A stretch of DNA of 53,997 nt from Hyphomicrobiales bacterium. Lineage in GTDB: Bacteria > Pseudomonadota > Alphaproteobacteria > Rhizobiales > Rhizobiaceae. This document shows, one piece after another, positions 1 through 53,997 of the stretch. Location: positions 1-53,997 of the forward strand of contig UBQX01000033.1 in assembly GCA_900467685.1 (NCBI GenBank), in the 5' to 3' direction. Numbering within the stretch: the first letter of the stretch is position 1; the number at the start of each line of letters is the position of its first letter. The notes under the pieces were generated by a model. The model ran no database searches. It was not told the DNA's origin and worked only from the letters and a program-made list of their open reading frames with translations. The position numbers and the translations under genes are program-made.

Positions 1-152
1 TCCTTCAGGCGGAGCGCCTCTTCGACGGAGATTTCGTCGAACGGGTTCATCGACATCTTGACGTTCGCGAGCTCAACGCCCGTTCCGTCGCCCTTGACGC
101 GGATCTTCACGTTGTAATCCACAACGCGCTTCACTGTCACAACAATCTTCAT
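1..152 (-). CDS. etfB: Electron transfer flavoprotein beta subunit, N-terminal part
   Basis: The first 50 residues of an ETF beta subunit are visible; the gene runs off the left edge of the window. The protein opens [19 protein letters not shown] and continues with a [17 protein letters not shown] stretch, both characteristic of bacterial EtfB/FixA. ETF carries electrons from flavin dehydrogenases to ETF:quinone oxidoreductase. It is the last visible gene of the demethylation operon, 12 bases after the GcvT-like gene, so it is probably the dedicated electron acceptor for the two flavoproteins upstream; etfA would be expected just outside the window. The start ATG at 152 has only a weak GGAACT-like ribosome site, consistent with translation following from the gene before it. 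Confidence 0.93.
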
Positions 153-164
153 CTTGGAGTTCCT

Positions 165-1277
165 TTATGCGCGAGACCGGGTGGATTTCGGATCATAGAC
201 AGCCGTCCTGTGCACCGTAACGGACGGCCCACCTTCCAGCGTCAGGGTCTCGCCTTCGGTGGCGCTGGCTGCAGAAACATAGGCAAGAGCAATCCCGTAG
301 CCGACCGTATGGCCATAAGCCGCCGACGTGACCTTGCCGACCGTTTCGGCTCCGGACTTGACGATCGCGCCGATGGCGGGGAGGGCGGCACCCGCGGGCA
401 GTTCCAGGAGAACCAGCATCCTGTCCACGCCTTGAGTCTTCTGGCGCTCGACCACATCCTTCCCAGGATAGGCGACGGTCTTCGGCTTGACGGTCCAGCC
501 AAGCCCAGCTTCGATGGGCGTCGTATCCTCGCCAATATCGCGCCCCCAGATCGGGAAGCGCTTCTCGATGCGCAGCGACCCCATGGACCCTGCGCCGCAG
601 GGCACCAGACCGAGCGGCTTGCCGGCCTCGAGCAGAGCATCGTAGAAGCTTTCAACATATTCGGTGGGCACCCAGAGTTCATAACCGAGTTCGCCGGTGA
701 AACCCGTCCGCGTGACGATCACGTCATCGACGCCCGCAACCGTTGCCGTGGCAACGCCGAATCCCGGCAGCGCCTCGTTGGAAACGTTGAGCGTCGTGAC
801 GCGCTCGAGGCAGGCGCGCGATTGCGGCCCCTGGAGCGAGAGCGATACATAGCGATAGCCGAGCGATACGACGTGAACGCCACGCGCTTTCCCGCGCTCT
901 TTCAAGTATGCCTCGATCTTGTCGACGCGATGCGGCGCAGGAACGACCCAGAAGACATCCTGCGCCGGGCGATAGGTAATGACGTCGTCGATGAAGCCGC
1001 CCTTGTCGTTCAGGATGCCGCAATAGACGCCGCGTCCGGGCGCAACCTTGGTCATGTCGGCAACGAAGGTCTCGTTCAGCAACGTCTCGGCATTGACGCC
1101 CGCCACTTCCAGCAGGAACTGTCCGAAGATCTCGAAAAGGCCAGCGGCGTTGCGCACAGCCTCATGTTCCGTCTTCGCATCGGTAAACACATTGGCCGTC
1201 AGGAAATGGGCCTTTTCGGCCATTTCGGCATTGCGCGCCTTGAAGGCGTGGTAAAGCGGTGTCCGCTTGGCGGTCAT
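165..1277 (-). CDS. Stand-alone GcvT-family (aminomethyltransferase-like) protein
   Basis: A 370-residue protein of the glycine-cleavage T-protein family, which binds tetrahydrofolate and captures one-carbon units from N-methyl or aminomethyl donors. The family-typical NDKGGFIDDVITYR segment (about residues 90-103) holds the conserved aspartate pair, followed by a TGFTGELGYELWV segment and a C-terminal barrel domain. There are no gcvH or gcvP genes next to it, so a role in glycine cleavage is unlikely. Its place between a trimethylamine dehydrogenase-like gene (18 bases upstream) and etfB suggests it takes the methyl-derived formaldehyde onto folate. The start at 1277 is preceded by an AAGGAAG ribosome site. 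The family is certain; the substrate is inferred from context only. Confidence 0.85.
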   Translation of the reverse strand: MTAKRTPLYHAFKARNAEMAEKAHFLTANVFTDAKTEHEAVRNAAGLFEIFGQFLLEVAGVNAETLLNETFVADMTKVAPGRGVYCGILNDKGGFIDDVITYRPAQDVFWVVPAPHRVDKIEAYLKERGKARGVHVVSLGYRYVSLSLQGPQSRACLERVTTLNVSNEALPGFGVATATVAGVDDVIVTRTGFTGELGYELWVPTEYVESFYDALLEAGKPLGLVPCGAGSMGSLRIEKRFPIWGRDIGEDTTPIEAGLGWTVKPKTVAYPGKDVVERQKTQGVDRMLVLLELPAGAALPAIGAIVKSGAETVGKVTSAAYGHTVGYGIALAYVSAASATEGETLTLEGGPSVTVHRTAVYDPKSTRSRA

Positions 1278-1295
1278 TTTGTCTTCCTTCTGGTC

Positions 1296-3332
1296 TCAGA
1301 GAAAAAGTGTCGGACGTTCGCGTTTGAAGATCCGGTTTTCCGGTTCCGTTCCGAGCAGTTCGCGCGCGTGGCGGTGGCCCGAATAGACCGCCCCCTGGAT
1401 GACGCTCGGACATTCCGCATCGCCGATCACGCGGAATGGGACGCCCTTTTCCATCAGTGCTGTGGAAAGGCGGGTGTCCGGCAAACGGGTGCCGACCGTA
1501 ATGAGGGTTGCGGCGGCAATGGTCGGCAGGGCCTCGCCCGTATCGCCGCGGACGATCGCAAGACCGTCATCGCTCCAGCCCGTGGCCGCGCTGTTGGGAT
1601 ACATGCGCACGCCGGCCGCCTTCATCTCGGCGATCATGCGCGGCTGCTCAAGCGTGTGACCCATCCAGGCCGAGAGCGCAGGCATGGGGCTGATCAGGTG
1701 GACCTGATGGCCCTTGGCGGCAAGATCGGCGGCGAGCGCATTGGCCATATAGTAATGATCGTCGTCATAGATCGCGACGATCGAGCCGATGGCCGCGCCG
1801 TCCATGACATCGTCCGGCGTCAGCGCCCTGCTGGCAAATCCGGGGATGGGCTGTAGCCTTGTGCGCCCTGCGCCATCGCCGCGCCAGGGAGCGCCTGTCG
1901 CCAGCAGAATGTGATCGGCTTCGAAATCCGCGATGCTGTCCGCATCAAGCACGCTGCCTGGGTAAAGGTTCACATTCAGCATCTGCTGGAGCTGATAGAT
2001 CCGATAGTCTTTTACCCGGCCCCAGGAGGAGAGGCCCTTGATCCGAGCCTCGCGCGTGGAACGCCCGCCCAGTTCATCGGCACGCTCGGCAACAGTGACC
2101 TCGTGACCGGCCTTGGCAAGAACAAGTGCAGCCTCCAGTCCGGCGGGCCCGGAGCCGACGACAAGAACCGATTTGGCATTCGAGGTCGCCGGAATGCGCT
2201 CCGGGTGCCAGCCGCGGCGCCATTCCTCGGAGATCGTCGGGTTCTGCGTGCAGCGCAACTCCACCCCGATGGTTTCGACCGCAACGCACATGTTGCAGCC
2301 GATGCATTCCCGGATATCCTCGATACGGCCCTCGCGGACCTTCGCGGGCAGGAAGGGATCGGCAATCGAGGGGCGTGCTGCACCGATGAGGTCGAGCACG
2401 CCGCGCCTGATCTGGCTGACCATCGCATCGGGAGAGGTGAAGCGACCGACGCCAAGCACCGGCTTTCCGGTCACCTGCTTGACGAAGCTGGTGAATTCTT
2501 CCTGGAAAGCTTCGGCATCGTATCGCGCCGTGCCGCTGTCGCGGCTCCAGGAGGACACGTTGACGTCCCATAGATCGGGAAGTTCGGCGAGCGCCTCGAT
2601 GACTGCTCGGCCCTCCCCGTCGTTGAGAATACGCTTCGGGCCGGAAAGCTCGTGGACGGCGAAGCGCACGGCAACCGCCATGTCGTCGCCCGCCTCTTCC
2701 TTCGTCTCCTCGAGAACCTCGCGAAACAGCCGCAGGCGGTTTTCAAAACTGCCGCCATATTCGTCGGTTCGGAAATTGTAGGCGGGCGACAGGAAGTGCC
2801 AGAGGATCGAAGCCTCATGCGAGGCATAGACATAGACGATGTCATACCCTGCGGCCTTGGCTCGGCGCGCCGCGGCGCGGAACATCTGCCTGAGATCGCG
2901 GATGTCCTGCCGATCCATCGCCTTGGCCATGAATGGCATGTCCGGCTTGAGGATCGGCACGACCGACGGGCCCATTGCGGGGTAGCCCGTCGTTATGCCG
3001 CGCGAGCGAATACCGGTGTGGCCGAGTTCGATCGATGCCAGCGCGCCATGCGCATGGATCCGTTCGACCGAACGGGCGTGCGCGATCACGTCCCCATCGT
3101 CCCACAGCCTCTCGTAGGGCAGACCTGCAAGGTCGGAGGTCGGGTCGATCTCGCTGAGCTGCATGGATACAATCCCCCAGCCACCTTCGGCCCGCGTCTC
3201 GCGGATGCCGATGGCACCGTTCGGCATGAGGTAGCTGTGACCTATCGCATGCGGCATTGATACGAACCGGTTCGGGGCGGTGACCGGCCCGATCTTCAAT
3301 GGCTCGAAAAGCGGGGCGTAACGCGGGTCCAT
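1296..3332 (-). CDS. Trimethylamine dehydrogenase-family flavoprotein (DgcA/StcD-like N-demethylase)
   Basis: A 678-residue iron-sulfur flavoprotein closely resembling trimethylamine dehydrogenase over its whole length. An FMN TIM barrel (about 1-335) is followed by a 4Fe-4S site with cysteines 343, 346, 349 and 361, then nucleotide-binding domains with a GSGPAG loop at 393-398. Such enzymes oxidise methylated amines and pass electrons through the cluster to ETF, and etfB lies two genes downstream. Two differences from trimethylamine dehydrogenase, judged from memory of its sequence, are notable: the cysteine that links FMN covalently is replaced by alanine (PHAIG, residue 29), and the tyrosine of the trimethylammonium-binding bowl is replaced by leucine (near residue 59). 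A different substrate, such as a dimethylated amino acid or betaine derivative, is therefore likely. GAGG ribosome site before the start. Confidence 0.85.
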   Translation of the reverse strand: MDPRYAPLFEPLKIGPVTAPNRFVSMPHAIGHSYLMPNGAIGIRETRAEGGWGIVSMQLSEIDPTSDLAGLPYERLWDDGDVIAHARSVERIHAHGALASIELGHTGIRSRGITTGYPAMGPSVVPILKPDMPFMAKAMDRQDIRDLRQMFRAAARRAKAAGYDIVYVYASHEASILWHFLSPAYNFRTDEYGGSFENRLRLFREVLEETKEEAGDDMAVAVRFAVHELSGPKRILNDGEGRAVIEALAELPDLWDVNVSSWSRDSGTARYDAEAFQEEFTSFVKQVTGKPVLGVGRFTSPDAMVSQIRRGVLDLIGAARPSIADPFLPAKVREGRIEDIRECIGCNMCVAVETIGVELRCTQNPTISEEWRRGWHPERIPATSNAKSVLVVGSGPAGLEAALVLAKAGHEVTVAERADELGGRSTREARIKGLSSWGRVKDYRIYQLQQMLNVNLYPGSVLDADSIADFEADHILLATGAPWRGDGAGRTRLQPIPGFASRALTPDDVMDGAAIGSIVAIYDDDHYYMANALAADLAAKGHQVHLISPMPALSAWMGHTLEQPRMIAEMKAAGVRMYPNSAATGWSDDGLAIVRGDTGEALPTIAAATLITVGTRLPDTRLSTALMEKGVPFRVIGDAECPSVIQGAVYSGHRHARELLGTEPENRIFKRERPTLFL

Positions 3333-3339
3333 GATCGCC

Positions 3340-4581
3340 TCAGCGCGCTGTCTTGATGGTGCCGTCGGCGATCCAGCGATCGATCACCTCGAGAACCTTT
3401 TGGGAAAACGCCAGGTCGTTGATGTGGCAATCGAGAACGGTAAGCTCGATCGGGTCCGCCATCACGGTCTTGTATTCGTCCACCATTTCGGCGAGCGCCT
3501 GCGGATCGTGCGCCGGCATGCCCTCGACATCCCATGCATGAACGCCCTGGGTGGGAAGCAGAAAGTGGACGGGACCGCTTGATTGCTTGAGGCGGCGGGC
3601 CACTTCGCGGGCCAGTTCGCGCCGCTCCTGCCCCGTCAGAGAGGCAGACGCCAGCAGGCGGTTATGAGCATGGTACGGCCGGTCGCGGAAGCGCTCGGGC
3701 ACGGGCTGCCAGGTGGCGAAGTCGATCATGTCGCCGAAGGCGGGCGCGGCGATGATCGGCGTGCCGTGCTTGCCGGCCGCAAGCATCCGGTTGGCGCCCG
3801 CATTGACGACGGAGCCGACCATGAGATTGCCGATTTCGGCAACGGCGAGTTCGAGGACAGCGGCGAAATAACCCTGTTCCGCGAGACTTTCCATCGCCAT
3901 GCCACCCATGCCGGTGCCATGGAAGACGGCGACCGAGAAACCGCGATCAATGAGCGGCTGGCGCAATTGCACCATGTATTGGAGCGCCGACGATCCGAAG
4001 CTGACCATGCCGATGACAGGTCTGTCTGGATCCGGGGGCTCGACCGCGAGCGCAGCGCCATAAACCGCGCCGGCCGCCTGGCTGAGCGTCGCCTTGCAGA
4101 TGTCGTTCAGCCCATAGAGGCCGCCGGCCCAGAGGATCATCTGGATGTCGGCGGACAGCCGGTCAGGCGCGATCAGCGGCGAGAAGGCAATGGTCGAGAC
4201 CACGTATTTCGGTACGCCGATCGGCAATGCACGAGCGCAGTCGAGTGCAAGATCGGTTCCCATTGTGCCGCCGAGCGCGATCATGCCGTCGACGCGGCCT
4301 TCCGCATAGAGGCGGGTACACAGTTTCGCTGCCCCCGCGGCCATAATCTGCATGGCGAAGTTTTCATCCTCCGCGTTGATCGCATCGGCGATCGTCTTTC
4401 CGGCCGCCGCAGCAACATCGTGTTTCGAGAAATCCGCCGGTCTGGACGGATCGCCCAGGACACTCACGTCCATCGAAATCACCTTGCCTCCGAGTTTCCG
4501 GATGCGCTCGGCCACATAGTTGAGCTCCTGATCCTTCGTGTCGTAAGTGCCGATCACGAGGATTGTTTTTTGTTCGCTCAT
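3340..4581 (-). CDS. Tm-1-like ATP-binding protein (UPF0261 family)
   Basis: A 413-residue protein of the UPF0261/Tm-1-like family, recognisable from its start (TILVIGTYDTKDQELNYVAE), the GGTMGTDLALDC segment near residue 104 and the GMVSFGSSALQYM segment near residue 195. The family is named after the N-terminal domain of the tomato virus-resistance protein Tm-1; its bacterial biochemical role is, to my knowledge, not established. Usually it neighbours a TIM-barrel phosphoenolpyruvate-hydrolase-like gene, which is absent here. It sits inside the demethylation operon, 7 bases before the trimethylamine dehydrogenase-like gene and 34 after the dimethylglycine dehydrogenase-like gene, so a part in that pathway is implied. 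An AGGGGA ribosome site supports the start. Confidence 0.85.
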   Translation of the reverse strand: MSEQKTILVIGTYDTKDQELNYVAERIRKLGGKVISMDVSVLGDPSRPADFSKHDVAAAAGKTIADAINAEDENFAMQIMAAGAAKLCTRLYAEGRVDGMIALGGTMGTDLALDCARALPIGVPKYVVSTIAFSPLIAPDRLSADIQMILWAGGLYGLNDICKATLSQAAGAVYGAALAVEPPDPDRPVIGMVSFGSSALQYMVQLRQPLIDRGFSVAVFHGTGMGGMAMESLAEQGYFAAVLELAVAEIGNLMVGSVVNAGANRMLAAGKHGTPIIAAPAFGDMIDFATWQPVPERFRDRPYHAHNRLLASASLTGQERRELAREVARRLKQSSGPVHFLLPTQGVHAWDVEGMPAHDPQALAEMVDEYKTVMADPIELTVLDCHINDLAFSQKVLEVIDRWIADGTIKTAR

Positions 4582-4615
4582 CTGTCGTTCCCCTGATTAT
4601 TATGGTGTCTTGAAC

Positions 4616-7099
4616 TCAGCCGCGCATGATCGCTCCGGAGGGGTCGTAGAAGCCTCCGAGCTGAACACGGATGGGATAAAGCCTGCCCGCGATCTGCACC
4701 GAGAAGCCGGCTTCATCGATCCAGTCCTTGGTGACCCCTCCCTCCTGATGCAGGGATGCAAGACCGATCATGGCATTCAACCGGAAGCCCCAGCCGCCGG
4801 ATGTGACATGGCCTACCAGTTCGCCGTTCTTGAAGACCGGCTCGTTGTGGATGAGATACGGACCAGCCTCGGCGGATGCGCCGTCGACCATGACGGAGAC
4901 GGTGCGATGCGGCGTGGCCGCACCGTGGCGCGCTTTCTGGATGGACAGTGCATCACGTCCAACGAAATCAGTCTTGTCGAGCTTGACCGCGAAACCGAGC
5001 CCGGTTTCGTAAGGCGTGTCTTCCTCGCCGATATCGTGACCGAAATGTCGGAAGCCCTTTTCGAGACGGCACGCACCGAGCGCGAACATGCCGGCATGCC
5101 GCAGACCATGGGAGGCCCCTGCGCGCATGATCTCATCATAGACATGCGCTGCAAACTCGCTGGAAACCATCAGTTCGTAGCCGAGTTCGCCCAGGAACGA
5201 GCGCCGGATGGTCCAGACCCGCGCAAAGGCGAGATCGATCTCCCGTGCTGCACCGAACGGAAATGCCTCGTTCGAAAGATCGTCTCCGGACAATTGCTGA
5301 AGGATGGCGCGGGATTGCGGGCCATGAATCGTGAGCAGGCCATAGGCAGACGTCGCATCGAAAATCTCGAAACGCCAGTTGGGATCGGCGTGTGCGCGGA
5401 TATGCGCCTGGTCGCGGATCTGGCTCGGGTGGCCGGTGACAACGACGAACTGTTCGGGCGCGATCCGCGTGACCGTCACATCGGCTTCGATGCCGCCCTT
5501 CTCGTTCATGAACTGCGTGTAGACCGAGGTGCCGATCGCGACGTCCATTTCCGCGCCGCTGATGTGGTTGAGCGCCTTGACGGCATCCGGCCCCTGAAGC
5601 AGGATTTTCCCGTACATGGACTGATCGATCAGCACCGCATGGTCACGGGCGGCGAGGCATTCTTCCTGCACCCGCGGCGACCAGTCCTGCCAGCCGAGGC
5701 TTGCGCGCTCCGGCCATGCGGGATTGGCGGGGTCAAAATACATCGGCACTTCCCACCCGATGCGTTCGGACATCACCGCCCCGGCCGACAGGAGCCGGTC
5801 GTGCAGGGGAATGCGCCGAATGCCGCGCGCCGTCTCGATCTGACGGCCTGGCCAGTGCAGTCCGTAGTGAAGACCGATGCTTTCCTTGACCCGTTCGGCA
5901 TTGTACGCCTTGTTCCTCTGGAACGGATGGGCGCGGGCAGCCAGCATGGACGCCACTGCGCGCGGCGGCTGTCCGTCTGTCATCCAGGATGCCATCGTGA
6001 GGCCGACGCCGCCGGAATTCAGAATGCCATTGGAGTTCATCCCGGCGGCAATGAACAGGCCGGGCATTTCCGGCGCAGGTCCGATATAGGGGCGCCCGTC
6101 CGGAGTAAAGCTTTCCGGACCATTGAAGAAGGTCTGGATGCCCATGGTCTCCAGCGCTGGAAAACGAGTGAAAAACTTCTCCAGAACCGGTTCCACATGC
6201 TCCATGTCGAAGGGAAGCTCATCGAACTCGAAGCTCTCCGGAATGCCCTCGCGCGCCCATGCCTTGCCGTGTCCCTCGAAGCCGCCGATGAGGAGCTTGC
6301 CGGCATCCTCCTTGGTGTAGATCCGCTCTTCAAGCACAACGAGCCCGGGCAGGGTTTTCGGCAGATCGGGAATAGCCTCGGTCAGGATATAGAAATGTTC
6401 GGCCGCGTGCAGCGGGACGGTGACGCCATGCGCGGCGGCAAATTGCAATGACCACATGCCGGCCGCCAGAAGGACCTTTTCGGTGGCGATCACGCCGCGG
6501 TCGGTCTCAACCCCGATCACCTTTCCGTCGCGGGTCAGGATCCGCGTCGCCTTGGTGTTCTCGAAGATCTTCGATCCGCGCGCCTTTGCACCCTTTGCCA
6601 GCGCCTGTGTCACGTCGAGCGGGTTGACCTGTCCGTTGGAGGGAACCAGGAAGCCGCAATGGACATCCGATGTATCGACCAGAGGCCAAAGCTCCCCAAT
6701 CGCCTCGACCGAGAGAAGGCGGCTGTCGATCTTCATGCGCGCTGCATGGTCGTGGTTGCGCCTGAGCTGTTCCGCGCGGATGTCGGACAGCGCAAGATGC
6801 AGGGTTCCGTTCTGCTTGTAGCCGGTGGCCTGGCCCGTCTCGACCTCAAGTTCGGTGAACAGACGCGCCGTATATTTCGACAGTTCCGTCTGCGCAGAGC
6901 TTTCACGCAGCTGGCCGACAATTCCGGCCGCGTGCCAGGTCGTGCCGGAAGCGAGTTGCTTGCGTTCCAGGAGAACGGCGCCTTCGACGCCCTTCTTGGC
7001 CAGGTGATAAAGGGTCGAAACCCCGATAATTCCGCCGCCGATGATGACAGCCGGTGCTGATTGCGGAAGGTTGTTCGGTGCGCTCACAGTTGAATCCAT
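4616..7099 (-). CDS. Dimethylglycine/sarcosine dehydrogenase-like FAD and folate enzyme
   Basis: An 827-residue fusion typical of dimethylglycine and sarcosine dehydrogenases. An N-terminal DAO-type FAD domain has a GGGIIG nucleotide loop at 21-26 and a SGTTWHAAG motif whose histidine (residue 56) matches the residue that carries covalent FAD in mitochondrial dimethylglycine dehydrogenase. A central FAO_M-type domain follows, and the C-terminal half (from about residue 430) is a GcvT-like folate domain. Such enzymes remove N-methyl groups oxidatively, hand formaldehyde to tetrahydrofolate and pass electrons to ETF. The start overlaps the end of the aldehyde dehydrogenase gene by 16 bases, indicating translational coupling. 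With the trimethylamine dehydrogenase-like gene it could remove successive methyl groups from one compound. The exact substrate cannot be read from the sequence. Confidence 0.88.
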   Translation of the reverse strand: MDSTVSAPNNLPQSAPAVIIGGGIIGVSTLYHLAKKGVEGAVLLERKQLASGTTWHAAGIVGQLRESSAQTELSKYTARLFTELEVETGQATGYKQNGTLHLALSDIRAEQLRRNHDHAARMKIDSRLLSVEAIGELWPLVDTSDVHCGFLVPSNGQVNPLDVTQALAKGAKARGSKIFENTKATRILTRDGKVIGVETDRGVIATEKVLLAAGMWSLQFAAAHGVTVPLHAAEHFYILTEAIPDLPKTLPGLVVLEERIYTKEDAGKLLIGGFEGHGKAWAREGIPESFEFDELPFDMEHVEPVLEKFFTRFPALETMGIQTFFNGPESFTPDGRPYIGPAPEMPGLFIAAGMNSNGILNSGGVGLTMASWMTDGQPPRAVASMLAARAHPFQRNKAYNAERVKESIGLHYGLHWPGRQIETARGIRRIPLHDRLLSAGAVMSERIGWEVPMYFDPANPAWPERASLGWQDWSPRVQEECLAARDHAVLIDQSMYGKILLQGPDAVKALNHISGAEMDVAIGTSVYTQFMNEKGGIEADVTVTRIAPEQFVVVTGHPSQIRDQAHIRAHADPNWRFEIFDATSAYGLLTIHGPQSRAILQQLSGDDLSNEAFPFGAAREIDLAFARVWTIRRSFLGELGYELMVSSEFAAHVYDEIMRAGASHGLRHAGMFALGACRLEKGFRHFGHDIGEEDTPYETGLGFAVKLDKTDFVGRDALSIQKARHGAATPHRTVSVMVDGASAEAGPYLIHNEPVFKNGELVGHVTSGGWGFRLNAMIGLASLHQEGGVTKDWIDEAGFSVQIAGRLYPIRVQLGGFYDPSGAIMRG

Positions 7100-8565
7100 G
7101 CGGTCTTGAGGTCGAAAAATTTGTCGAGTGCGTGCGGGGATTTGTCATGGCCGTTGCCCGACTGCTTCACGCCGCCGAGCGGAACGGTCATGTCCGAACC
7201 GCCATAGGTATTGACGTGAACAACGCCGGCGCGGAGCGCCTGCACCATCCGGTGCGCACGCGAGAGGTTGGAGGTCCATACGGCTGACGCGAGGCCAAAC
7301 TCCGTGTCGTTGGCAAGGCGGACCGCCTCGGCCTCGTCGGAGAAGGGGATCACGGCCAGAACCGGTCCGAAAACCTCATGGCGGGCGACTTCCATGTCGG
7401 CGCGGACCTTCGAAAGTACCGTCGGGGCCATGAACCAGCCTCCCGTGTCATCAAAGATGCGGGCACCGCCGGTCAGGAGTTCAGCACCCTGTGCCGTTGC
7501 GCGTTCGGCAAAGCCAAGACTACGCTGCAACTGTGCTTCCGAATTGATGGCGCCGGCTTCCGTTGCCAGATCGAGCGGGTCGCCGAGCTTCATGCCTTCG
7601 GCAATCCGCGCGACCTTTGCCGCAAACTCTTCGGCGATGGAGGCCTCCACGAGCAAGCGCGATCCGGCGATGCAGACCTGTCCGGAATTGCGGAAGATGC
7701 CGTAGGCCGCAACCTTGGCCGCCTTGTCCAGATCTGGCGCATCGGCAAAGACGACGTTCGGGCTCTTGCCGCCTAGCTCCAGATAGGTGCGCTTGAGGTT
7801 GGAGCGGGCCGAATATTCCAGCAGTTTCCGGCCGACGCCGCCGGAACCGGTAAAGGCCATCACATCGACATCCATGGAAAGCGCAAGCGCTTCTCCCGTG
7901 ATCGGTCCTTTCCCCGTCACCACATTGAAGACGCCCGGTGGGACGCCCGCTTCCAGCGCCAGTTCGGCGAGGCGCAGCAGAGTCAGCGAAGCCGTTTCGG
8001 CGGGTTTCAGGACGACGCTGTTGCCGGCCGCAAGCGCAGGAGCGATCTTCCAGGCGCCAATCATCAGCGGGAAATTCCAGGGCACTATGGCGGCAACGAC
8101 GCCGATTGCCTGGCGATGCACCAGGGCAAGCACGTCGCCTTGTGTCGGAGCAATCTCGCCGTAAACCTTGTCGATCAGTTCAGCATAATAGCGGAAGGTC
8201 GTCGCGGCGCTCATTGGCTCTGCCTTCAGCGCCATGGCGATCTCCGTGCCGTTGTCGCGCACACCGAGAACGGCAAGATCGAGTGCATCACGCTCAATCA
8301 GTTCGGCTAGTTTCAGCAGCACCTTCTTGCGCTGAGCAGGCGCGGCGCGGGACCATTTTCCCGCCTCGAAGGCAGTGCGGGCAGAGGCGCAGGCCAGATC
8401 GACATCCTCGCGACCCGCGTCGGCAATGGTCGTCAGCCGCGTTCCGTCGAGGGGTGACAGAACATCGAGGGTTGCTCCGGATTTCGCCGGACGCCAGTTG
8501 CCGTCGATGAGAAGCCCCTGGGGCGCAATCTCTTTGGTCCGCCTGAGATTGATTTCATTCTGCAT
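7084..8565 (-). CDS. NAD(P)-dependent aldehyde dehydrogenase, PuuC-like
   Basis: A 493-residue aldehyde dehydrogenase with catalytic glutamate 263 (LELGGKSPN) and nucleophilic cysteine 298 (NSGQVCIAG). The tail, SGNGHDKSPHALDKF followed by LKTAWI, resembles gamma-glutamyl-gamma-aminobutyraldehyde dehydrogenase PuuC, suggesting an amino-aldehyde substrate. It is the first gene of the minus-strand demethylation operon. A plus-strand aminotransferase across the divergent promoter could produce the aldehyde. I chose the ATG at 8565 because a GAAGG ribosome site sits just before it and homology begins there; an open frame continues 46 codons further but has no conserved content. Enzyme class is certain, the exact aldehyde is not. 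Confidence 0.9.
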   Translation of the reverse strand: MQNEINLRRTKEIAPQGLLIDGNWRPAKSGATLDVLSPLDGTRLTTIADAGREDVDLACASARTAFEAGKWSRAAPAQRKKVLLKLAELIERDALDLAVLGVRDNGTEIAMALKAEPMSAATTFRYYAELIDKVYGEIAPTQGDVLALVHRQAIGVVAAIVPWNFPLMIGAWKIAPALAAGNSVVLKPAETASLTLLRLAELALEAGVPPGVFNVVTGKGPITGEALALSMDVDVMAFTGSGGVGRKLLEYSARSNLKRTYLELGGKSPNVVFADAPDLDKAAKVAAYGIFRNSGQVCIAGSRLLVEASIAEEFAAKVARIAEGMKLGDPLDLATEAGAINSEAQLQRSLGFAERATAQGAELLTGGARIFDDTGGWFMAPTVLSKVRADMEVARHEVFGPVLAVIPFSDEAEAVRLANDTEFGLASAVWTSNLSRAHRMVQALRAGVVHVNTYGGSDMTVPLGGVKQSGNGHDKSPHALDKFFDLKTAWIQL

Positions 8566-8820
8566 CGTGCCTTCACCCATCCATGACGCCGGGCCTTCAC
8601 CCGACAGCTTCCCGACTTTCATGCCTCGCGAAATGCCGCGACGACACGCCTCGCTCGCGCAGGACAAACTGCGTGCTCGCATGACGGCACCGCCGCCATT
8701 CACTCATCTGATCGCAAACTCCCAGTTTGCCGGTGTGGTTCATTATTATCTACACCGTTTCAAAAATGTTGCATTCGCGACTGCTTTCTGTCAAGTAGTT
8801 AAGCGGCGGGGCACAAAAAA
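8566..8820. promoter_or_regulatory. Divergent promoter region between aldehyde dehydrogenase operon and iclR
   Basis: This gap carries several candidate sites. A perfect inverted repeat with 7-base arms (GCAAACT, 3-base spacer, AGTTTGC) lies at 8714-8730. GTTGC-ATTC-GCGAC at 8768-8781 nearly matches palindromes before hmgA (17081-17094) and the chemoreceptor gene (23638-23651). On the minus strand a TTGACA box (8789-8794) precedes that motif, which falls where the promoter spacer and -10 would be. Further along, GATAATAATGAACC (minus strand, 8737-8750) is repeated exactly before the permease gene at 20828-20841, 38 versus 37 bases from a TTGACA box. CGGTGT and ACACCG (8731-8736 and 8752-8757) also form a spaced inverted repeat. 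The IclR protein encoded alongside is the natural candidate to bind here. Confidence 0.55.
8768..8781. promoter_or_regulatory. Candidate IclR operator, copy 1 (GTTGC-N4-GCGAC)
   Basis: An imperfect palindrome with 5-base arms and a 4-base spacer. Twelve bases or more agree with the copy inside the hmgA promoter. Two paralogous IclR regulators are encoded in the window, and one starts 40 bases downstream. The site as a repeated element is seen directly; the binding protein is inferred. Confidence 0.5.
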
Positions 8821-9645
8821 ATGTCAAAACCCGCCAGGGAACGTGAGGCGCAGGCCGTGAAGACCATCGATAAAGCTATGAGTATATTAAGCTTTTTCTC
8901 GCCGAATCCGGCGGAACATCGGCTGAGCGATCTGGCGCGCGCATCCGGCATCGACAAGGTGACGGCCATGCGAATCCTGTCGTCGCTGGTTTCATGCGGC
9001 TTCGTCGAGCAGCATCCGCAGACCCGTCACTACAGGTTGGGATCGGCCGTACTGAGACTTGCACGGGTGAGGGAGGCTTGCGTGCCGATGGCCGCAGCAC
9101 TGCAGCCGATCCTCAACCAATTGACGGAAGAAGTCGGCGAGACCTCTCACGCCTGCGTCTTTTCCGGCAAGCATATGACGACCGTGGCCGTGTCGGAACC
9201 AGGTAGGCCCACCCGCGTCTTTGTCGATCTGACACAGCCATTGCCCGTCCATGCAACGGCGTCGGGTCAGGCGTTTCTTGCCTATGCGGACGAGGCCACC
9301 ATTGAGGGCGTACTGAACGATTTGCCGGTGCCGGCGAGCTTTACCAGCAACACGATCAGTTCGGGAGCCGAGTTGAGACTGCGCCTCGAAGCCATACGTG
9401 AGCGTGGCTGCGCTGTTTCCACCCGGTCTTTCGAAGAGGAGGTGACCGGCATTGCCGCGCCCGTCTTCGATAGCCACGGCCGCGTTCGGGCCACCATTTC
9501 GGCAGCGTGCATTTCCAGTCGCATGACGCCCGCTTTCGAACGCGAGGTCGAGGCCGCCGTACGGCGCGCATGCGTCAAGGCGACATCCGCGCTGGATGGG
9601 GAGCCGCCCGAGATATTTCTCAGCAAGACCATGGAGACTGTGTAA
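8821..9645 (+). CDS. IclR-family transcriptional regulator
   Basis: A 274-residue IclR regulator: an N-terminal winged helix-turn-helix (about 15-75, with the typical LSDLARASGIDKVTAMRILSSL) and a C-terminal effector domain with the family's HATASGQAFLA and RGCAVSTRSFEEEVTGIAAPVF segments. It is strongly similar throughout to the second IclR protein at 18405-19235, so the two are paralogs. It is transcribed away from the aldehyde dehydrogenase/demethylase operon and is followed without a gap by a HAD gene and an aminotransferase gene. A role in controlling both divergent units, with a substrate or intermediate as effector, is the simplest reading. No strong ribosome site is evident before the ATG. 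Confidence 0.93.
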   Translation: MSKPAREREAQAVKTIDKAMSILSFFSPNPAEHRLSDLARASGIDKVTAMRILSSLVSCGFVEQHPQTRHYRLGSAVLRLARVREACVPMAAALQPILNQLTEEVGETSHACVFSGKHMTTVAVSEPGRPTRVFVDLTQPLPVHATASGQAFLAYADEATIEGVLNDLPVPASFTSNTISSGAELRLRLEAIRERGCAVSTRSFEEEVTGIAAPVFDSHGRVRATISAACISSRMTPAFEREVEAAVRRACVKATSALDGEPPEIFLSKTMETV

Positions 9646-10293
9646 ATGGCGCGACGTGCGTTGGTTCTCGATTTCGGGGGCGTGATTTCCAAGACGCTCT
9701 TCGAAACACATGATTTGAGTGAAGAGGCGCTGCGCCTCCCCGCGGGCACGCTCACGTGGCGGGGGCCCTTCGATGTGGAAACGGATCCGCTCTGGAACGA
9801 GATGCAGGCCGGGCACATGACCGAGCGCGACTATTGGACCACGCGCGCCAGGGAAACTGGTCAACTGGTCGGCGAGGTATGGGACACACTGCCCCCCTTC
9901 CTCAGCGCTGTCCGTGGCAACGATCCTTCAAAGGTCATCCGTCCCGAGGCATTGGAGGCGATTGGCGCGGCCAAACGCGCAGGCCATCTTCTGGCAATCC
10001 TGTCAAACGAACTCGATCTTTTCTACGGCAAGGAGTTCCGGACGAAGCTTCCGTTTCTTTCCGATTTCGACCTCATCGTCGATGCGACCTATACCGAAAT
10101 TCTGAAGCCGGACCCGCGCGCCTACGCCTTCATCACCGACGGCCTGTCAATCCCTGCTGCAAACTGTGTTTTCGTTGATGACCAGTTGAAAAACATTCGC
10201 GGGGGCGTCGCCGCCGGAATGAATTGCGTGCATTTCGATGTGACGCGTCCCGGTGACAGCTATGCCCGAGCTCTTGCCCACCTTTCTGCCTGA
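9646..10293 (+). CDS. HAD-superfamily hydrolase (subfamily IA), atypical motif I
   Basis: A 215-residue HAD protein. Motif I is LVLDFGGVI (nucleophile aspartate 9), motif II is the serine of LAILSNE, motif III the lysine of ILKPDP, and motif IV the acidic pair of CVFVDDQ. The residue two after the nucleophile is glycine, not the aspartate that serves as acid/base in most HAD phosphatases; DxG variants occur in YihX-like and dehalogenase-like branches. The ATG follows the stop of the iclR gene directly, and the aminotransferase gene starts 25 bases downstream, so the three are probably co-transcribed. Its substrate is unknown. Confidence 0.82.
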   Translation: MARRALVLDFGGVISKTLFETHDLSEEALRLPAGTLTWRGPFDVETDPLWNEMQAGHMTERDYWTTRARETGQLVGEVWDTLPPFLSAVRGNDPSKVIRPEALEAIGAAKRAGHLLAILSNELDLFYGKEFRTKLPFLSDFDLIVDATYTEILKPDPRAYAFITDGLSIPAANCVFVDDQLKNIRGGVAAGMNCVHFDVTRPGDSYARALAHLSA

Positions 10294-10318
10294 TCCATTT
10301 TTAGAGGAGAACAAACCG

Positions 10319-11674
10319 ATGGCCGACAGCAATTTTCTGACAGAACACAACGCCCGCCATGTCTGGCACCCGATGGCTCATCCTGCCGAGATGCGGGCCA
10401 ATCCTCCCGTCATCGTGAGTGCCGGCGAAGGTACGGAAATCATCGACATTGATGGCAACCGGCTCCTCGACGGCGTCGGAGGGCTGTGGAACGTCAATCT
10501 TGGCTATTCCTGCGACCCGGTCAAACAGGCGATCACCGCCCAGCTCAACGAGCTCCCCTACTATTCGGCGTTTCGCGGCACCACGAACGGTCCGCTGATC
10601 GAATTGTCGGTGGCGCTTGCGGACTTCTTCGCGCCGGACGGGATGGTACGCAGCTTCTTCACGTCAGGAGGTTCCGACAGCGTGGAGACCGCGCTGCGCC
10701 TTGCCCGTCAGTTCCACAAGCTCAACGGTCAGCCGGAGCGCACCAAGTTTGTCTCGCTGAAGAAAGGCTATCACGGGACCCATTTCGGCGGCGCCAGCGT
10801 GAACGGCAATCAGAACTTCCGCCGCGCCTATGAACCGCTTCTGCCCGGCACGATCCATCTGGCAGCACCCTACACATACCGTAACCCCTTCAACGCCGAC
10901 GATCCGAAGGTTCTGGCGGACTGCATTGTGCGCCAGTTCGCCGACGAGATCGCCTTCCATGGCGCAGATACGATCGCCGCGCTGATCATGGAGCCCGTTC
11001 TGGGTGCCGGCGGCGTCATCGTGCCGCATGAAAGCCTGATGCCGTCCATGCGTGCGCTCTGCGACAAGCACGGTATTCTCCTCATCGCCGACGAAGTCAT
11101 CACCGCATTCGGCCGGACAGGCGCTTGGTCCGGAAGCCGCCTCTGGGGCGTGAAGCCCGATCTGATGTGCACTGCAAAGGCCATCACCAACGGGTATTTC
11201 CCGTTTGGCGCGGTCATGATCGGGAGCCGCGTCGCCGATGTGTTCGAGGCCGACCGATCGGCCATGGGCAGTATCGGCCATGGTTATACCTATTCGGGAC
11301 ATCCGGTCGGCGCGGCCGCTGCGGTCGCCTGCCTTGCCGAGACGGTCAAGCGCGACCTGCCCGCCAACGCCGCCGCCCGCGGCGCCGAACTGCTGGCGGG
11401 ACTTGAGACGCTGAAGGGCCGCTACCCGCTCGTCGGCGACGTTCGCGGCAAGGGCCTGATGTGTGCGATGGAACTCGTCTCCAATCGCGATGACAAGAGC
11501 CCGGCCAGCAAGGACGCCGTCGGCAAGGTCTACAAGGGGGCCTATGATGCTGGCGTGATGGTCCGCACCTCGGGCAACAACATCATTCTGTCGCCGACAC
11601 TCATCATCACCCGTGAAGATGTCGCACGCATTCTGGAAGCCCTTGAAGCCGGGCTGAAGCAAGCGAGCAACTGA
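10319..11674 (+). CDS. Class III PLP-dependent aminotransferase
   Basis: A 451-residue omega-amino acid/diamine:pyruvate type aminotransferase. The pyridoxal-phosphate lysine is K287 (TAKAITNGYFPFG), preceded by the cofactor-binding aspartate of LLIADEV (residue 258) and a FFTSGGSDSVETALRLAR phosphate-binding segment. The family moves a terminal amino group from an amine or omega-amino acid to pyruvate, giving an aldehyde or semialdehyde. With the PuuC-like dehydrogenase across the promoter this makes a transamination plus oxidation pair. I chose the ATG at 10319 because an AGAGGAG ribosome site lies just upstream; an in-frame ATG at 10253 would overlap the HAD gene. A strong terminator follows. 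Confidence 0.9.
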   Translation: MADSNFLTEHNARHVWHPMAHPAEMRANPPVIVSAGEGTEIIDIDGNRLLDGVGGLWNVNLGYSCDPVKQAITAQLNELPYYSAFRGTTNGPLIELSVALADFFAPDGMVRSFFTSGGSDSVETALRLARQFHKLNGQPERTKFVSLKKGYHGTHFGGASVNGNQNFRRAYEPLLPGTIHLAAPYTYRNPFNADDPKVLADCIVRQFADEIAFHGADTIAALIMEPVLGAGGVIVPHESLMPSMRALCDKHGILLIADEVITAFGRTGAWSGSRLWGVKPDLMCTAKAITNGYFPFGAVMIGSRVADVFEADRSAMGSIGHGYTYSGHPVGAAAAVACLAETVKRDLPANAAARGAELLAGLETLKGRYPLVGDVRGKGLMCAMELVSNRDDKSPASKDAVGKVYKGAYDAGVMVRTSGNNIILSPTLIITREDVARILEALEAGLKQASN

Positions 11675-11686
11675 ACGCAAATGAAG

Positions 11687-11718
11687 AGGCCGGGGCAGAA
11701 ACATCTGCCCCGGCCTTT
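11687..11718 (+). terminator. Hairpin terminator after the aminotransferase gene
   Basis: A perfect 13-base stem (AGGCCGGGGCAGA paired with TCTGCCCCGGCCT, loop AACA) begins 12 bases after the stop codon and is followed by a short T run. It ends the iclR-HAD-aminotransferase unit. Confidence 0.85.
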
Positions 11719-11791
11719 CCAAGAGATGAGCAAGAAAAAGCACAAGACCGCTTCATTCTCCGGGACGGACGGTCTTCGCTGGTGGTTGCGC

Positions 11792-11809
11792 GCGGGCCTC
11801 GTAGCCCGC
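11792..11809 (-). terminator. Small hairpin at the end of the homogentisate operon
   Basis: GCGGGC and GCCCGC with a 6-base loop lie immediately after the DUF2783 stop codon on the minus strand. No T run follows, so it may only stabilise the 3' end or depend on Rho. Confidence 0.4.
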
Positions 11810-12007
11810 TTACGACTTCCTGTTGACGGCGGCGGCCAGATCGAGCGCCTTGCGGATCGTTTCGTGATCGCCGATCTGGTTCATCAGGATGAGGATCAGC
11901 CGCGCGTTCATGGCGTGGCTCTCGTCCTCGGACAGTCCCTCGTGCGCCTTGATGAGCATGGCGTAGGTCTCATCCGGCCGGTTGAAGTTGGGTTTCATCT
12001 CGAGCAT
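11810..12007 (-). CDS. Small DUF2783-type protein
   Basis: A 65-residue, probably all-helical protein, starting MLEMKPNFNRPDETYAML and containing HEGLSEDESHAMNARLILIL. The sequence and position match DUF2783 proteins, found next to FAD-dependent aromatic hydroxylases in alphaproteobacterial homogentisate clusters; their function is not known to me. It starts 4 bases after the stop of the FAD monooxygenase gene, with an AAGGA ribosome site inside that gene's end, so the two are translated together. A role as a small partner of the hydroxylase is inferred from this pairing alone. An alternative in-frame start nine bases on would shorten it by three residues. Confidence 0.75.
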   Translation of the reverse strand: MLEMKPNFNRPDETYAMLIKAHEGLSEDESHAMNARLILILMNQIGDHETIRKALDLAAAVNRKS

Positions 12008-12011
12008 CGAC

Positions 12012-13634
12012 TCAATCCTTTGCAAGAACGCGCGCAAGAGCGGCTGCAATTGCGTCCGCGTCGAACCGATCGAAGCGGGCAGCGACATGCTGATCCGGGC
12101 GGATCAAGTAGACAGCGCTCTTTGCCTCGCCAAGATAGCGTTCGCAGAGGGCGGGATTTGACTGTGACGACAGGCGAAGCTGTTTCGGCGAAATCCCGTG
12201 CGCAGCAAAGCCTTCCGGCATGTCCGTATCGATGGCCAGCAGCGTGAGATCGCCGCCGATGAGCCGCAGCAGCCAGTCTTTTCCGACGGGCGCGTCGGGG
12301 CAGGGGCTGCCGGGTCGCGTGCGGAACGGCAGGCCCTGGCAGTCGGGGCCGTTGAGCGGCGAGCCGTCATAGGTGCAGGGCAGCGAAAGCCGGCCTGAAT
12401 TCACGATCGTGCGTGCGAAAGGAACTGTTTCTGCCAGATCGAGCACGGCATTGCGGAAGAGCTTCGACATTGCAGATTTCGGCGTGATGAAATCCGTCGC
12501 CCGCGTCGAATTCGCGATATTCTGGTCGGCACCGTAAACGCGCTCCTGATCGTATGTGTCGAGCAGTGCCTCAGGCGCGAGCCCCTTGATCACCATGGCC
12601 AGTTTCCAGGCTAGATTGTCCGCATCCTGAATGCCCGAATTTGCGCCTCGCGCTCCGAAAGGCGAGACCTGATGGGCGGAATCGCCAGCGAATAGAACCG
12701 GGCCGTGGCGGAATTTTTCCATGCGGCGGCATTGGAATGTATAGATCGAGCACCAGTCGAGTTCGTATTCGACATCCGGCCCCAGCATGGCGCTGACGCG
12801 CGCGCGGATGTTCTCCGGCTGAAGCTCCTTCTGTCGATCGATGTTCCAGCCGAGCTGGAAGTCGATCCGCCATATATCGTCGGGCTGCTTGTGAAGCAGG
12901 GCGCTGTCTCCCGATTTGAAATGCGGCTCGAACCAGAACCAGCGCTCAGTCGGGAAGTCTGCCTTCATCTTCACGTCGGCAATGAGAAAATTGTCCTCGA
13001 AGACGCGCCCGTCGAAGCCAAGGCCGAGCTTGTTGCGCAGCGGCGACTTCGCGCCGTCGCAGGCGACCAGCCAGTCGGCTTCCAGACGGTAAGGCCCGTC
13101 GGGCGTCATTACATCCAGCGCGACGTGATCGTCATGTCGCTCCACGGCATCAACGCGGTTGAAACCTCGAATCTCGATCGGCGCGCCCACTGCCTGCGCC
13201 CTGACAATCGCCTCATGCAGGAATTTTTCGAACAGCGGCTGCTGGAGATTGATGAAGGCTGGATAGGCGTGGCCATCCTCCGGGAGCAGGTTGAACTCGT
13301 AAAGCAGCCTGTCGTCGTGAAAGACCTTGCCGATATTCCACTGCACGCCCTTTTCGAGCATGGCCGCGCCAGCACCCAACCGGTCGCAGATTTCCAGCGT
13401 TCGCTTGGCAAAGCAGATGGCGCGGCTTCCAAGGCCGGCCCCTTCCTGATCGTCCAGTACGAGGACGGGAATACCGCGCGTTCCGAGGTCCAGCCCGGTC
13501 GCAAGCCCGACCGGGCCGCCACCGACAACGATCACCGGATGCCGGACGGGCGCTTGCGCGGACTGATCCGGCGATTGGGCATAGGGGTAGAGCCGGAACG
13601 CCAGGGGATAGCGTTCCGCGACAGGTTTGTTCAT
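12012..13634 (-). CDS. FAD-dependent aromatic hydroxylase (MhpA/PheA-like)
   Basis: A 540-residue class A flavin monooxygenase. It has the N-terminal GGGPVGLATGLDL FAD loop (about residues 38-50), a DG motif in LVACDGAKSPLR, and the late GDSAHQVSPFGARGANSGIQDADNLAWKL segment that closes the FAD site; a thioredoxin-fold-like C-terminal domain follows, as in phenol and 3-hydroxyphenylpropionate hydroxylases. Such enzymes hydroxylate phenolic rings with NAD(P)H and oxygen. In a cluster for homogentisate breakdown it may make homogentisate or a homogentisate-like product, for example from 3-hydroxyphenylacetate; this is inference. The start at 13634 has an excellent GGAGGAGGAG ribosome site. The next gene is a DUF2783 protein. 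Confidence 0.88.
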   Translation of the reverse strand: MNKPVAERYPLAFRLYPYAQSPDQSAQAPVRHPVIVVGGGPVGLATGLDLGTRGIPVLVLDDQEGAGLGSRAICFAKRTLEICDRLGAGAAMLEKGVQWNIGKVFHDDRLLYEFNLLPEDGHAYPAFINLQQPLFEKFLHEAIVRAQAVGAPIEIRGFNRVDAVERHDDHVALDVMTPDGPYRLEADWLVACDGAKSPLRNKLGLGFDGRVFEDNFLIADVKMKADFPTERWFWFEPHFKSGDSALLHKQPDDIWRIDFQLGWNIDRQKELQPENIRARVSAMLGPDVEYELDWCSIYTFQCRRMEKFRHGPVLFAGDSAHQVSPFGARGANSGIQDADNLAWKLAMVIKGLAPEALLDTYDQERVYGADQNIANSTRATDFITPKSAMSKLFRNAVLDLAETVPFARTIVNSGRLSLPCTYDGSPLNGPDCQGLPFRTRPGSPCPDAPVGKDWLLRLIGGDLTLLAIDTDMPEGFAAHGISPKQLRLSSQSNPALCERYLGEAKSAVYLIRPDQHVAARFDRFDADAIAAALARVLAKD

Positions 13635-13659
13635 GTTTCTCTCCTCCTCCGGGAAAAGA

Positions 13660-14610
13660 TCAGCCTTGCAGATCAGCCCACATCTGAAGGTCGCGGGCCG
13701 CCGTCCAGATGCGCGGGTTTTCAATCCCGCGCGCCTCGTCATAGGCGCGCGCCACGTTGAACGGCAGGCAATGTTCGTAGATCGCGTAATCCTTGAACTT
13801 CGGATCGCATTCGGCACGCATGGCGTCCCAAGCGTCCTTCAGCGACCCGCCGCGCGCGGCAACGCGCGCCACCGGACGATAGGTCGAGTCCACAAAATCC
13901 TTCGTGCGATCGAGCGCCGCATTCACGGCCTCGCCGCCCACAAGGGCGTCGCCACGGCCCGGCGCAATCGCAGCCAGATCATAGGCGCGGATAGCCTCGA
14001 GTGTTTTACCCCAATCGGCAAAATGACCGTCGCCGCAATAGCAGGCGGAATCCGCCTCGACGATGTCGCCTGTGAACATGACATTCTGATCCGGGACGTG
14101 GATGACGGCATCGCCGGCGGTATGCGCGCGGCCGATCTGCATGATGTCGACGCGGCGCTTGCCGAGGAAGACAGACATCTTGCCGTTGAATGTGGTTGTC
14201 GGCCAGGTCAGGCCGGGAATCGATTCATGGCCTTGGAACAGGCGCGGGAAGCGCTGGAATTCACTCTCCCAGTCCTCCTGTCCGCGCTCGACAACCATGT
14301 TGCGCGCCGTTTCCGACATGATCACCTGCTGCGCGTTGAAGGCGCTCGCACCGAGCACACGCACCGCATGATAATGGGTCAGCACGACATGGCTGATCGG
14401 CTTGTCGGTGACCGTTCGGATGCAATCGATCACCTTCTGGGCCAGCCGGGGCGTGGCCTGGGCCTCCACGACCATCACGCTTTCATCGCCAATGATGACG
14501 CCCGAATTCGGATCGCCCTCGGCGGTGAAGGCGTAGAGACCGTCACCGATCTCGGTGAAGCTGATCTTCTTTTCTGACATGTCGCCTTGCGAGGCAAATG
14601 CTTTGGCCAT
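13660..14610 (-). CDS. Metallo-beta-lactamase-fold protein with altered metal site
   Basis: A 316-residue protein with the MBL fold pattern but a changed active site. The hallmark HxHxDH reads HYHAVR (H79, H81, then valine 83 and arginine 84), so the aspartate and histidine of the second metal site are missing. H163 (GRAHTAGD) and D182 (FTGDIV) remain, while the usual PGHG near the end reads PGRG (residue 219). At most a mononuclear site seems possible. It lies between the fumarylacetoacetase gene (11 bases before) and the FAD hydroxylase gene (25 bases after) in the homogentisate operon. It might be a hydrolase for a ring-derived lactone or thioester, or a non-enzymatic partner; neither can be decided here. 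AGGGAGAG ribosome site. Confidence 0.82.
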   Translation of the reverse strand: MAKAFASQGDMSEKKISFTEIGDGLYAFTAEGDPNSGVIIGDESVMVVEAQATPRLAQKVIDCIRTVTDKPISHVVLTHYHAVRVLGASAFNAQQVIMSETARNMVVERGQEDWESEFQRFPRLFQGHESIPGLTWPTTTFNGKMSVFLGKRRVDIMQIGRAHTAGDAVIHVPDQNVMFTGDIVEADSACYCGDGHFADWGKTLEAIRAYDLAAIAPGRGDALVGGEAVNAALDRTKDFVDSTYRPVARVAARGGSLKDAWDAMRAECDPKFKDYAIYEHCLPFNVARAYDEARGIENPRIWTAARDLQMWADLQG

Positions 14611-14621
14611 GGGTCTCTCCC

Positions 14622-15641
14622 TTATTGCTTTTCAAGTTTTGTGACGGTCTGCTCAATGGCGCCGAAAATGGAATGACCGCTCGTATCCTTCATTTCGATG
14701 CGAACGGTGTCGCCGAATTTCATGAACGGGGTCTTCGGCGCGCCGCTCTCGATTGTCTCGATCATGCGGATTTCCGCGATGCAGGAATACCCGGCACCGC
14801 CTTCGGAGACCGGCTTGCCCGGGCCGCCGTCCAGCTTGTTGGAGACCGTTCCGGAGCCAATGATGGACCCGGCGGCAAGCGGCCTCGTCTTGGCGGCATG
14901 GGCGATGAGCTGGCCAAAATCGAAGGTCATGTCGATGCCGGCATCGGCGCGGCCGAAGGGCTTGCCGTTGTAATCCACGACGAGCGGCAGATGCAGCTTG
15001 CCACCGTCCCAGGCCTCGCCCAGTTCGTCCGGCGTCACCGCAACCGGCGAGAAGGCAGAGGAGGGCTTGGACTGGAAGAAGCCGAAGCCCTTGGCGAGTT
15101 CGGCAGGAATGAGACCGCGCAGCGACACATCGTTGACGAGCATGATCAGGCGGATCGCCTTCCGGGCCTCCTCGGCGGACACGCCCATTGGCACGTCGTC
15201 GACGACCACCGCGACCTCACCCTCCATATCGATGCCGAAGCCTTCGTCTTCCGGCATGACGATGGGCGCGCGCGGCGCAAGGAAACTGTCGGAGCCGCCC
15301 TGATACATCAGCGGGTCAGTCCAGAACGTGTTCGGCATTTCGGCGTTGCGCGCTTTTCTCACCAGTTCGACATGGTTCACATAGGCCGAACCGTCAGCCC
15401 ACTGATAGGCGCGGGGCAGAGGAGAGGCTGCATCGTGTTCATGAAACCGCGTGAAGGGTTGCGAGCCAGCCTCCAGCCCTTCGGCCACGCGCGCCAGGCG
15501 CGGGCCCACATGAGCCCAGTCATCGAGAGCCGCCTGAAGGGTGCGGGCAATATGGCCGACCTCAGAGCAGCGCGTCAGATCCTTCGACACAACGACCAGT
15601 TTTCCGTCGCGGGTCGAATCTTTCAATGTGGCAAGTTTCAT
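14622..15641 (-). CDS. fahA: Fumarylacetoacetate hydrolase family protein
   Basis: A 339-residue FAA-hydrolase-fold protein. The metal-binding acidic cluster is visible in GFGIDMEGEVAVVVDDVP (about 137-154), followed by LVNDVSLRGLIP and a KPSSAFSPVAVTPDELG segment, all typical of bacterial fumarylacetoacetases. It would cleave fumarylacetoacetate to fumarate and acetoacetate, the last step of homogentisate breakdown. It is encoded 33 bases after hmgA and upstream of the MBL-fold gene, in one operon. The GGAGGG ribosome site fits the chosen start. Confidence 0.92.
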   Translation of the reverse strand: MKLATLKDSTRDGKLVVVSKDLTRCSEVGHIARTLQAALDDWAHVGPRLARVAEGLEAGSQPFTRFHEHDAASPLPRAYQWADGSAYVNHVELVRKARNAEMPNTFWTDPLMYQGGSDSFLAPRAPIVMPEDEGFGIDMEGEVAVVVDDVPMGVSAEEARKAIRLIMLVNDVSLRGLIPAELAKGFGFFQSKPSSAFSPVAVTPDELGEAWDGGKLHLPLVVDYNGKPFGRADAGIDMTFDFGQLIAHAAKTRPLAAGSIIGSGTVSNKLDGGPGKPVSEGGAGYSCIAEIRMIETIESGAPKTPFMKFGDTVRIEMKDTSGHSIFGAIEQTVTKLEKQ

Positions 15642-15674
15642 GGTCCCTCCAACCCGGCGCTCGGCCGCTTCTTC

Positions 15675-17039
15675 TTATTTCTTGACACCCGGCGTGCCGT
15701 CGAACTTCTTTTCGAGGCTGTCCCAGCAGTCGATGTAGTCGTCCTGGAGCGGTGCGTGCTTGGCGGCCCATTCCGTCAGGTGCTGGGGGAAGCGGGTCTC
15801 GAACATGAAGCTCATGGTTTCCGCCTGGAAATGCGGCTGCATCGGCTCGTTCGAACCGTGCTCGAAAGCATTGCGGTCGGGGCCATGTGGCAGCATGCAA
15901 TTGTGCAGGCTCATGCCGCCCGGCGCGAAACCTTGCGGCTTGGCGTCGTAGACGCCGTAGATATTGCCCATCAGCTCCGACATGATGTTCTTGTGATACC
16001 AAGGCGGGCGGAAGGAATGCTCGGCCACCATCCAGCGCTCGCGGAAGAGCACGAAGTCGATATTGGCCGTGCCTTCCTGGCCTGACGGCGCCGTCAGCAC
16101 GGTGAAGATCGACGGATCGGGATGGTCGAACAGGATCGCGCCTACGGGCGAGTAGGTGCGAAGATCGTATTTGTAGGCGCAGTAATTGCCATGCCAGGCC
16201 ACGACGTCGAGCGGCGAATGATCGATATGCGTCTCATGGAACTGGCCGCACCATTTCAGGATCACCCGTGAAGGGACTTCGCGATCCTCGAAGGCTGCGA
16301 CCGGGCATTTGAAGTCGCGCGGATTGGCGAGGCAATTGGCCCCGATCGGGCCGCGATTGGGCAGGTCGAACTTCTGGCCGTAGTTTTCGCAGACGAAACC
16401 GCGGCAGGGACCTTCCAGCACATCGACGCGATAGACGAGACCGCGCGGCAGGATGGCGATTTCCTTCGGCTCGAGGTCGATGATGCCGAGTTCGGTCGAG
16501 AAGCGCAGCTTGCCCTCCTGCGGCACGACGAGAAGCTCGCCGTCGGCGGAATAGAAATACTCGTCCACCATGGATTCCGTCACCAGATAGACGTGGCTTG
16601 CCATGCCGGTCTGCGTGTTGACGTCGCCGGCCGTCGTAACCGTGCGCATGCCAGTCACCCAGGTCAGCTTCTCATCCGCATGCGGGATCGGATCCCAGCG
16701 GTACTGGCCAAGCGAGATAACCTCCGGGAGCAGATGCGGGGCCGATTTCCAGTGCGGGACATCGATCTTGGCGAAGCGCCCCGTGTGCTTGACCGAAGGC
16801 CTGATGCGGTAGCACCAGGTGCGCTCGTTCTGGCCGCGGGGAGCCGTGAAGGCAGTGCCTGACAGCTGCTCGGCATAGAGGCCATATTCGCATTTCTGCG
16901 GCGAATTCTGTCCCTGCGGCAGGGCACCGGGAAGGGCTTCCGTCTCGAAGTCGTTGCCGAAGCCCGGCATATAGCCCTCGTGCAGACCAACACGGCTCGG
17001 GGCACGGATCATGGAAGCGTCAAGCGCGTGTGGGTTCAT
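15675..17039 (-). CDS. hmgA: Homogentisate 1,2-dioxygenase
   Basis: A 454-residue homogentisate dioxygenase, near the usual 430-450. The N-terminus has the family's [20 protein letters not shown]; the body carries [34 protein letters not shown], and the C-terminal half the conserved [16 protein letters not shown] and [14 protein letters not shown] histidines of the iron site. It opens homogentisate to maleylacetoacetate using ferrous iron and oxygen. It is the first gene of a minus-strand operon and is divergent from the isomerase gene. The ATG at 17039 has a GGAGGAG ribosome site; an in-frame ATG at 17063 lies upstream of that site. Confidence 0.96.
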
Positions 17040-17074
17040 CGTCTCCTCCAACGGATAGTCCATCTTGCTCAGGC

Positions 17075-17102
17075 AAATTAGTTGCATTCGCAACTTTGTC
17101 AA
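17075..17102 (-). promoter_or_regulatory. hmgA promoter with palindromic operator in the spacer
   Basis: On the minus strand TTGACA (17097-17102) and TAATTT (17075-17080) are separated by 16 bases, and that spacer contains the palindrome GTTGC-N4-GCAAC (17081-17094; AGTTGC arms extend to 17080-17095). A repressor bound here would cover the space between the -35 and -10 boxes. In Pseudomonas putida the homogentisate genes are repressed by HmgR, an IclR-family protein that binds a palindrome. An IclR and a MarR regulator are both encoded just downstream. Confidence 0.65.
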
Positions 17103-17115
17103 GCTAGTTTTGACA
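17097..17115. promoter_or_regulatory. Second inverted repeat in the hmgA-maiA divergent region
   Basis: TGTCAA and TTGACA arms with a 7-base spacer. One arm is the hmgA -35 box; the other lies 20 bases before the maiA start. It is a candidate site for the MarR-family regulator encoded after maiA, or a chance result of back-to-back promoters. Confidence 0.4.
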
Positions 17116-17135
17116 GAAGCAAAGAGGAGAAGGCG

Positions 17136-17768
17136 ATGACCACAGAAACGACCCTTCACGACTACTGGCGCTCTTCGGCATCCTACCGGGTGAGGATCGG
17201 GCTGAACCTGCTCGGGCTTCCGTATTCAAGCCTTCCCATCAATCTTGTGGAGGGCGTTCAGCGCGGCGCAAATTATCTCAAAAGAAACCCGCAGGGCCTC
17301 GTGCCGACGCTGGAGATCGATGGCAGGGTCCTCACCCAGTCGCTGGCAATCCTGGAATATCTGGAGGAGACACGGTCCGCCGGCTGGCTTCACTCAGAAC
17401 CCGCAGAAAGAGCGCGGGGCAGGGCGCTCGCCTACGCGATTGCCATGGAAATCCACCCGGTCTGCAATCTGCGCGTGGCGCGCCATGCCGTCTCTCTCGG
17501 CAGCACGACGATGGAAGACTGGATGAAGCATTTCATCCATGATGGCCTGACCGATTTCGAGGCTATGCTCAGCCAGGCACCGGAAACCCGCTATTGCGAT
17601 GGCGACACGGTCGGCCTTGCCGATATCTGCCTGGTTCCGCAGGTTTATAACGCGCGGCGCTGGGCGGTGGATATGGCGCTGTTTCCGCGCACGAATGCTA
17701 TCGCAACCCGACTGGAGGCGATAAAGGCCTTCCGCGACGCCCATCCGGACGCGGTCAAGCCAGGCTGA
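17136..17768 (+). CDS. maiA: Maleylacetoacetate isomerase (zeta-class GST)
   Basis: A 210-residue zeta-class glutathione transferase. The N-terminal thioredoxin-like domain has the active-site [13 protein letters not shown] (residues 11-23) and [28 protein letters not shown], the glutathione-binding part; the C-terminal helical domain has the typical [20 protein letters not shown]. It isomerises maleylacetoacetate to fumarylacetoacetate with glutathione, between the HmgA and FahA steps. It is divergent from hmgA across 96 bases and is followed by a MarR gene. The ATG at 17136 has a GAGGAG ribosome site; an in-frame upstream ATG (17082) lies within the operator. Confidence 0.95.
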
Positions 17769-17787
17769 TTTCCTGACCGTGACTTTC

Positions 17788-17827
17788 CCCTGGTCTTGTG
17801 GCAGATTCTTTCACATTTCGACCAGGG
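17788..17827 (+). promoter_or_regulatory. Inverted repeat overlapping the marR ribosome site
   Basis: CCCTGGTC (17788-17795) and GACCAGGG (17820-17827) are perfect 8-base arms about three helical turns apart. The right arm contains the only plausible ribosome-binding sequence of the MarR gene (CAGGGA). It could be a regulator site or an RNA hairpin that hides the ribosome site. Confidence 0.4.
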
Positions 17828-17834
17828 ATATTTC

Positions 17835-18278
17835 ATGGCTGAGCAGAACACCGACCCGGAATTCGATCTCGAAACGTTCCTACCCTATCTGCTCAACCAG
17901 GCCGCCGAGATGACATCCCGCTCTTTCCAGGCTGTCTACCGGGACCTTCATGGCATGACCCGGACTCAGTGGCGGGTCATGGCCAATCTCGGCAAGTTCG
18001 GATCGATGACGGCGCGGGATATCCGCGCGATCTCCCATATAGAGAAGACCAAGGTCAGCCGCGCGGTCACTGCGCTCGAGACGGAGGGTTTCCTTGTGCG
18101 CACGCCAAGCGAGGATGATCGGCGCGCGGAGTTCCTCTCGCTCACGCCGAGCGGTCTCGACGTCTACCGGAGCCTTGGTCAACGCGCACTTGAATATGAC
18201 GCCGAGCTTCGGGCGGAACTCGGCGAGACAGCGTCCGCCGATCTGACAAAGGTGCTCGCAAAGCTCATTAAGCGCTGA
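17835..18278 (+). CDS. MarR-family transcriptional regulator
   Basis: A 147-residue MarR protein with the central winged helix-turn-helix (about residues 45-110: MTRTQWRVMANLGKFGSMTARDIRAIS, then KTKVSRAVTALETEGFLVR and a wing with EDDRRAEFLSLT). Flanking helices form the dimer interface. MarR proteins of aromatic degradation clusters usually act as repressors released by a phenolic ligand or CoA thioester. It lies 66 bases after maiA, so control of the homogentisate cluster is likely. The ATG at 17835 is chosen because homology begins there and an AGGGA sequence precedes it. Confidence 0.92.
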   Translation: MAEQNTDPEFDLETFLPYLLNQAAEMTSRSFQAVYRDLHGMTRTQWRVMANLGKFGSMTARDIRAISHIEKTKVSRAVTALETEGFLVRTPSEDDRRAEFLSLTPSGLDVYRSLGQRALEYDAELRAELGETASADLTKVLAKLIKR

Positions 18279-18404
18279 TTCCTTCAGTCCAGTTTCCTGC
18301 ACAGCAAGGTTGACCTTGAACGTCGCCAGCGGATCACTATGATCAACAGCGATGATCCTAAGATTTTCCACAAAAGCGGCAGGCATGTTCAAGACGCCTG
18401 AAGA

Positions 18405-19235
18405 ATGGAATTAAGCTTGAATATCCCGAAAAAAATGCCGAACACGATGAAGACCGTCGACAAGGCATTCGCGCTCCTCAATTACTTTACGACGTCGACG
18501 CCCGAATTCGGCCTGAGCGAACTGGCGCGCAAGGCAGACCTCGACAAGGCAACGACGCTGCGCATTCTGTCATCCCTGATGAAGCACGGCTTCATCGAGC
18601 AGATGGATGAAACCAAGAAATACAGGCTGGGGGCCAGCGTCCTGCGCTTTGCCAAAATCAGGGAGGCGACATTCCCGATTGCAACCACCGTGCAGCCGGT
18701 GGTCGACTGGCTCGCGGAACAGACCCAGGAAACGGCCCATGCCAGCCTCGCCTCTGAAGACGCGTTGACGACCATTGCCATCGCAGAACCGCCGCGATCC
18801 ACCCGCGTCTTCGTCGATCTCTCGCAGCCGCTTCCCTTCCATGCGACGGCTTCGGGCCTCGCCTATCTTGCCTTTGCCCGCCCCGAAGTACTGGAGGCGG
18901 TCATGGAGGCAGCGGCTTTCGCGCCTCACACCGACCGGACACCGAACAGCCCGGACATGATGCGTGAAACGATCACGCAGGTTCGGGAGCGCGGCTATGC
19001 CGTCGGGCGCCGCAGCTTCGAAACGGAAGTGACCGGCGTTGCCGCACCCATCTTCAATACGGCCGGCTATGCAATCGGCGCAATCGCCGTTGCCGCGGTT
19101 GCATCTCGCACCTCGGAGGACGATGAGGCTGATATCGCGCGGCATGTCGTGCGTGCCGCGATAGACGTGGCTCGTTCCCTCGGCGCGGATCCGCATCCTG
19201 CGGTCCAGAAGGCGCACGCAAAGCTCGCCCGATAG
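18405..19235 (+). CDS. IclR-family transcriptional regulator, second paralog
   Basis: A 276-residue IclR protein with the N-terminal winged helix-turn-helix (LSELARKADLDKATTLRIL near residues 30-50) and the effector-binding domain with FHATASGLAYLAFA and RGYAVGRRSFETEVTGVAAPIF. It closely parallels the IclR protein at 8821-9645, including the recognition-helix region (DKATTLRILSSL versus DKVTAMRILSSL), so both may read similar DNA sites; three such sites are found in the window. Placed after the homogentisate genes, it may repress them in the manner of P. putida HmgR. Start uncertain: ATGs at 18405, 18435 and 18447 are all possible and none has a strong ribosome site. Confidence 0.92.
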   Translation: MELSLNIPKKMPNTMKTVDKAFALLNYFTTSTPEFGLSELARKADLDKATTLRILSSLMKHGFIEQMDETKKYRLGASVLRFAKIREATFPIATTVQPVVDWLAEQTQETAHASLASEDALTTIAIAEPPRSTRVFVDLSQPLPFHATASGLAYLAFARPEVLEAVMEAAAFAPHTDRTPNSPDMMRETITQVRERGYAVGRRSFETEVTGVAAPIFNTAGYAIGAIAVAAVASRTSEDDEADIARHVVRAAIDVARSLGADPHPAVQKAHAKLAR

Positions 19236-19299
19236 GCGCGATCCGGCTTTATCCCAAGGCAGAAGGCCGCCGAACGCCAAACGACATTGTCCTTCAAAC

Positions 19300-19329
19300 A
19301 AAAAAGAGGCCCACCGCGAAATGGGCCTC
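19300..19329 (-). terminator. Rho-independent terminator of the permease gene
   Basis: On the minus strand GAGGCCCA and TGGGCCTC form a perfect 8-base stem with an 8-base loop, followed by six T residues. It lies 25 bases after the permease stop codon and may also block read-through from iclR on the other strand. Confidence 0.88.
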
Positions 19330-19354
19330 AGTTCAATTGCTGTCGCTGCCGGAT

Positions 19355-20794
19355 TTAGATCGGATCGGCCGTCAAGGCTGCCACCGATTCCGGCCGCATC
19401 TTCGCCCTGATTGCACCGATAACGGCAGCGACAGGAATAAGAGCGGGGAGTGCGATGGCGAGCGGTCCGGAAGCCCCGGTCAGGATATCGAACCCGGAGA
19501 CGCCGAAGTAGCCAACCAGTGCGAAGCCGACGGCCGCGATTGCAGGCATGATCTTCGTCTGCAGGACCTGACCGGGCTCGAGTTCAGGGTTCTTCGCAAA
19601 GAAGACGATCACTGCGACGCAAACAAAGAGCATGAGCGTGATAACGCAGATGACTGCGATGTTGGCGACCCAGGCGAACAGGGTCAGTAGCGGGTCCATG
19701 CCGAAGCCAGCGAAAAGGCCGATGACAACAAGGGCAATCACCGTCTGGACGATCGTGCCACGATAGGGGCTCTGATAGGTGGGGTGCGTCTGGCCAAGCC
19801 AGTGCGGGAGCATGCCTTCCTTGCCCAGGAAGTAGAAATAGCGGGCCACGTGGTTATGGAACGCCAGAAGGCAGGCGAAGACGCTGGTCACGAACAGGAG
19901 GCGCATGCTGTCGGAAAGCACACCGCCACCAAACTGGTCGGCAATATTGAACACGAACTGCACCGGGTCCGCCAGTTGCTTGATCGTGTCGACAACCGTG
20001 CTCGTACCCGCAGCTTCCACAATCCAGATTGCAGAAACGGAGTAGAATGCACCGATCAGCAGGACGGAGGCATAGGTCGCACGCGGGATGGTGACACGCG
20101 GGTTGTGCGCTTCGGCACTATAGATGGTGGTCGCTTCAATGCCGATGTAGCAGCCGAAGGCGAAGACGAAGGTAACGCCGAGAGCGGCCGTGCTCGGCAT
20201 GCCAGAGAGCGAAAGCGGCGCGAGGCTGAAGCCACCGGGAACGCCCTGATGCACGATCAGCAGATCGAGAATGAAGACGACCGCAAACTCGGCAAGAACC
20301 AGAAGGCCGAGAACCTTTGCAGAGAGGTCGATCCGGCGATAGGCGAGGATGCCGATCAGGAGGGATGCCCCCAGGCTGTAGACCCACCATGGGAGATTGA
20401 TTCCGGTCGCCTTGTTGACCAGGTCGGCAGTCACAGGACCGAACATGCCGGACATGCCGATCTGCATGCAGTTATAGCCAAGCAGGGCGACAAGTGCGGC
20501 GGCTCCACCCAGCGAACGGCCCAAGCCGCGCGTGATCAGCGTGTAGAAGGCACCCGAATTCGGCACATGCCGGGACATCGTGACATACCCGACCGAGAAG
20601 ACGAGCATGAGCAGCATCATGAGCATGAAGGCCGGAACGATGGCCGTGCCGTTACCGAACAGGATGGCGACCGGCAGAATGCCAGCCATATTCGTCAATG
20701 GAGCGACGGCGGAGATCACCATCAACGTAATGGCGGCCGCTCCCAGGCTGCCGCCTCTAAGTCCTTTGTCCTGCGTAGTTTCCGAGTCTGACAT
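19355..20794 (-). CDS. APC-family amino acid/polyamine permease
   Basis: A 479-residue membrane protein with about 12 hydrophobic segments. The first has the family-typical ITLMVISAVAPLTNMAGILP, and GAFYTLITRGLGRSLGG follows the second. It should take up an amino acid, amine or related cation by proton or substrate exchange. It stands alone between an IclR gene and a chemoreceptor gene. Its upstream region shares GATAATAATGAACC, at almost the same distance from a TTGACA box, with the aldehyde dehydrogenase/demethylase operon, so co-regulation and transport of that pathway's substrate are plausible. GGGGAT ribosome site before the ATG. Confidence 0.9.
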   Translation of the reverse strand: MSDSETTQDKGLRGGSLGAAAITLMVISAVAPLTNMAGILPVAILFGNGTAIVPAFMLMMLLMLVFSVGYVTMSRHVPNSGAFYTLITRGLGRSLGGAAALVALLGYNCMQIGMSGMFGPVTADLVNKATGINLPWWVYSLGASLLIGILAYRRIDLSAKVLGLLVLAEFAVVFILDLLIVHQGVPGGFSLAPLSLSGMPSTAALGVTFVFAFGCYIGIEATTIYSAEAHNPRVTIPRATYASVLLIGAFYSVSAIWIVEAAGTSTVVDTIKQLADPVQFVFNIADQFGGGVLSDSMRLLFVTSVFACLLAFHNHVARYFYFLGKEGMLPHWLGQTHPTYQSPYRGTIVQTVIALVVIGLFAGFGMDPLLTLFAWVANIAVICVITLMLFVCVAVIVFFAKNPELEPGQVLQTKIMPAIAAVGFALVGYFGVSGFDILTGASGPLAIALPALIPVAAVIGAIRAKMRPESVAALTADPI

Positions 20795-20827
20795 AAAGAT
20801 CCCCTGTAGGATGGTTAGGCTGGCATT

Positions 20828-20884
20828 GGTTCATTATTATCACCAGCGGTTATATTATTCTGAATGAAGCTTGCGCGTTGTCAA
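20828..20884 (-). promoter_or_regulatory. Permease promoter with motif shared with the demethylase operon
   Basis: On the minus strand a TTGACA box (20879-20884) is followed after 17 bases by AGAATA, a possible -10, and after 37 bases by GATAATAATGAACC (20828-20841). The same 14 bases occur 38 bases after a TTGACA box before the aldehyde dehydrogenase gene (8737-8750). A partial second copy (GAATAATATAACC, 20848-20860) lies 20 bases away, two helical turns, which suggests cooperative binding of a regulator. Confidence 0.5.
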
Positions 20885-21191
20885 GAGCCGTTGCGGCATC
20901 GGGGCTATGTCAATCGAACGGGAATGCTGCGCCACAGGCGCTTGGAAAGAGAAAGAATAAGGCAGATCAAGCGCATGGGTGTTCGCGACAGCGCTGAGTC
21001 GGGGAATAGACCGCAACGTGGAAGACCGTGTTGGCACCCAAGCGTTGACCCCAGAGAGTGTTGAAGGCGCAACTCGACCTACGCCCGTTGCTATGAGCGC
21101 GGGGCCTCGTGGGGAGCTATTCGAACATGGCGCCAAGCGCGCAGGAGCTTTCGCCAGGATGTTCGGAGCATCGGGCGACGACCGACGAAGT

Positions 21192-21227
21192 AAGACGTCA
21201 CCCACATCGAGAGGCGGATGACGTCTT
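21192..21227. repeat. Perfect 9-base inverted repeat
   Basis: AAGACGTCA and TGACGTCTT flank 18 bases. It could form a hairpin in RNA from either strand, or be a protein site around the GACGTC cores. No gene starts here. Confidence 0.5.
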
Positions 21228-21248
21228 CATGAAAGCCGAAAAGGCAAA

Positions 21249-21263
21249 CGCCGCTTGTCGGCG
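21249..21263 (-). terminator. Hairpin after the chemoreceptor gene
   Basis: CGCCG and CGGCG with a 5-base loop lie directly after the stop codon on the minus strand and are followed by a T-rich TTTGCCTTTT. A short but plausible Rho-independent terminator. Confidence 0.6.
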
Positions 21264-21264
21264 C

Positions 21265-23604
21265 TCAGAACTCTTCCCAGTCCTTCTGGGCGGCATTGGC
21301 CGAGGAGGAGTGGTTGCCGCCGAAGGCGCTGGCGAGGCGGTTGCCAAGGGCGCGGGCGGCAGAGGCAATGGGACGGTGTTCTGCGACCGAGGCGGCAACC
21401 GGCCGTGCAGGGGCCGTCGTCGTGGCTGAGCCGGCGGCATCGACGCGGAATTGCGTGATCAGGCGGTTCAACTCATCGGCTTCGTTGGCGAGCGAATGGC
21501 TGGCCGCCGTCTGCTCCTCGACCATCGCGGCATTTTGCTGCGTCGCCTGGTCGATATTGTTGACAGCCTCGCTGATCTCGCGGAGGCCTGTCGACTGTTC
21601 GCGCGAGGCGCGGACGATGGCCGCAACGTTCTGATCGATCTCCTGGACCTGATTGATAATCTGCAGGAGCGACGACCCGGTTTCACCGACAAGCTCTACG
21701 CCCATGGTGACCTGGCTGCCGGACTTTGTAATCAGCGCCTTGATTTCCTTGGCGGCATTGGCCGAGCGCTGAGCGAGTTCACGCACTTCCTGTGCAACGA
21801 CCGCAAAGCCCTTGCCGGCTTCGCCAGCGCGCGCAGCTTCGACACCGGCGTTGAGGGCCAGAAGGTTGGTCTGGAAGGCGATTTCATCGATGACGCCGAT
21901 GATGTTGGAGATTTCGCGCGACGACGCTTCGATACCCGACATGGCATCGACCGCGCGCTGGACCACTGCACCGGATTTCTCCGCACCCCGACGGGTCTGT
22001 TCCACGAGGGCACCGGCTTCTTCAGCGCGTCTTGTCGCATCGCGCAGCGTGCTGGAGATTTCCTCAAGGGCCGCAGCGGTTTCCTCGACGGAGGCTGCCT
22101 GCTGCTCCGTGCGTTTGGCGAGATCGTCGGATGCGGAGCGGATCTCGGCGGAGCCGGCGTGGATGGCATTGGCGTTCTCGCCCACGGAGCGCAGAGCGGC
22201 CTGAAGCTTCTCGACCGACGAATTGAAGTCGTGACGCAACTGATCGAGCGAGCCAGCAAAGGCCGTACCAATGCGATGCGTCGTGTCGCCTTCTGCGAGC
22301 TTGTTAAGACCCTCGGCCAAGGCTTCAACGGCCGCGCGCGTCTGGCGCTCGCGCTCGGCGGCCTCCTCGGCGCGTTGGCGTCGTTCGGCTTCGGTCAGGG
22401 CACGGTCGCGCTCGGCCTCGGTTTCAAGCCGGGCCTTGGCAATGGTGGCATCGCGCAGCACAGCGAGCGAACGGGCCATTTCGCCGATCTCGTCCTTATG
22501 CGTGGACTGCGAAAGATCGACATCGGTCTTGCCGCGTGCGATTTCGCTGGTGGCGACGATAACGGTTTCAAGCCGTCTGCGCATGCGGGTGGCAAGCGTC
22601 CAGCCGATCGCGACCAAGAGGCCGGCCGCAATGGCAATGATGATGATCGAGGTTATCGCCAGCGAGGTCACCTTTGCGAAGACGACCGCCTTGGGGACAC
22701 TGGCCACCGTAACCCAGGTCGCACTGTCGGTTAGCGGAACCGGGACTGCGACCGAAATGAAGGGAACGCCATCTTTGTCATTGATCTCGTACGCCTTTTC
22801 CGGATTGGCGATCATGTCGTTCCAAGCCTTCGCATCCAGGCCGGAATCCTTCAGTGCCTTGCCGAGTGTGGCCTTGTCGGGATGGCTGACAATGTTGCCG
22901 TCCTTGCTGAGCAGCGCAACATAACCGGCACCCAGAGGCTTGAGCTTTGCAAGCTCTGCCTGCAGCGTATCGAGCGCGCTATCGACACCTGTGACCCCGA
23001 CGAACTTTCCATCGAGGAACAGGGGTGTCATGAAAGACGTCATACTGACCGTGTTGCTGCCGACCTGATAGGTGTAAGGCTCGGTCAGCACATCCTTGCC
23101 GGTGGCTTTCGGCACGAGATAATAATCGCCGGCCCCTGCCTTGTCATAATCGACCAACGGCATGAGATCGATCTTGCCTTCGTTCCGAACGACATACGGA
23201 ATGTAGCGGCCGGTCGCGTCGTGGCCGGGCTTGCCGGCATACTCGGCGTCCTTCCCGTCGAAGGCGTTCGGCTCCCAGCCGGTGCTGAGACCGAAGGCCG
23301 ATGGGTTGTCGGCCAGAAGCTGCTGCATGAAGCCGATCATGCCATCACGGCTTGGCTTACCCGTCGATTTCATCGAGTAAAGCATGGAACGCATGTTCCA
23401 GGTGAGTTCCTTGACGCCGGCGAAATGCGTTTCCACCTTGCCAGCACTCGCACGAGCCGCATTGACCAGTTCCGAAACGGAGCGTTCTTCCACGGCGCGG
23501 TAGGACATCCAAAGGAGGATGCCAGCCGTTGCCACGGTCGTTGCGACACCCGTCGCCACAAGGGCAAGCATGTTTCGTGCGATTGCAGTCCTGGGGGCTA
23601 GCAT
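21265..23604 (-). CDS. Methyl-accepting chemotaxis protein with dCache domain (McpX-like)
   Basis: A 779-residue transmembrane chemoreceptor. Membrane helices lie at about 11-33 and 313-338; between them is a dCache_1-type ligand domain. Then come a HAMP domain (about 336-390), a linker with a second HAMP-like part, and the signalling domain with its hairpin tip [24 protein letters not shown]. The last residues, DWEEF, match the xWxxF docking motif for the methyltransferase CheR. The ligand domain has the size and features (GWEPNAFDG near 110, GVTGVDSAL near 208) that I associate with Sinorhizobium McpX, a receptor for betaines and other quaternary amines; this similarity is from memory. A betaine ligand would fit the demethylase locus nearby. 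Its upstream region has the GTTGC-N4-GCAAC motif. Confidence 0.9.
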
Positions 23605-23637
23605 AAAGTCTCCCTACTCCCGCGCGGGGGAGCCAAA

Positions 23638-23651
23638 GTTGCGAACGCAAC
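23638..23651. promoter_or_regulatory. Candidate IclR operator, copy 3, before the chemoreceptor gene
   Basis: GTTGC-N4-GCAAC, 34 bases before the chemoreceptor start. Read on the minus strand, GTTGCGTTCGCAACTTTG differs from the hmgA copy (17081-17098) at one of 18 positions. A rhizobial -10-like CTATAT/TATAAT sequence lies upstream on the same strand (about 23697-23704), so the site is in the 5' leader if that promoter is used. Confidence 0.55.
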
Positions 23652-23749
23652 GATGATTTGACTAAAATCATTAAATTTTTGCAAAATTGCAAAGCTATTA
23701 TATAGAAACGCCTAATGTATTCGCTCGGCGATATACCGGCATCAGCCGA

Positions 23750-24715
23750 CTACCCGATCGTCGCCTCCTTTTCCGTTTTTGGCACGTGCAGCTTGCTGCG
23801 TAATGCCGGCCAAAGGCCCCGGGGGAGGATGAGAAGGGTTGCGATCGCGATCGTTCCCATGATGATCCAGTAGGTTCCGCCCGTCAGACCGAGCGAGGTG
23901 CAAGTCTCGCGAACCGCGATAAGAACTGCGGTACCGAGGAGCGGACCCGTCAACGTTCCCACCCCGCCGATGACGGAAACGAACATCATCGAGATCAGCC
24001 AATTGATCTGGAAGGCGTCGGTTGGCGCGATATAGAGTGTAGAGAAATAATAGAGCGCTCCTCCCGCAGCGCATCCGGCAGCGGCAATGCAGAAAATCAA
24101 GAGATTGGTCCTGCGCACGTTCACGCCCGCAGCTTCCGCAGCTTCTTCACCGTCTCGCATGGCCAGCAGGGCCAAGCCGAGATCGGAGTTCAACAGGACA
24201 CGCAACCCGACGATTGTCCCAATCAGAAGCAGTCCGGCACCGGCAAACAGAATCCGTTCCGGATTGCCAGCAAGGCTTTCACCACCCGGTCTAAGTACCA
24301 GTCCGCCAGACTGCCCCAGAGCGTCGGTGCGCATAACGATCGCGGCAAGGATCTCTGCGGCGACCCACATGCCAACCGAGAAATATGCACTTTTCAGCTT
24401 GAACATCAGCATGCCCAGCGGCAAGGCCGCGACGCCGACCATGAGGGGCACGACGACAATCCAAAGCCAGACTGGCAGCCCGCTATGGTTCGCAAACACA
24501 TAGAGCCCATAGCCTCCGAGACCGACGAAGGCTTGTTGTCCCAGCGAAACCATGCCGCCATAGCCGGCAAGCAGGTTCCACATCTGCGCCAAGAGGGCGA
24601 TGACCAAAACCTCGGTCAGCAGGAAGAGCATCCCCGAGGATAGGAGCAAACTCGAAACGACCGACAGGGAGCCGAAGCCTATGATCAGCAACAGATTTGC
24701 ATATTTGAACGTCAT
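23750..24715 (-). CDS. livM: Branched-chain-type ABC transporter permease (LivM-like)
   Basis: A 321-residue inner-membrane permease with about nine hydrophobic segments. It has the family's segments NLLAGYGGMVSLGQQAFVGLGGYG (split here: LLAGYGGMVSLGQ then AFVGLGGY), a cytoplasmic EEAAEAAGVNVRRTNLLIF coupling segment and GGVGTLTGPLLG near the end. It pairs with LivH to form the channel of a branched-chain-amino-acid-type importer. It overlaps livH by four bases (ATGA). The cargo may be an amino acid or another small carboxylate or amide. It is the last gene of the operon. Confidence 0.92.
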   Translation of the reverse strand: MTFKYANLLLIIGFGSLSVVSSLLLSSGMLFLLTEVLVIALLAQMWNLLAGYGGMVSLGQQAFVGLGGYGLYVFANHSGLPVWLWIVVVPLMVGVAALPLGMLMFKLKSAYFSVGMWVAAEILAAIVMRTDALGQSGGLVLRPGGESLAGNPERILFAGAGLLLIGTIVGLRVLLNSDLGLALLAMRDGEEAAEAAGVNVRRTNLLIFCIAAAGCAAGGALYYFSTLYIAPTDAFQINWLISMMFVSVIGGVGTLTGPLLGTAVLIAVRETCTSLGLTGGTYWIIMGTIAIATLLILPRGLWPALRSKLHVPKTEKEATIG

Positions 24716-25578
24716 TTCAGTTTTCCACTTGCGGCCCAGAACACGAGAATGAGGATGAATGACAGGTGGACGTAGAGGAGGCCCGCATTACTGTCGAAGC
24801 GAAGCGACACAATCTGCACAATTCCCAGAAAGATCCCCGCCAGGAGCGCCCCCTTGGTAGAGCCCAGGCGTCCCAGCACAACCACCTCGAAGGCGATCAT
24901 CAGGTTCTCGCCTCCCGAAAATGGCGATACGCTGGCGCGCATGGCAAGAAGTACACCAGCGACCCCGGCGAGCGCCGCGGCAAGCGCCGCGACCTGCGCA
25001 TGGACGAGCCTCACCCGGACGCCCATCAGTGCTGCGATGTCGGGACGGTCGGAAAGCGCGCGAACTTCGCGACCAAACCGTGTCTTTCGGATTGTCGCAT
25101 CCACGGCGATGAAAACAACCGCAACAAATATCAGCGTCAGGAGGGGAAACAGTCCGAAATTGAAGGGACCGACCGACAGGCTCTTCTGCGCGATGCTCCC
25201 GACACCGAGGCTCCGAAGGTCAGCGCCTGCGAATTGAGCGAGCGCATTGGTGAATATCACCGAAACGCCAAAGGTCACCATCATCGGAACGCTCGGATCC
25301 CGAAACGTCATGGCGCGTTCGATAACGGCATACTGAAGGGCGGCGCCAAGCAGCGCGCAGAGCACGGTTGTTGCAACGATGATCAGCGCCAGCGGAACGG
25401 TTGGCATCAGCGAGGTCAGCCAGATGGCAATAAAGGCCCCGATCGTGATGAAGACGCCATGCGCGAGGTTGACGACCTTCAGGATGCCGAAGGTCAGAGC
25501 CAGTCCCGCCCCGATCATGCCGTATAGGACGCCAAGCGTGGCGCCTTGAAAAAGCAGTTCAGCAACAGTCTGGATCAT
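24712..25578 (-). CDS. livH: Branched-chain-type ABC transporter permease (LivH-like)
   Basis: A 288-residue membrane permease whose N-terminus (GATLGVLYGMIGAGLALTFG, then LKVVNLAHG) is diagnostic of LivH-type subunits; GGENLMIAFEVVVLGRLGSTKGAL marks the C-terminal part. It forms the second half of the membrane channel. I chose the ATG at 25578, which overlaps the stop of the livF gene by four bases (ATGA); the open frame upstream of it overlaps livF and lacks conserved sequence. Confidence 0.92.
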   Translation of the reverse strand: MIQTVAELLFQGATLGVLYGMIGAGLALTFGILKVVNLAHGVFITIGAFIAIWLTSLMPTVPLALIIVATTVLCALLGAALQYAVIERAMTFRDPSVPMMVTFGVSVIFTNALAQFAGADLRSLGVGSIAQKSLSVGPFNFGLFPLLTLIFVAVVFIAVDATIRKTRFGREVRALSDRPDIAALMGVRVRLVHAQVAALAAALAGVAGVLLAMRASVSPFSGGENLMIAFEVVVLGRLGSTKGALLAGIFLGIVQIVSLRFDSNAGLLYVHLSFILILVFWAASGKLK

Positions 25579-26279
25579 GTCGTCAGTCCGAAATACGAAT
25601 CTTTGATTTGCTTCAGCGTCACGGTCCGTGCCGAACCAGCCAGGGTTACCCGGCCTTTGAACATGCATGCCACCTGATCGGCGAAGGCCGTCACGCGCGA
25701 TACGTCCTGATCCACGATGATCAGAGACGTGCCCTGTTCCCGGATGTGCTTCAGGACGCCATAGACTTCCTGCGTCACAAGGGGTGACAGGCCCAGCGAG
25801 ATTTCGTCGCACAGCAGGATACGCGGATTGGAGGCGAGCGCGCGACCTATGGCGACCATCTGCTGCTGGCCACCCGACAGCGCGCTGGGCGGCAGCTTGC
25901 GCTTCTCTTTGAGAATGGGGAACAGCGTGTAGATGGCGGCCAGATCCCAGACGCCGCCTCTCTGGCTGCGGCCAATCTGGAGGTTTTCTTCGATCGACAG
26001 GCTTTCGAATAAAAGCCGGCCTTCTGGAACGAGAGCCAGGCCGGCCGAAGCCGATGCCCTCGGACGCCCGAGCGCCAGAGGTTTTTGGCAGACATCGATC
26101 TCACCCTTTTCGGCCGTGAGCAGTCCGCACAGAAGCCGCATGAGGGTAGATTTTCCCGCTCCATTCGCTCCGACGAGAGCCAGGGTTTGCCCTTCGTTCA
26201 GGGTGAGGGAAAGATCGCTCAGGGCCAGAAGCTGATCGTAGCGCATCGAGACATTGCGCACCTCAAGACAGGTTGTCAT
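25575..26279 (-). CDS. livF: Branched-chain-type ABC transporter ATPase (LivF-like)
   Basis: A 234-residue ABC ATPase with Walker A GANGAGKST (about 37-45), a LVPEGRLLFESLSIEENL Q-loop region, signature LSGGQQQMVAIGRAL, Walker B ILLCDEISLGLSP and the late VDQDV switch region (aspartate-valine instead of the usual histidine-containing EQN/EH segment). It drives transport with LivG. The start at 26279 overlaps livG by 17 bases. Confidence 0.92.
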   Translation of the reverse strand: MTTCLEVRNVSMRYDQLLALSDLSLTLNEGQTLALVGANGAGKSTLMRLLCGLLTAEKGEIDVCQKPLALGRPRASASAGLALVPEGRLLFESLSIEENLQIGRSQRGGVWDLAAIYTLFPILKEKRKLPPSALSGGQQQMVAIGRALASNPRILLCDEISLGLSPLVTQEVYGVLKHIREQGTSLIIVDQDVSRVTAFADQVACMFKGRVTLAGSARTVTLKQIKDSYFGLTT

Positions 26280-26985
26280 CGGGAACCCCCATATAGATTT
26301 CCTGGAGCACAGGATCGTCCCAAACATGCGCAAAGGGCCCGTCAAGGATCTTGCGCCCCTTGTCCATGACGATGAGCCTTTCACACACGCTTCTGAGCGC
26401 GAACGGAATGTGTTCGACCCACATGATGGCGCGGCCCTCACTGAGCGTTTCCACCATATGGATGATCGTTTCGATCTCGGGTTCGGTGAGCCCCGCGGCG
26501 ACCTCGTCCAGCAGCAAAACCTTCGGTCGTGTCGCGATCGCCTTTGCGAGCTCAAGCCGTTTTCGGCTAAGCAGTCCCAGTTGCCCCGCCGCAACCTTGG
26601 CAGATGCAGCCAGGCCGCACATTTCTAGGACCTCGTCTACCCATTCGACGGCCTCACGGCCGCGCAGGCCCGCACCGTGCACCGCCGGCACACGGACGTT
26701 GTCCGACACCGAGAGACGGTGAAATGTCATGGGAATTTGCGCCGCACGTGCAATGCCGCCCGACACCCTTTGATGTGGCGACAGACGGGTCACGTCGTCG
26801 CCATCCAGTAAAATCTGTCCCCGATCCGGCAAAACGGTGCCGAGAAGCAGGCCCAGCAGCGTGCTTTTTCCTGCACCATTCGGCCCGATGACTCCGACGC
26901 GTTCCCCTGCCTGCAGAGACAGGGAAACGTCATCGGCCGCTGGGACACCCGAGAAGCTCTTTGAAATTCCGACGGTCTTCAACAT
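26263..26985 (-). CDS. livG: Branched-chain-type ABC transporter ATPase (LivG-like)
   Basis: A 240-residue ABC ATPase with Walker A GPNGAGKST (34-42) and Walker B KVLLLDEVAAGLT, then the switch histidine of WVEHIPF. The ABC signature is degenerate: where LSxGQ is expected the protein reads GQLGLLSRKRLELAKAI. LivG-type subunits often have weaker signatures, so the site formed with LivF may still hydrolyse ATP on one side. It lies 20 bases after the binding-protein gene. Confidence 0.9.
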   Translation of the reverse strand: MLKTVGISKSFSGVPAADDVSLSLQAGERVGVIGPNGAGKSTLLGLLLGTVLPDRGQILLDGDDVTRLSPHQRVSGGIARAAQIPMTFHRLSVSDNVRVPAVHGAGLRGREAVEWVDEVLEMCGLAASAKVAAGQLGLLSRKRLELAKAIATRPKVLLLDEVAAGLTEPEIETIIHMVETLSEGRAIMWVEHIPFALRSVCERLIVMDKGRKILDGPFAHVWDDPVLQEIYMGVPDDNLS

Positions 26986-27005
26986 GACCCTGATACCCGC
27001 AGCTT

Positions 27006-28283
27006 TTATTCGTAGCTGATCGGGCGAACGGTCGCTGTCGTCTTGATTGTCGGGCTGGTTGAGTTTTCAACAATATCCAGCTGGTAGGGATATTTCCCTT
27101 TCGATGCGTTCCACTGACCGCCAACGACCTGTGTCTGCGCCGTGCTCGGGAACGGGCCATTGGTGAAATCGACCTTGCCGACAACGGTGTCAACAGACAG
27201 CGATGCGATCGCGTCGCGAAGGCTGCCTGCGTCCATCGGATCCTTGGCCTTGGCAAGCGCCGCGAGCCCGACTTCCCAAAGCGCGTGGCCGTAACCGAGA
27301 GGCTGGGTCCATTGCTGTCCGGAACCCGCCTCCCATTCCTGCGCCAGCTCGGCCGAAGACTGACCGGTGAGTGAGCTCTTGAACGGGAAATCCGGTGTCC
27401 ACCACACTTCCGTCAGCATGCCGGAACCATGGTCCTTCAGTGCAGCAACGGAACTGGGAAAAAGGAACGTTGCGACCATCGCGACAGCTTTGGGCTTCAT
27501 TCCGGATTGCAGGATCTGGTTCCACAAGGGCACGAAATGATTGGCGTAAAGAAATCCGGAAAGAATTTCGGCCTTCCCGTCCCGGAACATCGCCACTTGA
27601 TTGGAAAAATCGTTGGTCGAAAACTGGAACGGTCCTGCAGCGATTTCGGCATAGCCGTTCTGAGCCAGCGTGTGCGGCCAGCCACGGTTCTTGTCCATGA
27701 TGGCACGGCCTGCGGGGTTATCCAGAAACATCGAGCCGGCCACTTTGTTCGTGGCCAGTTGGTTCAGCATGCTGACATAGGACTGCAGGACGCCATCTGC
27801 AGTCGAGAAGAAGTGGAACGTGTAGGGGAAGGGCTTGCCCGGCGCTCCTCCACGCGGGAAGAACCAGGACTCGAGCGGCGACATGGTCGAAATCATCGGA
27901 AAGCCACGCGTATCCGCAATTTCTCCATTGACGACGGCGGATTCAACATCCTGCGCCAGGATGAGATTGCACCGCTCGCGCAACATCAGTTCTGCCCCGA
28001 TTGCGGCGCTGGTTTTCGCCTCTGACTGGCTGTCGCGGACAAGTATTTCCACGTTATAGCGCTGCCCATTCACCATGATGCCTTGCGCGACGTGCTTCTT
28101 GATCTTTTCGATGTTCCAGGCTTCGGTTTGACCAAAATTGGCGCGGGAGCCTGACAGGCTCCCCATATAGCCAATCTTGATGGTCTTTGCTGCACCCCGA
28201 GCAATCGAGGGAGCAAAGACGCCCGCGGCAGCGACGGCGCAGGAACTGGCTAGAAACGATCTACGATCTATAAGCTGAGACAT
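27006..28283 (-). CDS. ABC transporter substrate-binding protein (LivK-type, Tat signal)
   Basis: A 425-residue periplasmic binding protein of the branched-chain amino acid/amide family. The N-terminus has a twin-arginine motif (DRRSFLAS), a hydrophobic stretch and a probable cleavage site after about residue 30 (SIARGA), so it is likely exported folded by the Tat route, which is less usual for this family. KTIKIGYMGSLSG begins the mature domain. First gene of the five-gene transport operon. The ligand is not evident; the divergent TetR gene may sense it. Confidence 0.9.
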   Translation of the reverse strand: MSQLIDRRSFLASSCAVAAAGVFAPSIARGAAKTIKIGYMGSLSGSRANFGQTEAWNIEKIKKHVAQGIMVNGQRYNVEILVRDSQSEAKTSAAIGAELMLRERCNLILAQDVESAVVNGEIADTRGFPMISTMSPLESWFFPRGGAPGKPFPYTFHFFSTADGVLQSYVSMLNQLATNKVAGSMFLDNPAGRAIMDKNRGWPHTLAQNGYAEIAAGPFQFSTNDFSNQVAMFRDGKAEILSGFLYANHFVPLWNQILQSGMKPKAVAMVATFLFPSSVAALKDHGSGMLTEVWWTPDFPFKSSLTGQSSAELAQEWEAGSGQQWTQPLGYGHALWEVGLAALAKAKDPMDAGSLRDAIASLSVDTVVGKVDFTNGPFPSTAQTQVVGGQWNASKGKYPYQLDIVENSTSPTIKTTATVRPISYE

Positions 28284-28323
28284 TTTGAACCCCCGGTGTT
28301 TTTCTATTTCGGCCTTATGTAAC

Positions 28324-28337
28324 CGATGGTAACATCG
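28324..28337. promoter_or_regulatory. Inverted repeat in the transporter-tetR divergent region
   Basis: CGATG-GTAA-CATCG, a perfect 5-base-arm palindrome, lies in the 166-base gap between the binding-protein gene and the TetR gene; overlapping it are GTAACC and GGTAAC. It is the best candidate operator in this gap. A CTTGAC box facing the transporter genes lies near 28357-28362. Confidence 0.4.
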
Positions 28338-28449
28338 TGAAGAAGGTTTGCAAGCTCGTCAAGTGTTATCTACTAGTGCCGATCACGATGGCCCGGGAGA
28401 ATAACGATCGCAGCACATGCTGCGAAAATCTCGGGGTTTAGAGGGCCGA

Positions 28450-29121
28450 ATGACGACGACCAAAATCCGGGTTGATGAGAAGCGGACGACCTATCATCAC
28501 AACAATTTGCGGGACGCGGTCCTCGAAAGAGCGATCGAATTCATTGTTCAGCGCGACAATCCGAATTTTTCGATGCGTGAACTCGCCACGTCCCTTGGCG
28601 TCACGCACGCCGCAGTCTACCGGCACTTCGCGGACAAGAACGCCTTGCTTGACGCCCTGTCGAAAAAGGGCTTCGAAGCGCTGGCCCGGATGCAGAAGAC
28701 ATACCAGGCGAAGGCTGCCGAGGAACCGATCGAGCAGTTCCATGCCCTGCTCTTCGCGTACCTACAGTTTGCCCGAGAACTGCCGGGATACTATGCTGTG
28801 ATGTTCAGGTCCCGGTCGGTCTTGGAGAATGTTCCAACCCATGAGCCGCACAACGCGGAGTCTCTGAAAACATTGTACGACGCGATCAAGGCATGCCAGG
28901 ATAGCGGCGTCTTCATCAAGGGTGATGTCGCCCGGATAGCTGCCTACATAGCATTGGCTCCCCATGGCCTCGCCTGCTATGCCATGCAGGGCAATACATC
29001 CAAGTTGCTGGGGTTGTCCTACATCGAGGATATGCCAGCACGCTGGCTCGCAGAACTTATCGTTCAACCTCTCTTGGCCAAGCCCAAGTCAACAACGGAA
29101 ATGGCTGCGTTGTTTGCTTAA
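28450..29121 (+). CDS. TetR-family transcriptional regulator
   Basis: A 223-residue TetR protein. The N-terminal helix-turn-helix is clear (NLRDAVLERAIEFIV, then FSMRELATSLGVTHAAVYRHFADKNALLDAL, about residues 20-65), followed by a TetR_C_33/WHG-like ligand domain with FARELPGYYAVMFRS. It is divergent from the ABC importer operon and is its likely repressor. The ATG at 28450 follows an AGAGGG ribosome site; an in-frame ATG at 28417 has none. Confidence 0.92.
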   Translation: MTTTKIRVDEKRTTYHHNNLRDAVLERAIEFIVQRDNPNFSMRELATSLGVTHAAVYRHFADKNALLDALSKKGFEALARMQKTYQAKAAEEPIEQFHALLFAYLQFARELPGYYAVMFRSRSVLENVPTHEPHNAESLKTLYDAIKACQDSGVFIKGDVARIAAYIALAPHGLACYAMQGNTSKLLGLSYIEDMPARWLAELIVQPLLAKPKSTTEMAALFA

Positions 29122-29193
29122 CCATCGAACGCCGCCAACCCAAACCTTTGAACGGAGGGCTGGAGGTTTCCGCTTGAGCCGCCGGTTCGCATT

Positions 29194-29352
29194 TTAAGCT
29201 GCCATTGGGCATGGAGAGCGAAGGTCGCGGAACACGGTCGAACGGTGGCGTCCAAGCCGCTCAGCGATCTCCGTCTCGCTCATCTTCATCAATCGGCAAC
29301 GTTAGATCTGACGCGGGTCAGCAAGGATGAGATGGCTATATCGGGTCTTCAT
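29194..29352 (-). pseudogene. IS30-family transposase N-terminal remnant
   Basis: Reading the minus strand from an ATG at 29352 gives MKTRYSHLILADPRQI, a TAA stop, then RCRLMKMSETEIAERLGRHR and STVFRDLR, ending in a second stop at 29194. This is the N-terminal helix-turn-helix region of an IS30-family transposase (the IAxxLGRHRST motif), broken by an in-frame stop and missing the catalytic DDE domain. The rest of the gap between the TetR gene (to 29121) and the enoyl-CoA hydratase gene (from 29501) holds no other gene I can recognise; ends of the former element are not certain. Confidence 0.75.
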
Positions 29353-29500
29353 TCAGGATGTCCTTTCGTTCTTCAACATCCTGCCACACTTCAATTTTGC
29401 GTCACGGGAAATGAGTTCGGTTACGCTAACTTCCGCAGATCATTTTTTGCAGGGTGAGCAAAGCTTTAGCGCGAGTTGGAGGAAGGGGACAACGCGACGT

Positions 29501-30289
29501 TTAACGCGCCCAGCGCGGCAAAGTTTTGGTCAGGAATGCTTCGATACCGTGACCCGCCTCTTCTGTTTCCCAGGTGTCGGCGAGTGCGGCAATCGTCGCT
29601 TCAATCACATCCGGCTCGATGCGAGGACCGAGAGAGCGGGCCAGCCGTTTGGAGGCCGCAACCGCAGAAGGAGCGACAGAAAGATAGGGCGTGACTTCAG
29701 CCTCGATGGCCGCGTCGAGTTCGCCTGCCGGGACGGTCTTTGCCAGGAGATCCAGCGTAACCGCCTCCTCGGCAGAAAAGAGCCGAGCCGACATGAAGAC
29801 GCGGCGCGCCTTGCCCTCGCCCATGCGGGCAATCACATAAGGACTGATGGTGGCGGGTATGAGCCCCAGCCGCGTCTCGGTGAAGCCGAACTGCGCCGTC
29901 ACCGGCGCAATTGCCACGTCGCAAACGCTGATCAGGCCGAGACCGCCGCCGAAGGCGCTGCCGTTGATACGGCCGATCAGCGGCTTGGCAAGCGTGTTGA
30001 GCACGAAGAGCGCATCAGCCAGACCGCGTGCCTGTTTCATGCGGGTGGCACGATCCGCCTCGATCTGCTGTTTCATCCAGGAGAGGTCGCCGCCGGCGCA
30101 GAAGAAATCTCCGGCGCCCGTCAGAATGACCGCACGTACGTCGGGATCGGCGGACACGCGGCCAGCCATGTCGATCAATTCCGCCAGCATCCGATCGGTC
30201 ATCGCATTGCGCTTCTCGGGCCGGTTAAGGGTGCAGGTGGCGACGCCGCGTGCGTCCACCTCAAGCGTCAGCGTTTCGTAGTCTTGCAT
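29501..30289 (-). CDS. Enoyl-CoA hydratase/isomerase family protein
   Basis: A 262-residue crotonase-fold protein. One oxyanion-hole segment is DFFCAGGDLSWMK (about 61-73), the other is GSAFGGGLGLISVCDVAIA (109-127), with a glutamate at FTETRLGLIPATISPYV. The pattern resembles methylglutaconyl-CoA hydratases and related proteins of branched acyl-CoA breakdown. Paired with the acyl-CoA carboxylase encoded divergently, it could hydrate the glutaconyl-CoA-like product. It is the last gene of a four-gene minus-strand unit, 22 bases after the CoA ligase gene, with an AAAGGA ribosome site. Confidence 0.88.
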   Translation of the reverse strand: MQDYETLTLEVDARGVATCTLNRPEKRNAMTDRMLAELIDMAGRVSADPDVRAVILTGAGDFFCAGGDLSWMKQQIEADRATRMKQARGLADALFVLNTLAKPLIGRINGSAFGGGLGLISVCDVAIAPVTAQFGFTETRLGLIPATISPYVIARMGEGKARRVFMSARLFSAEEAVTLDLLAKTVPAGELDAAIEAEVTPYLSVAPSAVAASKRLARSLGPRIEPDVIEATIAALADTWETEEAGHGIEAFLTKTLPRWAR

Positions 30290-30311
30290 CGTCTGTCCTT
30301 TCGCATGTCCC

Positions 30312-31892
30312 TTACGCCGGTTCCGCCAGGCATCGGCTAAGTTCGCGCCGCGCCAGTTCCTTCTTGAGGATCTTGCCGGTCGCGGTCATCGGCAATTGCG
30401 CCATGAATTCCACCTTGCGCGGATATTTCGTCGCCGCCATGCGGTTTTTTGCCCAGGCGATGAACTCTTCTTCCGTCAGGCTTGCGCCTGCTTTCAAAAC
30501 TGCGCAGGCCTTGATCTCCTGGCCATATTTCTCGTCCGGCGTGCCGATGACGGCCACTAGCGAGATAGCGGGGTGCTCTGACAGCATCTTCTCGACCTCG
30601 GTCGGATATACATTCTCGCCTCCGCGGATGATCATCTCCTTCAGCCGGTCGACGATAAAGAGATAGCCATCCTCGTCGAAACGGCCGATATCGCCGGTAT
30701 GCAGCCAACCGCCGCGCAGCGCGTGCGCCGTCTTTTCAGGCGCGTTGAAATAGCCCTTCATGACATTGTGGCCGCGGCAGATGATTTCGCCGGTTTCACC
30801 CTGGGCCACGTCGCGGTCTTCCGTATCGACGATGCGTACGTTGATGCCCCAGAAGGGCGTGCCGACGGAACCGATCTTGCGCGGCATTTCCAGCCGGTTG
30901 AAGGTGATGCCCGGCGAGGCTTCCGACATGCCGTAGCCTTCGATGATCGTGGTCGAGAATTTCTCCTCGAAGGCCTTCAGAGTTGGCCCTGGCATGGACT
31001 GGCCGGAGGAGATGCAGCAGCGCAGGTGGCGGCCGATGCTGACCGGGTCCGGTGTCGTCGCGCTGTCGTGATGCAAGAGTGCCCAATACATGGTCGGCGT
31101 GCCGCAGAAGACGCTGACATTCTCCCGCGCCATGGCCTGCAACACGGTTTCCGGATCGAAGCGCGGCTGGATCACATGGGTGATCCCTGCGAGAATGCCC
31201 GATGACATCTGAACGATCAGCCCGAAGACATGGAAGAGCGGCAGGACCAGCAGCGAGACATCGCTCGGCTGATAGTGCATCAGATCACGCAGCAGGAACG
31301 TGTTCATCATCACGTTGGAATGAGTGAGTTCCGCTCCCTTCGGATCGCCGGTCGTGCCGGACGTGTAGATGATGATGGCGGTGTCGTCCGGGTTGGTCGG
31401 TGCTGCTTCGTTGATTGGCGCGGCGGCGGCCATGACATGGCCGAGTGTCGGGCAGCCTTCGAAGGGCGAGGCCGCCGCAGGATCGGCGGTGATGGCGATC
31501 AGCATGTCGCAGCCGGGCACCATTTCGAAGGCCGCATGGCCCCAGGCGCCCATCGGCAGGGCTTCCGTTCCTTCGAAGCAGAGAAAGGCCTTCGCCTGGC
31601 AATCGCGCAAGTGATAGGCGATCTCCTCCGTCTTCAAGAGGATGTTGAGCGGCACATAGACCGCGCCTGCCTTCAACACGCCAAACATAATCATGGGGAT
31701 GTATGGCACGTTCGGGCAGCTGACGGCTACGCGGTCGCCGGGTCCAACGCCGAGCGCTTTCAGCCCGCTCGCGATGCGGGCGGCTGCCTGATTGAGGTCC
31801 TGAAAGCTCCAGCGCTTTTCGCCGAAGATGAATGCGGTCTTGTCGGGCAGCGTGCGCGCTGCGTCCTCCAGAATGATGCTATAGTTGAGCAT
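30312..31892 (-). CDS. Acyl-CoA synthetase (AMP-forming)
   Basis: A 526-residue ANL-superfamily ligase with the phosphate loop YTSGTTGDPKGAELTHSN (about 177-194), the adenine motif GYGMSEASP, the hinge region GWLHTGDIGRFDEDGYLFIVDR, and the catalytic lysine region PMTATGKILKKEL near the end. It activates a carboxylic acid to its CoA thioester, probably the entry step for the carboxylase pathway on the opposite strand. The substrate is not evident; the relatives I recognise use medium- or long-chain acids. GGAGGAG ribosome site. Confidence 0.9.
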   Translation of the reverse strand: MLNYSIILEDAARTLPDKTAFIFGEKRWSFQDLNQAAARIASGLKALGVGPGDRVAVSCPNVPYIPMIMFGVLKAGAVYVPLNILLKTEEIAYHLRDCQAKAFLCFEGTEALPMGAWGHAAFEMVPGCDMLIAITADPAAASPFEGCPTLGHVMAAAAPINEAAPTNPDDTAIIIYTSGTTGDPKGAELTHSNVMMNTFLLRDLMHYQPSDVSLLVLPLFHVFGLIVQMSSGILAGITHVIQPRFDPETVLQAMARENVSVFCGTPTMYWALLHHDSATTPDPVSIGRHLRCCISSGQSMPGPTLKAFEEKFSTTIIEGYGMSEASPGITFNRLEMPRKIGSVGTPFWGINVRIVDTEDRDVAQGETGEIICRGHNVMKGYFNAPEKTAHALRGGWLHTGDIGRFDEDGYLFIVDRLKEMIIRGGENVYPTEVEKMLSEHPAISLVAVIGTPDEKYGQEIKACAVLKAGASLTEEEFIAWAKNRMAATKYPRKVEFMAQLPMTATGKILKKELARRELSRCLAEPA

Positions 31893-31933
31893 GTATCTCC
31901 TCCCATGGTGATGTGCTCAGATGTCGATGATGG

Positions 31934-32764
31934 TCAGGGGTCCACGTAGAGGTCGAGCGCAAGGTCCTCCACTTGCGCGTCGACACTGTAGGCGGAAAAA
32001 TCGGTGACGCCGCGTTGCCGAAGTACGTCCTCGTCGATCGTAGTCTGGCCGGTGAAGCTGTTCGCCGGCGATGTCAGGATGGCATGCGCCGCATCCGCCA
32101 TGATGGCGGGATGGCGCGAGCGCGCGAGCAGGCTCGCATCGACTTCATGCTCGACTGCGGCCGTGGCAATCGTGGTCTTCGGCCACAGAGTGTTGACGGC
32201 AATGCCATCGGTACGCAGCTCTTCGGCTAGACCGAGCGACAGGATCGTCATGGCATATTTCGTGACCGTGTAGGGAATATAAGGCTTCAGCCAATGGGTC
32301 TCGAAATTGAGCGGCGGTGACAGGCTGAGAATGTGCGGGTTGGTGGCCTGCTTCAGATATGGCAGCGCTGCCCTGGCGGTGACGAAGACCGCGCGGGCGT
32401 TGATCTGCATCATGAGATCGAAGCGCTTGACGGTGGTCTCAAAAAGCGGGGTCAGGCTGATCGCGCCGGCATTGTTGATCAGGGCATCGATGCCGCCGAA
32501 ATGCGCGGCAGCCTGCGCCATGGCGGCTTCGACCGCATCCGCATCCCGCACGTCAAGCATCAGAGCCAGACCGTGACCGCCGGCCGCCTCGATCTCGGCG
32601 ACGGTGGAATGGATCGTGCCCGGCAGCTTCGGATGCGGCTCGGAGGTCTTGGCGGCGATGACGACATTCGCGCCGTGGGCGGCGGCCCGCAGCGCAATCT
32701 CGCGCCCGATGCCGCGGCTGCCGCCGGTGATGAAGAGGGTCTTTCCCTTGAGCGATGCGGTCAT
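31934..32764 (-). CDS. Short-chain dehydrogenase/reductase, HSDL2-like
   Basis: A 276-residue SDR with cofactor loop TGGSRGIG (about 12-19), NNAG at about 100, and the catalytic YTVTK. The LSLSPPLNFETHW segment and the LGLAEEL after the YxxxK resemble the SDR domain of HSDL2 and related peroxisomal-type proteins, in which the usual catalytic serine lies in the SLSPP stretch. It would oxidise or reduce a hydroxyl/keto group of a pathway intermediate. The start at 32764 is two bases after the stop of the TetR gene, so the genes are coupled; the open frame further upstream is spurious. Confidence 0.87.
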   Translation of the reverse strand: MTASLKGKTLFITGGSRGIGREIALRAAAHGANVVIAAKTSEPHPKLPGTIHSTVAEIEAAGGHGLALMLDVRDADAVEAAMAQAAAHFGGIDALINNAGAISLTPLFETTVKRFDLMMQINARAVFVTARAALPYLKQATNPHILSLSPPLNFETHWLKPYIPYTVTKYAMTILSLGLAEELRTDGIAVNTLWPKTTIATAAVEHEVDASLLARSRHPAIMADAAHAILTSPANSFTGQTTIDEDVLRQRGVTDFSAYSVDAQVEDLALDLYVDP

Positions 32765-32766
32765 GG

Positions 32767-33405
32767 TCAGTGCGCCCGTGTCTTGAGGGAAAGTTGCGGC
32801 GAAATCAGCGCGGCGAAACGACGGACCATGTTTTCCAGATGCGCAGCATCGTCCACGAAGCGGGAATGGATGATGAGGCCGCGCAGGAAGGTGCGGGCGA
32901 TTGACCAGAGAAGGGCGGCATCCTCCGGATCGTCCGTGAAGGCCGCGAAACGATGGCGGGCGCTTTCGGCCACCTTCGCATCCCAGGTGGTGAAGAGATC
33001 GGAAAGCGCCGATTCCAGTGCCTCGTCGGTGCGGCAGGCGACAAGGATTTCGATGAAAGCGCGGCCTTCCGGCACGTTCATGACCTGCCGCCAATAGAAG
33101 AGCAGCAGTTCCTCGATATTCTTCGCGCCATCGCCGCGCCCCGGCCGTCCTTCCTGCGTCGGGCGCAGGGCTGCGTCGAGAAGGCGGGCAGCGGTCGCGG
33201 CAATCAACTCCTGCCGTGACGGATAATGATGGAGGATCGCGCCGCGCGAGACGCCCGCCGCATCCTGGATCGCGGAAATAGAGGTGCCGGAATAGCCGTA
33301 GCGGTCGAGGCAGATGACGGTTGCGGCGATCAGCCGGTCCTGCATGTCGCGCACCCGGTCTGCCTGCTTGCGCGGGCCCTTCTCTGTTTCATCGACTGTC
33401 GTCAT
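32767..33405 (-). CDS. TetR-family transcriptional regulator of the acyl-CoA carboxylase locus
   Basis: A 212-residue TetR protein with the N-terminal helix-turn-helix (LIAATVICLDRYGYSGTSIS, then DAAGVSRGAILHHYPSRQELIAA; about 24-70) and a helical ligand domain. It is the first gene of the minus-strand unit and is divergent from the carboxylase operon. A near-perfect inverted repeat lies between the two (33478-33503), so it likely represses both units and is released by an acyl-CoA or its precursor. GGGGGAG ribosome site before the ATG. Confidence 0.93.
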   Translation of the reverse strand: MTTVDETEKGPRKQADRVRDMQDRLIAATVICLDRYGYSGTSISAIQDAAGVSRGAILHHYPSRQELIAATAARLLDAALRPTQEGRPGRGDGAKNIEELLLFYWRQVMNVPEGRAFIEILVACRTDEALESALSDLFTTWDAKVAESARHRFAAFTDDPEDAALLWSIARTFLRGLIIHSRFVDDAAHLENMVRRFAALISPQLSLKTRAH

Positions 33406-33477
33406 GGCTCCCCCCTTGTTCCTCGTCTGCAGCCTGATTTTCGTGATCCTGCTTGACGGCTTCGATCATGTTGTGGC

Positions 33478-33503
33478 AAACATACCGTACGAACGGTTTG
33501 TTT
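33478..33503. promoter_or_regulatory. Probable TetR operator between divergent operons
   Basis: AAACATACCGT and ACGGTTTGTTT are 11-base arms with one mismatch around the spacer ACGA. Size and symmetry are typical of TetR-family sites, and a TetR gene begins 72 bases away. It is the clearest palindrome in the 228-base divergent region. Confidence 0.7.
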
Positions 33504-33633
33504 TCAAGTGCTCGACAGAGCGAAAGAAAAAGAGTTCGGTTGAGGCCGGTTCTGCAGCCGGACCCGTGGAGCCTGAGGAGTGCTTCGCCGGTCGGGGCGG
33601 GCAGGTTGCCCAGGCCGGACAGGGAGGAAAGAC

Positions 33634-35250
33634 GTGGCATTTCAAACACAGGTCGATGCCGGGGCGCCGGAATTCATCGCAAACAGGGACGGCATGCTGG
33701 AGACCGTGCGGCAGCTGCGCGCGCTGGAAGCACGCGCAGAGGCCGCTTCGGAAAAGCGCCGCGCCCGTTTTGAAGAGCGCGGTCAGATCACGCCGCGAGA
33801 GCGGCTGGCGCGGCTGCTTGATCCTGGTCTGCCATATCTCCGGCTGCACAGTCTCGCGGGCTATATGGCCGATACGAAGGATGAGGCGGCTTCAGTTCCC
33901 GGCTCGACCTTCATCGGCGGCATCGGTTTCGTCTCCGGCGTGCGGGCGATGATCGTGGTGGACGACAGCGGCATCAATGCCGGCGCACTCAGCCCCTTCG
34001 CCTTGCAGGCGATGCTCTCCATGCAGGAGATCGCGCTACGCCAGAAGCTGCCCTTCATCCATCTGGTCGAAAGCGCCGGCGCGAACCTGATGAACTACGT
34101 CGTGGATGACTGGGCCCGCGGCGGTGCGGTGTTCCGCAATCTCGCCCGCCTCTCGGCTGCGGGTCTGCCGACCGTCGCCGTACTGCACGGCCCCTCGACC
34201 GCCGGCGGGGCCTATATGCCCGGTATGTCCGACTATGTGATCGGCGTCCGCAAAAACGGCATGGCGGCGCTTGCGGGTGCCGCGCTCGTCTACGCCGCGA
34301 CCGGCGAGAAGGCGAAGGAGGACGAGTTGGGCGGTGCCGAAATGCATGCCACCGTCTCCGGCCTCGTCGAATATCTCGCCGAGGACGATGTCCACGCCAT
34401 TGCGATGGCCCGCGACGTCATGGCCCGGCTCGACTGGAACCGCGACATGAGGCCTGTTCCCCGGACGTTTGCCCCGCCGCGTCTCGCCAGCGACGAGATC
34501 GCAGGACTGGTGCCGCTCGACATGAAGGTGCCCTATGATGTGCGGGAGCTGGCCGCGCGGCTGGTGGACGGTTCGGAATTCACCGAGTTCAAGCCCGGAT
34601 ACGGGCCGCAGACGGTCTGCCTTCAGGCCTCCATTCATGGTGTTGCGGTCGGCATTCTGGGCAATAACGGCCCGATCGACCCGGCCGGTGCGACCAAGGC
34701 CACACATTTCATTCAGGCCTGCGAACAGGCCGGCACGGCGCTCGTCTTCCTCAACAACACGACCGGCTACATGGTCGGCACGGCCTATGAGCAGGCAGGC
34801 ATGATCAAGCATGGATCCAAGATGATCCAGGCGGTTGCCAATGCCAAGGTGCCGAAAATCACGCTCTATGTCGGCGCGAGCTTCGGAGCCGGCAATTACG
34901 GCATGGCCGGCATCGCATTCGAGCCGGATTTCCTCTTTGCCTGGCCGAGCAGCCAGAGCGGCGTGATGGGCGGCGAACAGGCGGCGCGCACCATGTCCAC
35001 CGTGGCGCGTGCCGGTGCCGCCCGCCGTGGCGATGCGCTGGACGAGGAGAAGCTGGCGGCGCAGGAAGCGGCGATCAAGGCTTTGTTCGACCGGCAATCC
35101 TCGCCCTTCTACACATCCGGCCGGGTGCTCGACCATGGACTGATCGACCCGCGCGACAGCCGCAGCGTGATAGCCTTCTGCCTGCTGACCTGCCTTGAGG
35201 CACGCCAGCGCGCCCTCCGTCCCAACAGCTTCGGGGTCGCCCGCCCATGA
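33634..35250 (+). CDS. Acyl-CoA carboxylase, carboxyltransferase (beta) subunit
   Basis: A 538-residue carboxyltransferase of the methylcrotonyl-/geranyl-/propionyl-CoA carboxylase family. The N-terminal crotonase-like half has ESAGANLMNYVVDDWARGG and GPSTAGGAYMPGMSDYVIGV; the C-terminal half has FLNNTTGYMVGTAYEQAGMI and YVGASFGAGNYGMAG, which bind biotin and acyl-CoA. The NTTGYMVG segment is closest, by eye, to methylcrotonyl- and geranyl-CoA carboxylases. The start is GTG at 33634, directly after an AGGGAGGAAA ribosome site; no ATG with a site is available. The stop overlaps the next start (ATGA). Preferred acyl-CoA not determinable. Confidence 0.9.
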   Translation: MAFQTQVDAGAPEFIANRDGMLETVRQLRALEARAEAASEKRRARFEERGQITPRERLARLLDPGLPYLRLHSLAGYMADTKDEAASVPGSTFIGGIGFVSGVRAMIVVDDSGINAGALSPFALQAMLSMQEIALRQKLPFIHLVESAGANLMNYVVDDWARGGAVFRNLARLSAAGLPTVAVLHGPSTAGGAYMPGMSDYVIGVRKNGMAALAGAALVYAATGEKAKEDELGGAEMHATVSGLVEYLAEDDVHAIAMARDVMARLDWNRDMRPVPRTFAPPRLASDEIAGLVPLDMKVPYDVRELAARLVDGSEFTEFKPGYGPQTVCLQASIHGVAVGILGNNGPIDPAGATKATHFIQACEQAGTALVFLNNTTGYMVGTAYEQAGMIKHGSKMIQAVANAKVPKITLYVGASFGAGNYGMAGIAFEPDFLFAWPSSQSGVMGGEQAARTMSTVARAGAARRGDALDEEKLAAQEAAIKALFDRQSSPFYTSGRVLDHGLIDPRDSRSVIAFCLLTCLEARQRALRPNSFGVARP

Positions 35251-37244
35251 TCAAGTCTTCTTCGTTTTCCTCGATCCTGATTGCCAACCGCGGCGAAATC
35301 GCCTGCCGTGTCATTCGCTCGGCGCGGGCACTGGGTCTGCGCACCGTCGCCGTCTATTCCGAAGCCGATCACGGCGCACCGCATGTGGCGCTGGCCGACG
35401 AGGCCGTACTGATCGGTGCCGGTCCGGTGGGCGAAAGCTATCTCCGGCCTGAAAAGATCATCGAAGCCGCTAGGGTCAGCGGCGCTGAGGCGATCCATCC
35501 GGGCTACGGCTTTCTCTCGGAAAATGCCGGCTTTGCTCAAGCCGTCGCTGCGGCCGGTCTCGTCTTCATCGGTCCGCCGGTTGAGGCGATCCGGGTCATG
35601 GGCGACAAGGCGGGCGCCAAGCGCGCGATGATCGCCGCAGGCGTTCCTTGCGTTCCGGGCTATGAAGGTCTTGACCAGAATGATGCCACCTTCATCGCCG
35701 AGGCGGAGCGCATCGGTTTCCCGGTCATGGTCAAGGCCTCTGCCGGTGGCGGCGGACGCGGCATGCGGCTGGTCGACGAGCCGGTCGAGCTGGCGGAGGC
35801 GCTGACGCGGGCGCGGGCGGAAGCGCTCAGCGCCTTTGGCTCCGGCGATCTCATCCTTGAAAAGGCCGTGCAGCGGCCGCGTCATGTCGAAATCCAGGTG
35901 TTTGCCGATGCACATGGCCATGTGATCCACCTTGGCGAACGCGACTGCTCGGTGCAGCGCCGGCATCAGAAAGTGGTCGAGGAGGCCCCATCGCCGGTGG
36001 TCTCGCCGGAGCTTCGCGCCCGTATGGGGCAGGCGGCGGTGGAGGCGGCGCGCGCGGTCGACTATCGCGGCGCCGGTACGGTGGAATTCCTGCTGGATGA
36101 GCGGGGCGAATTCTATTTCCTCGAAATGAACACCCGGCTTCAGGTCGAGCATCCCGTGACGGAAATGGTGACCGGGCTCGATCTTGTCGCCCTGCAGATT
36201 GCCGTCGCGCAAGGCGAGCCGCTGCCGCTTCGCCAGGACGACCTGCGGCTCGACGGCCACGCCATCGAGGTGCGTCTTTATGCCGAAGACCCGGCGGCCG
36301 GCTTCCTGCCCGTGACGGGCGATGTCGCGCTCTGGCAACCGGCGAGCGGCCCCGGCGTGCGCATCGATGCCGGCATCGTGACAGGGCAGACGGTGTCTCC
36401 CTTCTACGATCCGATGCTCGCCAAGGTCATCGCCCACGGCTCGACCCGCGACATCGCGCGGAGGCGGCTCATTGGCGCACTGAAGGAGACGGCGGTGCTG
36501 GGGCTTGCCACCAATGCCGAGTTCCTGATCGACATTCTGGAGAGGGAAGACTTTGCCGAAGGTCGCGCCACCACGGCTTTCATTGCCGAAAACTATCCGG
36601 ACGGGGTGAAAGAAGCCGAGATCGATAGTCTCAGCCTCGCCATGGGCGCGGCGCTGAAGCTCCATCTCGAAAGCCGCAAGGCGCTTGCCGCCTCGAGCCT
36701 GCCGGATGAGAGCCTGATCGGCTTCCAGTCTGCAGCACCTCTCGCCTCGCGTCTTGACGTGACACTTGACGGCGAACTCCGCCGCCTCTCCGGCCTTTGC
36801 ACCGGCAAGGTCTGGACGATTGCGGAGGGGAGCGATTGGCAGCATGCGATTGAGATTGTCAGAGTTGAGGGACATGAGGCTGTGCTTCTGGCCGGCGGCA
36901 AGCGTCAAACGGTGCTCTGGAACGAGCGTCGCGATGGCGAACTGCTGCTCGCAATCGGTCCGCGCCGCTTTTCGCTAAAGCCGCATCGCCCCTGGGAGGA
37001 TGCTGCAGCGGCAGCGGGCTCAGGCCGCGTCGTTGCCCCCATGCCGGGCCTTGTCGTTTCGGTTCTGGTCGAGCCGGGTCAGACGGTCGAGGCCGGCGCG
37101 CCGCTGGCGGTGCTGGAGGCGATGAAGATGCAGCATACGCTCAAAGCGCCCGCGCGCGGCACCGTCACCGAAATCCGCATCGCCCAGGGCCAGCAGATCG
37201 CTGCCGGCGCGCTCATGATCGCAATCGAGGAGGACGCCGCATGA
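35247..37244 (+). CDS. Acyl-CoA carboxylase, biotin carboxylase and carrier (alpha) subunit
   Basis: A 665-residue alpha subunit. The biotin carboxylase domain starts with ILIANRGEIACRVIRSA, has the ATP-grasp loop KASAGGGGRGMR (163-174) and FLEMNTRLQVEHPVTEMVTG; a linker domain follows, and the C-terminal carrier domain holds the biotinylation motif EAMKM with lysine 627. It carboxylates its biotin with ATP and bicarbonate and passes the carboxyl group to the beta subunit. It overlaps both neighbours by four bases. Length and layout match methylcrotonyl- and geranyl-CoA carboxylase alpha subunits. Confidence 0.95.
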   Translation: MIKSSSFSSILIANRGEIACRVIRSARALGLRTVAVYSEADHGAPHVALADEAVLIGAGPVGESYLRPEKIIEAARVSGAEAIHPGYGFLSENAGFAQAVAAAGLVFIGPPVEAIRVMGDKAGAKRAMIAAGVPCVPGYEGLDQNDATFIAEAERIGFPVMVKASAGGGGRGMRLVDEPVELAEALTRARAEALSAFGSGDLILEKAVQRPRHVEIQVFADAHGHVIHLGERDCSVQRRHQKVVEEAPSPVVSPELRARMGQAAVEAARAVDYRGAGTVEFLLDERGEFYFLEMNTRLQVEHPVTEMVTGLDLVALQIAVAQGEPLPLRQDDLRLDGHAIEVRLYAEDPAAGFLPVTGDVALWQPASGPGVRIDAGIVTGQTVSPFYDPMLAKVIAHGSTRDIARRRLIGALKETAVLGLATNAEFLIDILEREDFAEGRATTAFIAENYPDGVKEAEIDSLSLAMGAALKLHLESRKALAASSLPDESLIGFQSAAPLASRLDVTLDGELRRLSGLCTGKVWTIAEGSDWQHAIEIVRVEGHEAVLLAGGKRQTVLWNERRDGELLLAIGPRRFSLKPHRPWEDAAAAAGSGRVVAPMPGLVVSVLVEPGQTVEAGAPLAVLEAMKMQHTLKAPARGTVTEIRIAQGQQIAAGALMIAIEEDAA

Positions 37245-38041
37245 GCCTGAAGGAAGCCGCAGATTTTCTGGAGGAAAGCCGCACACTCGCCGCGCTTCTC
37301 GAAGGGGAGAGCGAGGCCCCTTTCGCAAAGGCCACGCAGTTCAAGGGCTGGACGATCAACGATGTGCTCGTCCATCTGCATTTCTGGAACAAGGCCGTCG
37401 ATCTCGCCGCCACCGACGAGGCAGCGTTCAAGGCCATGCTGGAGCCGCTGATGGCGGCGCTGACCAAAGGCGGGCTCCGCACTTATGAAAACGGAACGAT
37501 CCCGGAGCGCGGGCGCGCGCTTTTCACGCTCTGGAAGCACACCGCGGAGGATGTCGCTCGGCGCTTTGCCGAGATCGACCCCAAGCAGCGCATTCCTTGG
37601 GTCGGCCCCAGCATGTCGGCGCGTTCGGCGATCACGGCGCGGCAGATGGAAACCTGGGCCCATGGCTTCGAGGTGTTCGACCTGCTCGGCCGCGTCCGGC
37701 CGGAAAGTGACCGCATCCGCAATCTCGTCGTGCTGGGCATCAACACATTCGGCTGGTCGCATCAGGTTCACGGTTTGCCGGTGCCGCAGACCATGCCGGA
37801 GCTGAAACTGACCGCGCCGTCCGGTGAGGTCTGGACCTTCGGCGACGCGGGTGCGGGGCGCATTTCTGGTCCGGCCGTCGACTTCGCCGCTGTCGTCACG
37901 CAGACTCGCGCGGTGGCCGATACCGCCCTCGTCATTGAAGGCGATGTGGCGCGGATCTGGATGGATCATGCGCAATGCTTTGCCGGCCCGCCGGAAAAAC
38001 CGCCCGTTGCGGGCTCGCGCCATCGCGCGGTTGAGAAGTAG
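37241..38041 (+). CDS. DinB/MDMPI-fold putative metal-dependent protein (TIGR03084-like)
   Basis: A 266-residue protein with a DinB/mycothiol-maleylpyruvate-isomerase N-terminal domain: the probable metal ligands are a histidine of NDVLVHLHFWN (45 or 47) and E137 and H141 of QMETWAHGFEVFD. The pattern matches the TIGR03084 family, whose function is unknown to me and which recurs in acyl-CoA metabolic clusters. Related folds catalyse thiol-dependent isomerisations. It overlaps the carboxylase alpha subunit by four bases, so it is made with the carboxylase; a role on its product is inferred. Confidence 0.8.
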   Translation: MSLKEAADFLEESRTLAALLEGESEAPFAKATQFKGWTINDVLVHLHFWNKAVDLAATDEAAFKAMLEPLMAALTKGGLRTYENGTIPERGRALFTLWKHTAEDVARRFAEIDPKQRIPWVGPSMSARSAITARQMETWAHGFEVFDLLGRVRPESDRIRNLVVLGINTFGWSHQVHGLPVPQTMPELKLTAPSGEVWTFGDAGAGRISGPAVDFAAVVTQTRAVADTALVIEGDVARIWMDHAQCFAGPPEKPPVAGSRHRAVEK

Positions 38042-38054
38042 GATTGGATATCAG

Positions 38055-38927
38055 ATGACTGTACCCGAAAAAGCCATCGTCACCTGCGCCCTCAATGGCG
38101 TTCTGACTGACCCGAGCCTGCACAACATCGCGGTGACGCCGGCGCAATGCGCGGCCTCGGCGCGCGAGGCCTATGATGCGGGCGCGGCGATCATTCATAT
38201 CCACTTCCGTCGGCAGGAGCAGGGCAAGGGCCATCTGCCTTCCTGGGAGCCGGCGGTGGCCGGGGAGATTGTCGAGGCCATCCGCGCCGCCTGTCCCGGC
38301 ATCATCATCAATGCCACGACCGGCGTGGTCGGCCCGGATTACCAGGGCCCGCTCGATGTCGTACGCGCGCTGAAGCCGGAGATCGCCGCCTGCAATGCCG
38401 GCACGCTCAATTACCTCAAGATCCGCTCCAGCGGCGAATGGGCCTGGCCGCCCATGGTCTTCGACAATCCGCCCTCCAAGGTGCAGGATTTTCTCGACGT
38501 GATGGGCGAGACCGGCACATTGCCGGAAATGGAGTGCTTCGATACCGGCATCGTCCGCTCGGTGGCGATGTATATCGCCAACGGCATGCTGAAGCGTGCC
38601 CAGTACAATCTCGTGATGGGCGTTGCATCCGGCATGCCGGTCGATGCGCGCCTGCTGCCGATCCTGACGGACTATCTGCAGGAGGGGTCGCGCTGGCAGG
38701 CGACGCTGATCGGCCGGGAGGAGATCTGGCCGGTTCACGCTGCTGCTGCAAAGCGTGGCGGGATGCTGCGCACCGGGCTCGAGGACACGTTTTACCTGCC
38801 CGACGGCGCACGGGCACGGGGCAATGGCGACCTTATCGGAGCGCTTGTTGCGATCGCTCGCAGGGAAGGTCGCGACATCGCCACGCCACAGGAAGCCCGC
38901 GCGATGCTGTTCGATGGACGTGACTGA
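38055..38927 (+). CDS. Beta-keto acid cleavage enzyme (BKACE, DUF849)
   Basis: A 290-residue TIM-barrel protein of the BKACE/DUF849 family, whose founder Kce cleaves 3-keto-5-aminohexanoate with acetyl-CoA. The zinc-binding pair is H48 and H50 (IIHIHFR) after ITCALNG-like KAIVTCALNGVLTD; the INATTGVVG segment and ECFDTGIVRS strand fit the family. These enzymes exchange a beta-keto acid and acetyl-CoA for acetoacetate and a new acyl-CoA. It is 13 bases after the DinB-fold gene and is the last gene of the unit, tail to tail with the ketone carboxylase operon, whose product should be a beta-keto acid. Start at 38055 is chosen by homology; ribosome site weak. Confidence 0.88.
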   Translation: MTVPEKAIVTCALNGVLTDPSLHNIAVTPAQCAASAREAYDAGAAIIHIHFRRQEQGKGHLPSWEPAVAGEIVEAIRAACPGIIINATTGVVGPDYQGPLDVVRALKPEIAACNAGTLNYLKIRSSGEWAWPPMVFDNPPSKVQDFLDVMGETGTLPEMECFDTGIVRSVAMYIANGMLKRAQYNLVMGVASGMPVDARLLPILTDYLQEGSRWQATLIGREEIWPVHAAAAKRGGMLRTGLEDTFYLPDGARARGNGDLIGALVAIARREGRDIATPQEARAMLFDGRD

Positions 38928-39024
38928 CAGCGTCGCATCTCGTCGCGATGAAACCGGATGCTGCATATGATGGACAGCAAGGAAGACGGCATTATCAAGC
39001 CGGTGATCGAGTTCCATTGACGAA

Positions 39025-39061
39025 CAAAAAGCGCGCTGCCCGGATTTTCGGGCAGCGCGCT
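39025..39061 (-). terminator. Rho-independent terminator of the ketone carboxylase operon
   Basis: A perfect 13-base stem (AGCGCGCTGCCCG with CGGGCAGCGCGCT, 6-base loop) is followed on the minus strand by TTTTTGTTCG. It lies 27 bases after the CoA ligase stop. On the plus strand there is no T run, though the hairpin may also slow transcription coming from the BKACE gene. Confidence 0.92.
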
Positions 39062-39087
39062 CGCGCCGGACCGGAGGTGACGGCGCA

Positions 39088-40605
39088 CTACGCCAGGAGA
39101 CGGCGAAGTTCGGTTTTCAGCACCTTGCCGTAATTGTTTTTCGGCAGGTCCGGGATGAAGCGGTAAATCTTCGGGCGCTTGAAGCGGGCGATGTGGTCGA
39201 TGCAATAGGCGTCGAGGTCCTTTTCCGACAGGGCGGTCCCCTCTCTGGCGACAACGAAGGCAACGACGATCTCGCCCCATTCCTCATCCTTGGCGCCGAT
39301 GACGGAAACTTCCCGCACTGCCTCGTGCTGCAGGAGCAGTTCTTCCACCTCGCGCGGATAGATATTGGTGCCGCCCGAAATGATCACATCCTTCGAGCGG
39401 TCTCGCAGCGTCAGGAAGCCTTCGTCGTCGAGGCAGCCGACGTCGCCCGTGCGGAGCCAGCCATTGCGGACTGTCTCGGCACTTGCTTCCGGATTTTGCC
39501 AATACCCGGCCATGACGGGAGCGCCCCTGACCATGATTTCGCCGACGGCACCCGTCGGCAGTGGGTGCCCCGCCTCGTCGCAGATTGCGACGCGGACATG
39601 GCTTTGCGCATAGCCGACCGAGTTCAGTCTCTCGCGCCAGCGCGGATGGGTTCGATCGATCACTAGGTCGTGCGGCAGAACCGTGATGCCCATCGGACAC
39701 TCGCCCTGGCCGTAGATTTGCACGAAACGGTCCCCCAGAACCTCGACAGCCTCGAGGATATCCGCTTCATACATGGGGCCGCCGCCATAGATCACGGTGC
39801 GCAGGCCAGTCCCATCACATCCGTTGGTTTCGGCGTAGTCCACCATCCGCCGCACCATGGTCGGTGCCGCGAACATGGAGATATTGCCGATCTTCCCGGC
39901 CAGGTCGAAGATTTCCTCCGAGTCGAACCCGCCGCTTTCAGGAATCACATGGCGGGCGGCATTCATGACGAACATGAAGTTGTAGATACCGGCACCATGC
40001 GACATTGGCGCGGCATAAAGGATGGCGTCGTCCTTGCTCACATGTTCGATATCGGCAAAATAGCTATGCGTCATGGCGCCGAGATTGCCCGCCGTCAGCA
40101 TCACGCCCTTGGGACGGCCTGTCGTTCCCGAGGTGTAGAACAGCCAGACGAGTTCATCCGGATCGAGTGCAACGGGCGTTTCGAGGGGGGCGTTGGCGCA
40201 CATGTTTGTAAATTCGGTGCTCGTCACATCGACGATGTCTGGATCGCCCGGCTCGCTTACGGCGCGAAGCAAGCTGCCGTGCGACGTGTCGGAAAAGACA
40301 AGCGATGCACCGGCGTTGCGGATGATCCAGAGCGCTTCCTTCTCATGCAGCTTCGAATTGATCGGCACGGCGACCGCACCGGCAAACCAGATGCCGTAGA
40401 GGCATTCAAGGTAATGCGTCGAGTTTGCCATGAACACGGCGACGCGGTCGCCCTTTGCGATAGACGTCGCCTGAAGCGCGCGACCCAGACCGGCAGCGCG
40501 GGCGCGGAACCCGGCGTAGTCTGCAACGACACGGGTGCCGGAGAGAAGGGCAGGGCGTTCCGGGTGGATCAGGGCGGTGCGATGAAGCCATTCAGCGGGG
40601 TTCAC
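39088..40605 (-). CDS. CoA ligase (AMP-forming), ketone carboxylase operon
   Basis: A 505-residue ANL-superfamily ligase with YTSGTTGRPKGVMLTAGN, the adenine motif YGQGECPMG, GWLRTGDVGCLDDEGFLTLRDR and the C-terminal catalytic lysine in PKNNYGKVLKTEL. By its place after the carboxylase, it should activate the beta-keto acid product to a CoA thioester, the role benzoylacetate-CoA ligase has in acetophenone breakdown. The start is most likely GTG at 40605: a GGAGG site precedes it, and it overlaps the thiolase stop as GTGA, like the ATGA overlaps elsewhere in the operon. An ATG 24 bases upstream is the alternative. Last gene before the terminator. Confidence 0.88.
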   Translation of the reverse strand: MNPAEWLHRTALIHPERPALLSGTRVVADYAGFRARAAGLGRALQATSIAKGDRVAVFMANSTHYLECLYGIWFAGAVAVPINSKLHEKEALWIIRNAGASLVFSDTSHGSLLRAVSEPGDPDIVDVTSTEFTNMCANAPLETPVALDPDELVWLFYTSGTTGRPKGVMLTAGNLGAMTHSYFADIEHVSKDDAILYAAPMSHGAGIYNFMFVMNAARHVIPESGGFDSEEIFDLAGKIGNISMFAAPTMVRRMVDYAETNGCDGTGLRTVIYGGGPMYEADILEAVEVLGDRFVQIYGQGECPMGITVLPHDLVIDRTHPRWRERLNSVGYAQSHVRVAICDEAGHPLPTGAVGEIMVRGAPVMAGYWQNPEASAETVRNGWLRTGDVGCLDDEGFLTLRDRSKDVIISGGTNIYPREVEELLLQHEAVREVSVIGAKDEEWGEIVVAFVVAREGTALSEKDLDAYCIDHIARFKRPKIYRFIPDLPKNNYGKVLKTELRRLLA

Positions 40606-41762
40606 GATCTTGCCTCCAGTATCGAGCAATAATTGGCGACGCCCGAGCCGCCCATATTGAAGACGCAGGCGAGTTCCGCGCCGGGCTGTTGCATGTCTCC
40701 GGCTGTGCCCGTGACCTGCATGGCCGACATGACATGCATGGAAACGCCGGTCGCGCCGACCGGGTGGCCCTTCGATTTCAACCCTCCGGAAAGATTGATC
40801 GGCAAAGCGCCGCCACGCATGACGGTTCCGTCTGCGACGGCGCGCGCGCCTTGTCCCTCGGGCGCGAGGCCCATGGCCTCATAGATCATCAGTTCGGCGA
40901 TCGTGAAGCAATCGTGCACCTCGGCGGTGTCGAGATCCGCGACCGTGATGCCGGCGGCGTCGAAGGCGCGGCGGAACGCGGTTGTCGCACCCTCGAGATG
41001 CCACATCTGCCTTTTCGATAGAGGCAGGAAATCATTGATGTGGATCGCCGCGCGAAAACCGACGCTTCGCGGAAAGTCCGCGGCCATGTCTTCGGCCGCC
41101 AGCACGAGTGCGGCTGCGCCATCGGAAATCAGCGAACAATCCGTCAGCCGCAGCGGCGGCGCGATCATCGGGTTCTTGTCGCTGACGGAATTGCAGAAAT
41201 CGAATTCCACCTCACGCCGCATATGGGCGAGCGGATTGGCCAAGGCGTGGTCGTGGTTCTTCTTGGCAATGCGGGCCATGGCCGTCGACTGGTCGCCAAA
41301 GCGTTGGAAATAGCTCTGGGCGATCCGCCCGAAGATCTGCGGAAAGGTCACGCCGGCTTCCTCGGCCTGATAGGAGGCCCCGGCCAGCGCGCGCCCTACA
41401 CCGGCCGTGTCCAGATCGGTCATCTTTTCGACGCCGATGACCAGGGCGGTGCGAATGCGACCGGAGGCAATGGCGTCGCGGGCGCCGTAGACCGCGGCAG
41501 CGCCGGAGGCGCAGGCATTCTCGACGCGCACGGCCGGGATAAACCGCATCCGCTCATCAAGGTTCAGTGCCAGTGCTGCGGGAAACGCATCGGGGGACAG
41601 GCCGCCATTGAAATGCCCGACCCAGATCGCGTCGATATCTGCCGGCGTCAGTCCTGCATGCGCAATCGCCTCGCGCGCAGCGTCAAGGATCAGGTCCTCG
41701 AGCGTCTTGCCCTTGAGGGCACCAAAGGGCGTATGGCCCCAACCTACAATTCTTGCGTTCAT
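40602..41762 (-). CDS. Thiolase, SCP-x/acetyl-CoA acetyltransferase type
   Basis: A 386-residue thiolase of the SCP-x (SCP2-thiolase) branch. The nucleophilic cysteine is C84 (RVENACASGAAAV); HDCFTIAEL and GGLKSKGHPVGATG are the family's catalytic histidine loops; the second cysteine region near the C-terminus is weaker, as is usual in this branch. It should split the beta-ketoacyl-CoA made by the carboxylase and ligase into acetyl-CoA and a shorter acyl-CoA. ATG at 41762 has a TTTGGAG ribosome site. It lies 43 bases after the CobW gene. Confidence 0.9.
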   Translation of the reverse strand: MNARIVGWGHTPFGALKGKTLEDLILDAAREAIAHAGLTPADIDAIWVGHFNGGLSPDAFPAALALNLDERMRFIPAVRVENACASGAAAVYGARDAIASGRIRTALVIGVEKMTDLDTAGVGRALAGASYQAEEAGVTFPQIFGRIAQSYFQRFGDQSTAMARIAKKNHDHALANPLAHMRREVEFDFCNSVSDKNPMIAPPLRLTDCSLISDGAAALVLAAEDMAADFPRSVGFRAAIHINDFLPLSKRQMWHLEGATTAFRRAFDAAGITVADLDTAEVHDCFTIAELMIYEAMGLAPEGQGARAVADGTVMRGGALPINLSGGLKSKGHPVGATGVSMHVMSAMQVTGTAGDMQQPGAELACVFNMGGSGVANYCSILEARS

Positions 41763-41805
41763 TATGTCTCCAAACATCGTTTATCAGGCCGAAGGTCATG
41801 GGGGC

Positions 41806-42921
41806 CTAGACCAGCGCGAGCTCGCTGAAGGCTTCTTCCAGCTGGGCTCGAGGAAGGTTGCGCCCGATCATGACAATGCGGCTGGTGCGGTCTTGGTCCG
41901 GCCAGGTGCTGAGCCACTCGATCGGGTAGAACTTGTCCTGCACGGCATGCACGACCGCGGGCTGCCCCTCGCGCCCCGTAATGTGCAGCACGCCCTTGAT
42001 GCGCAACACGTCGTCCCGATAGAGATTGACGACCCGGTTGAGGAATACCGCAGCGCCGGCGAGCGAGAGCGGCCTGTCTGTTTGCAGGACCAGGCTTGCG
42101 TAATCGGCCGCGTGATCATGATGGCCGCCATGATCGTGGTGATCCTGACGAGGCTCATCCTGATGACCATGACTATGCCCATGATGGTGATCGTGGTGAT
42201 GGTCGGGGTGGCTGCAATGGCTGTCGTGGCAGTCATGACGATGCGCCGGCTGTTTGGCTGCCTGTGGCGGCATCCAGCTTTGAACCTTGGCGCCGTCGCG
42301 ACCGGCTTCGAACAGCCCGCGGCGGAAGAGGCGCGCCGCGTCGATCTGGCCGCGTTCGCTCAGTACCGCTTCGGCTCCGGGGTTGAGGCGTCTGACCAGC
42401 GATTGAGCGCGCGAAATCCCATCTCCTCTAGACAGGTCGGTCTTGGTGACGAGCACGATATCGGCCATGGCGATCTGGCTGGCGGCCGTCTGATGGTTGG
42501 CGACAGTGCGCTCGACATTCAGCACGTCCGCGCAGGTGATCACCACATCCGGGGTGAAGGCCTTGCGGATCGGCGGATTTGCCATGAGCGTGTGCAGGAT
42601 CGGAACCGGATCGGCCAGCCCGGTCGTTTCGATGACGACATAGTCGAAATCGGCGATCTCGCCGAGGATCCGTTTCTCATGGAGATCGCGCAGCGTCATC
42701 ACCAGGTCGCCGCGGATGTTGCAGCACAAGCATCCGTTGCGAAGCTCGACAATGTTTTCGGCGGACCGTCTGACCAGCAGGTGGTCGATCGACACTTCCC
42801 CGAATTCGTTGATGATGACGGCCGTGCGGGCCATGTCGGGCGCGTCCAGCACATGGGCCAGCAGCGTGGTCTTGCCGCTGCCGAGAAAGCCCGTGACGAT
42901 AGCGACTGGGGTTGGTCTCAT
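41806..42921 (-). CDS. CobW/COG0523 GTPase with His-rich loop, putative metallochaperone
   Basis: A 371-residue G3E-family GTPase. The P-loop is GFLGSGKTTL (11-20), the metal-binding CLCC motif is at 64-67, the magnesium/hydrolysis motif includes ETTGLADP (98-105) and the guanine motif is TKTD (159-162). Between the GTPase and CobW_C domains is a loop very rich in His and Asp, residues 227-270, with well over 15 histidines. COG0523 proteins insert or traffic metals such as zinc and cobalt. The ATG overlaps the stop of the fifth carboxylase-operon protein (ATGA), so it is made with the enzyme. Acetone and acetophenone carboxylases are metalloproteins (Mn or Zn), so delivery of the enzyme's metal is the natural hypothesis. 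Confidence 0.93.
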   Translation of the reverse strand: MRPTPVAIVTGFLGSGKTTLLAHVLDAPDMARTAVIINEFGEVSIDHLLVRRSAENIVELRNGCLCCNIRGDLVMTLRDLHEKRILGEIADFDYVVIETTGLADPVPILHTLMANPPIRKAFTPDVVITCADVLNVERTVANHQTAASQIAMADIVLVTKTDLSRGDGISRAQSLVRRLNPGAEAVLSERGQIDAARLFRRGLFEAGRDGAKVQSWMPPQAAKQPAHRHDCHDSHCSHPDHHHDHHHGHSHGHQDEPRQDHHDHGGHHDHAADYASLVLQTDRPLSLAGAAVFLNRVVNLYRDDVLRIKGVLHITGREGQPAVVHAVQDKFYPIEWLSTWPDQDRTSRIVMIGRNLPRAQLEEAFSELALV

Positions 42922-43715
42922 GCTGTCACCTCTTGCCTGAGCTTTGCGGCCTGTGCGGAAACCGTTTCCGGCGTGGCGTCGGCGGGTATTCTTCCGAAAA
43001 GGAAGGCTTGCGCAGGGGGCGGTGCGTCGCCCGACCAGAATTGCGCATTGAGGCCCGCGCCGATCAGCCGATCCTTGCGGCTTCCGGTTTCGGCGAGGCA
43101 GAAGTTGCCGGGGAAATCTTCGACCTCCGTGCCCGCGGCAAGTTCGAATCCACACTGCCAGCCGAAATATTGCGCCGACTTGAAAAGCGGTTCGGTCGCC
43201 TCGATTTCATCATCCGAGACGCCGTCCGGCAGGCGCGTTCGCACGACGATGCCGGCAATCGACCGCGTGGCCAGTGGGCGAAGCAGTTCGATATAGCGAT
43301 TGGAGATGTCGTCCATGGCGTCGAAATCGACTGCATCGCCATAACGGGCCAGAAGATCGGCGGGGCTGTCGAGCGACAGAATCAAATCGGCCGAGCCGGA
43401 CAGAGCATGAAGGATGGCATCCACCGATTCAGCCAGCAGGCCGGCCGCGTGATCGTCGGTGAGAGCGACCAAGATGGCGGGTGTTCCGCCATCCTGAAGT
43501 GTTGAAGCGGATCGCAGGAAGAAGGCCGATGCATCGAGCGTCAGGATATGGGCACCAATGACACGATTGGCCATGCGCAACGCCCCGGCCTGTCTGGCGG
43601 GATTTTCCCGCCAGTCGGCCGCGCCTCTCGCAAAGACGCGCCAGGCATAATCTTCCAGATCGACCCATAATGCCTGCGGCCGGTTGCCCGTCAGATAGTC
43701 ATGCAGAAAGCCCAT
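42918..43715 (-). CDS. Fifth protein of the carboxylase operon (position of Apc5)
   Basis: A 265-residue protein without a motif I can name. It begins MGFLHDYLTGNRPQALWVDL, has an acidic middle and no signal peptide or membrane helix. It stands directly after the alpha-type HyuB subunit and before the CobW gene, the place of apc5 in the acetophenone carboxylase operon of Aromatoleum, whose fifth subunit (about 34 kDa) is loosely bound yet needed for activity. Whether this protein (about 29 kDa) is homologous to Apc5 cannot be shown without a search. The AAGGAGG ribosome site before the start is strong, so it is certainly expressed with the others. Confidence 0.75.
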   Translation of the reverse strand: MGFLHDYLTGNRPQALWVDLEDYAWRVFARGAADWRENPARQAGALRMANRVIGAHILTLDASAFFLRSASTLQDGGTPAILVALTDDHAAGLLAESVDAILHALSGSADLILSLDSPADLLARYGDAVDFDAMDDISNRYIELLRPLATRSIAGIVVRTRLPDGVSDDEIEATEPLFKSAQYFGWQCGFELAAGTEVEDFPGNFCLAETGSRKDRLIGAGLNAQFWSGDAPPPAQAFLFGRIPADATPETVSAQAAKLRQEVTA

Positions 43716-43746
43716 CGCGTCCTCCTTCGTTCCGATAAAGCGGCGT

Positions 43747-45984
43747 TCAGCCTTTGGTGAGTTGCTCGAGCTGGCTTTCGAGCTGGCGAATGCGCACGTC
43801 CTTGGGATCGGGCATCATCACGCCAACCATGGCGTCGGCAGAACACGTATCCGTCGGCGAGCCACGATAGATCAGCTTGGGGTCCTTCCACGAACCGTAG
43901 AAGGGCAGGTGTTCCGGCGGATGCTCGGTTTCCCACTCGGCGACGAATTCGGCATAGGGCTTGCCCTGCTGAAGTCGCTTCTTGCGTGCGGCGGCGCGGG
44001 CCGCAGCGGTCCCTTGAGGATCGACCGCGCCTGTGGTCGCATCGAGCACCACCGAATAGATGTCGCGGGCGACATCCATGGACACGAGCTTGTCACGGTA
44101 GTCCTGCGCCACCATTTCCGGATCCCGGTCCAGGACGTCGCCATAGCCACCGCCGGAACCCTGGGTCAGCATGTAGAGCTCGCCGGGATTGGCGAATTCG
44201 AGCTGGAGGCCCATATGGTGGGTCGTATACTTGGCGTCCTTGAACGGCTGCTCGTTCATGATCTCCTCGACCGTGTAGCGCAGCAGTTCGCGGTTATCCT
44301 TCATCACCTCGAAGACGTTGACGCCCGTCACCTTGCAGAGCGGATAGGTCGCCGCGCCATAGCCGCCGAAAATCCCGTGCGTTGAGGGGAATTTCGAACC
44401 GATCGAGCAAGCCATGAAGCCCCAGAGGCTGGTGTCCTTCATGGTGGCGATCTGCTGATAGCCATGGCCGCCGCGATATTTGCCGAAGCCCTGGTTGTCG
44501 CGCATGACCCGGTTGGGCACGATCTTCATCATCGGAACTTCTTCTTCGATCAGTTCCTGCTCGCCGATATCCGCCATTGGCGCGAAGATCGGTGCGATGG
44601 AATGTTCGCCATCGCGGTTCCAGCGTGCGGCCCCGCCCATGCCGTTCAGGTCGGCGCAGACATTGCCCACGAGTTCGCCATGCTGGTTGAACCCACCATA
44701 GATGAAGGTGACAATCATGTTGTACCAGCCCGAGATGACGTCGGTGGCCTTCTCGGAGGCGCTGTAGACGAACTTCGGAGCCGCCAGCTGGGCAGCCGTG
44801 AAACTCGGGAAGAAGGTCATCATGCTCTGCGCGTTCGGCGCTGCGGGAGAGCAGTTGAGCGCTGAGTTCTTGTCCGTCAGCACCGTCATCGGTTCGAACA
44901 CCGCCTGATTGCGCGGCAGGTCGGGCCAGACGAAGCTCAGGAATTCCTGCGCCAGCATGCCCTTGGCCGAGGCCAGGACCGTGTTGTTGGCGCGGTTGGT
45001 GAATTCCGGCGACGAGCCGCGGAAGTCGAGGATCAGCTCGTCATCGCGCTTTTCCATTTCGAGGCGCAGGCGCAACAGCACGTTCTCGCGCAGCGTCCCG
45101 TCAGGGAAGACGTTCTGGCGCACCTTGCCATCGGGCCAGGTCCGCAGACGACGACGAACCTCATCGGCCGTGTCCGTCAGCGTCCGGCGCAATGTGGCGG
45201 AGAGCGCATCGATGCCGTATTCGGCAATCGTTTCCTCGATACGCGTCTTCATGCGCATGGCGGCATAGAGCTTCGACTTCATGCCTTCGAGCTGCAGCTT
45301 CGGCTCACGAACCGAGTTCTGAAGGAAGGTCATGATATCCTTGCGGAAGGTGTAGTTCTCGCCGACCTTGATCGGCGGCATTTTCAGGCCTTCATCATAG
45401 GGGCTTTCCGCCTTGGAGGGCATGCCGCCCGGTTCGATGGCGCCGTTTTCGCCTTCATGCACCATCGCGCCCGTGAAGCAGACCAGCTTGCCTTCGTGGA
45501 AGACCGGCAGGATCAGGCTCTGGTCGGTATTGTGGATGTTGCCGTAGCGCGCGTCGTTGTGAAGGAAGATATCGCCTTCCTTCAGTCCAACAGTCGGGTC
45601 CTTCTGCCAGTATTTCAGGATGAACTTCACCGGATGCTGCGTCAGCACCGAGAAGAGCAGAACGCCGCCCATGCTGGAAAGCGCCAGATCGCCCGAGGCC
45701 GTCCAGACGCCGGCAATCAGGTCGCCCCATTTCGCACCCGGCGCCGCGCCCATCTGCTCGACCATGTCGAAGCTTTCGTTGCAGGCCGTCTGGAGCTTGT
45801 GGCGAACCAGGTTCATCTGGTCCGCGTCGGTGAATTTGGCAAGCGCTGTCGTTTCAGCGGCGGTTTCCGGCGCCAGCTTGTGGTTGTTCATGATCTCCGG
45901 ATCGGGTCCGAGGAAGAGAACATTCTCTTCCAGGAACTTTTCGATCAGGGAGCGTTCCTGCTTTGCTGAACTATGAATATTCAT
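43747..45984 (-). CDS. Ketone carboxylase HyuB-type subunit (AcxB/Apc4-like)
   Basis: A 745-residue hydantoinase B/oxoprolinase-family protein matching the alpha subunit of acetone carboxylase and Apc4. The conserved LHNDARYGNIHNTDQS segment (141-156; H142, D144, H151) corresponds to the family's metal-site loop. Glycine-rich segments (GFGKYRGGHGYQQ, TQGSGGGYGDVLDRDP) mark the C-terminal half. In acetone carboxylase this subunit carries the metal and the carboxylation site, while HyuA-type subunits phosphorylate substrate and bicarbonate. GGGAGG ribosome site; 17 bases after the first HyuA gene. The ketone is unknown. Confidence 0.9.
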   Translation of the reverse strand: MNIHSSAKQERSLIEKFLEENVLFLGPDPEIMNNHKLAPETAAETTALAKFTDADQMNLVRHKLQTACNESFDMVEQMGAAPGAKWGDLIAGVWTASGDLALSSMGGVLLFSVLTQHPVKFILKYWQKDPTVGLKEGDIFLHNDARYGNIHNTDQSLILPVFHEGKLVCFTGAMVHEGENGAIEPGGMPSKAESPYDEGLKMPPIKVGENYTFRKDIMTFLQNSVREPKLQLEGMKSKLYAAMRMKTRIEETIAEYGIDALSATLRRTLTDTADEVRRRLRTWPDGKVRQNVFPDGTLRENVLLRLRLEMEKRDDELILDFRGSSPEFTNRANNTVLASAKGMLAQEFLSFVWPDLPRNQAVFEPMTVLTDKNSALNCSPAAPNAQSMMTFFPSFTAAQLAAPKFVYSASEKATDVISGWYNMIVTFIYGGFNQHGELVGNVCADLNGMGGAARWNRDGEHSIAPIFAPMADIGEQELIEEEVPMMKIVPNRVMRDNQGFGKYRGGHGYQQIATMKDTSLWGFMACSIGSKFPSTHGIFGGYGAATYPLCKVTGVNVFEVMKDNRELLRYTVEEIMNEQPFKDAKYTTHHMGLQLEFANPGELYMLTQGSGGGYGDVLDRDPEMVAQDYRDKLVSMDVARDIYSVVLDATTGAVDPQGTAAARAAARKKRLQQGKPYAEFVAEWETEHPPEHLPFYGSWKDPKLIYRGSPTDTCSADAMVGVMMPDPKDVRIRQLESQLEQLTKG

Positions 45985-46001
45985 GTTGTCCTCCCAGAGC
46001 C

Positions 46002-48128
46002 TCAGCTCTTCATTTCCAGCCAGGCGGAACCGCTGTTTCCAACGGTAAGCTTCCAGTCCGGCTCGACGAGATAGGTGGTGCGCGGCGTTTCAATGAGCGC
46101 CGGGCCGTTGATCACGGTTCCCTCTGCTAAGTCTGCGTAGTCGTAGACCGCCGTCACCGCTCCCTCGGCGAGGCTCGGGAAATGGCAGATGCGTTCCGCG
46201 CGGGGCGTCGGCGCTCCTGCACCCTTCGCGTGGCTGGGCTTCAGGTCGACCTGCGCATGCGACAGATAGGAAACGACACGAATGACGTTGATTCTGACGC
46301 CCGCTTCGGGAGCCTGGCTGCCTTCGCCGAAGCGCTGGGCATAGTTGTGCGAGAAGATGTCGAGAAGCGTGATGACATCCTGATCGCTTTCGATCCGCGA
46401 GAACGGGCAGACGACGCCCGTTTCCGCCAGCTGGTTGCCGTAGCGCAGATCGAGTTCCAGCCGGGTGCGGATGTCTTCCTCTTTCGCGCCCTGGCGCAGA
46501 AGGTCATCGCGGCCACGGGCCTCGAGCTGGGCGACAACCTCGTTGAAGTTGCTGAAGTCACCAAGCATGGCGCGGGTGTTGGCGTCGTAGAGCATCATGT
46601 AGACCGAGGTCTCATGAATATGAAGCTGGTCCATGTTGCCGGCGCCGAGTGCGGAGAACACGGAGCTGAAGGGTGGAATGAGCACCCTTTTGACGCCGAT
46701 GCCGGCCGAATAGCCGCAGGCATGGAGCGGACCGCCGCCGCCATAACTCAGGATGACGAAGTTCTTCGGATTGTAGCCCTTCACGGCCACTTCCTTGAAG
46801 ATCGCCGCCGCCATGTTGCTGTCGACCTTGCGCTTGATGGCCTTGGCCGCCTCGATGACAGACATGCCCGTCGGCTTGCAGATGTGCTCCTCGATGGCGC
46901 GTTCGGCGCGGCGCTTGGAAAGCTTGATCGTGCCGCCGGCATAGTTGTCTTCGTCAAGATAGCCGAGAACCAGGTTCGCGTCCGTCGTCGTCGGCAGCTT
47001 GCCGCCGCGGCCGTAGCAGGCCGGGCCGGGATCGGAACCGGCGCTGGCCGGGCCAACCTCGATGGCGTTCCACATCCGGTCGAAACGGGCAATCGAGCCG
47101 CCGCCTGCGCCGAGCGTATGCAGATAGGTCATCGGCGTGCTGACGAGCCAGCGGTCGATGATCGGGTTGAAGTCGTAGAACTTCGTTCCGTCCGCCGTCA
47201 CCAGCCCGATATCGAAGCTCGTGCCGCCCATGTCGGTGGCGATCAGGTTCGGTTCCTTGAAGGCGTTCGACAGGTAGTTGGTGGCTTCCAGCCCGGCGAC
47301 GGGGCCGGAATGGATGGTCTGCAGCGATGAAGTGGAGTTCATCTGCGCCATGCCGGAGGTGTTGTGCACCAGCAGCATCGGCTTCTTGTAGCCGTTGCGG
47401 CGCAGTGCGATCTCCAGCGTCGACATGCCGTGATACATCTGGTCGTGCAGATAGGCGTCGATGATGGACGAGGTCGCGCGGGCATATTCACCCTTTCGAC
47501 CCGCCACGCGGTGCGACAGGACGATCGGTATCGAGCCGAGCATATGGGTCGGATATTCCGACAGGATGATCTGCTCGACCTGTTTTTCGTGCGCCGGGTT
47601 CACGACGGCGTTGACCAGCGCGACCACGAAAGCCTGTACGCCGAGATCGACCAGCTTGCGCACCTGGGCGCGAACGTCGTCCTCGTCGACCGTCAGGATC
47701 GCGTCGCCCTTGTAGTCGATGCGCTCGCGGATGCCGACGATGTTCGACATCGGCACCAGGGCTGCGGGCCGGTTGGCGGCGGGAAGGTCGGCCTGCTGAG
47801 CCTCTCCCAGACCATCACCGTAGCCACGCGCCCGCATCAGCGGGACGGTGGATTCAAAGCCCGCCGTCGTCACGAGGCCGACCTTGGGGCCGTTGCGCTC
47901 GATCAGTGCGTTGGTGCCGAGTGTTGTCGCATAGCGAACGGCATCGACGCCTTCGAGAACCTCTGCGACCGGAACCCCGATTTCGTCGCAGGCCTTGCCC
48001 AAGGCATCCATGAAGCCGGAGGACAGGTTATTGTGGGTCGTCAGCGACTTGGATTCGACGTATTTGCCGTCGAAGGCCAGGAAGCAGTCGGTGAATGTGC
48101 CACCGATATCTACACTTACACGTCTCAT
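46002..48128 (-). CDS. Ketone carboxylase HyuA-type ATPase subunit (AcxA/Apc3-like)
   Basis: A 708-residue hydantoinase A-family protein with the N-terminal phosphate loop DIGGTFTD (7-14), the second nucleotide segment IATDMGGTSFDIGLV (near 290) and GGGGPLHACGYSAG. It matches the beta subunit of acetone carboxylase and Apc3 of acetophenone carboxylase in size and layout. It hydrolyses ATP to activate the ketone enol and bicarbonate. The start overlaps the gamma-subunit stop (ATGA) with a GGAGG site within that gene. Confidence 0.9.
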   Translation of the reverse strand: MRRVSVDIGGTFTDCFLAFDGKYVESKSLTTHNNLSSGFMDALGKACDEIGVPVAEVLEGVDAVRYATTLGTNALIERNGPKVGLVTTAGFESTVPLMRARGYGDGLGEAQQADLPAANRPAALVPMSNIVGIRERIDYKGDAILTVDEDDVRAQVRKLVDLGVQAFVVALVNAVVNPAHEKQVEQIILSEYPTHMLGSIPIVLSHRVAGRKGEYARATSSIIDAYLHDQMYHGMSTLEIALRRNGYKKPMLLVHNTSGMAQMNSTSSLQTIHSGPVAGLEATNYLSNAFKEPNLIATDMGGTSFDIGLVTADGTKFYDFNPIIDRWLVSTPMTYLHTLGAGGGSIARFDRMWNAIEVGPASAGSDPGPACYGRGGKLPTTTDANLVLGYLDEDNYAGGTIKLSKRRAERAIEEHICKPTGMSVIEAAKAIKRKVDSNMAAAIFKEVAVKGYNPKNFVILSYGGGGPLHACGYSAGIGVKRVLIPPFSSVFSALGAGNMDQLHIHETSVYMMLYDANTRAMLGDFSNFNEVVAQLEARGRDDLLRQGAKEEDIRTRLELDLRYGNQLAETGVVCPFSRIESDQDVITLLDIFSHNYAQRFGEGSQAPEAGVRINVIRVVSYLSHAQVDLKPSHAKGAGAPTPRAERICHFPSLAEGAVTAVYDYADLAEGTVINGPALIETPRTTYLVEPDWKLTVGNSGSAWLEMKS

Positions 48129-48484
48129 TCTGCTGCCTCCTTCTGGTCGAGATGCCGGGCCTTCAGCTTGTCGATGTCGAGTTCGATGTCATGGGTGAGG
48201 GGATGCCCCGGCGGCAGATATTCCGCCTCGACCTGGGTGGCGCATTCCGGGCAGTAGTATTCGATGATCCGGCACCAGGTGGGGTCCGGGGCATAGGTGA
48301 ATTCGTACTTGTCCGCGTTGAGAATGGGCCGGTGGATCTCGCGGGGATCGCGGTTGTAGACCAGCAGGCCGGTCTTGTAGTTGTCACGCGCGCTGGCGAT
48401 GTCGTGGCCGCAGCAGCGGCACTTCCAGCGCTCGGTCTCGAGCTCGATTTCCAGATATTCGGTAATGGCGATTGATTTGGTCAT
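48125..48484 (-). CDS. Ketone carboxylase gamma subunit (AcxC/Apc2-like)
   Basis: A 119-residue protein of the acetone carboxylase gamma family. It has cysteines 22, 24, 25 (WKCRCCGH) and 71, 78, 81 (CPEC), a likely zinc-ribbon-type metal site, and a C-terminal PPGHPLTHDIELDID segment. It is shorter than the 160-170-residue gamma subunit of acetone carboxylase and nearer the ~15 kDa Apc2. Gene and both neighbours overlap by four bases, so production in fixed proportion is likely. The short protein is easily missed by gene finders. Confidence 0.88.
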   Translation of the reverse strand: MTKSIAITEYLEIELETERWKCRCCGHDIASARDNYKTGLLVYNRDPREIHRPILNADKYEFTYAPDPTWCRIIEYYCPECATQVEAEYLPPGHPLTHDIELDIDKLKARHLDQKEAAE

Positions 48485-50385
48485 TTCGTCTCCTCCAGGA
48501 TCAGGTCGCGATTGGCGCTCATCCTCAGTTTCCATCCCGGCTTGACAAAGCAGGTCAGATATTCGGACCGGATCAGCGCCGGCCCGGCGCCGGTATTGCC
48601 CGGTACGATCGCGCTTGCGGCATGAACGGCCGCGTCAACGCTCGACCCGTTGCGCCCGATGCGGGTGGTCGCCCCGCCGGAAAGCGGGCTTGCGCCGATC
48701 GGCTTGTCGGGGGTGAGGGCAAAGGTCGGCAGATCGAAGCTCGCCCGCAGCGAAAGCTTGCCCGAAGAGGCCGGAAGCTTGCCGTTGGTCAGCGGATGTT
48801 CGATCACCTCGCCGCTGCGCTCCTCCCACACGGCGAATTCGTAGCGGCAATCGTCGCTGCTGACCCCTTCGCCCAGCATGTCGCGTTTTGCGCGGGTGGT
48901 CATGACGGCCTTGGCGGCATCGAGATCGCCAGCGGCATGCTCGAGCGGTTGCAGGTAATGATGCGCCAGACCGGAGAAGCCGATACCGAAGGCGCTGAAG
49001 ACCGCCGCGAGGTCCGGGACGATGACGCTGCGCATGCCGGCGGCCTCGGCAATGCCGGTGGCCAGGATCGGACCGCCACCGCCGAAGACCAGCAGCGTGG
49101 CGTCGCCGGCTGAAATGCCGCCATCGGCAAGCGTCTGCGCGATCTGCGAGCCGACCTGCTGCTCGAAGGCATCGATCATCGCCGCGACGGCATCGTCCAC
49201 ACCAAGCCCGAGAGGTTCGGCGATCCGGTGATGGATGGCATTGCGGGCGCGATCCTTGTCGAGCTTCAGCTCGCCGCCGAGATAGTTTTCACCATCGACG
49301 ATGCCGGCGAGAAGAAGCGCATCTGTGAGCGTCGCTTCCGTGCCGCCGCGGCCGAAACAGGCCGGACCCGGTGCGGCGCCGACGCTTTCGGGACCGATCG
49401 CGATGCGACCATTCCTGATCGAGAAGATCGAGCTGCCGCCGAAGCCGAAGCTGAGGATATCGGGCAGGGCGACCGAAGTCTGCGCGCCTTCGACGCGGCC
49501 ATACATTTGCAGGCCGATCTTGCCGTTGCGGACGACCGACACGTCGGTGGTCGTGCCGCCGATATCCATGCCCACAACAACGGGTAGCTTGTAAAGCTCG
49601 GCATAGGCGACCGCGCCCTGCAGCCCGCCGCGCGGACCCGAACCCCAGGTGCGAATGGCTGTGGTCTTGGCCACACGGGCCGAGTCGCCGTCATTGCGGT
49701 AGATCAGCAGCGGACTGCCCATGAAATGGGTCTTGCAGACGCCTTCGGCACCGTAGAGGAAGTGCTCCATGCCCGGATGCAGATAGGAGTTCAGCACGGC
49801 CGTGACCACTCTGCGGCCGCTGTCGCTGTCCTGCGAGACTTCGTGCGAGAGCATGAAGGGGACGGCGCCCAGAAGGTGGCGCGGATAGCGGTCGAGCAGG
49901 ATTTCCTTGACGCGCTGCTCCTCAGCCGCGCTCGAAAGGCCGATGACAAGACGCTTCATGCCCTGTTCCAGCATCCGGTTCACGACCTGCACCAGGGCTT
50001 CCGAGGCGATGCCGGGCGCAATGCCGACCACGTCCTGCGGCACCATATGGGTCCAGAGGTCATCGTGCCCGGTCGAGGCGATGGCGCCGTAAATGTCGCC
50101 CTCCTGCCCGGCATCCACGATCAGCCCGACCGGCGTTCCCTTGCGCTCGACCACGGCGTTCGTGCCGGACGTGGTGGAGTAGCGCAGATATTTGGTGTCG
50201 CGGATAAGGCGGTAGAGATCCGCGTCGCCGTAGATCTTCTTCGAGATATGCTCGAGCGACTTGACGAAACATTGCGTCAGGTCGTGCGGTGTTGTCGGCG
50301 ATTTTCCATGATGGACATTCGCGCCATCAAAGACGCACACATCGGTGAACGTCCCGCCGTTGTCGATGTTGATGAGCAGTTCCAT
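48481..50385 (-). CDS. Second HyuA-type ATPase subunit (Apc1-like), first operon gene
   Basis: A 634-residue hydantoinase A-family protein with DNGGTFTD (8-15), the second nucleotide segment VVGMDIGGTTTDVSVV and VFGGGGPILATGIAEAAGM. It resembles the 708-residue HyuA protein in plan but is shorter, as Apc1 (about 70 kDa) is relative to Apc3. Three-gene acetone carboxylases have only one HyuA-type subunit, so this extra one places the enzyme with the acetophenone carboxylase type. It is the first gene of the operon; its ribosome site is weak, and an open stretch with a short leader frame lies upstream (50563-50598). Confidence 0.88.
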   Translation of the reverse strand: MELLINIDNGGTFTDVCVFDGANVHHGKSPTTPHDLTQCFVKSLEHISKKIYGDADLYRLIRDTKYLRYSTTSGTNAVVERKGTPVGLIVDAGQEGDIYGAIASTGHDDLWTHMVPQDVVGIAPGIASEALVQVVNRMLEQGMKRLVIGLSSAAEEQRVKEILLDRYPRHLLGAVPFMLSHEVSQDSDSGRRVVTAVLNSYLHPGMEHFLYGAEGVCKTHFMGSPLLIYRNDGDSARVAKTTAIRTWGSGPRGGLQGAVAYAELYKLPVVVGMDIGGTTTDVSVVRNGKIGLQMYGRVEGAQTSVALPDILSFGFGGSSIFSIRNGRIAIGPESVGAAPGPACFGRGGTEATLTDALLLAGIVDGENYLGGELKLDKDRARNAIHHRIAEPLGLGVDDAVAAMIDAFEQQVGSQIAQTLADGGISAGDATLLVFGGGGPILATGIAEAAGMRSVIVPDLAAVFSAFGIGFSGLAHHYLQPLEHAAGDLDAAKAVMTTRAKRDMLGEGVSSDDCRYEFAVWEERSGEVIEHPLTNGKLPASSGKLSLRASFDLPTFALTPDKPIGASPLSGGATTRIGRNGSSVDAAVHAASAIVPGNTGAGPALIRSEYLTCFVKPGWKLRMSANRDLILEETK

Positions 50386-50562
50386 GACTGAGCCGGTTCC
50401 TTTCGTACTGATGGCCGCTCCCGTTGGCATAAGCCAAGCTCCCATCGCGGCTGATGCCACGAAGTCTCTGACGGAAAACGGTGTTCGGGTGTCGCGTGGC
50501 CGGCCGAGCCCTGCTGCTGCGAGGCCGTTCCACGATTCGGTTATGCGGGCAGTGCTGACGCG

Positions 50563-50598
50563 CTAGCCGCTCGACAAAGTCGATGTCTGGATGTTCAT
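50563..50598 (-). CDS. Possible 11-residue leader peptide before the carboxylase operon
   Basis: A GGGAGG site five bases before an ATG at 50598 is far better than the site of the first full gene. It opens an 11-codon frame, MNIQTSTLSSG, closed by TAG. The same frame is then open without another stop for 59 codons up to the ATG of the HyuA gene at 50385. It may be a leader peptide that affects translation or transcription of the operon, or a sign that the protein was once longer at its N-terminus. Confidence 0.4.
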   Translation of the reverse strand: MNIQTSTLSSG

Positions 50599-50662
50599 GA
50601 TTTCCTCCCTTGCGCCAGGCAGCTCTCCAGGCTGTCGGCAGGAGGACAGATTGGAAAACAGG

Positions 50663-50740
50663 CCGGAGTGGTGTCACCACCCGTTGGTGTGGTGGAGATA
50701 TTTTTATTGGGGGGTGGTGATCCAGATCGGGGTGTGGCGG
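50663..50740. promoter_or_regulatory. Cluster of GTGGTG repeats, candidate activator boxes
   Basis: GTGGTG occurs at 50666-50671, 50687-50692 and 50712-50717, spaced 21 and 25 bases, with a related GGGGTGTGGCGG at about 50727-50738. The first forms GTGGTG-T-CACCAC with the other strand. MalT, a regulator of the same LAL class as the adjacent protein, binds short G-rich asymmetric boxes arranged in this manner. Confidence 0.5.
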
Positions 50741-50890
50741 ACCCGTTTGGCGGTTCTGTCTCTTTCAGAGCCTAGACAGATGCCGAAGCCAGCGCATAAT
50801 GTGCCTGTGCCGAAGAGGAACGGCATCATGCGCAAAGGGAGGAGGTTTGGGTTCGATGTGAACCCGAGCGTCGAAGCGCCAGGAGGAAGG

Positions 50891-53644
50891 ATGGTAGGTC
50901 CGGCCGCAGCCAAGCACAATATTCTTGTTACGAAACTGCTTGCGCCTCAGGCGCCGAGCATGATCGTCATGCGTGACCGCTTGCATCCGCGGCTGGCGGA
51001 AGGAGCAACGAAGAAGATCACGCTTATTCAGGCGCCTGCCGGTTTCGGCAAGACGACCTCCGCCGTGATCTGGCGCGCGCTGATCGAGGAGAAGGGGGAA
51101 AAGGTCGCCTGGCTCAGCCTCGATCGGTTGGACAATAACCCCGTCCGCCTCGTCCAATATATCCTTGCGGCCTTTCGCACCGTCGCCCCCGACCTGATCG
51201 AGGATGCCAATACGCTGATCGAGGAACGTACCGGCGATGTCTCCGGCCACGCGCTCAACGAATTGCTTAATGCGCTGACGACCCACGGACGAAACGTCTA
51301 TCTGGTGCTTGACGATGTTCACCTGATTTCCGACAGCGATGCCGTCGCCGCTCTATCATTCCTGCTGGAGTTCTCGCCGCCCAACGTCCACTTTCTGATT
51401 GCCTCGCGCTTCCGCCCGAAGGTGCAACTGTCGCGTCTCGAAGTACATGGTCAGGTCGTGACGCTGAAGGCGCAGGATCTGCGTTTCGATGAACGCGAGA
51501 CCGGGCAGTTTCTCGGAGGCGTCGGCAACATGGAACTGCTAGGCGAGCAACTTCGCTCGCTGTGGCAATCGACCGAAGGCTGGGTGGCAGCGCTGCAGCT
51601 CGCGATGCTGTCCCTGCGCAACAGCACCGAGATCGACGCGCAGCTGAGCAATCTCAGCAAGATTTCCGGCAGTGTCGATGAATATCTTGCCGAAACCACG
51701 CTCGATGCACTCGCGCCGGAGCGTCGGGAGTTCCTGCTCAAGACCTCGATCCTCGATCGCCTGAGCCACGAATTATGCAACGCCGTCACCGGCCGAACGG
51801 ACAGTCAGGCGATGCTGGAGGAACTGGAGCGGGACAATCTGTTCATCCGTCCCCTGGACGAGGGCGCGCACTGGTTTTCCTATCATCACCTCTTCGCCGC
51901 GCATCTGAAGCGCCGTCTTCAGCGCTATCACCCGGAATGGCTGGAGGACCTGCATCACAAGGCGGCCGATTGGTTCGAAAACACCGGTGATATCGAATCC
52001 GCCGTCAGTCACGCGCTGGCGTGCGAGGATGTCGGTCGGGCCATCACGATCATCGAACGCAATGCCATGCTGCTTGTCGAGCGAAGCTGGATGGGGACGC
52101 TTCTGCGCCTTGTCGAGCGTGTTGAGCCGCGGGACATTGCAGGCCGTCCGCACCTTCAACTGGCGCTCGGCTGGGCCAATTGTCTGACCCACCGGCTGGA
52201 TGACGCCTACATTGCGCTCAACCGCTTTCATGCCGCAGTGGCGAGCGCAGTAACCGGGGACGATGTGGTCAGAATGCGCGCAGATGCCGAGGTTCTGCGG
52301 GCCTGCATCGATATCTATTCAGACAGGGTGGATGGCATCGAGCAAAGACTGCGCCCCATTCTCGACGCGCCGGGGCTCTATACGCCTTGGATCTTGGCCG
52401 TTGCCGCAAATGTCCTCTCCTTTGCAATGATCCATACCAACCGGTTTTCCGAAGCCGTGGCACTCCAGGCTTGGGCGAGGCCCTTCCACCAGCAGACGGT
52501 CGGCGTCTTCAGCGGGGTGTACGGGCTCTGCTTCACCGGTCTCGCAGAGCGCGAACGCGGCAACATCGAGGCTGCCGCGAAAAACTTCGAGGAAGCAATG
52601 GCGCTGGCGCGAGATCGCATCGGCAGCCGCTCCCACGCGGCCCTGCTGGCATCGGCGCTGCTCGGCCAGATCTATTTCAAGCGCGGGGAGTTCGAGCGCG
52701 CCAGCCCATTGATCGAGGAAAGCCGCAAACTGGGCGCGGAAGGCGGCGTCATCGATTTTTATATCGCCACCTATTCCTGCGCCTGCCGGCTCGCAGGGAT
52801 GCGCGGGGATTATGCCGAGGCTTTCGAGATTGTCAGGGAAGGCGAGGCAACAGCCGCCAAGCTTGCCAGCCCGCGTCTGAGCGCGGTGCTGGCCGAGGAG
52901 ACGACCCGGCTTTCGCTCGCCATCGGCGACACGTTCGGGCTGTCAGGGGCGACCATTTCAATGCTTGCGCCAGCCGAAGTCGGCAGCGGCATGGGGGCCA
53001 TCATCGACGATCTTGCCGACCGTGCGGAAGCAAGGGCTGCGGCCGGAAGGGGCGACGCCATGCATGCTTGCGAGGTGCTTGAGCCTCTCCTCGATAGGGT
53101 CCGCCATTCGGGGCGGGTTCATCAGGAACACCTTCTCATGCTCCAGTTGTCCGTAGCAAAATTTCTGGCGCAGGATTTCGACGGCGCGGAGGGCGCGCTG
53201 CTTCAAGGGCTGGACTATGCCGAGAAGCGCCATCTTGTCAGTATGTTCTATGGTGAGGGGCTTGCGATGCAAAGCCTGCTCGAACGGATTTCGAGGCAGC
53301 AGCGCAACCTCGCCCAAAAGGACGCTGTGCCACGTCATATTCATCAGTTCGTTTCACTGCTTCTTTCCCGCTGGCCGGGCAAGTTGCGTCGCAGCAGTGT
53401 CGACGCTTCGAATGCCGAGCCGACGCCGAGCCTGTCGATCAGCGATTTCAGCGATCGCGAGGTGCAGATCTTGCGATTGCTCTGTCAGGGGCGATCCAAC
53501 AAGGAAATCGCGCGGGTCCTCAATCTCGAGGTCAATACCATCAAATGGCATTTGAAGAATATCTTCGGAAGCCTCGGGGTGAACAGGCGGATGAATGCCG
53601 CTGCCGTCGCGACAAAGCTGGGAATCGTTGTCGCAGAAAGATGA
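50891..53644 (+). CDS. LAL-type (MalT-like) LuxR-family ATPase regulator
   Basis: A 917-residue regulator of the large ATP-binding LuxR class. The N-terminal STAND ATPase has Walker A QAPAGFGKTT (47-56) and Walker B YLVLDDVHLI (137-146). A long helical, TPR-like middle follows (from about 380), and a C-terminal LuxR helix-turn-helix occupies about 853-917 (FSDREVQILRLLCQGRSNKE, then IARVLNLEVNTIKWHLKNIF). Such proteins oligomerise on ATP and inducer binding and activate transcription. Divergent from the carboxylase operon, it is the likely activator, sensing the ketone or a product. ATG at 50891 sits four bases after AGGAGG; earlier in-frame starts lack conservation. An acyl-homoserine-lactone domain is absent. 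Confidence 0.93.
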   Translation: MVGPAAAKHNILVTKLLAPQAPSMIVMRDRLHPRLAEGATKKITLIQAPAGFGKTTSAVIWRALIEEKGEKVAWLSLDRLDNNPVRLVQYILAAFRTVAPDLIEDANTLIEERTGDVSGHALNELLNALTTHGRNVYLVLDDVHLISDSDAVAALSFLLEFSPPNVHFLIASRFRPKVQLSRLEVHGQVVTLKAQDLRFDERETGQFLGGVGNMELLGEQLRSLWQSTEGWVAALQLAMLSLRNSTEIDAQLSNLSKISGSVDEYLAETTLDALAPERREFLLKTSILDRLSHELCNAVTGRTDSQAMLEELERDNLFIRPLDEGAHWFSYHHLFAAHLKRRLQRYHPEWLEDLHHKAADWFENTGDIESAVSHALACEDVGRAITIIERNAMLLVERSWMGTLLRLVERVEPRDIAGRPHLQLALGWANCLTHRLDDAYIALNRFHAAVASAVTGDDVVRMRADAEVLRACIDIYSDRVDGIEQRLRPILDAPGLYTPWILAVAANVLSFAMIHTNRFSEAVALQAWARPFHQQTVGVFSGVYGLCFTGLAERERGNIEAAAKNFEEAMALARDRIGSRSHAALLASALLGQIYFKRGEFERASPLIEESRKLGAEGGVIDFYIATYSCACRLAGMRGDYAEAFEIVREGEATAAKLASPRLSAVLAEETTRLSLAIGDTFGLSGATISMLAPAEVGSGMGAIIDDLADRAEARAAAGRGDAMHACEVLEPLLDRVRHSGRVHQEHLLMLQLSVAKFLAQDFDGAEGALLQGLDYAEKRHLVSMFYGEGLAMQSLLERISRQQRNLAQKDAVPRHIHQFVSLLLSRWPGKLRRSSVDASNAEPTPSLSISDFSDREVQILRLLCQGRSNKEIARVLNLEVNTIKWHLKNIFGSLGVNRRMNAAAVATKLGIVVAER

Positions 53645-53670
53645 CTGGTCGTGAAGCTGAACGTCATACC

Positions 53671-53774
53671 TAGAGCGGTTCAACGTTTCACAGAAACGCT
53701 GAACCGCTCTATGTCCTTGTTTTTCCGCAATTCCAGATGCGAAACCGGTTTCCACTTTCGCTGGAATTGCTCTA
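53671..53774. repeat. Two-part palindromic intergenic repeat of Rhizobiaceae type
   Basis: Two hairpins lie in tandem. The first (53672-53710) has 18-base arms with one mismatch and a 3-base loop (AGAGCGGTTCAACGTTTC arm). The second has 10-base arms GCAATTCCAG and CTGGAATTGC (53727-53736, 53761-53770). The ends TAGAGC and GCTCTA are themselves inverted. Sequences of this kind are, from memory, dispersed through many Rhizobium and Agrobacterium genomes. Here it separates the LAL regulator gene from a convergent chemoreceptor gene. Confidence 0.8.
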
Positions 53775-53814
53775 GTGAACCGGCCCAACGGGGCTCATGG
53801 TAAACACGGCCTCA

Positions 53815-53846
53815 ATCCGAAAGAGGCGAGGTCGCCTCTTTCGGAT
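53815..53846 (-). terminator. Hairpin after the partial chemoreceptor gene
   Basis: ATCCGAAAGAGGCGA and its exact complement are separated by only two bases, giving a very stable hairpin 13 bases after the stop codon of the chemoreceptor on the minus strand. T residues are within the stem rather than after it. Confidence 0.7.
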
Positions 53847-53859
53847 CACATGCTGGCGA

Positions 53860-53997
53860 TTACGCCGCGCGACGGCTGCTGTAGCTTTGCTGCGCGCGAC
53901 CGACCTTGAGACGTGAGACCAACTCGGCCAGATGCGTCGCCTCGGAGGCCAGCGAGTGAGTCGCATTGGCCGTGTTGGAGACCATCGCGGCATTCTG
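53860..53997 (-). CDS. Methyl-accepting chemotaxis protein, C-terminal end
   Basis: The last 45 residues of a chemoreceptor whose gene begins outside the window. The visible part starts QNAAMVSNTANATHSLASEA, the end of the MCP signalling domain (compare [20 protein letters not shown] in the chemoreceptor at 21265-23604), followed by a basic tail SRRAA. Unlike the other receptor it has no xWxxF CheR-docking pentapeptide. Ligand domain not visible. Confidence 0.88.
   Translation of the reverse strand, partial: QNAAMVSNTANATHSLASEATHLAELVSRLKVGRAQQSYSSRRAA

Follow-up and report, generated by a model that had tools for sequence, protein, structure and literature searches.

Eight consecutive minus-strand genes in the 53,997-nt stretch of DNA analysed here (the window) very probably constitute a ketone-assimilation operon with a carboxylase of the acetophenone carboxylase (Apc) type; we put the probability of this reading at about 0.87. 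The case is built on which genes are present and how they are ordered, on the closest relatives of their products, on motifs and metal-site residues that are conserved, and on the predicted fold of one subunit. As judged from its sequence, the enzyme is Apc-type but not Apc, being placed in a separate sister clade with other ketone-pocket residues.

Layout of the operon

The original prediction described eight minus-strand genes in the order HyuA-like, gamma, HyuA, HyuB, unknown, CobW GTPase, thiolase and CoA ligase, and both the ORF coordinates and the Pfam matches confirm it. The genes were also said to be mostly joined by 4-base overlaps, which holds at four of the seven junctions, the other three being gaps of 17, 31 and 43 nt. 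Each of the seven downstream starts has a GGAGG-, GAGG- or GGAG-like stretch a few bases upstream (read by eye), and the start codons of the thiolase and ligase genes were picked by ribosome-binding-like sequence. For the seven proteins that could be identified, best-family Pfam E-values run from 2.3e-37 to 6.7e-74, so that chance matching is not an issue for the gene identities. At 62% GC in a window of 57-65%, the operon shows no compositional sign of recent import.

The strong terminator expected at the operon's end is indeed there, at 39029..39062 on the minus strand: an intrinsic hairpin of 14 pairs, 11 of them GC, and then a T run. Its surroundings (74 nt) fold at -44.7 kcal/mol, with z -5.86 against 200 shuffles. 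Terminator-like sites show no excess over the region (7, against a shuffle mean of 8.7), and the single sigma-70-like promoter match in the region lies on the opposite strand; the informative features of this terminator are therefore its strength and position alone.

The five probable carboxylase subunits

The first five genes are supported as a complete Apc-type machine, the fifth by predicted fold. Their order, alpha'-gamma-alpha-beta-epsilon, is that of the Apc branch, and the best solved relatives of all four core subunits in a PDB comparison are Apc chains. The alpha' subunit (ApcA-like, HyuA-fold, 634 aa; 48481..50385), a probable bicarbonate kinase, has chain b of 5L9W as its best PDB match (319 bits, residues 5-623) and carries the ASKHA motifs GAAPGP, DNGGTFTD and DIGGTTTD. 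The alpha subunit (ApcC-like HyuA, 708 aa; 46002..48128), a probable ketone kinase, scores 541 bits with 5L9W_B, as against 288 with oxoprolinase and 274 with acetone carboxylase. A mark of Apc alpha (PMC5214803) is an R/KERiDsxG segment that is absent from alpha'. The window's alpha contains RERIDYKG and its alpha' does not, a sign that is weak alone, as some rows on the hydantoinase side carry similar letters.

The small Zn-finger subunit (ApcB-like, Acetone_carb_G, 119 aa; 48125..48484) matches PF08882 at 142 bits. Its homology to a carboxylase gamma subunit, part of the original prediction, is borne out by a score of 133 bits with ApcB (5L9W_C) against 54 with acetone carboxylase gamma. 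The cysteines C22, C25, C78 and C81 of its four-cysteine Zn site are invariant across 13 aligned sequences, and it lacks a 50-aa N-terminal extension, as expected of the Apc type. The beta subunit (ApcD-like HyuB, 745 aa; 43747..45984) scores 308 bits with 5L9W_A against 155 with acetone carboxylase, and the metal-site residues D88, H151, D154 and H176 are conserved. Subunit lengths agree with those of Apc for gamma (119 vs 129) and alpha' (634 vs 658); HyuA has 708 residues against 732, and HyuB is longer than ApcD (684) and nearer to the acetone carboxylase protein (776).

For the product of the fifth gene (265 aa; 42918..43715), no relatives could be detected by sequence in Pfam, NCBIfam or the PDB, and a search of 61 genomes of relatives found only the protein itself. 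Its AlphaFold model (pLDDT 94.1) has as first-ranked Foldseek match in the PDB 9fou_D, which is ApcE by structure title (E 6.9e-7), and a separate model of the Xanthobacter homologue also matches ApcE (9FOU) best. The two models drew on 51 and 43 of the 64 epsilon rows, the window's included. TM-scores are equally high for uroporphyrinogen decarboxylase (up to 0.68) and ApcE (0.66), and a decarboxylase ranks third for the Xanthobacter model; E-value and rmsd favour ApcE. The predicted fold thus backs a role for this protein as the fifth, epsilon (ApcE-like) subunit.

Relationship to acetophenone carboxylase

For the HyuA tree, 105 ORFs less seven second copies and plus two reference chains gave 100 rows, with 54 left once near-duplicates were removed. 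The window HyuA falls in a 44-row clade (support 100/98) that is sister to Apc (5L9W) together with one further locus, L059. The joint clade (98/91, on a midpoint root, with a tool warning that long branches meet) stands apart from the organism's own acetone-carboxylase HyuA and from seven rows on the hydantoinase/oxoprolinase side. The phylogeny that had been proposed as a check thus groups HyuA with Apc, and neither the clustering with hydantoinases or oxoprolinases nor the lack of gamma homology that would have spoken against the prediction was found, given this tree and the ApcB match.

All four core subunits score far below the NCBIfam equivalog cut-offs: ApcA (370 bits of 1250), ApcB (157 of 250), ApcC (568 of 1500) and ApcD (338 of 1500). 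Only two of the seven ketone-pocket residues named for Apc (5L9W) are kept, L81, F281, N282, Q344 and T345 being replaced by T, I, H, Y and L, and two of the three named bicarbonate-site residues differ. The predicted enzyme type therefore stands by tree, gamma subunit and epsilon fold, but the enzyme belongs to a sister clade and not with Apc itself. Our literature search found no member of this clade with tested activity or known substrate.

Acetone carboxylase (acxABC; 5M45, 5SVB/5SVC) has homologous HyuA, HyuB and Zn-finger subunits and conserved metal-site positions, with Glu replacing Asp at one ligand. Unlike the window enzyme, however, it has three subunits in the order HyuA-HyuB-gamma and a gamma of 168 aa, and its HyuA lies elsewhere in the tree; we rejected this identity. 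One acetone-carboxylase set is present elsewhere in the organism's genome (G000, contig C11).

Gene content of related loci

We kept the best 80 of 341 relatives, 15 of which were too short for a five-gene count. Among the 65 with enough flank, 57 have the same five genes (epsilon counted anywhere in the locus), and in 56 of these 57 epsilon lies downstream of HyuB as the last of the five. In five loci of the clade alpha' and epsilon are jointly absent, as if the two formed one functional unit; the Fisher value for this association counts related loci as independent and is no true probability. The alpha' protein was found only in its own genome among 6 of the genus, in 10 of 385 genomes of the class (E 1e-60) and in 4 of 398 of the phylum (E 1e-85), the last two counts including its own genome and resting on at most three candidates scored per genome.

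Neighbouring genes were counted over 93 loci, one of which (L059) groups with Apc in the tree. The search for the same eight-gene order, suggested with the prediction, gave none among them, and none has CobW, thiolase and ligase together. As raw counts, thiolases occur near only 15 of the 93 and a CoA-activating enzyme, by the thresholds used, near 46; CobW homologues occur in 7. The most frequent activating partner is acetoacetate-CoA ligase (37 loci, in 33 of them within 5 kb downstream of HyuB on the same strand), with a CoA-transferase near 2, and all five of the acetoacetate-CoA ligases tested against TIGR01217 exceed its cut-off. Biotin carboxylase, metal-binding and BKACE genes (33580-38927) converge with the operon and were considered as a further route by which a beta-keto acid might be used, but they are not recurrent neighbours of the relatives. 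BKACE had a match in a single locus, which belongs to the organism's own genome; the carboxyltransferase also matched one.

Downstream genes and the divergent regulator

The CobW/COG0523-type GTPase (371 aa; 41806..42921; PF02492 and PF07683) has a His-rich stretch and is possibly a metal chaperone. The SCP-x-type thiolase (386 aa, PRK07516 subfamily; 40602..41762) scores 617 bits with NF005704 (cut-off 412), and thiolases above this cut-off also lie beside relatives in Xanthobacter and Microbacteriaceae genomes. The AMP-forming acyl-CoA ligase (505 aa, GTG start; 39088..40605) matches PF00501 at 238 bits. In the thiolase-ligase-SDR operons of Ruegeria sp. TM1040 and Roseivivax sp. THAF40, gene order and the 4-nt overlap are as in the window, with thiolases 71-73% identical to the window protein and ligases 62% identical over 504 residues. 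There the pair adjoins a 3-hydroxybutyrate dehydrogenase-like SDR gene (of the three roseobacter SDRs, none is named by NCBIfam at E 1e-80); no carboxylase lies in the 15-kb regions covered, and their acetoacetate, judging from the SDR, would come from 3-hydroxybutyrate.

On the plus strand, beyond a 205-nt gap, lies a divergent gene for a MalT/LAL-type LuxR regulator (1017 aa; 50591..53644; Pfam GerE and TPR_MalT). It scores 371 bits with NCBIfam MalT, below the cut-off of 537, and has homologues in 32 of the 93 related loci. It is a candidate activator of the operon.

Discussion

Homology suggests how the enzyme might act, what its subunits might do, and how the operon could be regulated. 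The five subunits would form an ATP-dependent, biotin-free ketone carboxylase, in which alpha would phosphorylate the ketone enol and alpha' would phosphorylate bicarbonate, while HyuB with its bound metal would serve as carboxylation site or scaffold. The Zn-finger subunit may stabilise the core, and the separate, barrel-shaped epsilon may close the complex or bridge the two kinase sites. The CoA ligase would then activate the beta-keto acid product, and thiolase cleavage would yield acetyl-CoA and a second acyl-CoA. CobW would supply metal, and the LAL regulator would control the operon.

The operon of Aromatoleum aromaticum EbN1 (apcABCDE-bal) shares with the window the five-subunit gene order and a CoA ligase gene (PMC5214803, PMC4729919), and its enzyme has core motifs, metal-site residues and an epsilon fold in common with the window enzyme. 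The window operon differs in having thiolase and CobW genes (PMC4729919 calls the thiolase acting in the Aromatoleum route unknown), and its neighbouring regulator is of the LAL type rather than a two-component system.

The original prediction left the ketone unspecified; the neighbouring genes favour a short aliphatic ketone over an aryl one. The roseobacter pair lies beside a 3-hydroxybutyrate dehydrogenase-like gene, and acetoacetate-CoA ligase or CoA-transferase genes lie near members of the clade; a short beta-keto acid would therefore be expected, and hence acetone or butanone rather than acetophenone. Butanone is a candidate because the genome has its separate acetone-carboxylase set. 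We give a short aliphatic methyl ketone, acetone or butanone, roughly an even chance as the substrate.

That an enzyme of this type uses a larger ketone, whether aliphatic, alicyclic or terpenoid, is unlikely, but the idea has points in its favour. The separate acetone-carboxylase set leaves room for another ketone, and in close gammaproteobacterial loci the five genes lie by DUF1329, MMPL-transporter, YCF48-like and Trp_halogenase-family FAD enzyme genes. This set is associated with uptake of hydrophobic compounds. These families are, however, absent among the window genes scanned, and the prevalence of acetoacetate-CoA ligase in the 93 loci also argues against such a substrate.

We consider distinctly unlikely an aryl alkyl ketone, such as acetophenone or a ring-substituted analogue, with a ligase of the benzoylacetate type and a thiolase releasing aroyl-CoA. 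Apc is the closest characterised machine, a homogentisate (aromatic) gene cluster lies in the window at 12012-17159, and Apc-like genes of Rhodococcus ruber are annotated as acetophenone carboxylase in PMC6498646. The ligase gene bal of the Apc operon (PMC4729919) also counts in its favour. The five pocket substitutions speak against an aryl substrate, as do the 3-hydroxybutyrate dehydrogenase-like neighbour of the roseobacter pair and the acetoacetate-CoA ligase or 3-oxoacid CoA-transferase genes near other clade members, although the part of this argument that turns on the ligase may be weaker than it appears.

It is improbable that the ligase-thiolase pair is a separate 3-hydroxybutyrate/acetoacetate module that lies beside the carboxylase by chance, as might be suggested by the roseobacter pairs, whose 15-kb surroundings contain no carboxylase, and by the absence of the eight-gene order from all 93 loci. 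In the window, ligase and thiolase follow the carboxylase genes in line, no gap exceeds 43 nt, and a single strong terminator closes the series. Thiolases of the same subfamily are found close to the five genes in genomes of Xanthobacter and of a member of the Microbacteriaceae; acetyl-CoA from acetoacetate would in any case suit the proposed route. An ATP-dependent lactam or hydantoin hydrolase is scarcely credible and was rejected on tree and gene order: hydantoinases, 5-oxoprolinases and caprolactamases (6YRA, 7HK5; NCBIfam CapA, CapB) share the HyuA/HyuB families and ATP motifs, and HyuA scores 436 bits with caprolactamase alpha (cut-off 1000) besides its oxoprolinase match, but these enzymes have two subunits or one fused chain, with hydantoinase-type clusters of two genes only (PMC5214803), and lack the gamma, second HyuA and epsilon found here upstream of a ligase and a thiolase.

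The preferred reading, a ketone-assimilation operon with an Apc-type carboxylase, describes a compact route in which candidates for carboxylase, metal GTPase, ligase and thiolase follow one another. When the Apc structure was published, biochemical characterisation in this branch was limited to a single enzyme (PMC5214803). The elusive epsilon subunit is here placed in a broad family of proteins overlooked by the sequence libraries used, so that comparative study becomes possible, and the five loci without alpha' and epsilon offer a natural experiment on its role. It has been suggested that Apc and acetone carboxylase mechanisms go with aromatic and aliphatic ketones, respectively (PMC5214803). 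We tentatively suggest, at somewhat less than even odds, that the sister clade runs the five-part machinery with two ATP sites on short aliphatic ketones such as acetone and butanone, for which the simpler acetone carboxylase of three parts also exists. If true, this would contradict the suggested split, and the reason why one genome keeps both kinds of ketone carboxylase would become testable.

Relationship to acetophenone carboxylase

The predicted carboxylase encoded in the window is best described, as far as its sequences indicate, as being of the acetophenone carboxylase (Apc) type. For every core subunit the best solved relative in the PDB sequence comparison is an Apc chain of 5L9W: alpha' scores 319 bits, HyuA 541 (versus 288 for oxoprolinase and 274 for acetone carboxylase) and HyuB 308 (versus 155 for acetone carboxylase), and the predicted gamma-subunit homology is borne out by 133 bits to Apc versus 54 to acetone carboxylase for the small Zn-finger subunit. 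Pfam family assignments of the four core subunits agree with these matches. The top NCBIfam models for the four are also those of Apc, but the scores fall far under the equivalog cut-offs, and hence the enzyme would not be an Apc orthologue by that standard. With regard to the features listed for Apc by Weidenweber et al. (PMC5214803), the window has the gene order, the RERIDxxG segment in HyuA and not in alpha', and the four cysteines of the small subunit, while agreement in subunit lengths is mixed.

A maximum-likelihood tree of HyuA (54 rows, dereplicated from 100) places the window copy within a 44-row clade (support 100/98), whose sister is Apc together with one relative, L059 (joint support 98/91). 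Outside this joint group, under a midpoint root and with a tool warning that long branches meet, are the organism's own acetone carboxylase HyuA and seven rows from the hydantoinase/oxoprolinase side, so that the grouping with Apc in the original prediction holds. The clade spans Pseudomonadota, Actinomycetota, Bacillota, Myxococcota and others, plus a haloarchaeal plasmid; the closest relatives, at 74-77% identity, are from an Azospirillaceae MAG and gammaproteobacterial MAGs. The operon is also present on two contigs filed as Klebsiella pneumoniae MAGs (L067 and L076), with HyuA identities of 77% and 75%, in line with the copies from gammaproteobacterial MAGs; the assignment to this species may be an error.

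The predicted active site differs in part from that of Apc. Two of the seven residues proposed to line the ketone pocket of Apc, and one of the three named for its bicarbonate site, are retained in the window enzyme, and Apc L81, N282 and T345 are replaced by T, H and L in 44/44, 44/44 and 43/44 clade rows, respectively. In HyuB, residues D88, H151, D154 and H176 align with Apc D65, H123, D126 and H148 and with the Mn ligands reported for acetone carboxylase, Glu89, His150, Asp153 and His175 (PMC5543143). Across 94 aligned rows the four columns contain D in 90 and E in 2, then H, D and H in 92 each, with gaps in two rows per column. CobW would be the supplier of metal to this site; two acetone carboxylases are reported to have taken up metal without a chaperone (PMC10865871).

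Organization of the operon

All eight genes lie on the minus strand at 39088-50385, as predicted, and the expected strong intrinsic terminator is present downstream (39062-39029). The 4-base overlaps said to join most genes were found at four junctions, the others being gaps of 17, 31 and 43 nt. Upstream and divergent, 205 nt away, is a gene for a MalT/LAL-type LuxR regulator of 1017 aa. Convergent with the operon (33580-38927, plus strand) are genes for a biotin-dependent carboxyltransferase, a biotin carboxylase, a TIGR03084 metal-binding protein and BKACE, a beta-keto acid cleavage enzyme, with beta-keto acids as possible substrates; these genes did not recur near the relatives' loci.

Plasmid records matching window positions 1-24000 by megablast are mostly from Rhizobium (144 of 362) and Agrobacterium (100), consistent with a host of rhizobial type. 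A homogentisate cluster at 12012-17159 (HgmA, fumarylacetoacetate hydrolase and an FAD-binding protein) resembles Ciceribacter and Rhizobium plasmid stretches.

The probable fifth subunit

The 265-aa product of the fifth gene (42918-43715, minus strand), the probable epsilon subunit, has no Pfam or NCBIfam match and only chance-level matches to PDB sequences. A profile of 51 homologues gave no PDB sequence match even at E 10 and no convincing Pfam family (best E 0.026). An AlphaFold model built with these homologues (pLDDT 94.1, pTM 0.92) has as its first Foldseek match among 350,542 PDB chains 9fou_D, which is ApcE according to the title of 9FOU (E 6.9e-7, TM 0.66/0.63, rmsd 4.4, 16% identity). 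Barrels of methionine synthase and uroporphyrinogen decarboxylase come next, with E-values of 4e-5 or worse. TM-scores to the decarboxylases are as high as those to ApcE, so it is E-value, rmsd and the position of the gene that carry the match. A second model led by a Xanthobacter homologue (pLDDT 93.1) places ApcE chains first, second and fourth and a decarboxylase third.

A profile scan with the small-subunit alignment across contigs of 84,980 species identified 341 relatives. The top 80 were retained, and 65 of these have enough flank for gene content to be counted. All five carboxylase genes occur in 57/65, both alpha' and epsilon are missing in 5/65, and alpha' is present with epsilon not detected in 3/65. 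Epsilon follows HyuB in all but one of the 57 five-gene loci, in at least 10 of these 56 after a further stretch of >600 bases; in the exception, L073, it is upstream of alpha'. That every epsilon-bearing locus also has alpha' (57/57), and that the two are missing together in five, fits a role for epsilon together with alpha', as proposed for Apc, although the five loci are related rather than independent. These five, in which no alpha' relative was detected (L110, L117, L121, L122 and L133), are from Solimonas, Sinimarinibacterium and Panacagrimonas and have gamma-HyuA-HyuB of the clade; all except L122 encode a LAL regulator, and L121 also carries an acetoacetate-CoA ligase. They represent another operon type, perhaps a natural reduced form.

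Possible substrates

Neighbouring genes were counted, as raw numbers, in 93 loci (the best 80, four plasmid loci and nine from further genomes). Some CoA activator is found in 46: the acetoacetate-CoA ligase type in 37 (in 33, co-oriented with HyuB and ≤5 kb downstream of it), a FadD-type ligase in seven, one of them partial, and a 3-oxoacid CoA-transferase in two. Thiolase occurs in 15, CobW in seven, a LAL regulator in 32 and a sigma-54-type activator in 20. All five acetoacetate-CoA ligases tested (L094, L054, L135, L121 and L103) pass the TIGR01217 cut-off. The CoA-transferase B subunit of L143 passes TIGR02428, and the A subunit has no NCBIfam match at E 1e-80. The L143 locus, on a Neorhizobium petrolearium plasmid (17136-23341), has beside the five genes an annotated sigma-54 factor, a CobW-like GTPase, the CoA-transferase pair and a sigma-54 activator. 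The partial ligase copy (62%, 133 residues) follows epsilon and CobW in L063 (15947-17770), the Azospirillaceae MAG locus among the nearest relatives, with a weak 25-residue thiolase-like match; it is a broken gene or an assembly fault.

Ruegeria TM1040 and Roseivivax THAF40 have a thiolase-ligase pair in the same order and with the same overlap as in the window, followed by an SDR gene; identity to the window proteins is 71-73% for the thiolase and 62% for the ligase. Among solved proteins, the ten that best match the TM1040 SDR all carry the name hydroxybutyrate dehydrogenase; NCBIfam gave this SDR no name at E 1e-80.

Three different kinds of activating enzyme that we tie to acetoacetate thus accompany the clade, from which we infer that the carboxylation product is a short beta-keto acid, and hence that the substrate is acetone or butanone. 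Against this, the genome also has an acetone carboxylase-type set (contig C11, about 72077-76318), in the order HyuA-HyuB-gamma with a ligase relative nearby, whose HyuB scores 660 bits to 5M45. The nearest gammaproteobacterial loci, moreover, have other neighbours: the closest copies (L065, L066, L069, L070, L072, L075 and L076) have common neighbour clusters, not all in every locus, whose members in L065 are MMPL-type transporter, YCF48-like, DUF1329 and Trp_halogenase-family proteins.

Annotation has given the name acetophenone carboxylase to Apc-like gene sets in Rhodococcus ruber (PMC6498646) and Paraconexibacter (PMC11737030), and a search of the open-access literature, mostly at the level of abstracts, gave no paper in which a member of the clade was tested. 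The kind of machine is already known; what is new here is the sister clade, its pocket, the in-line route and how broad the epsilon family is.
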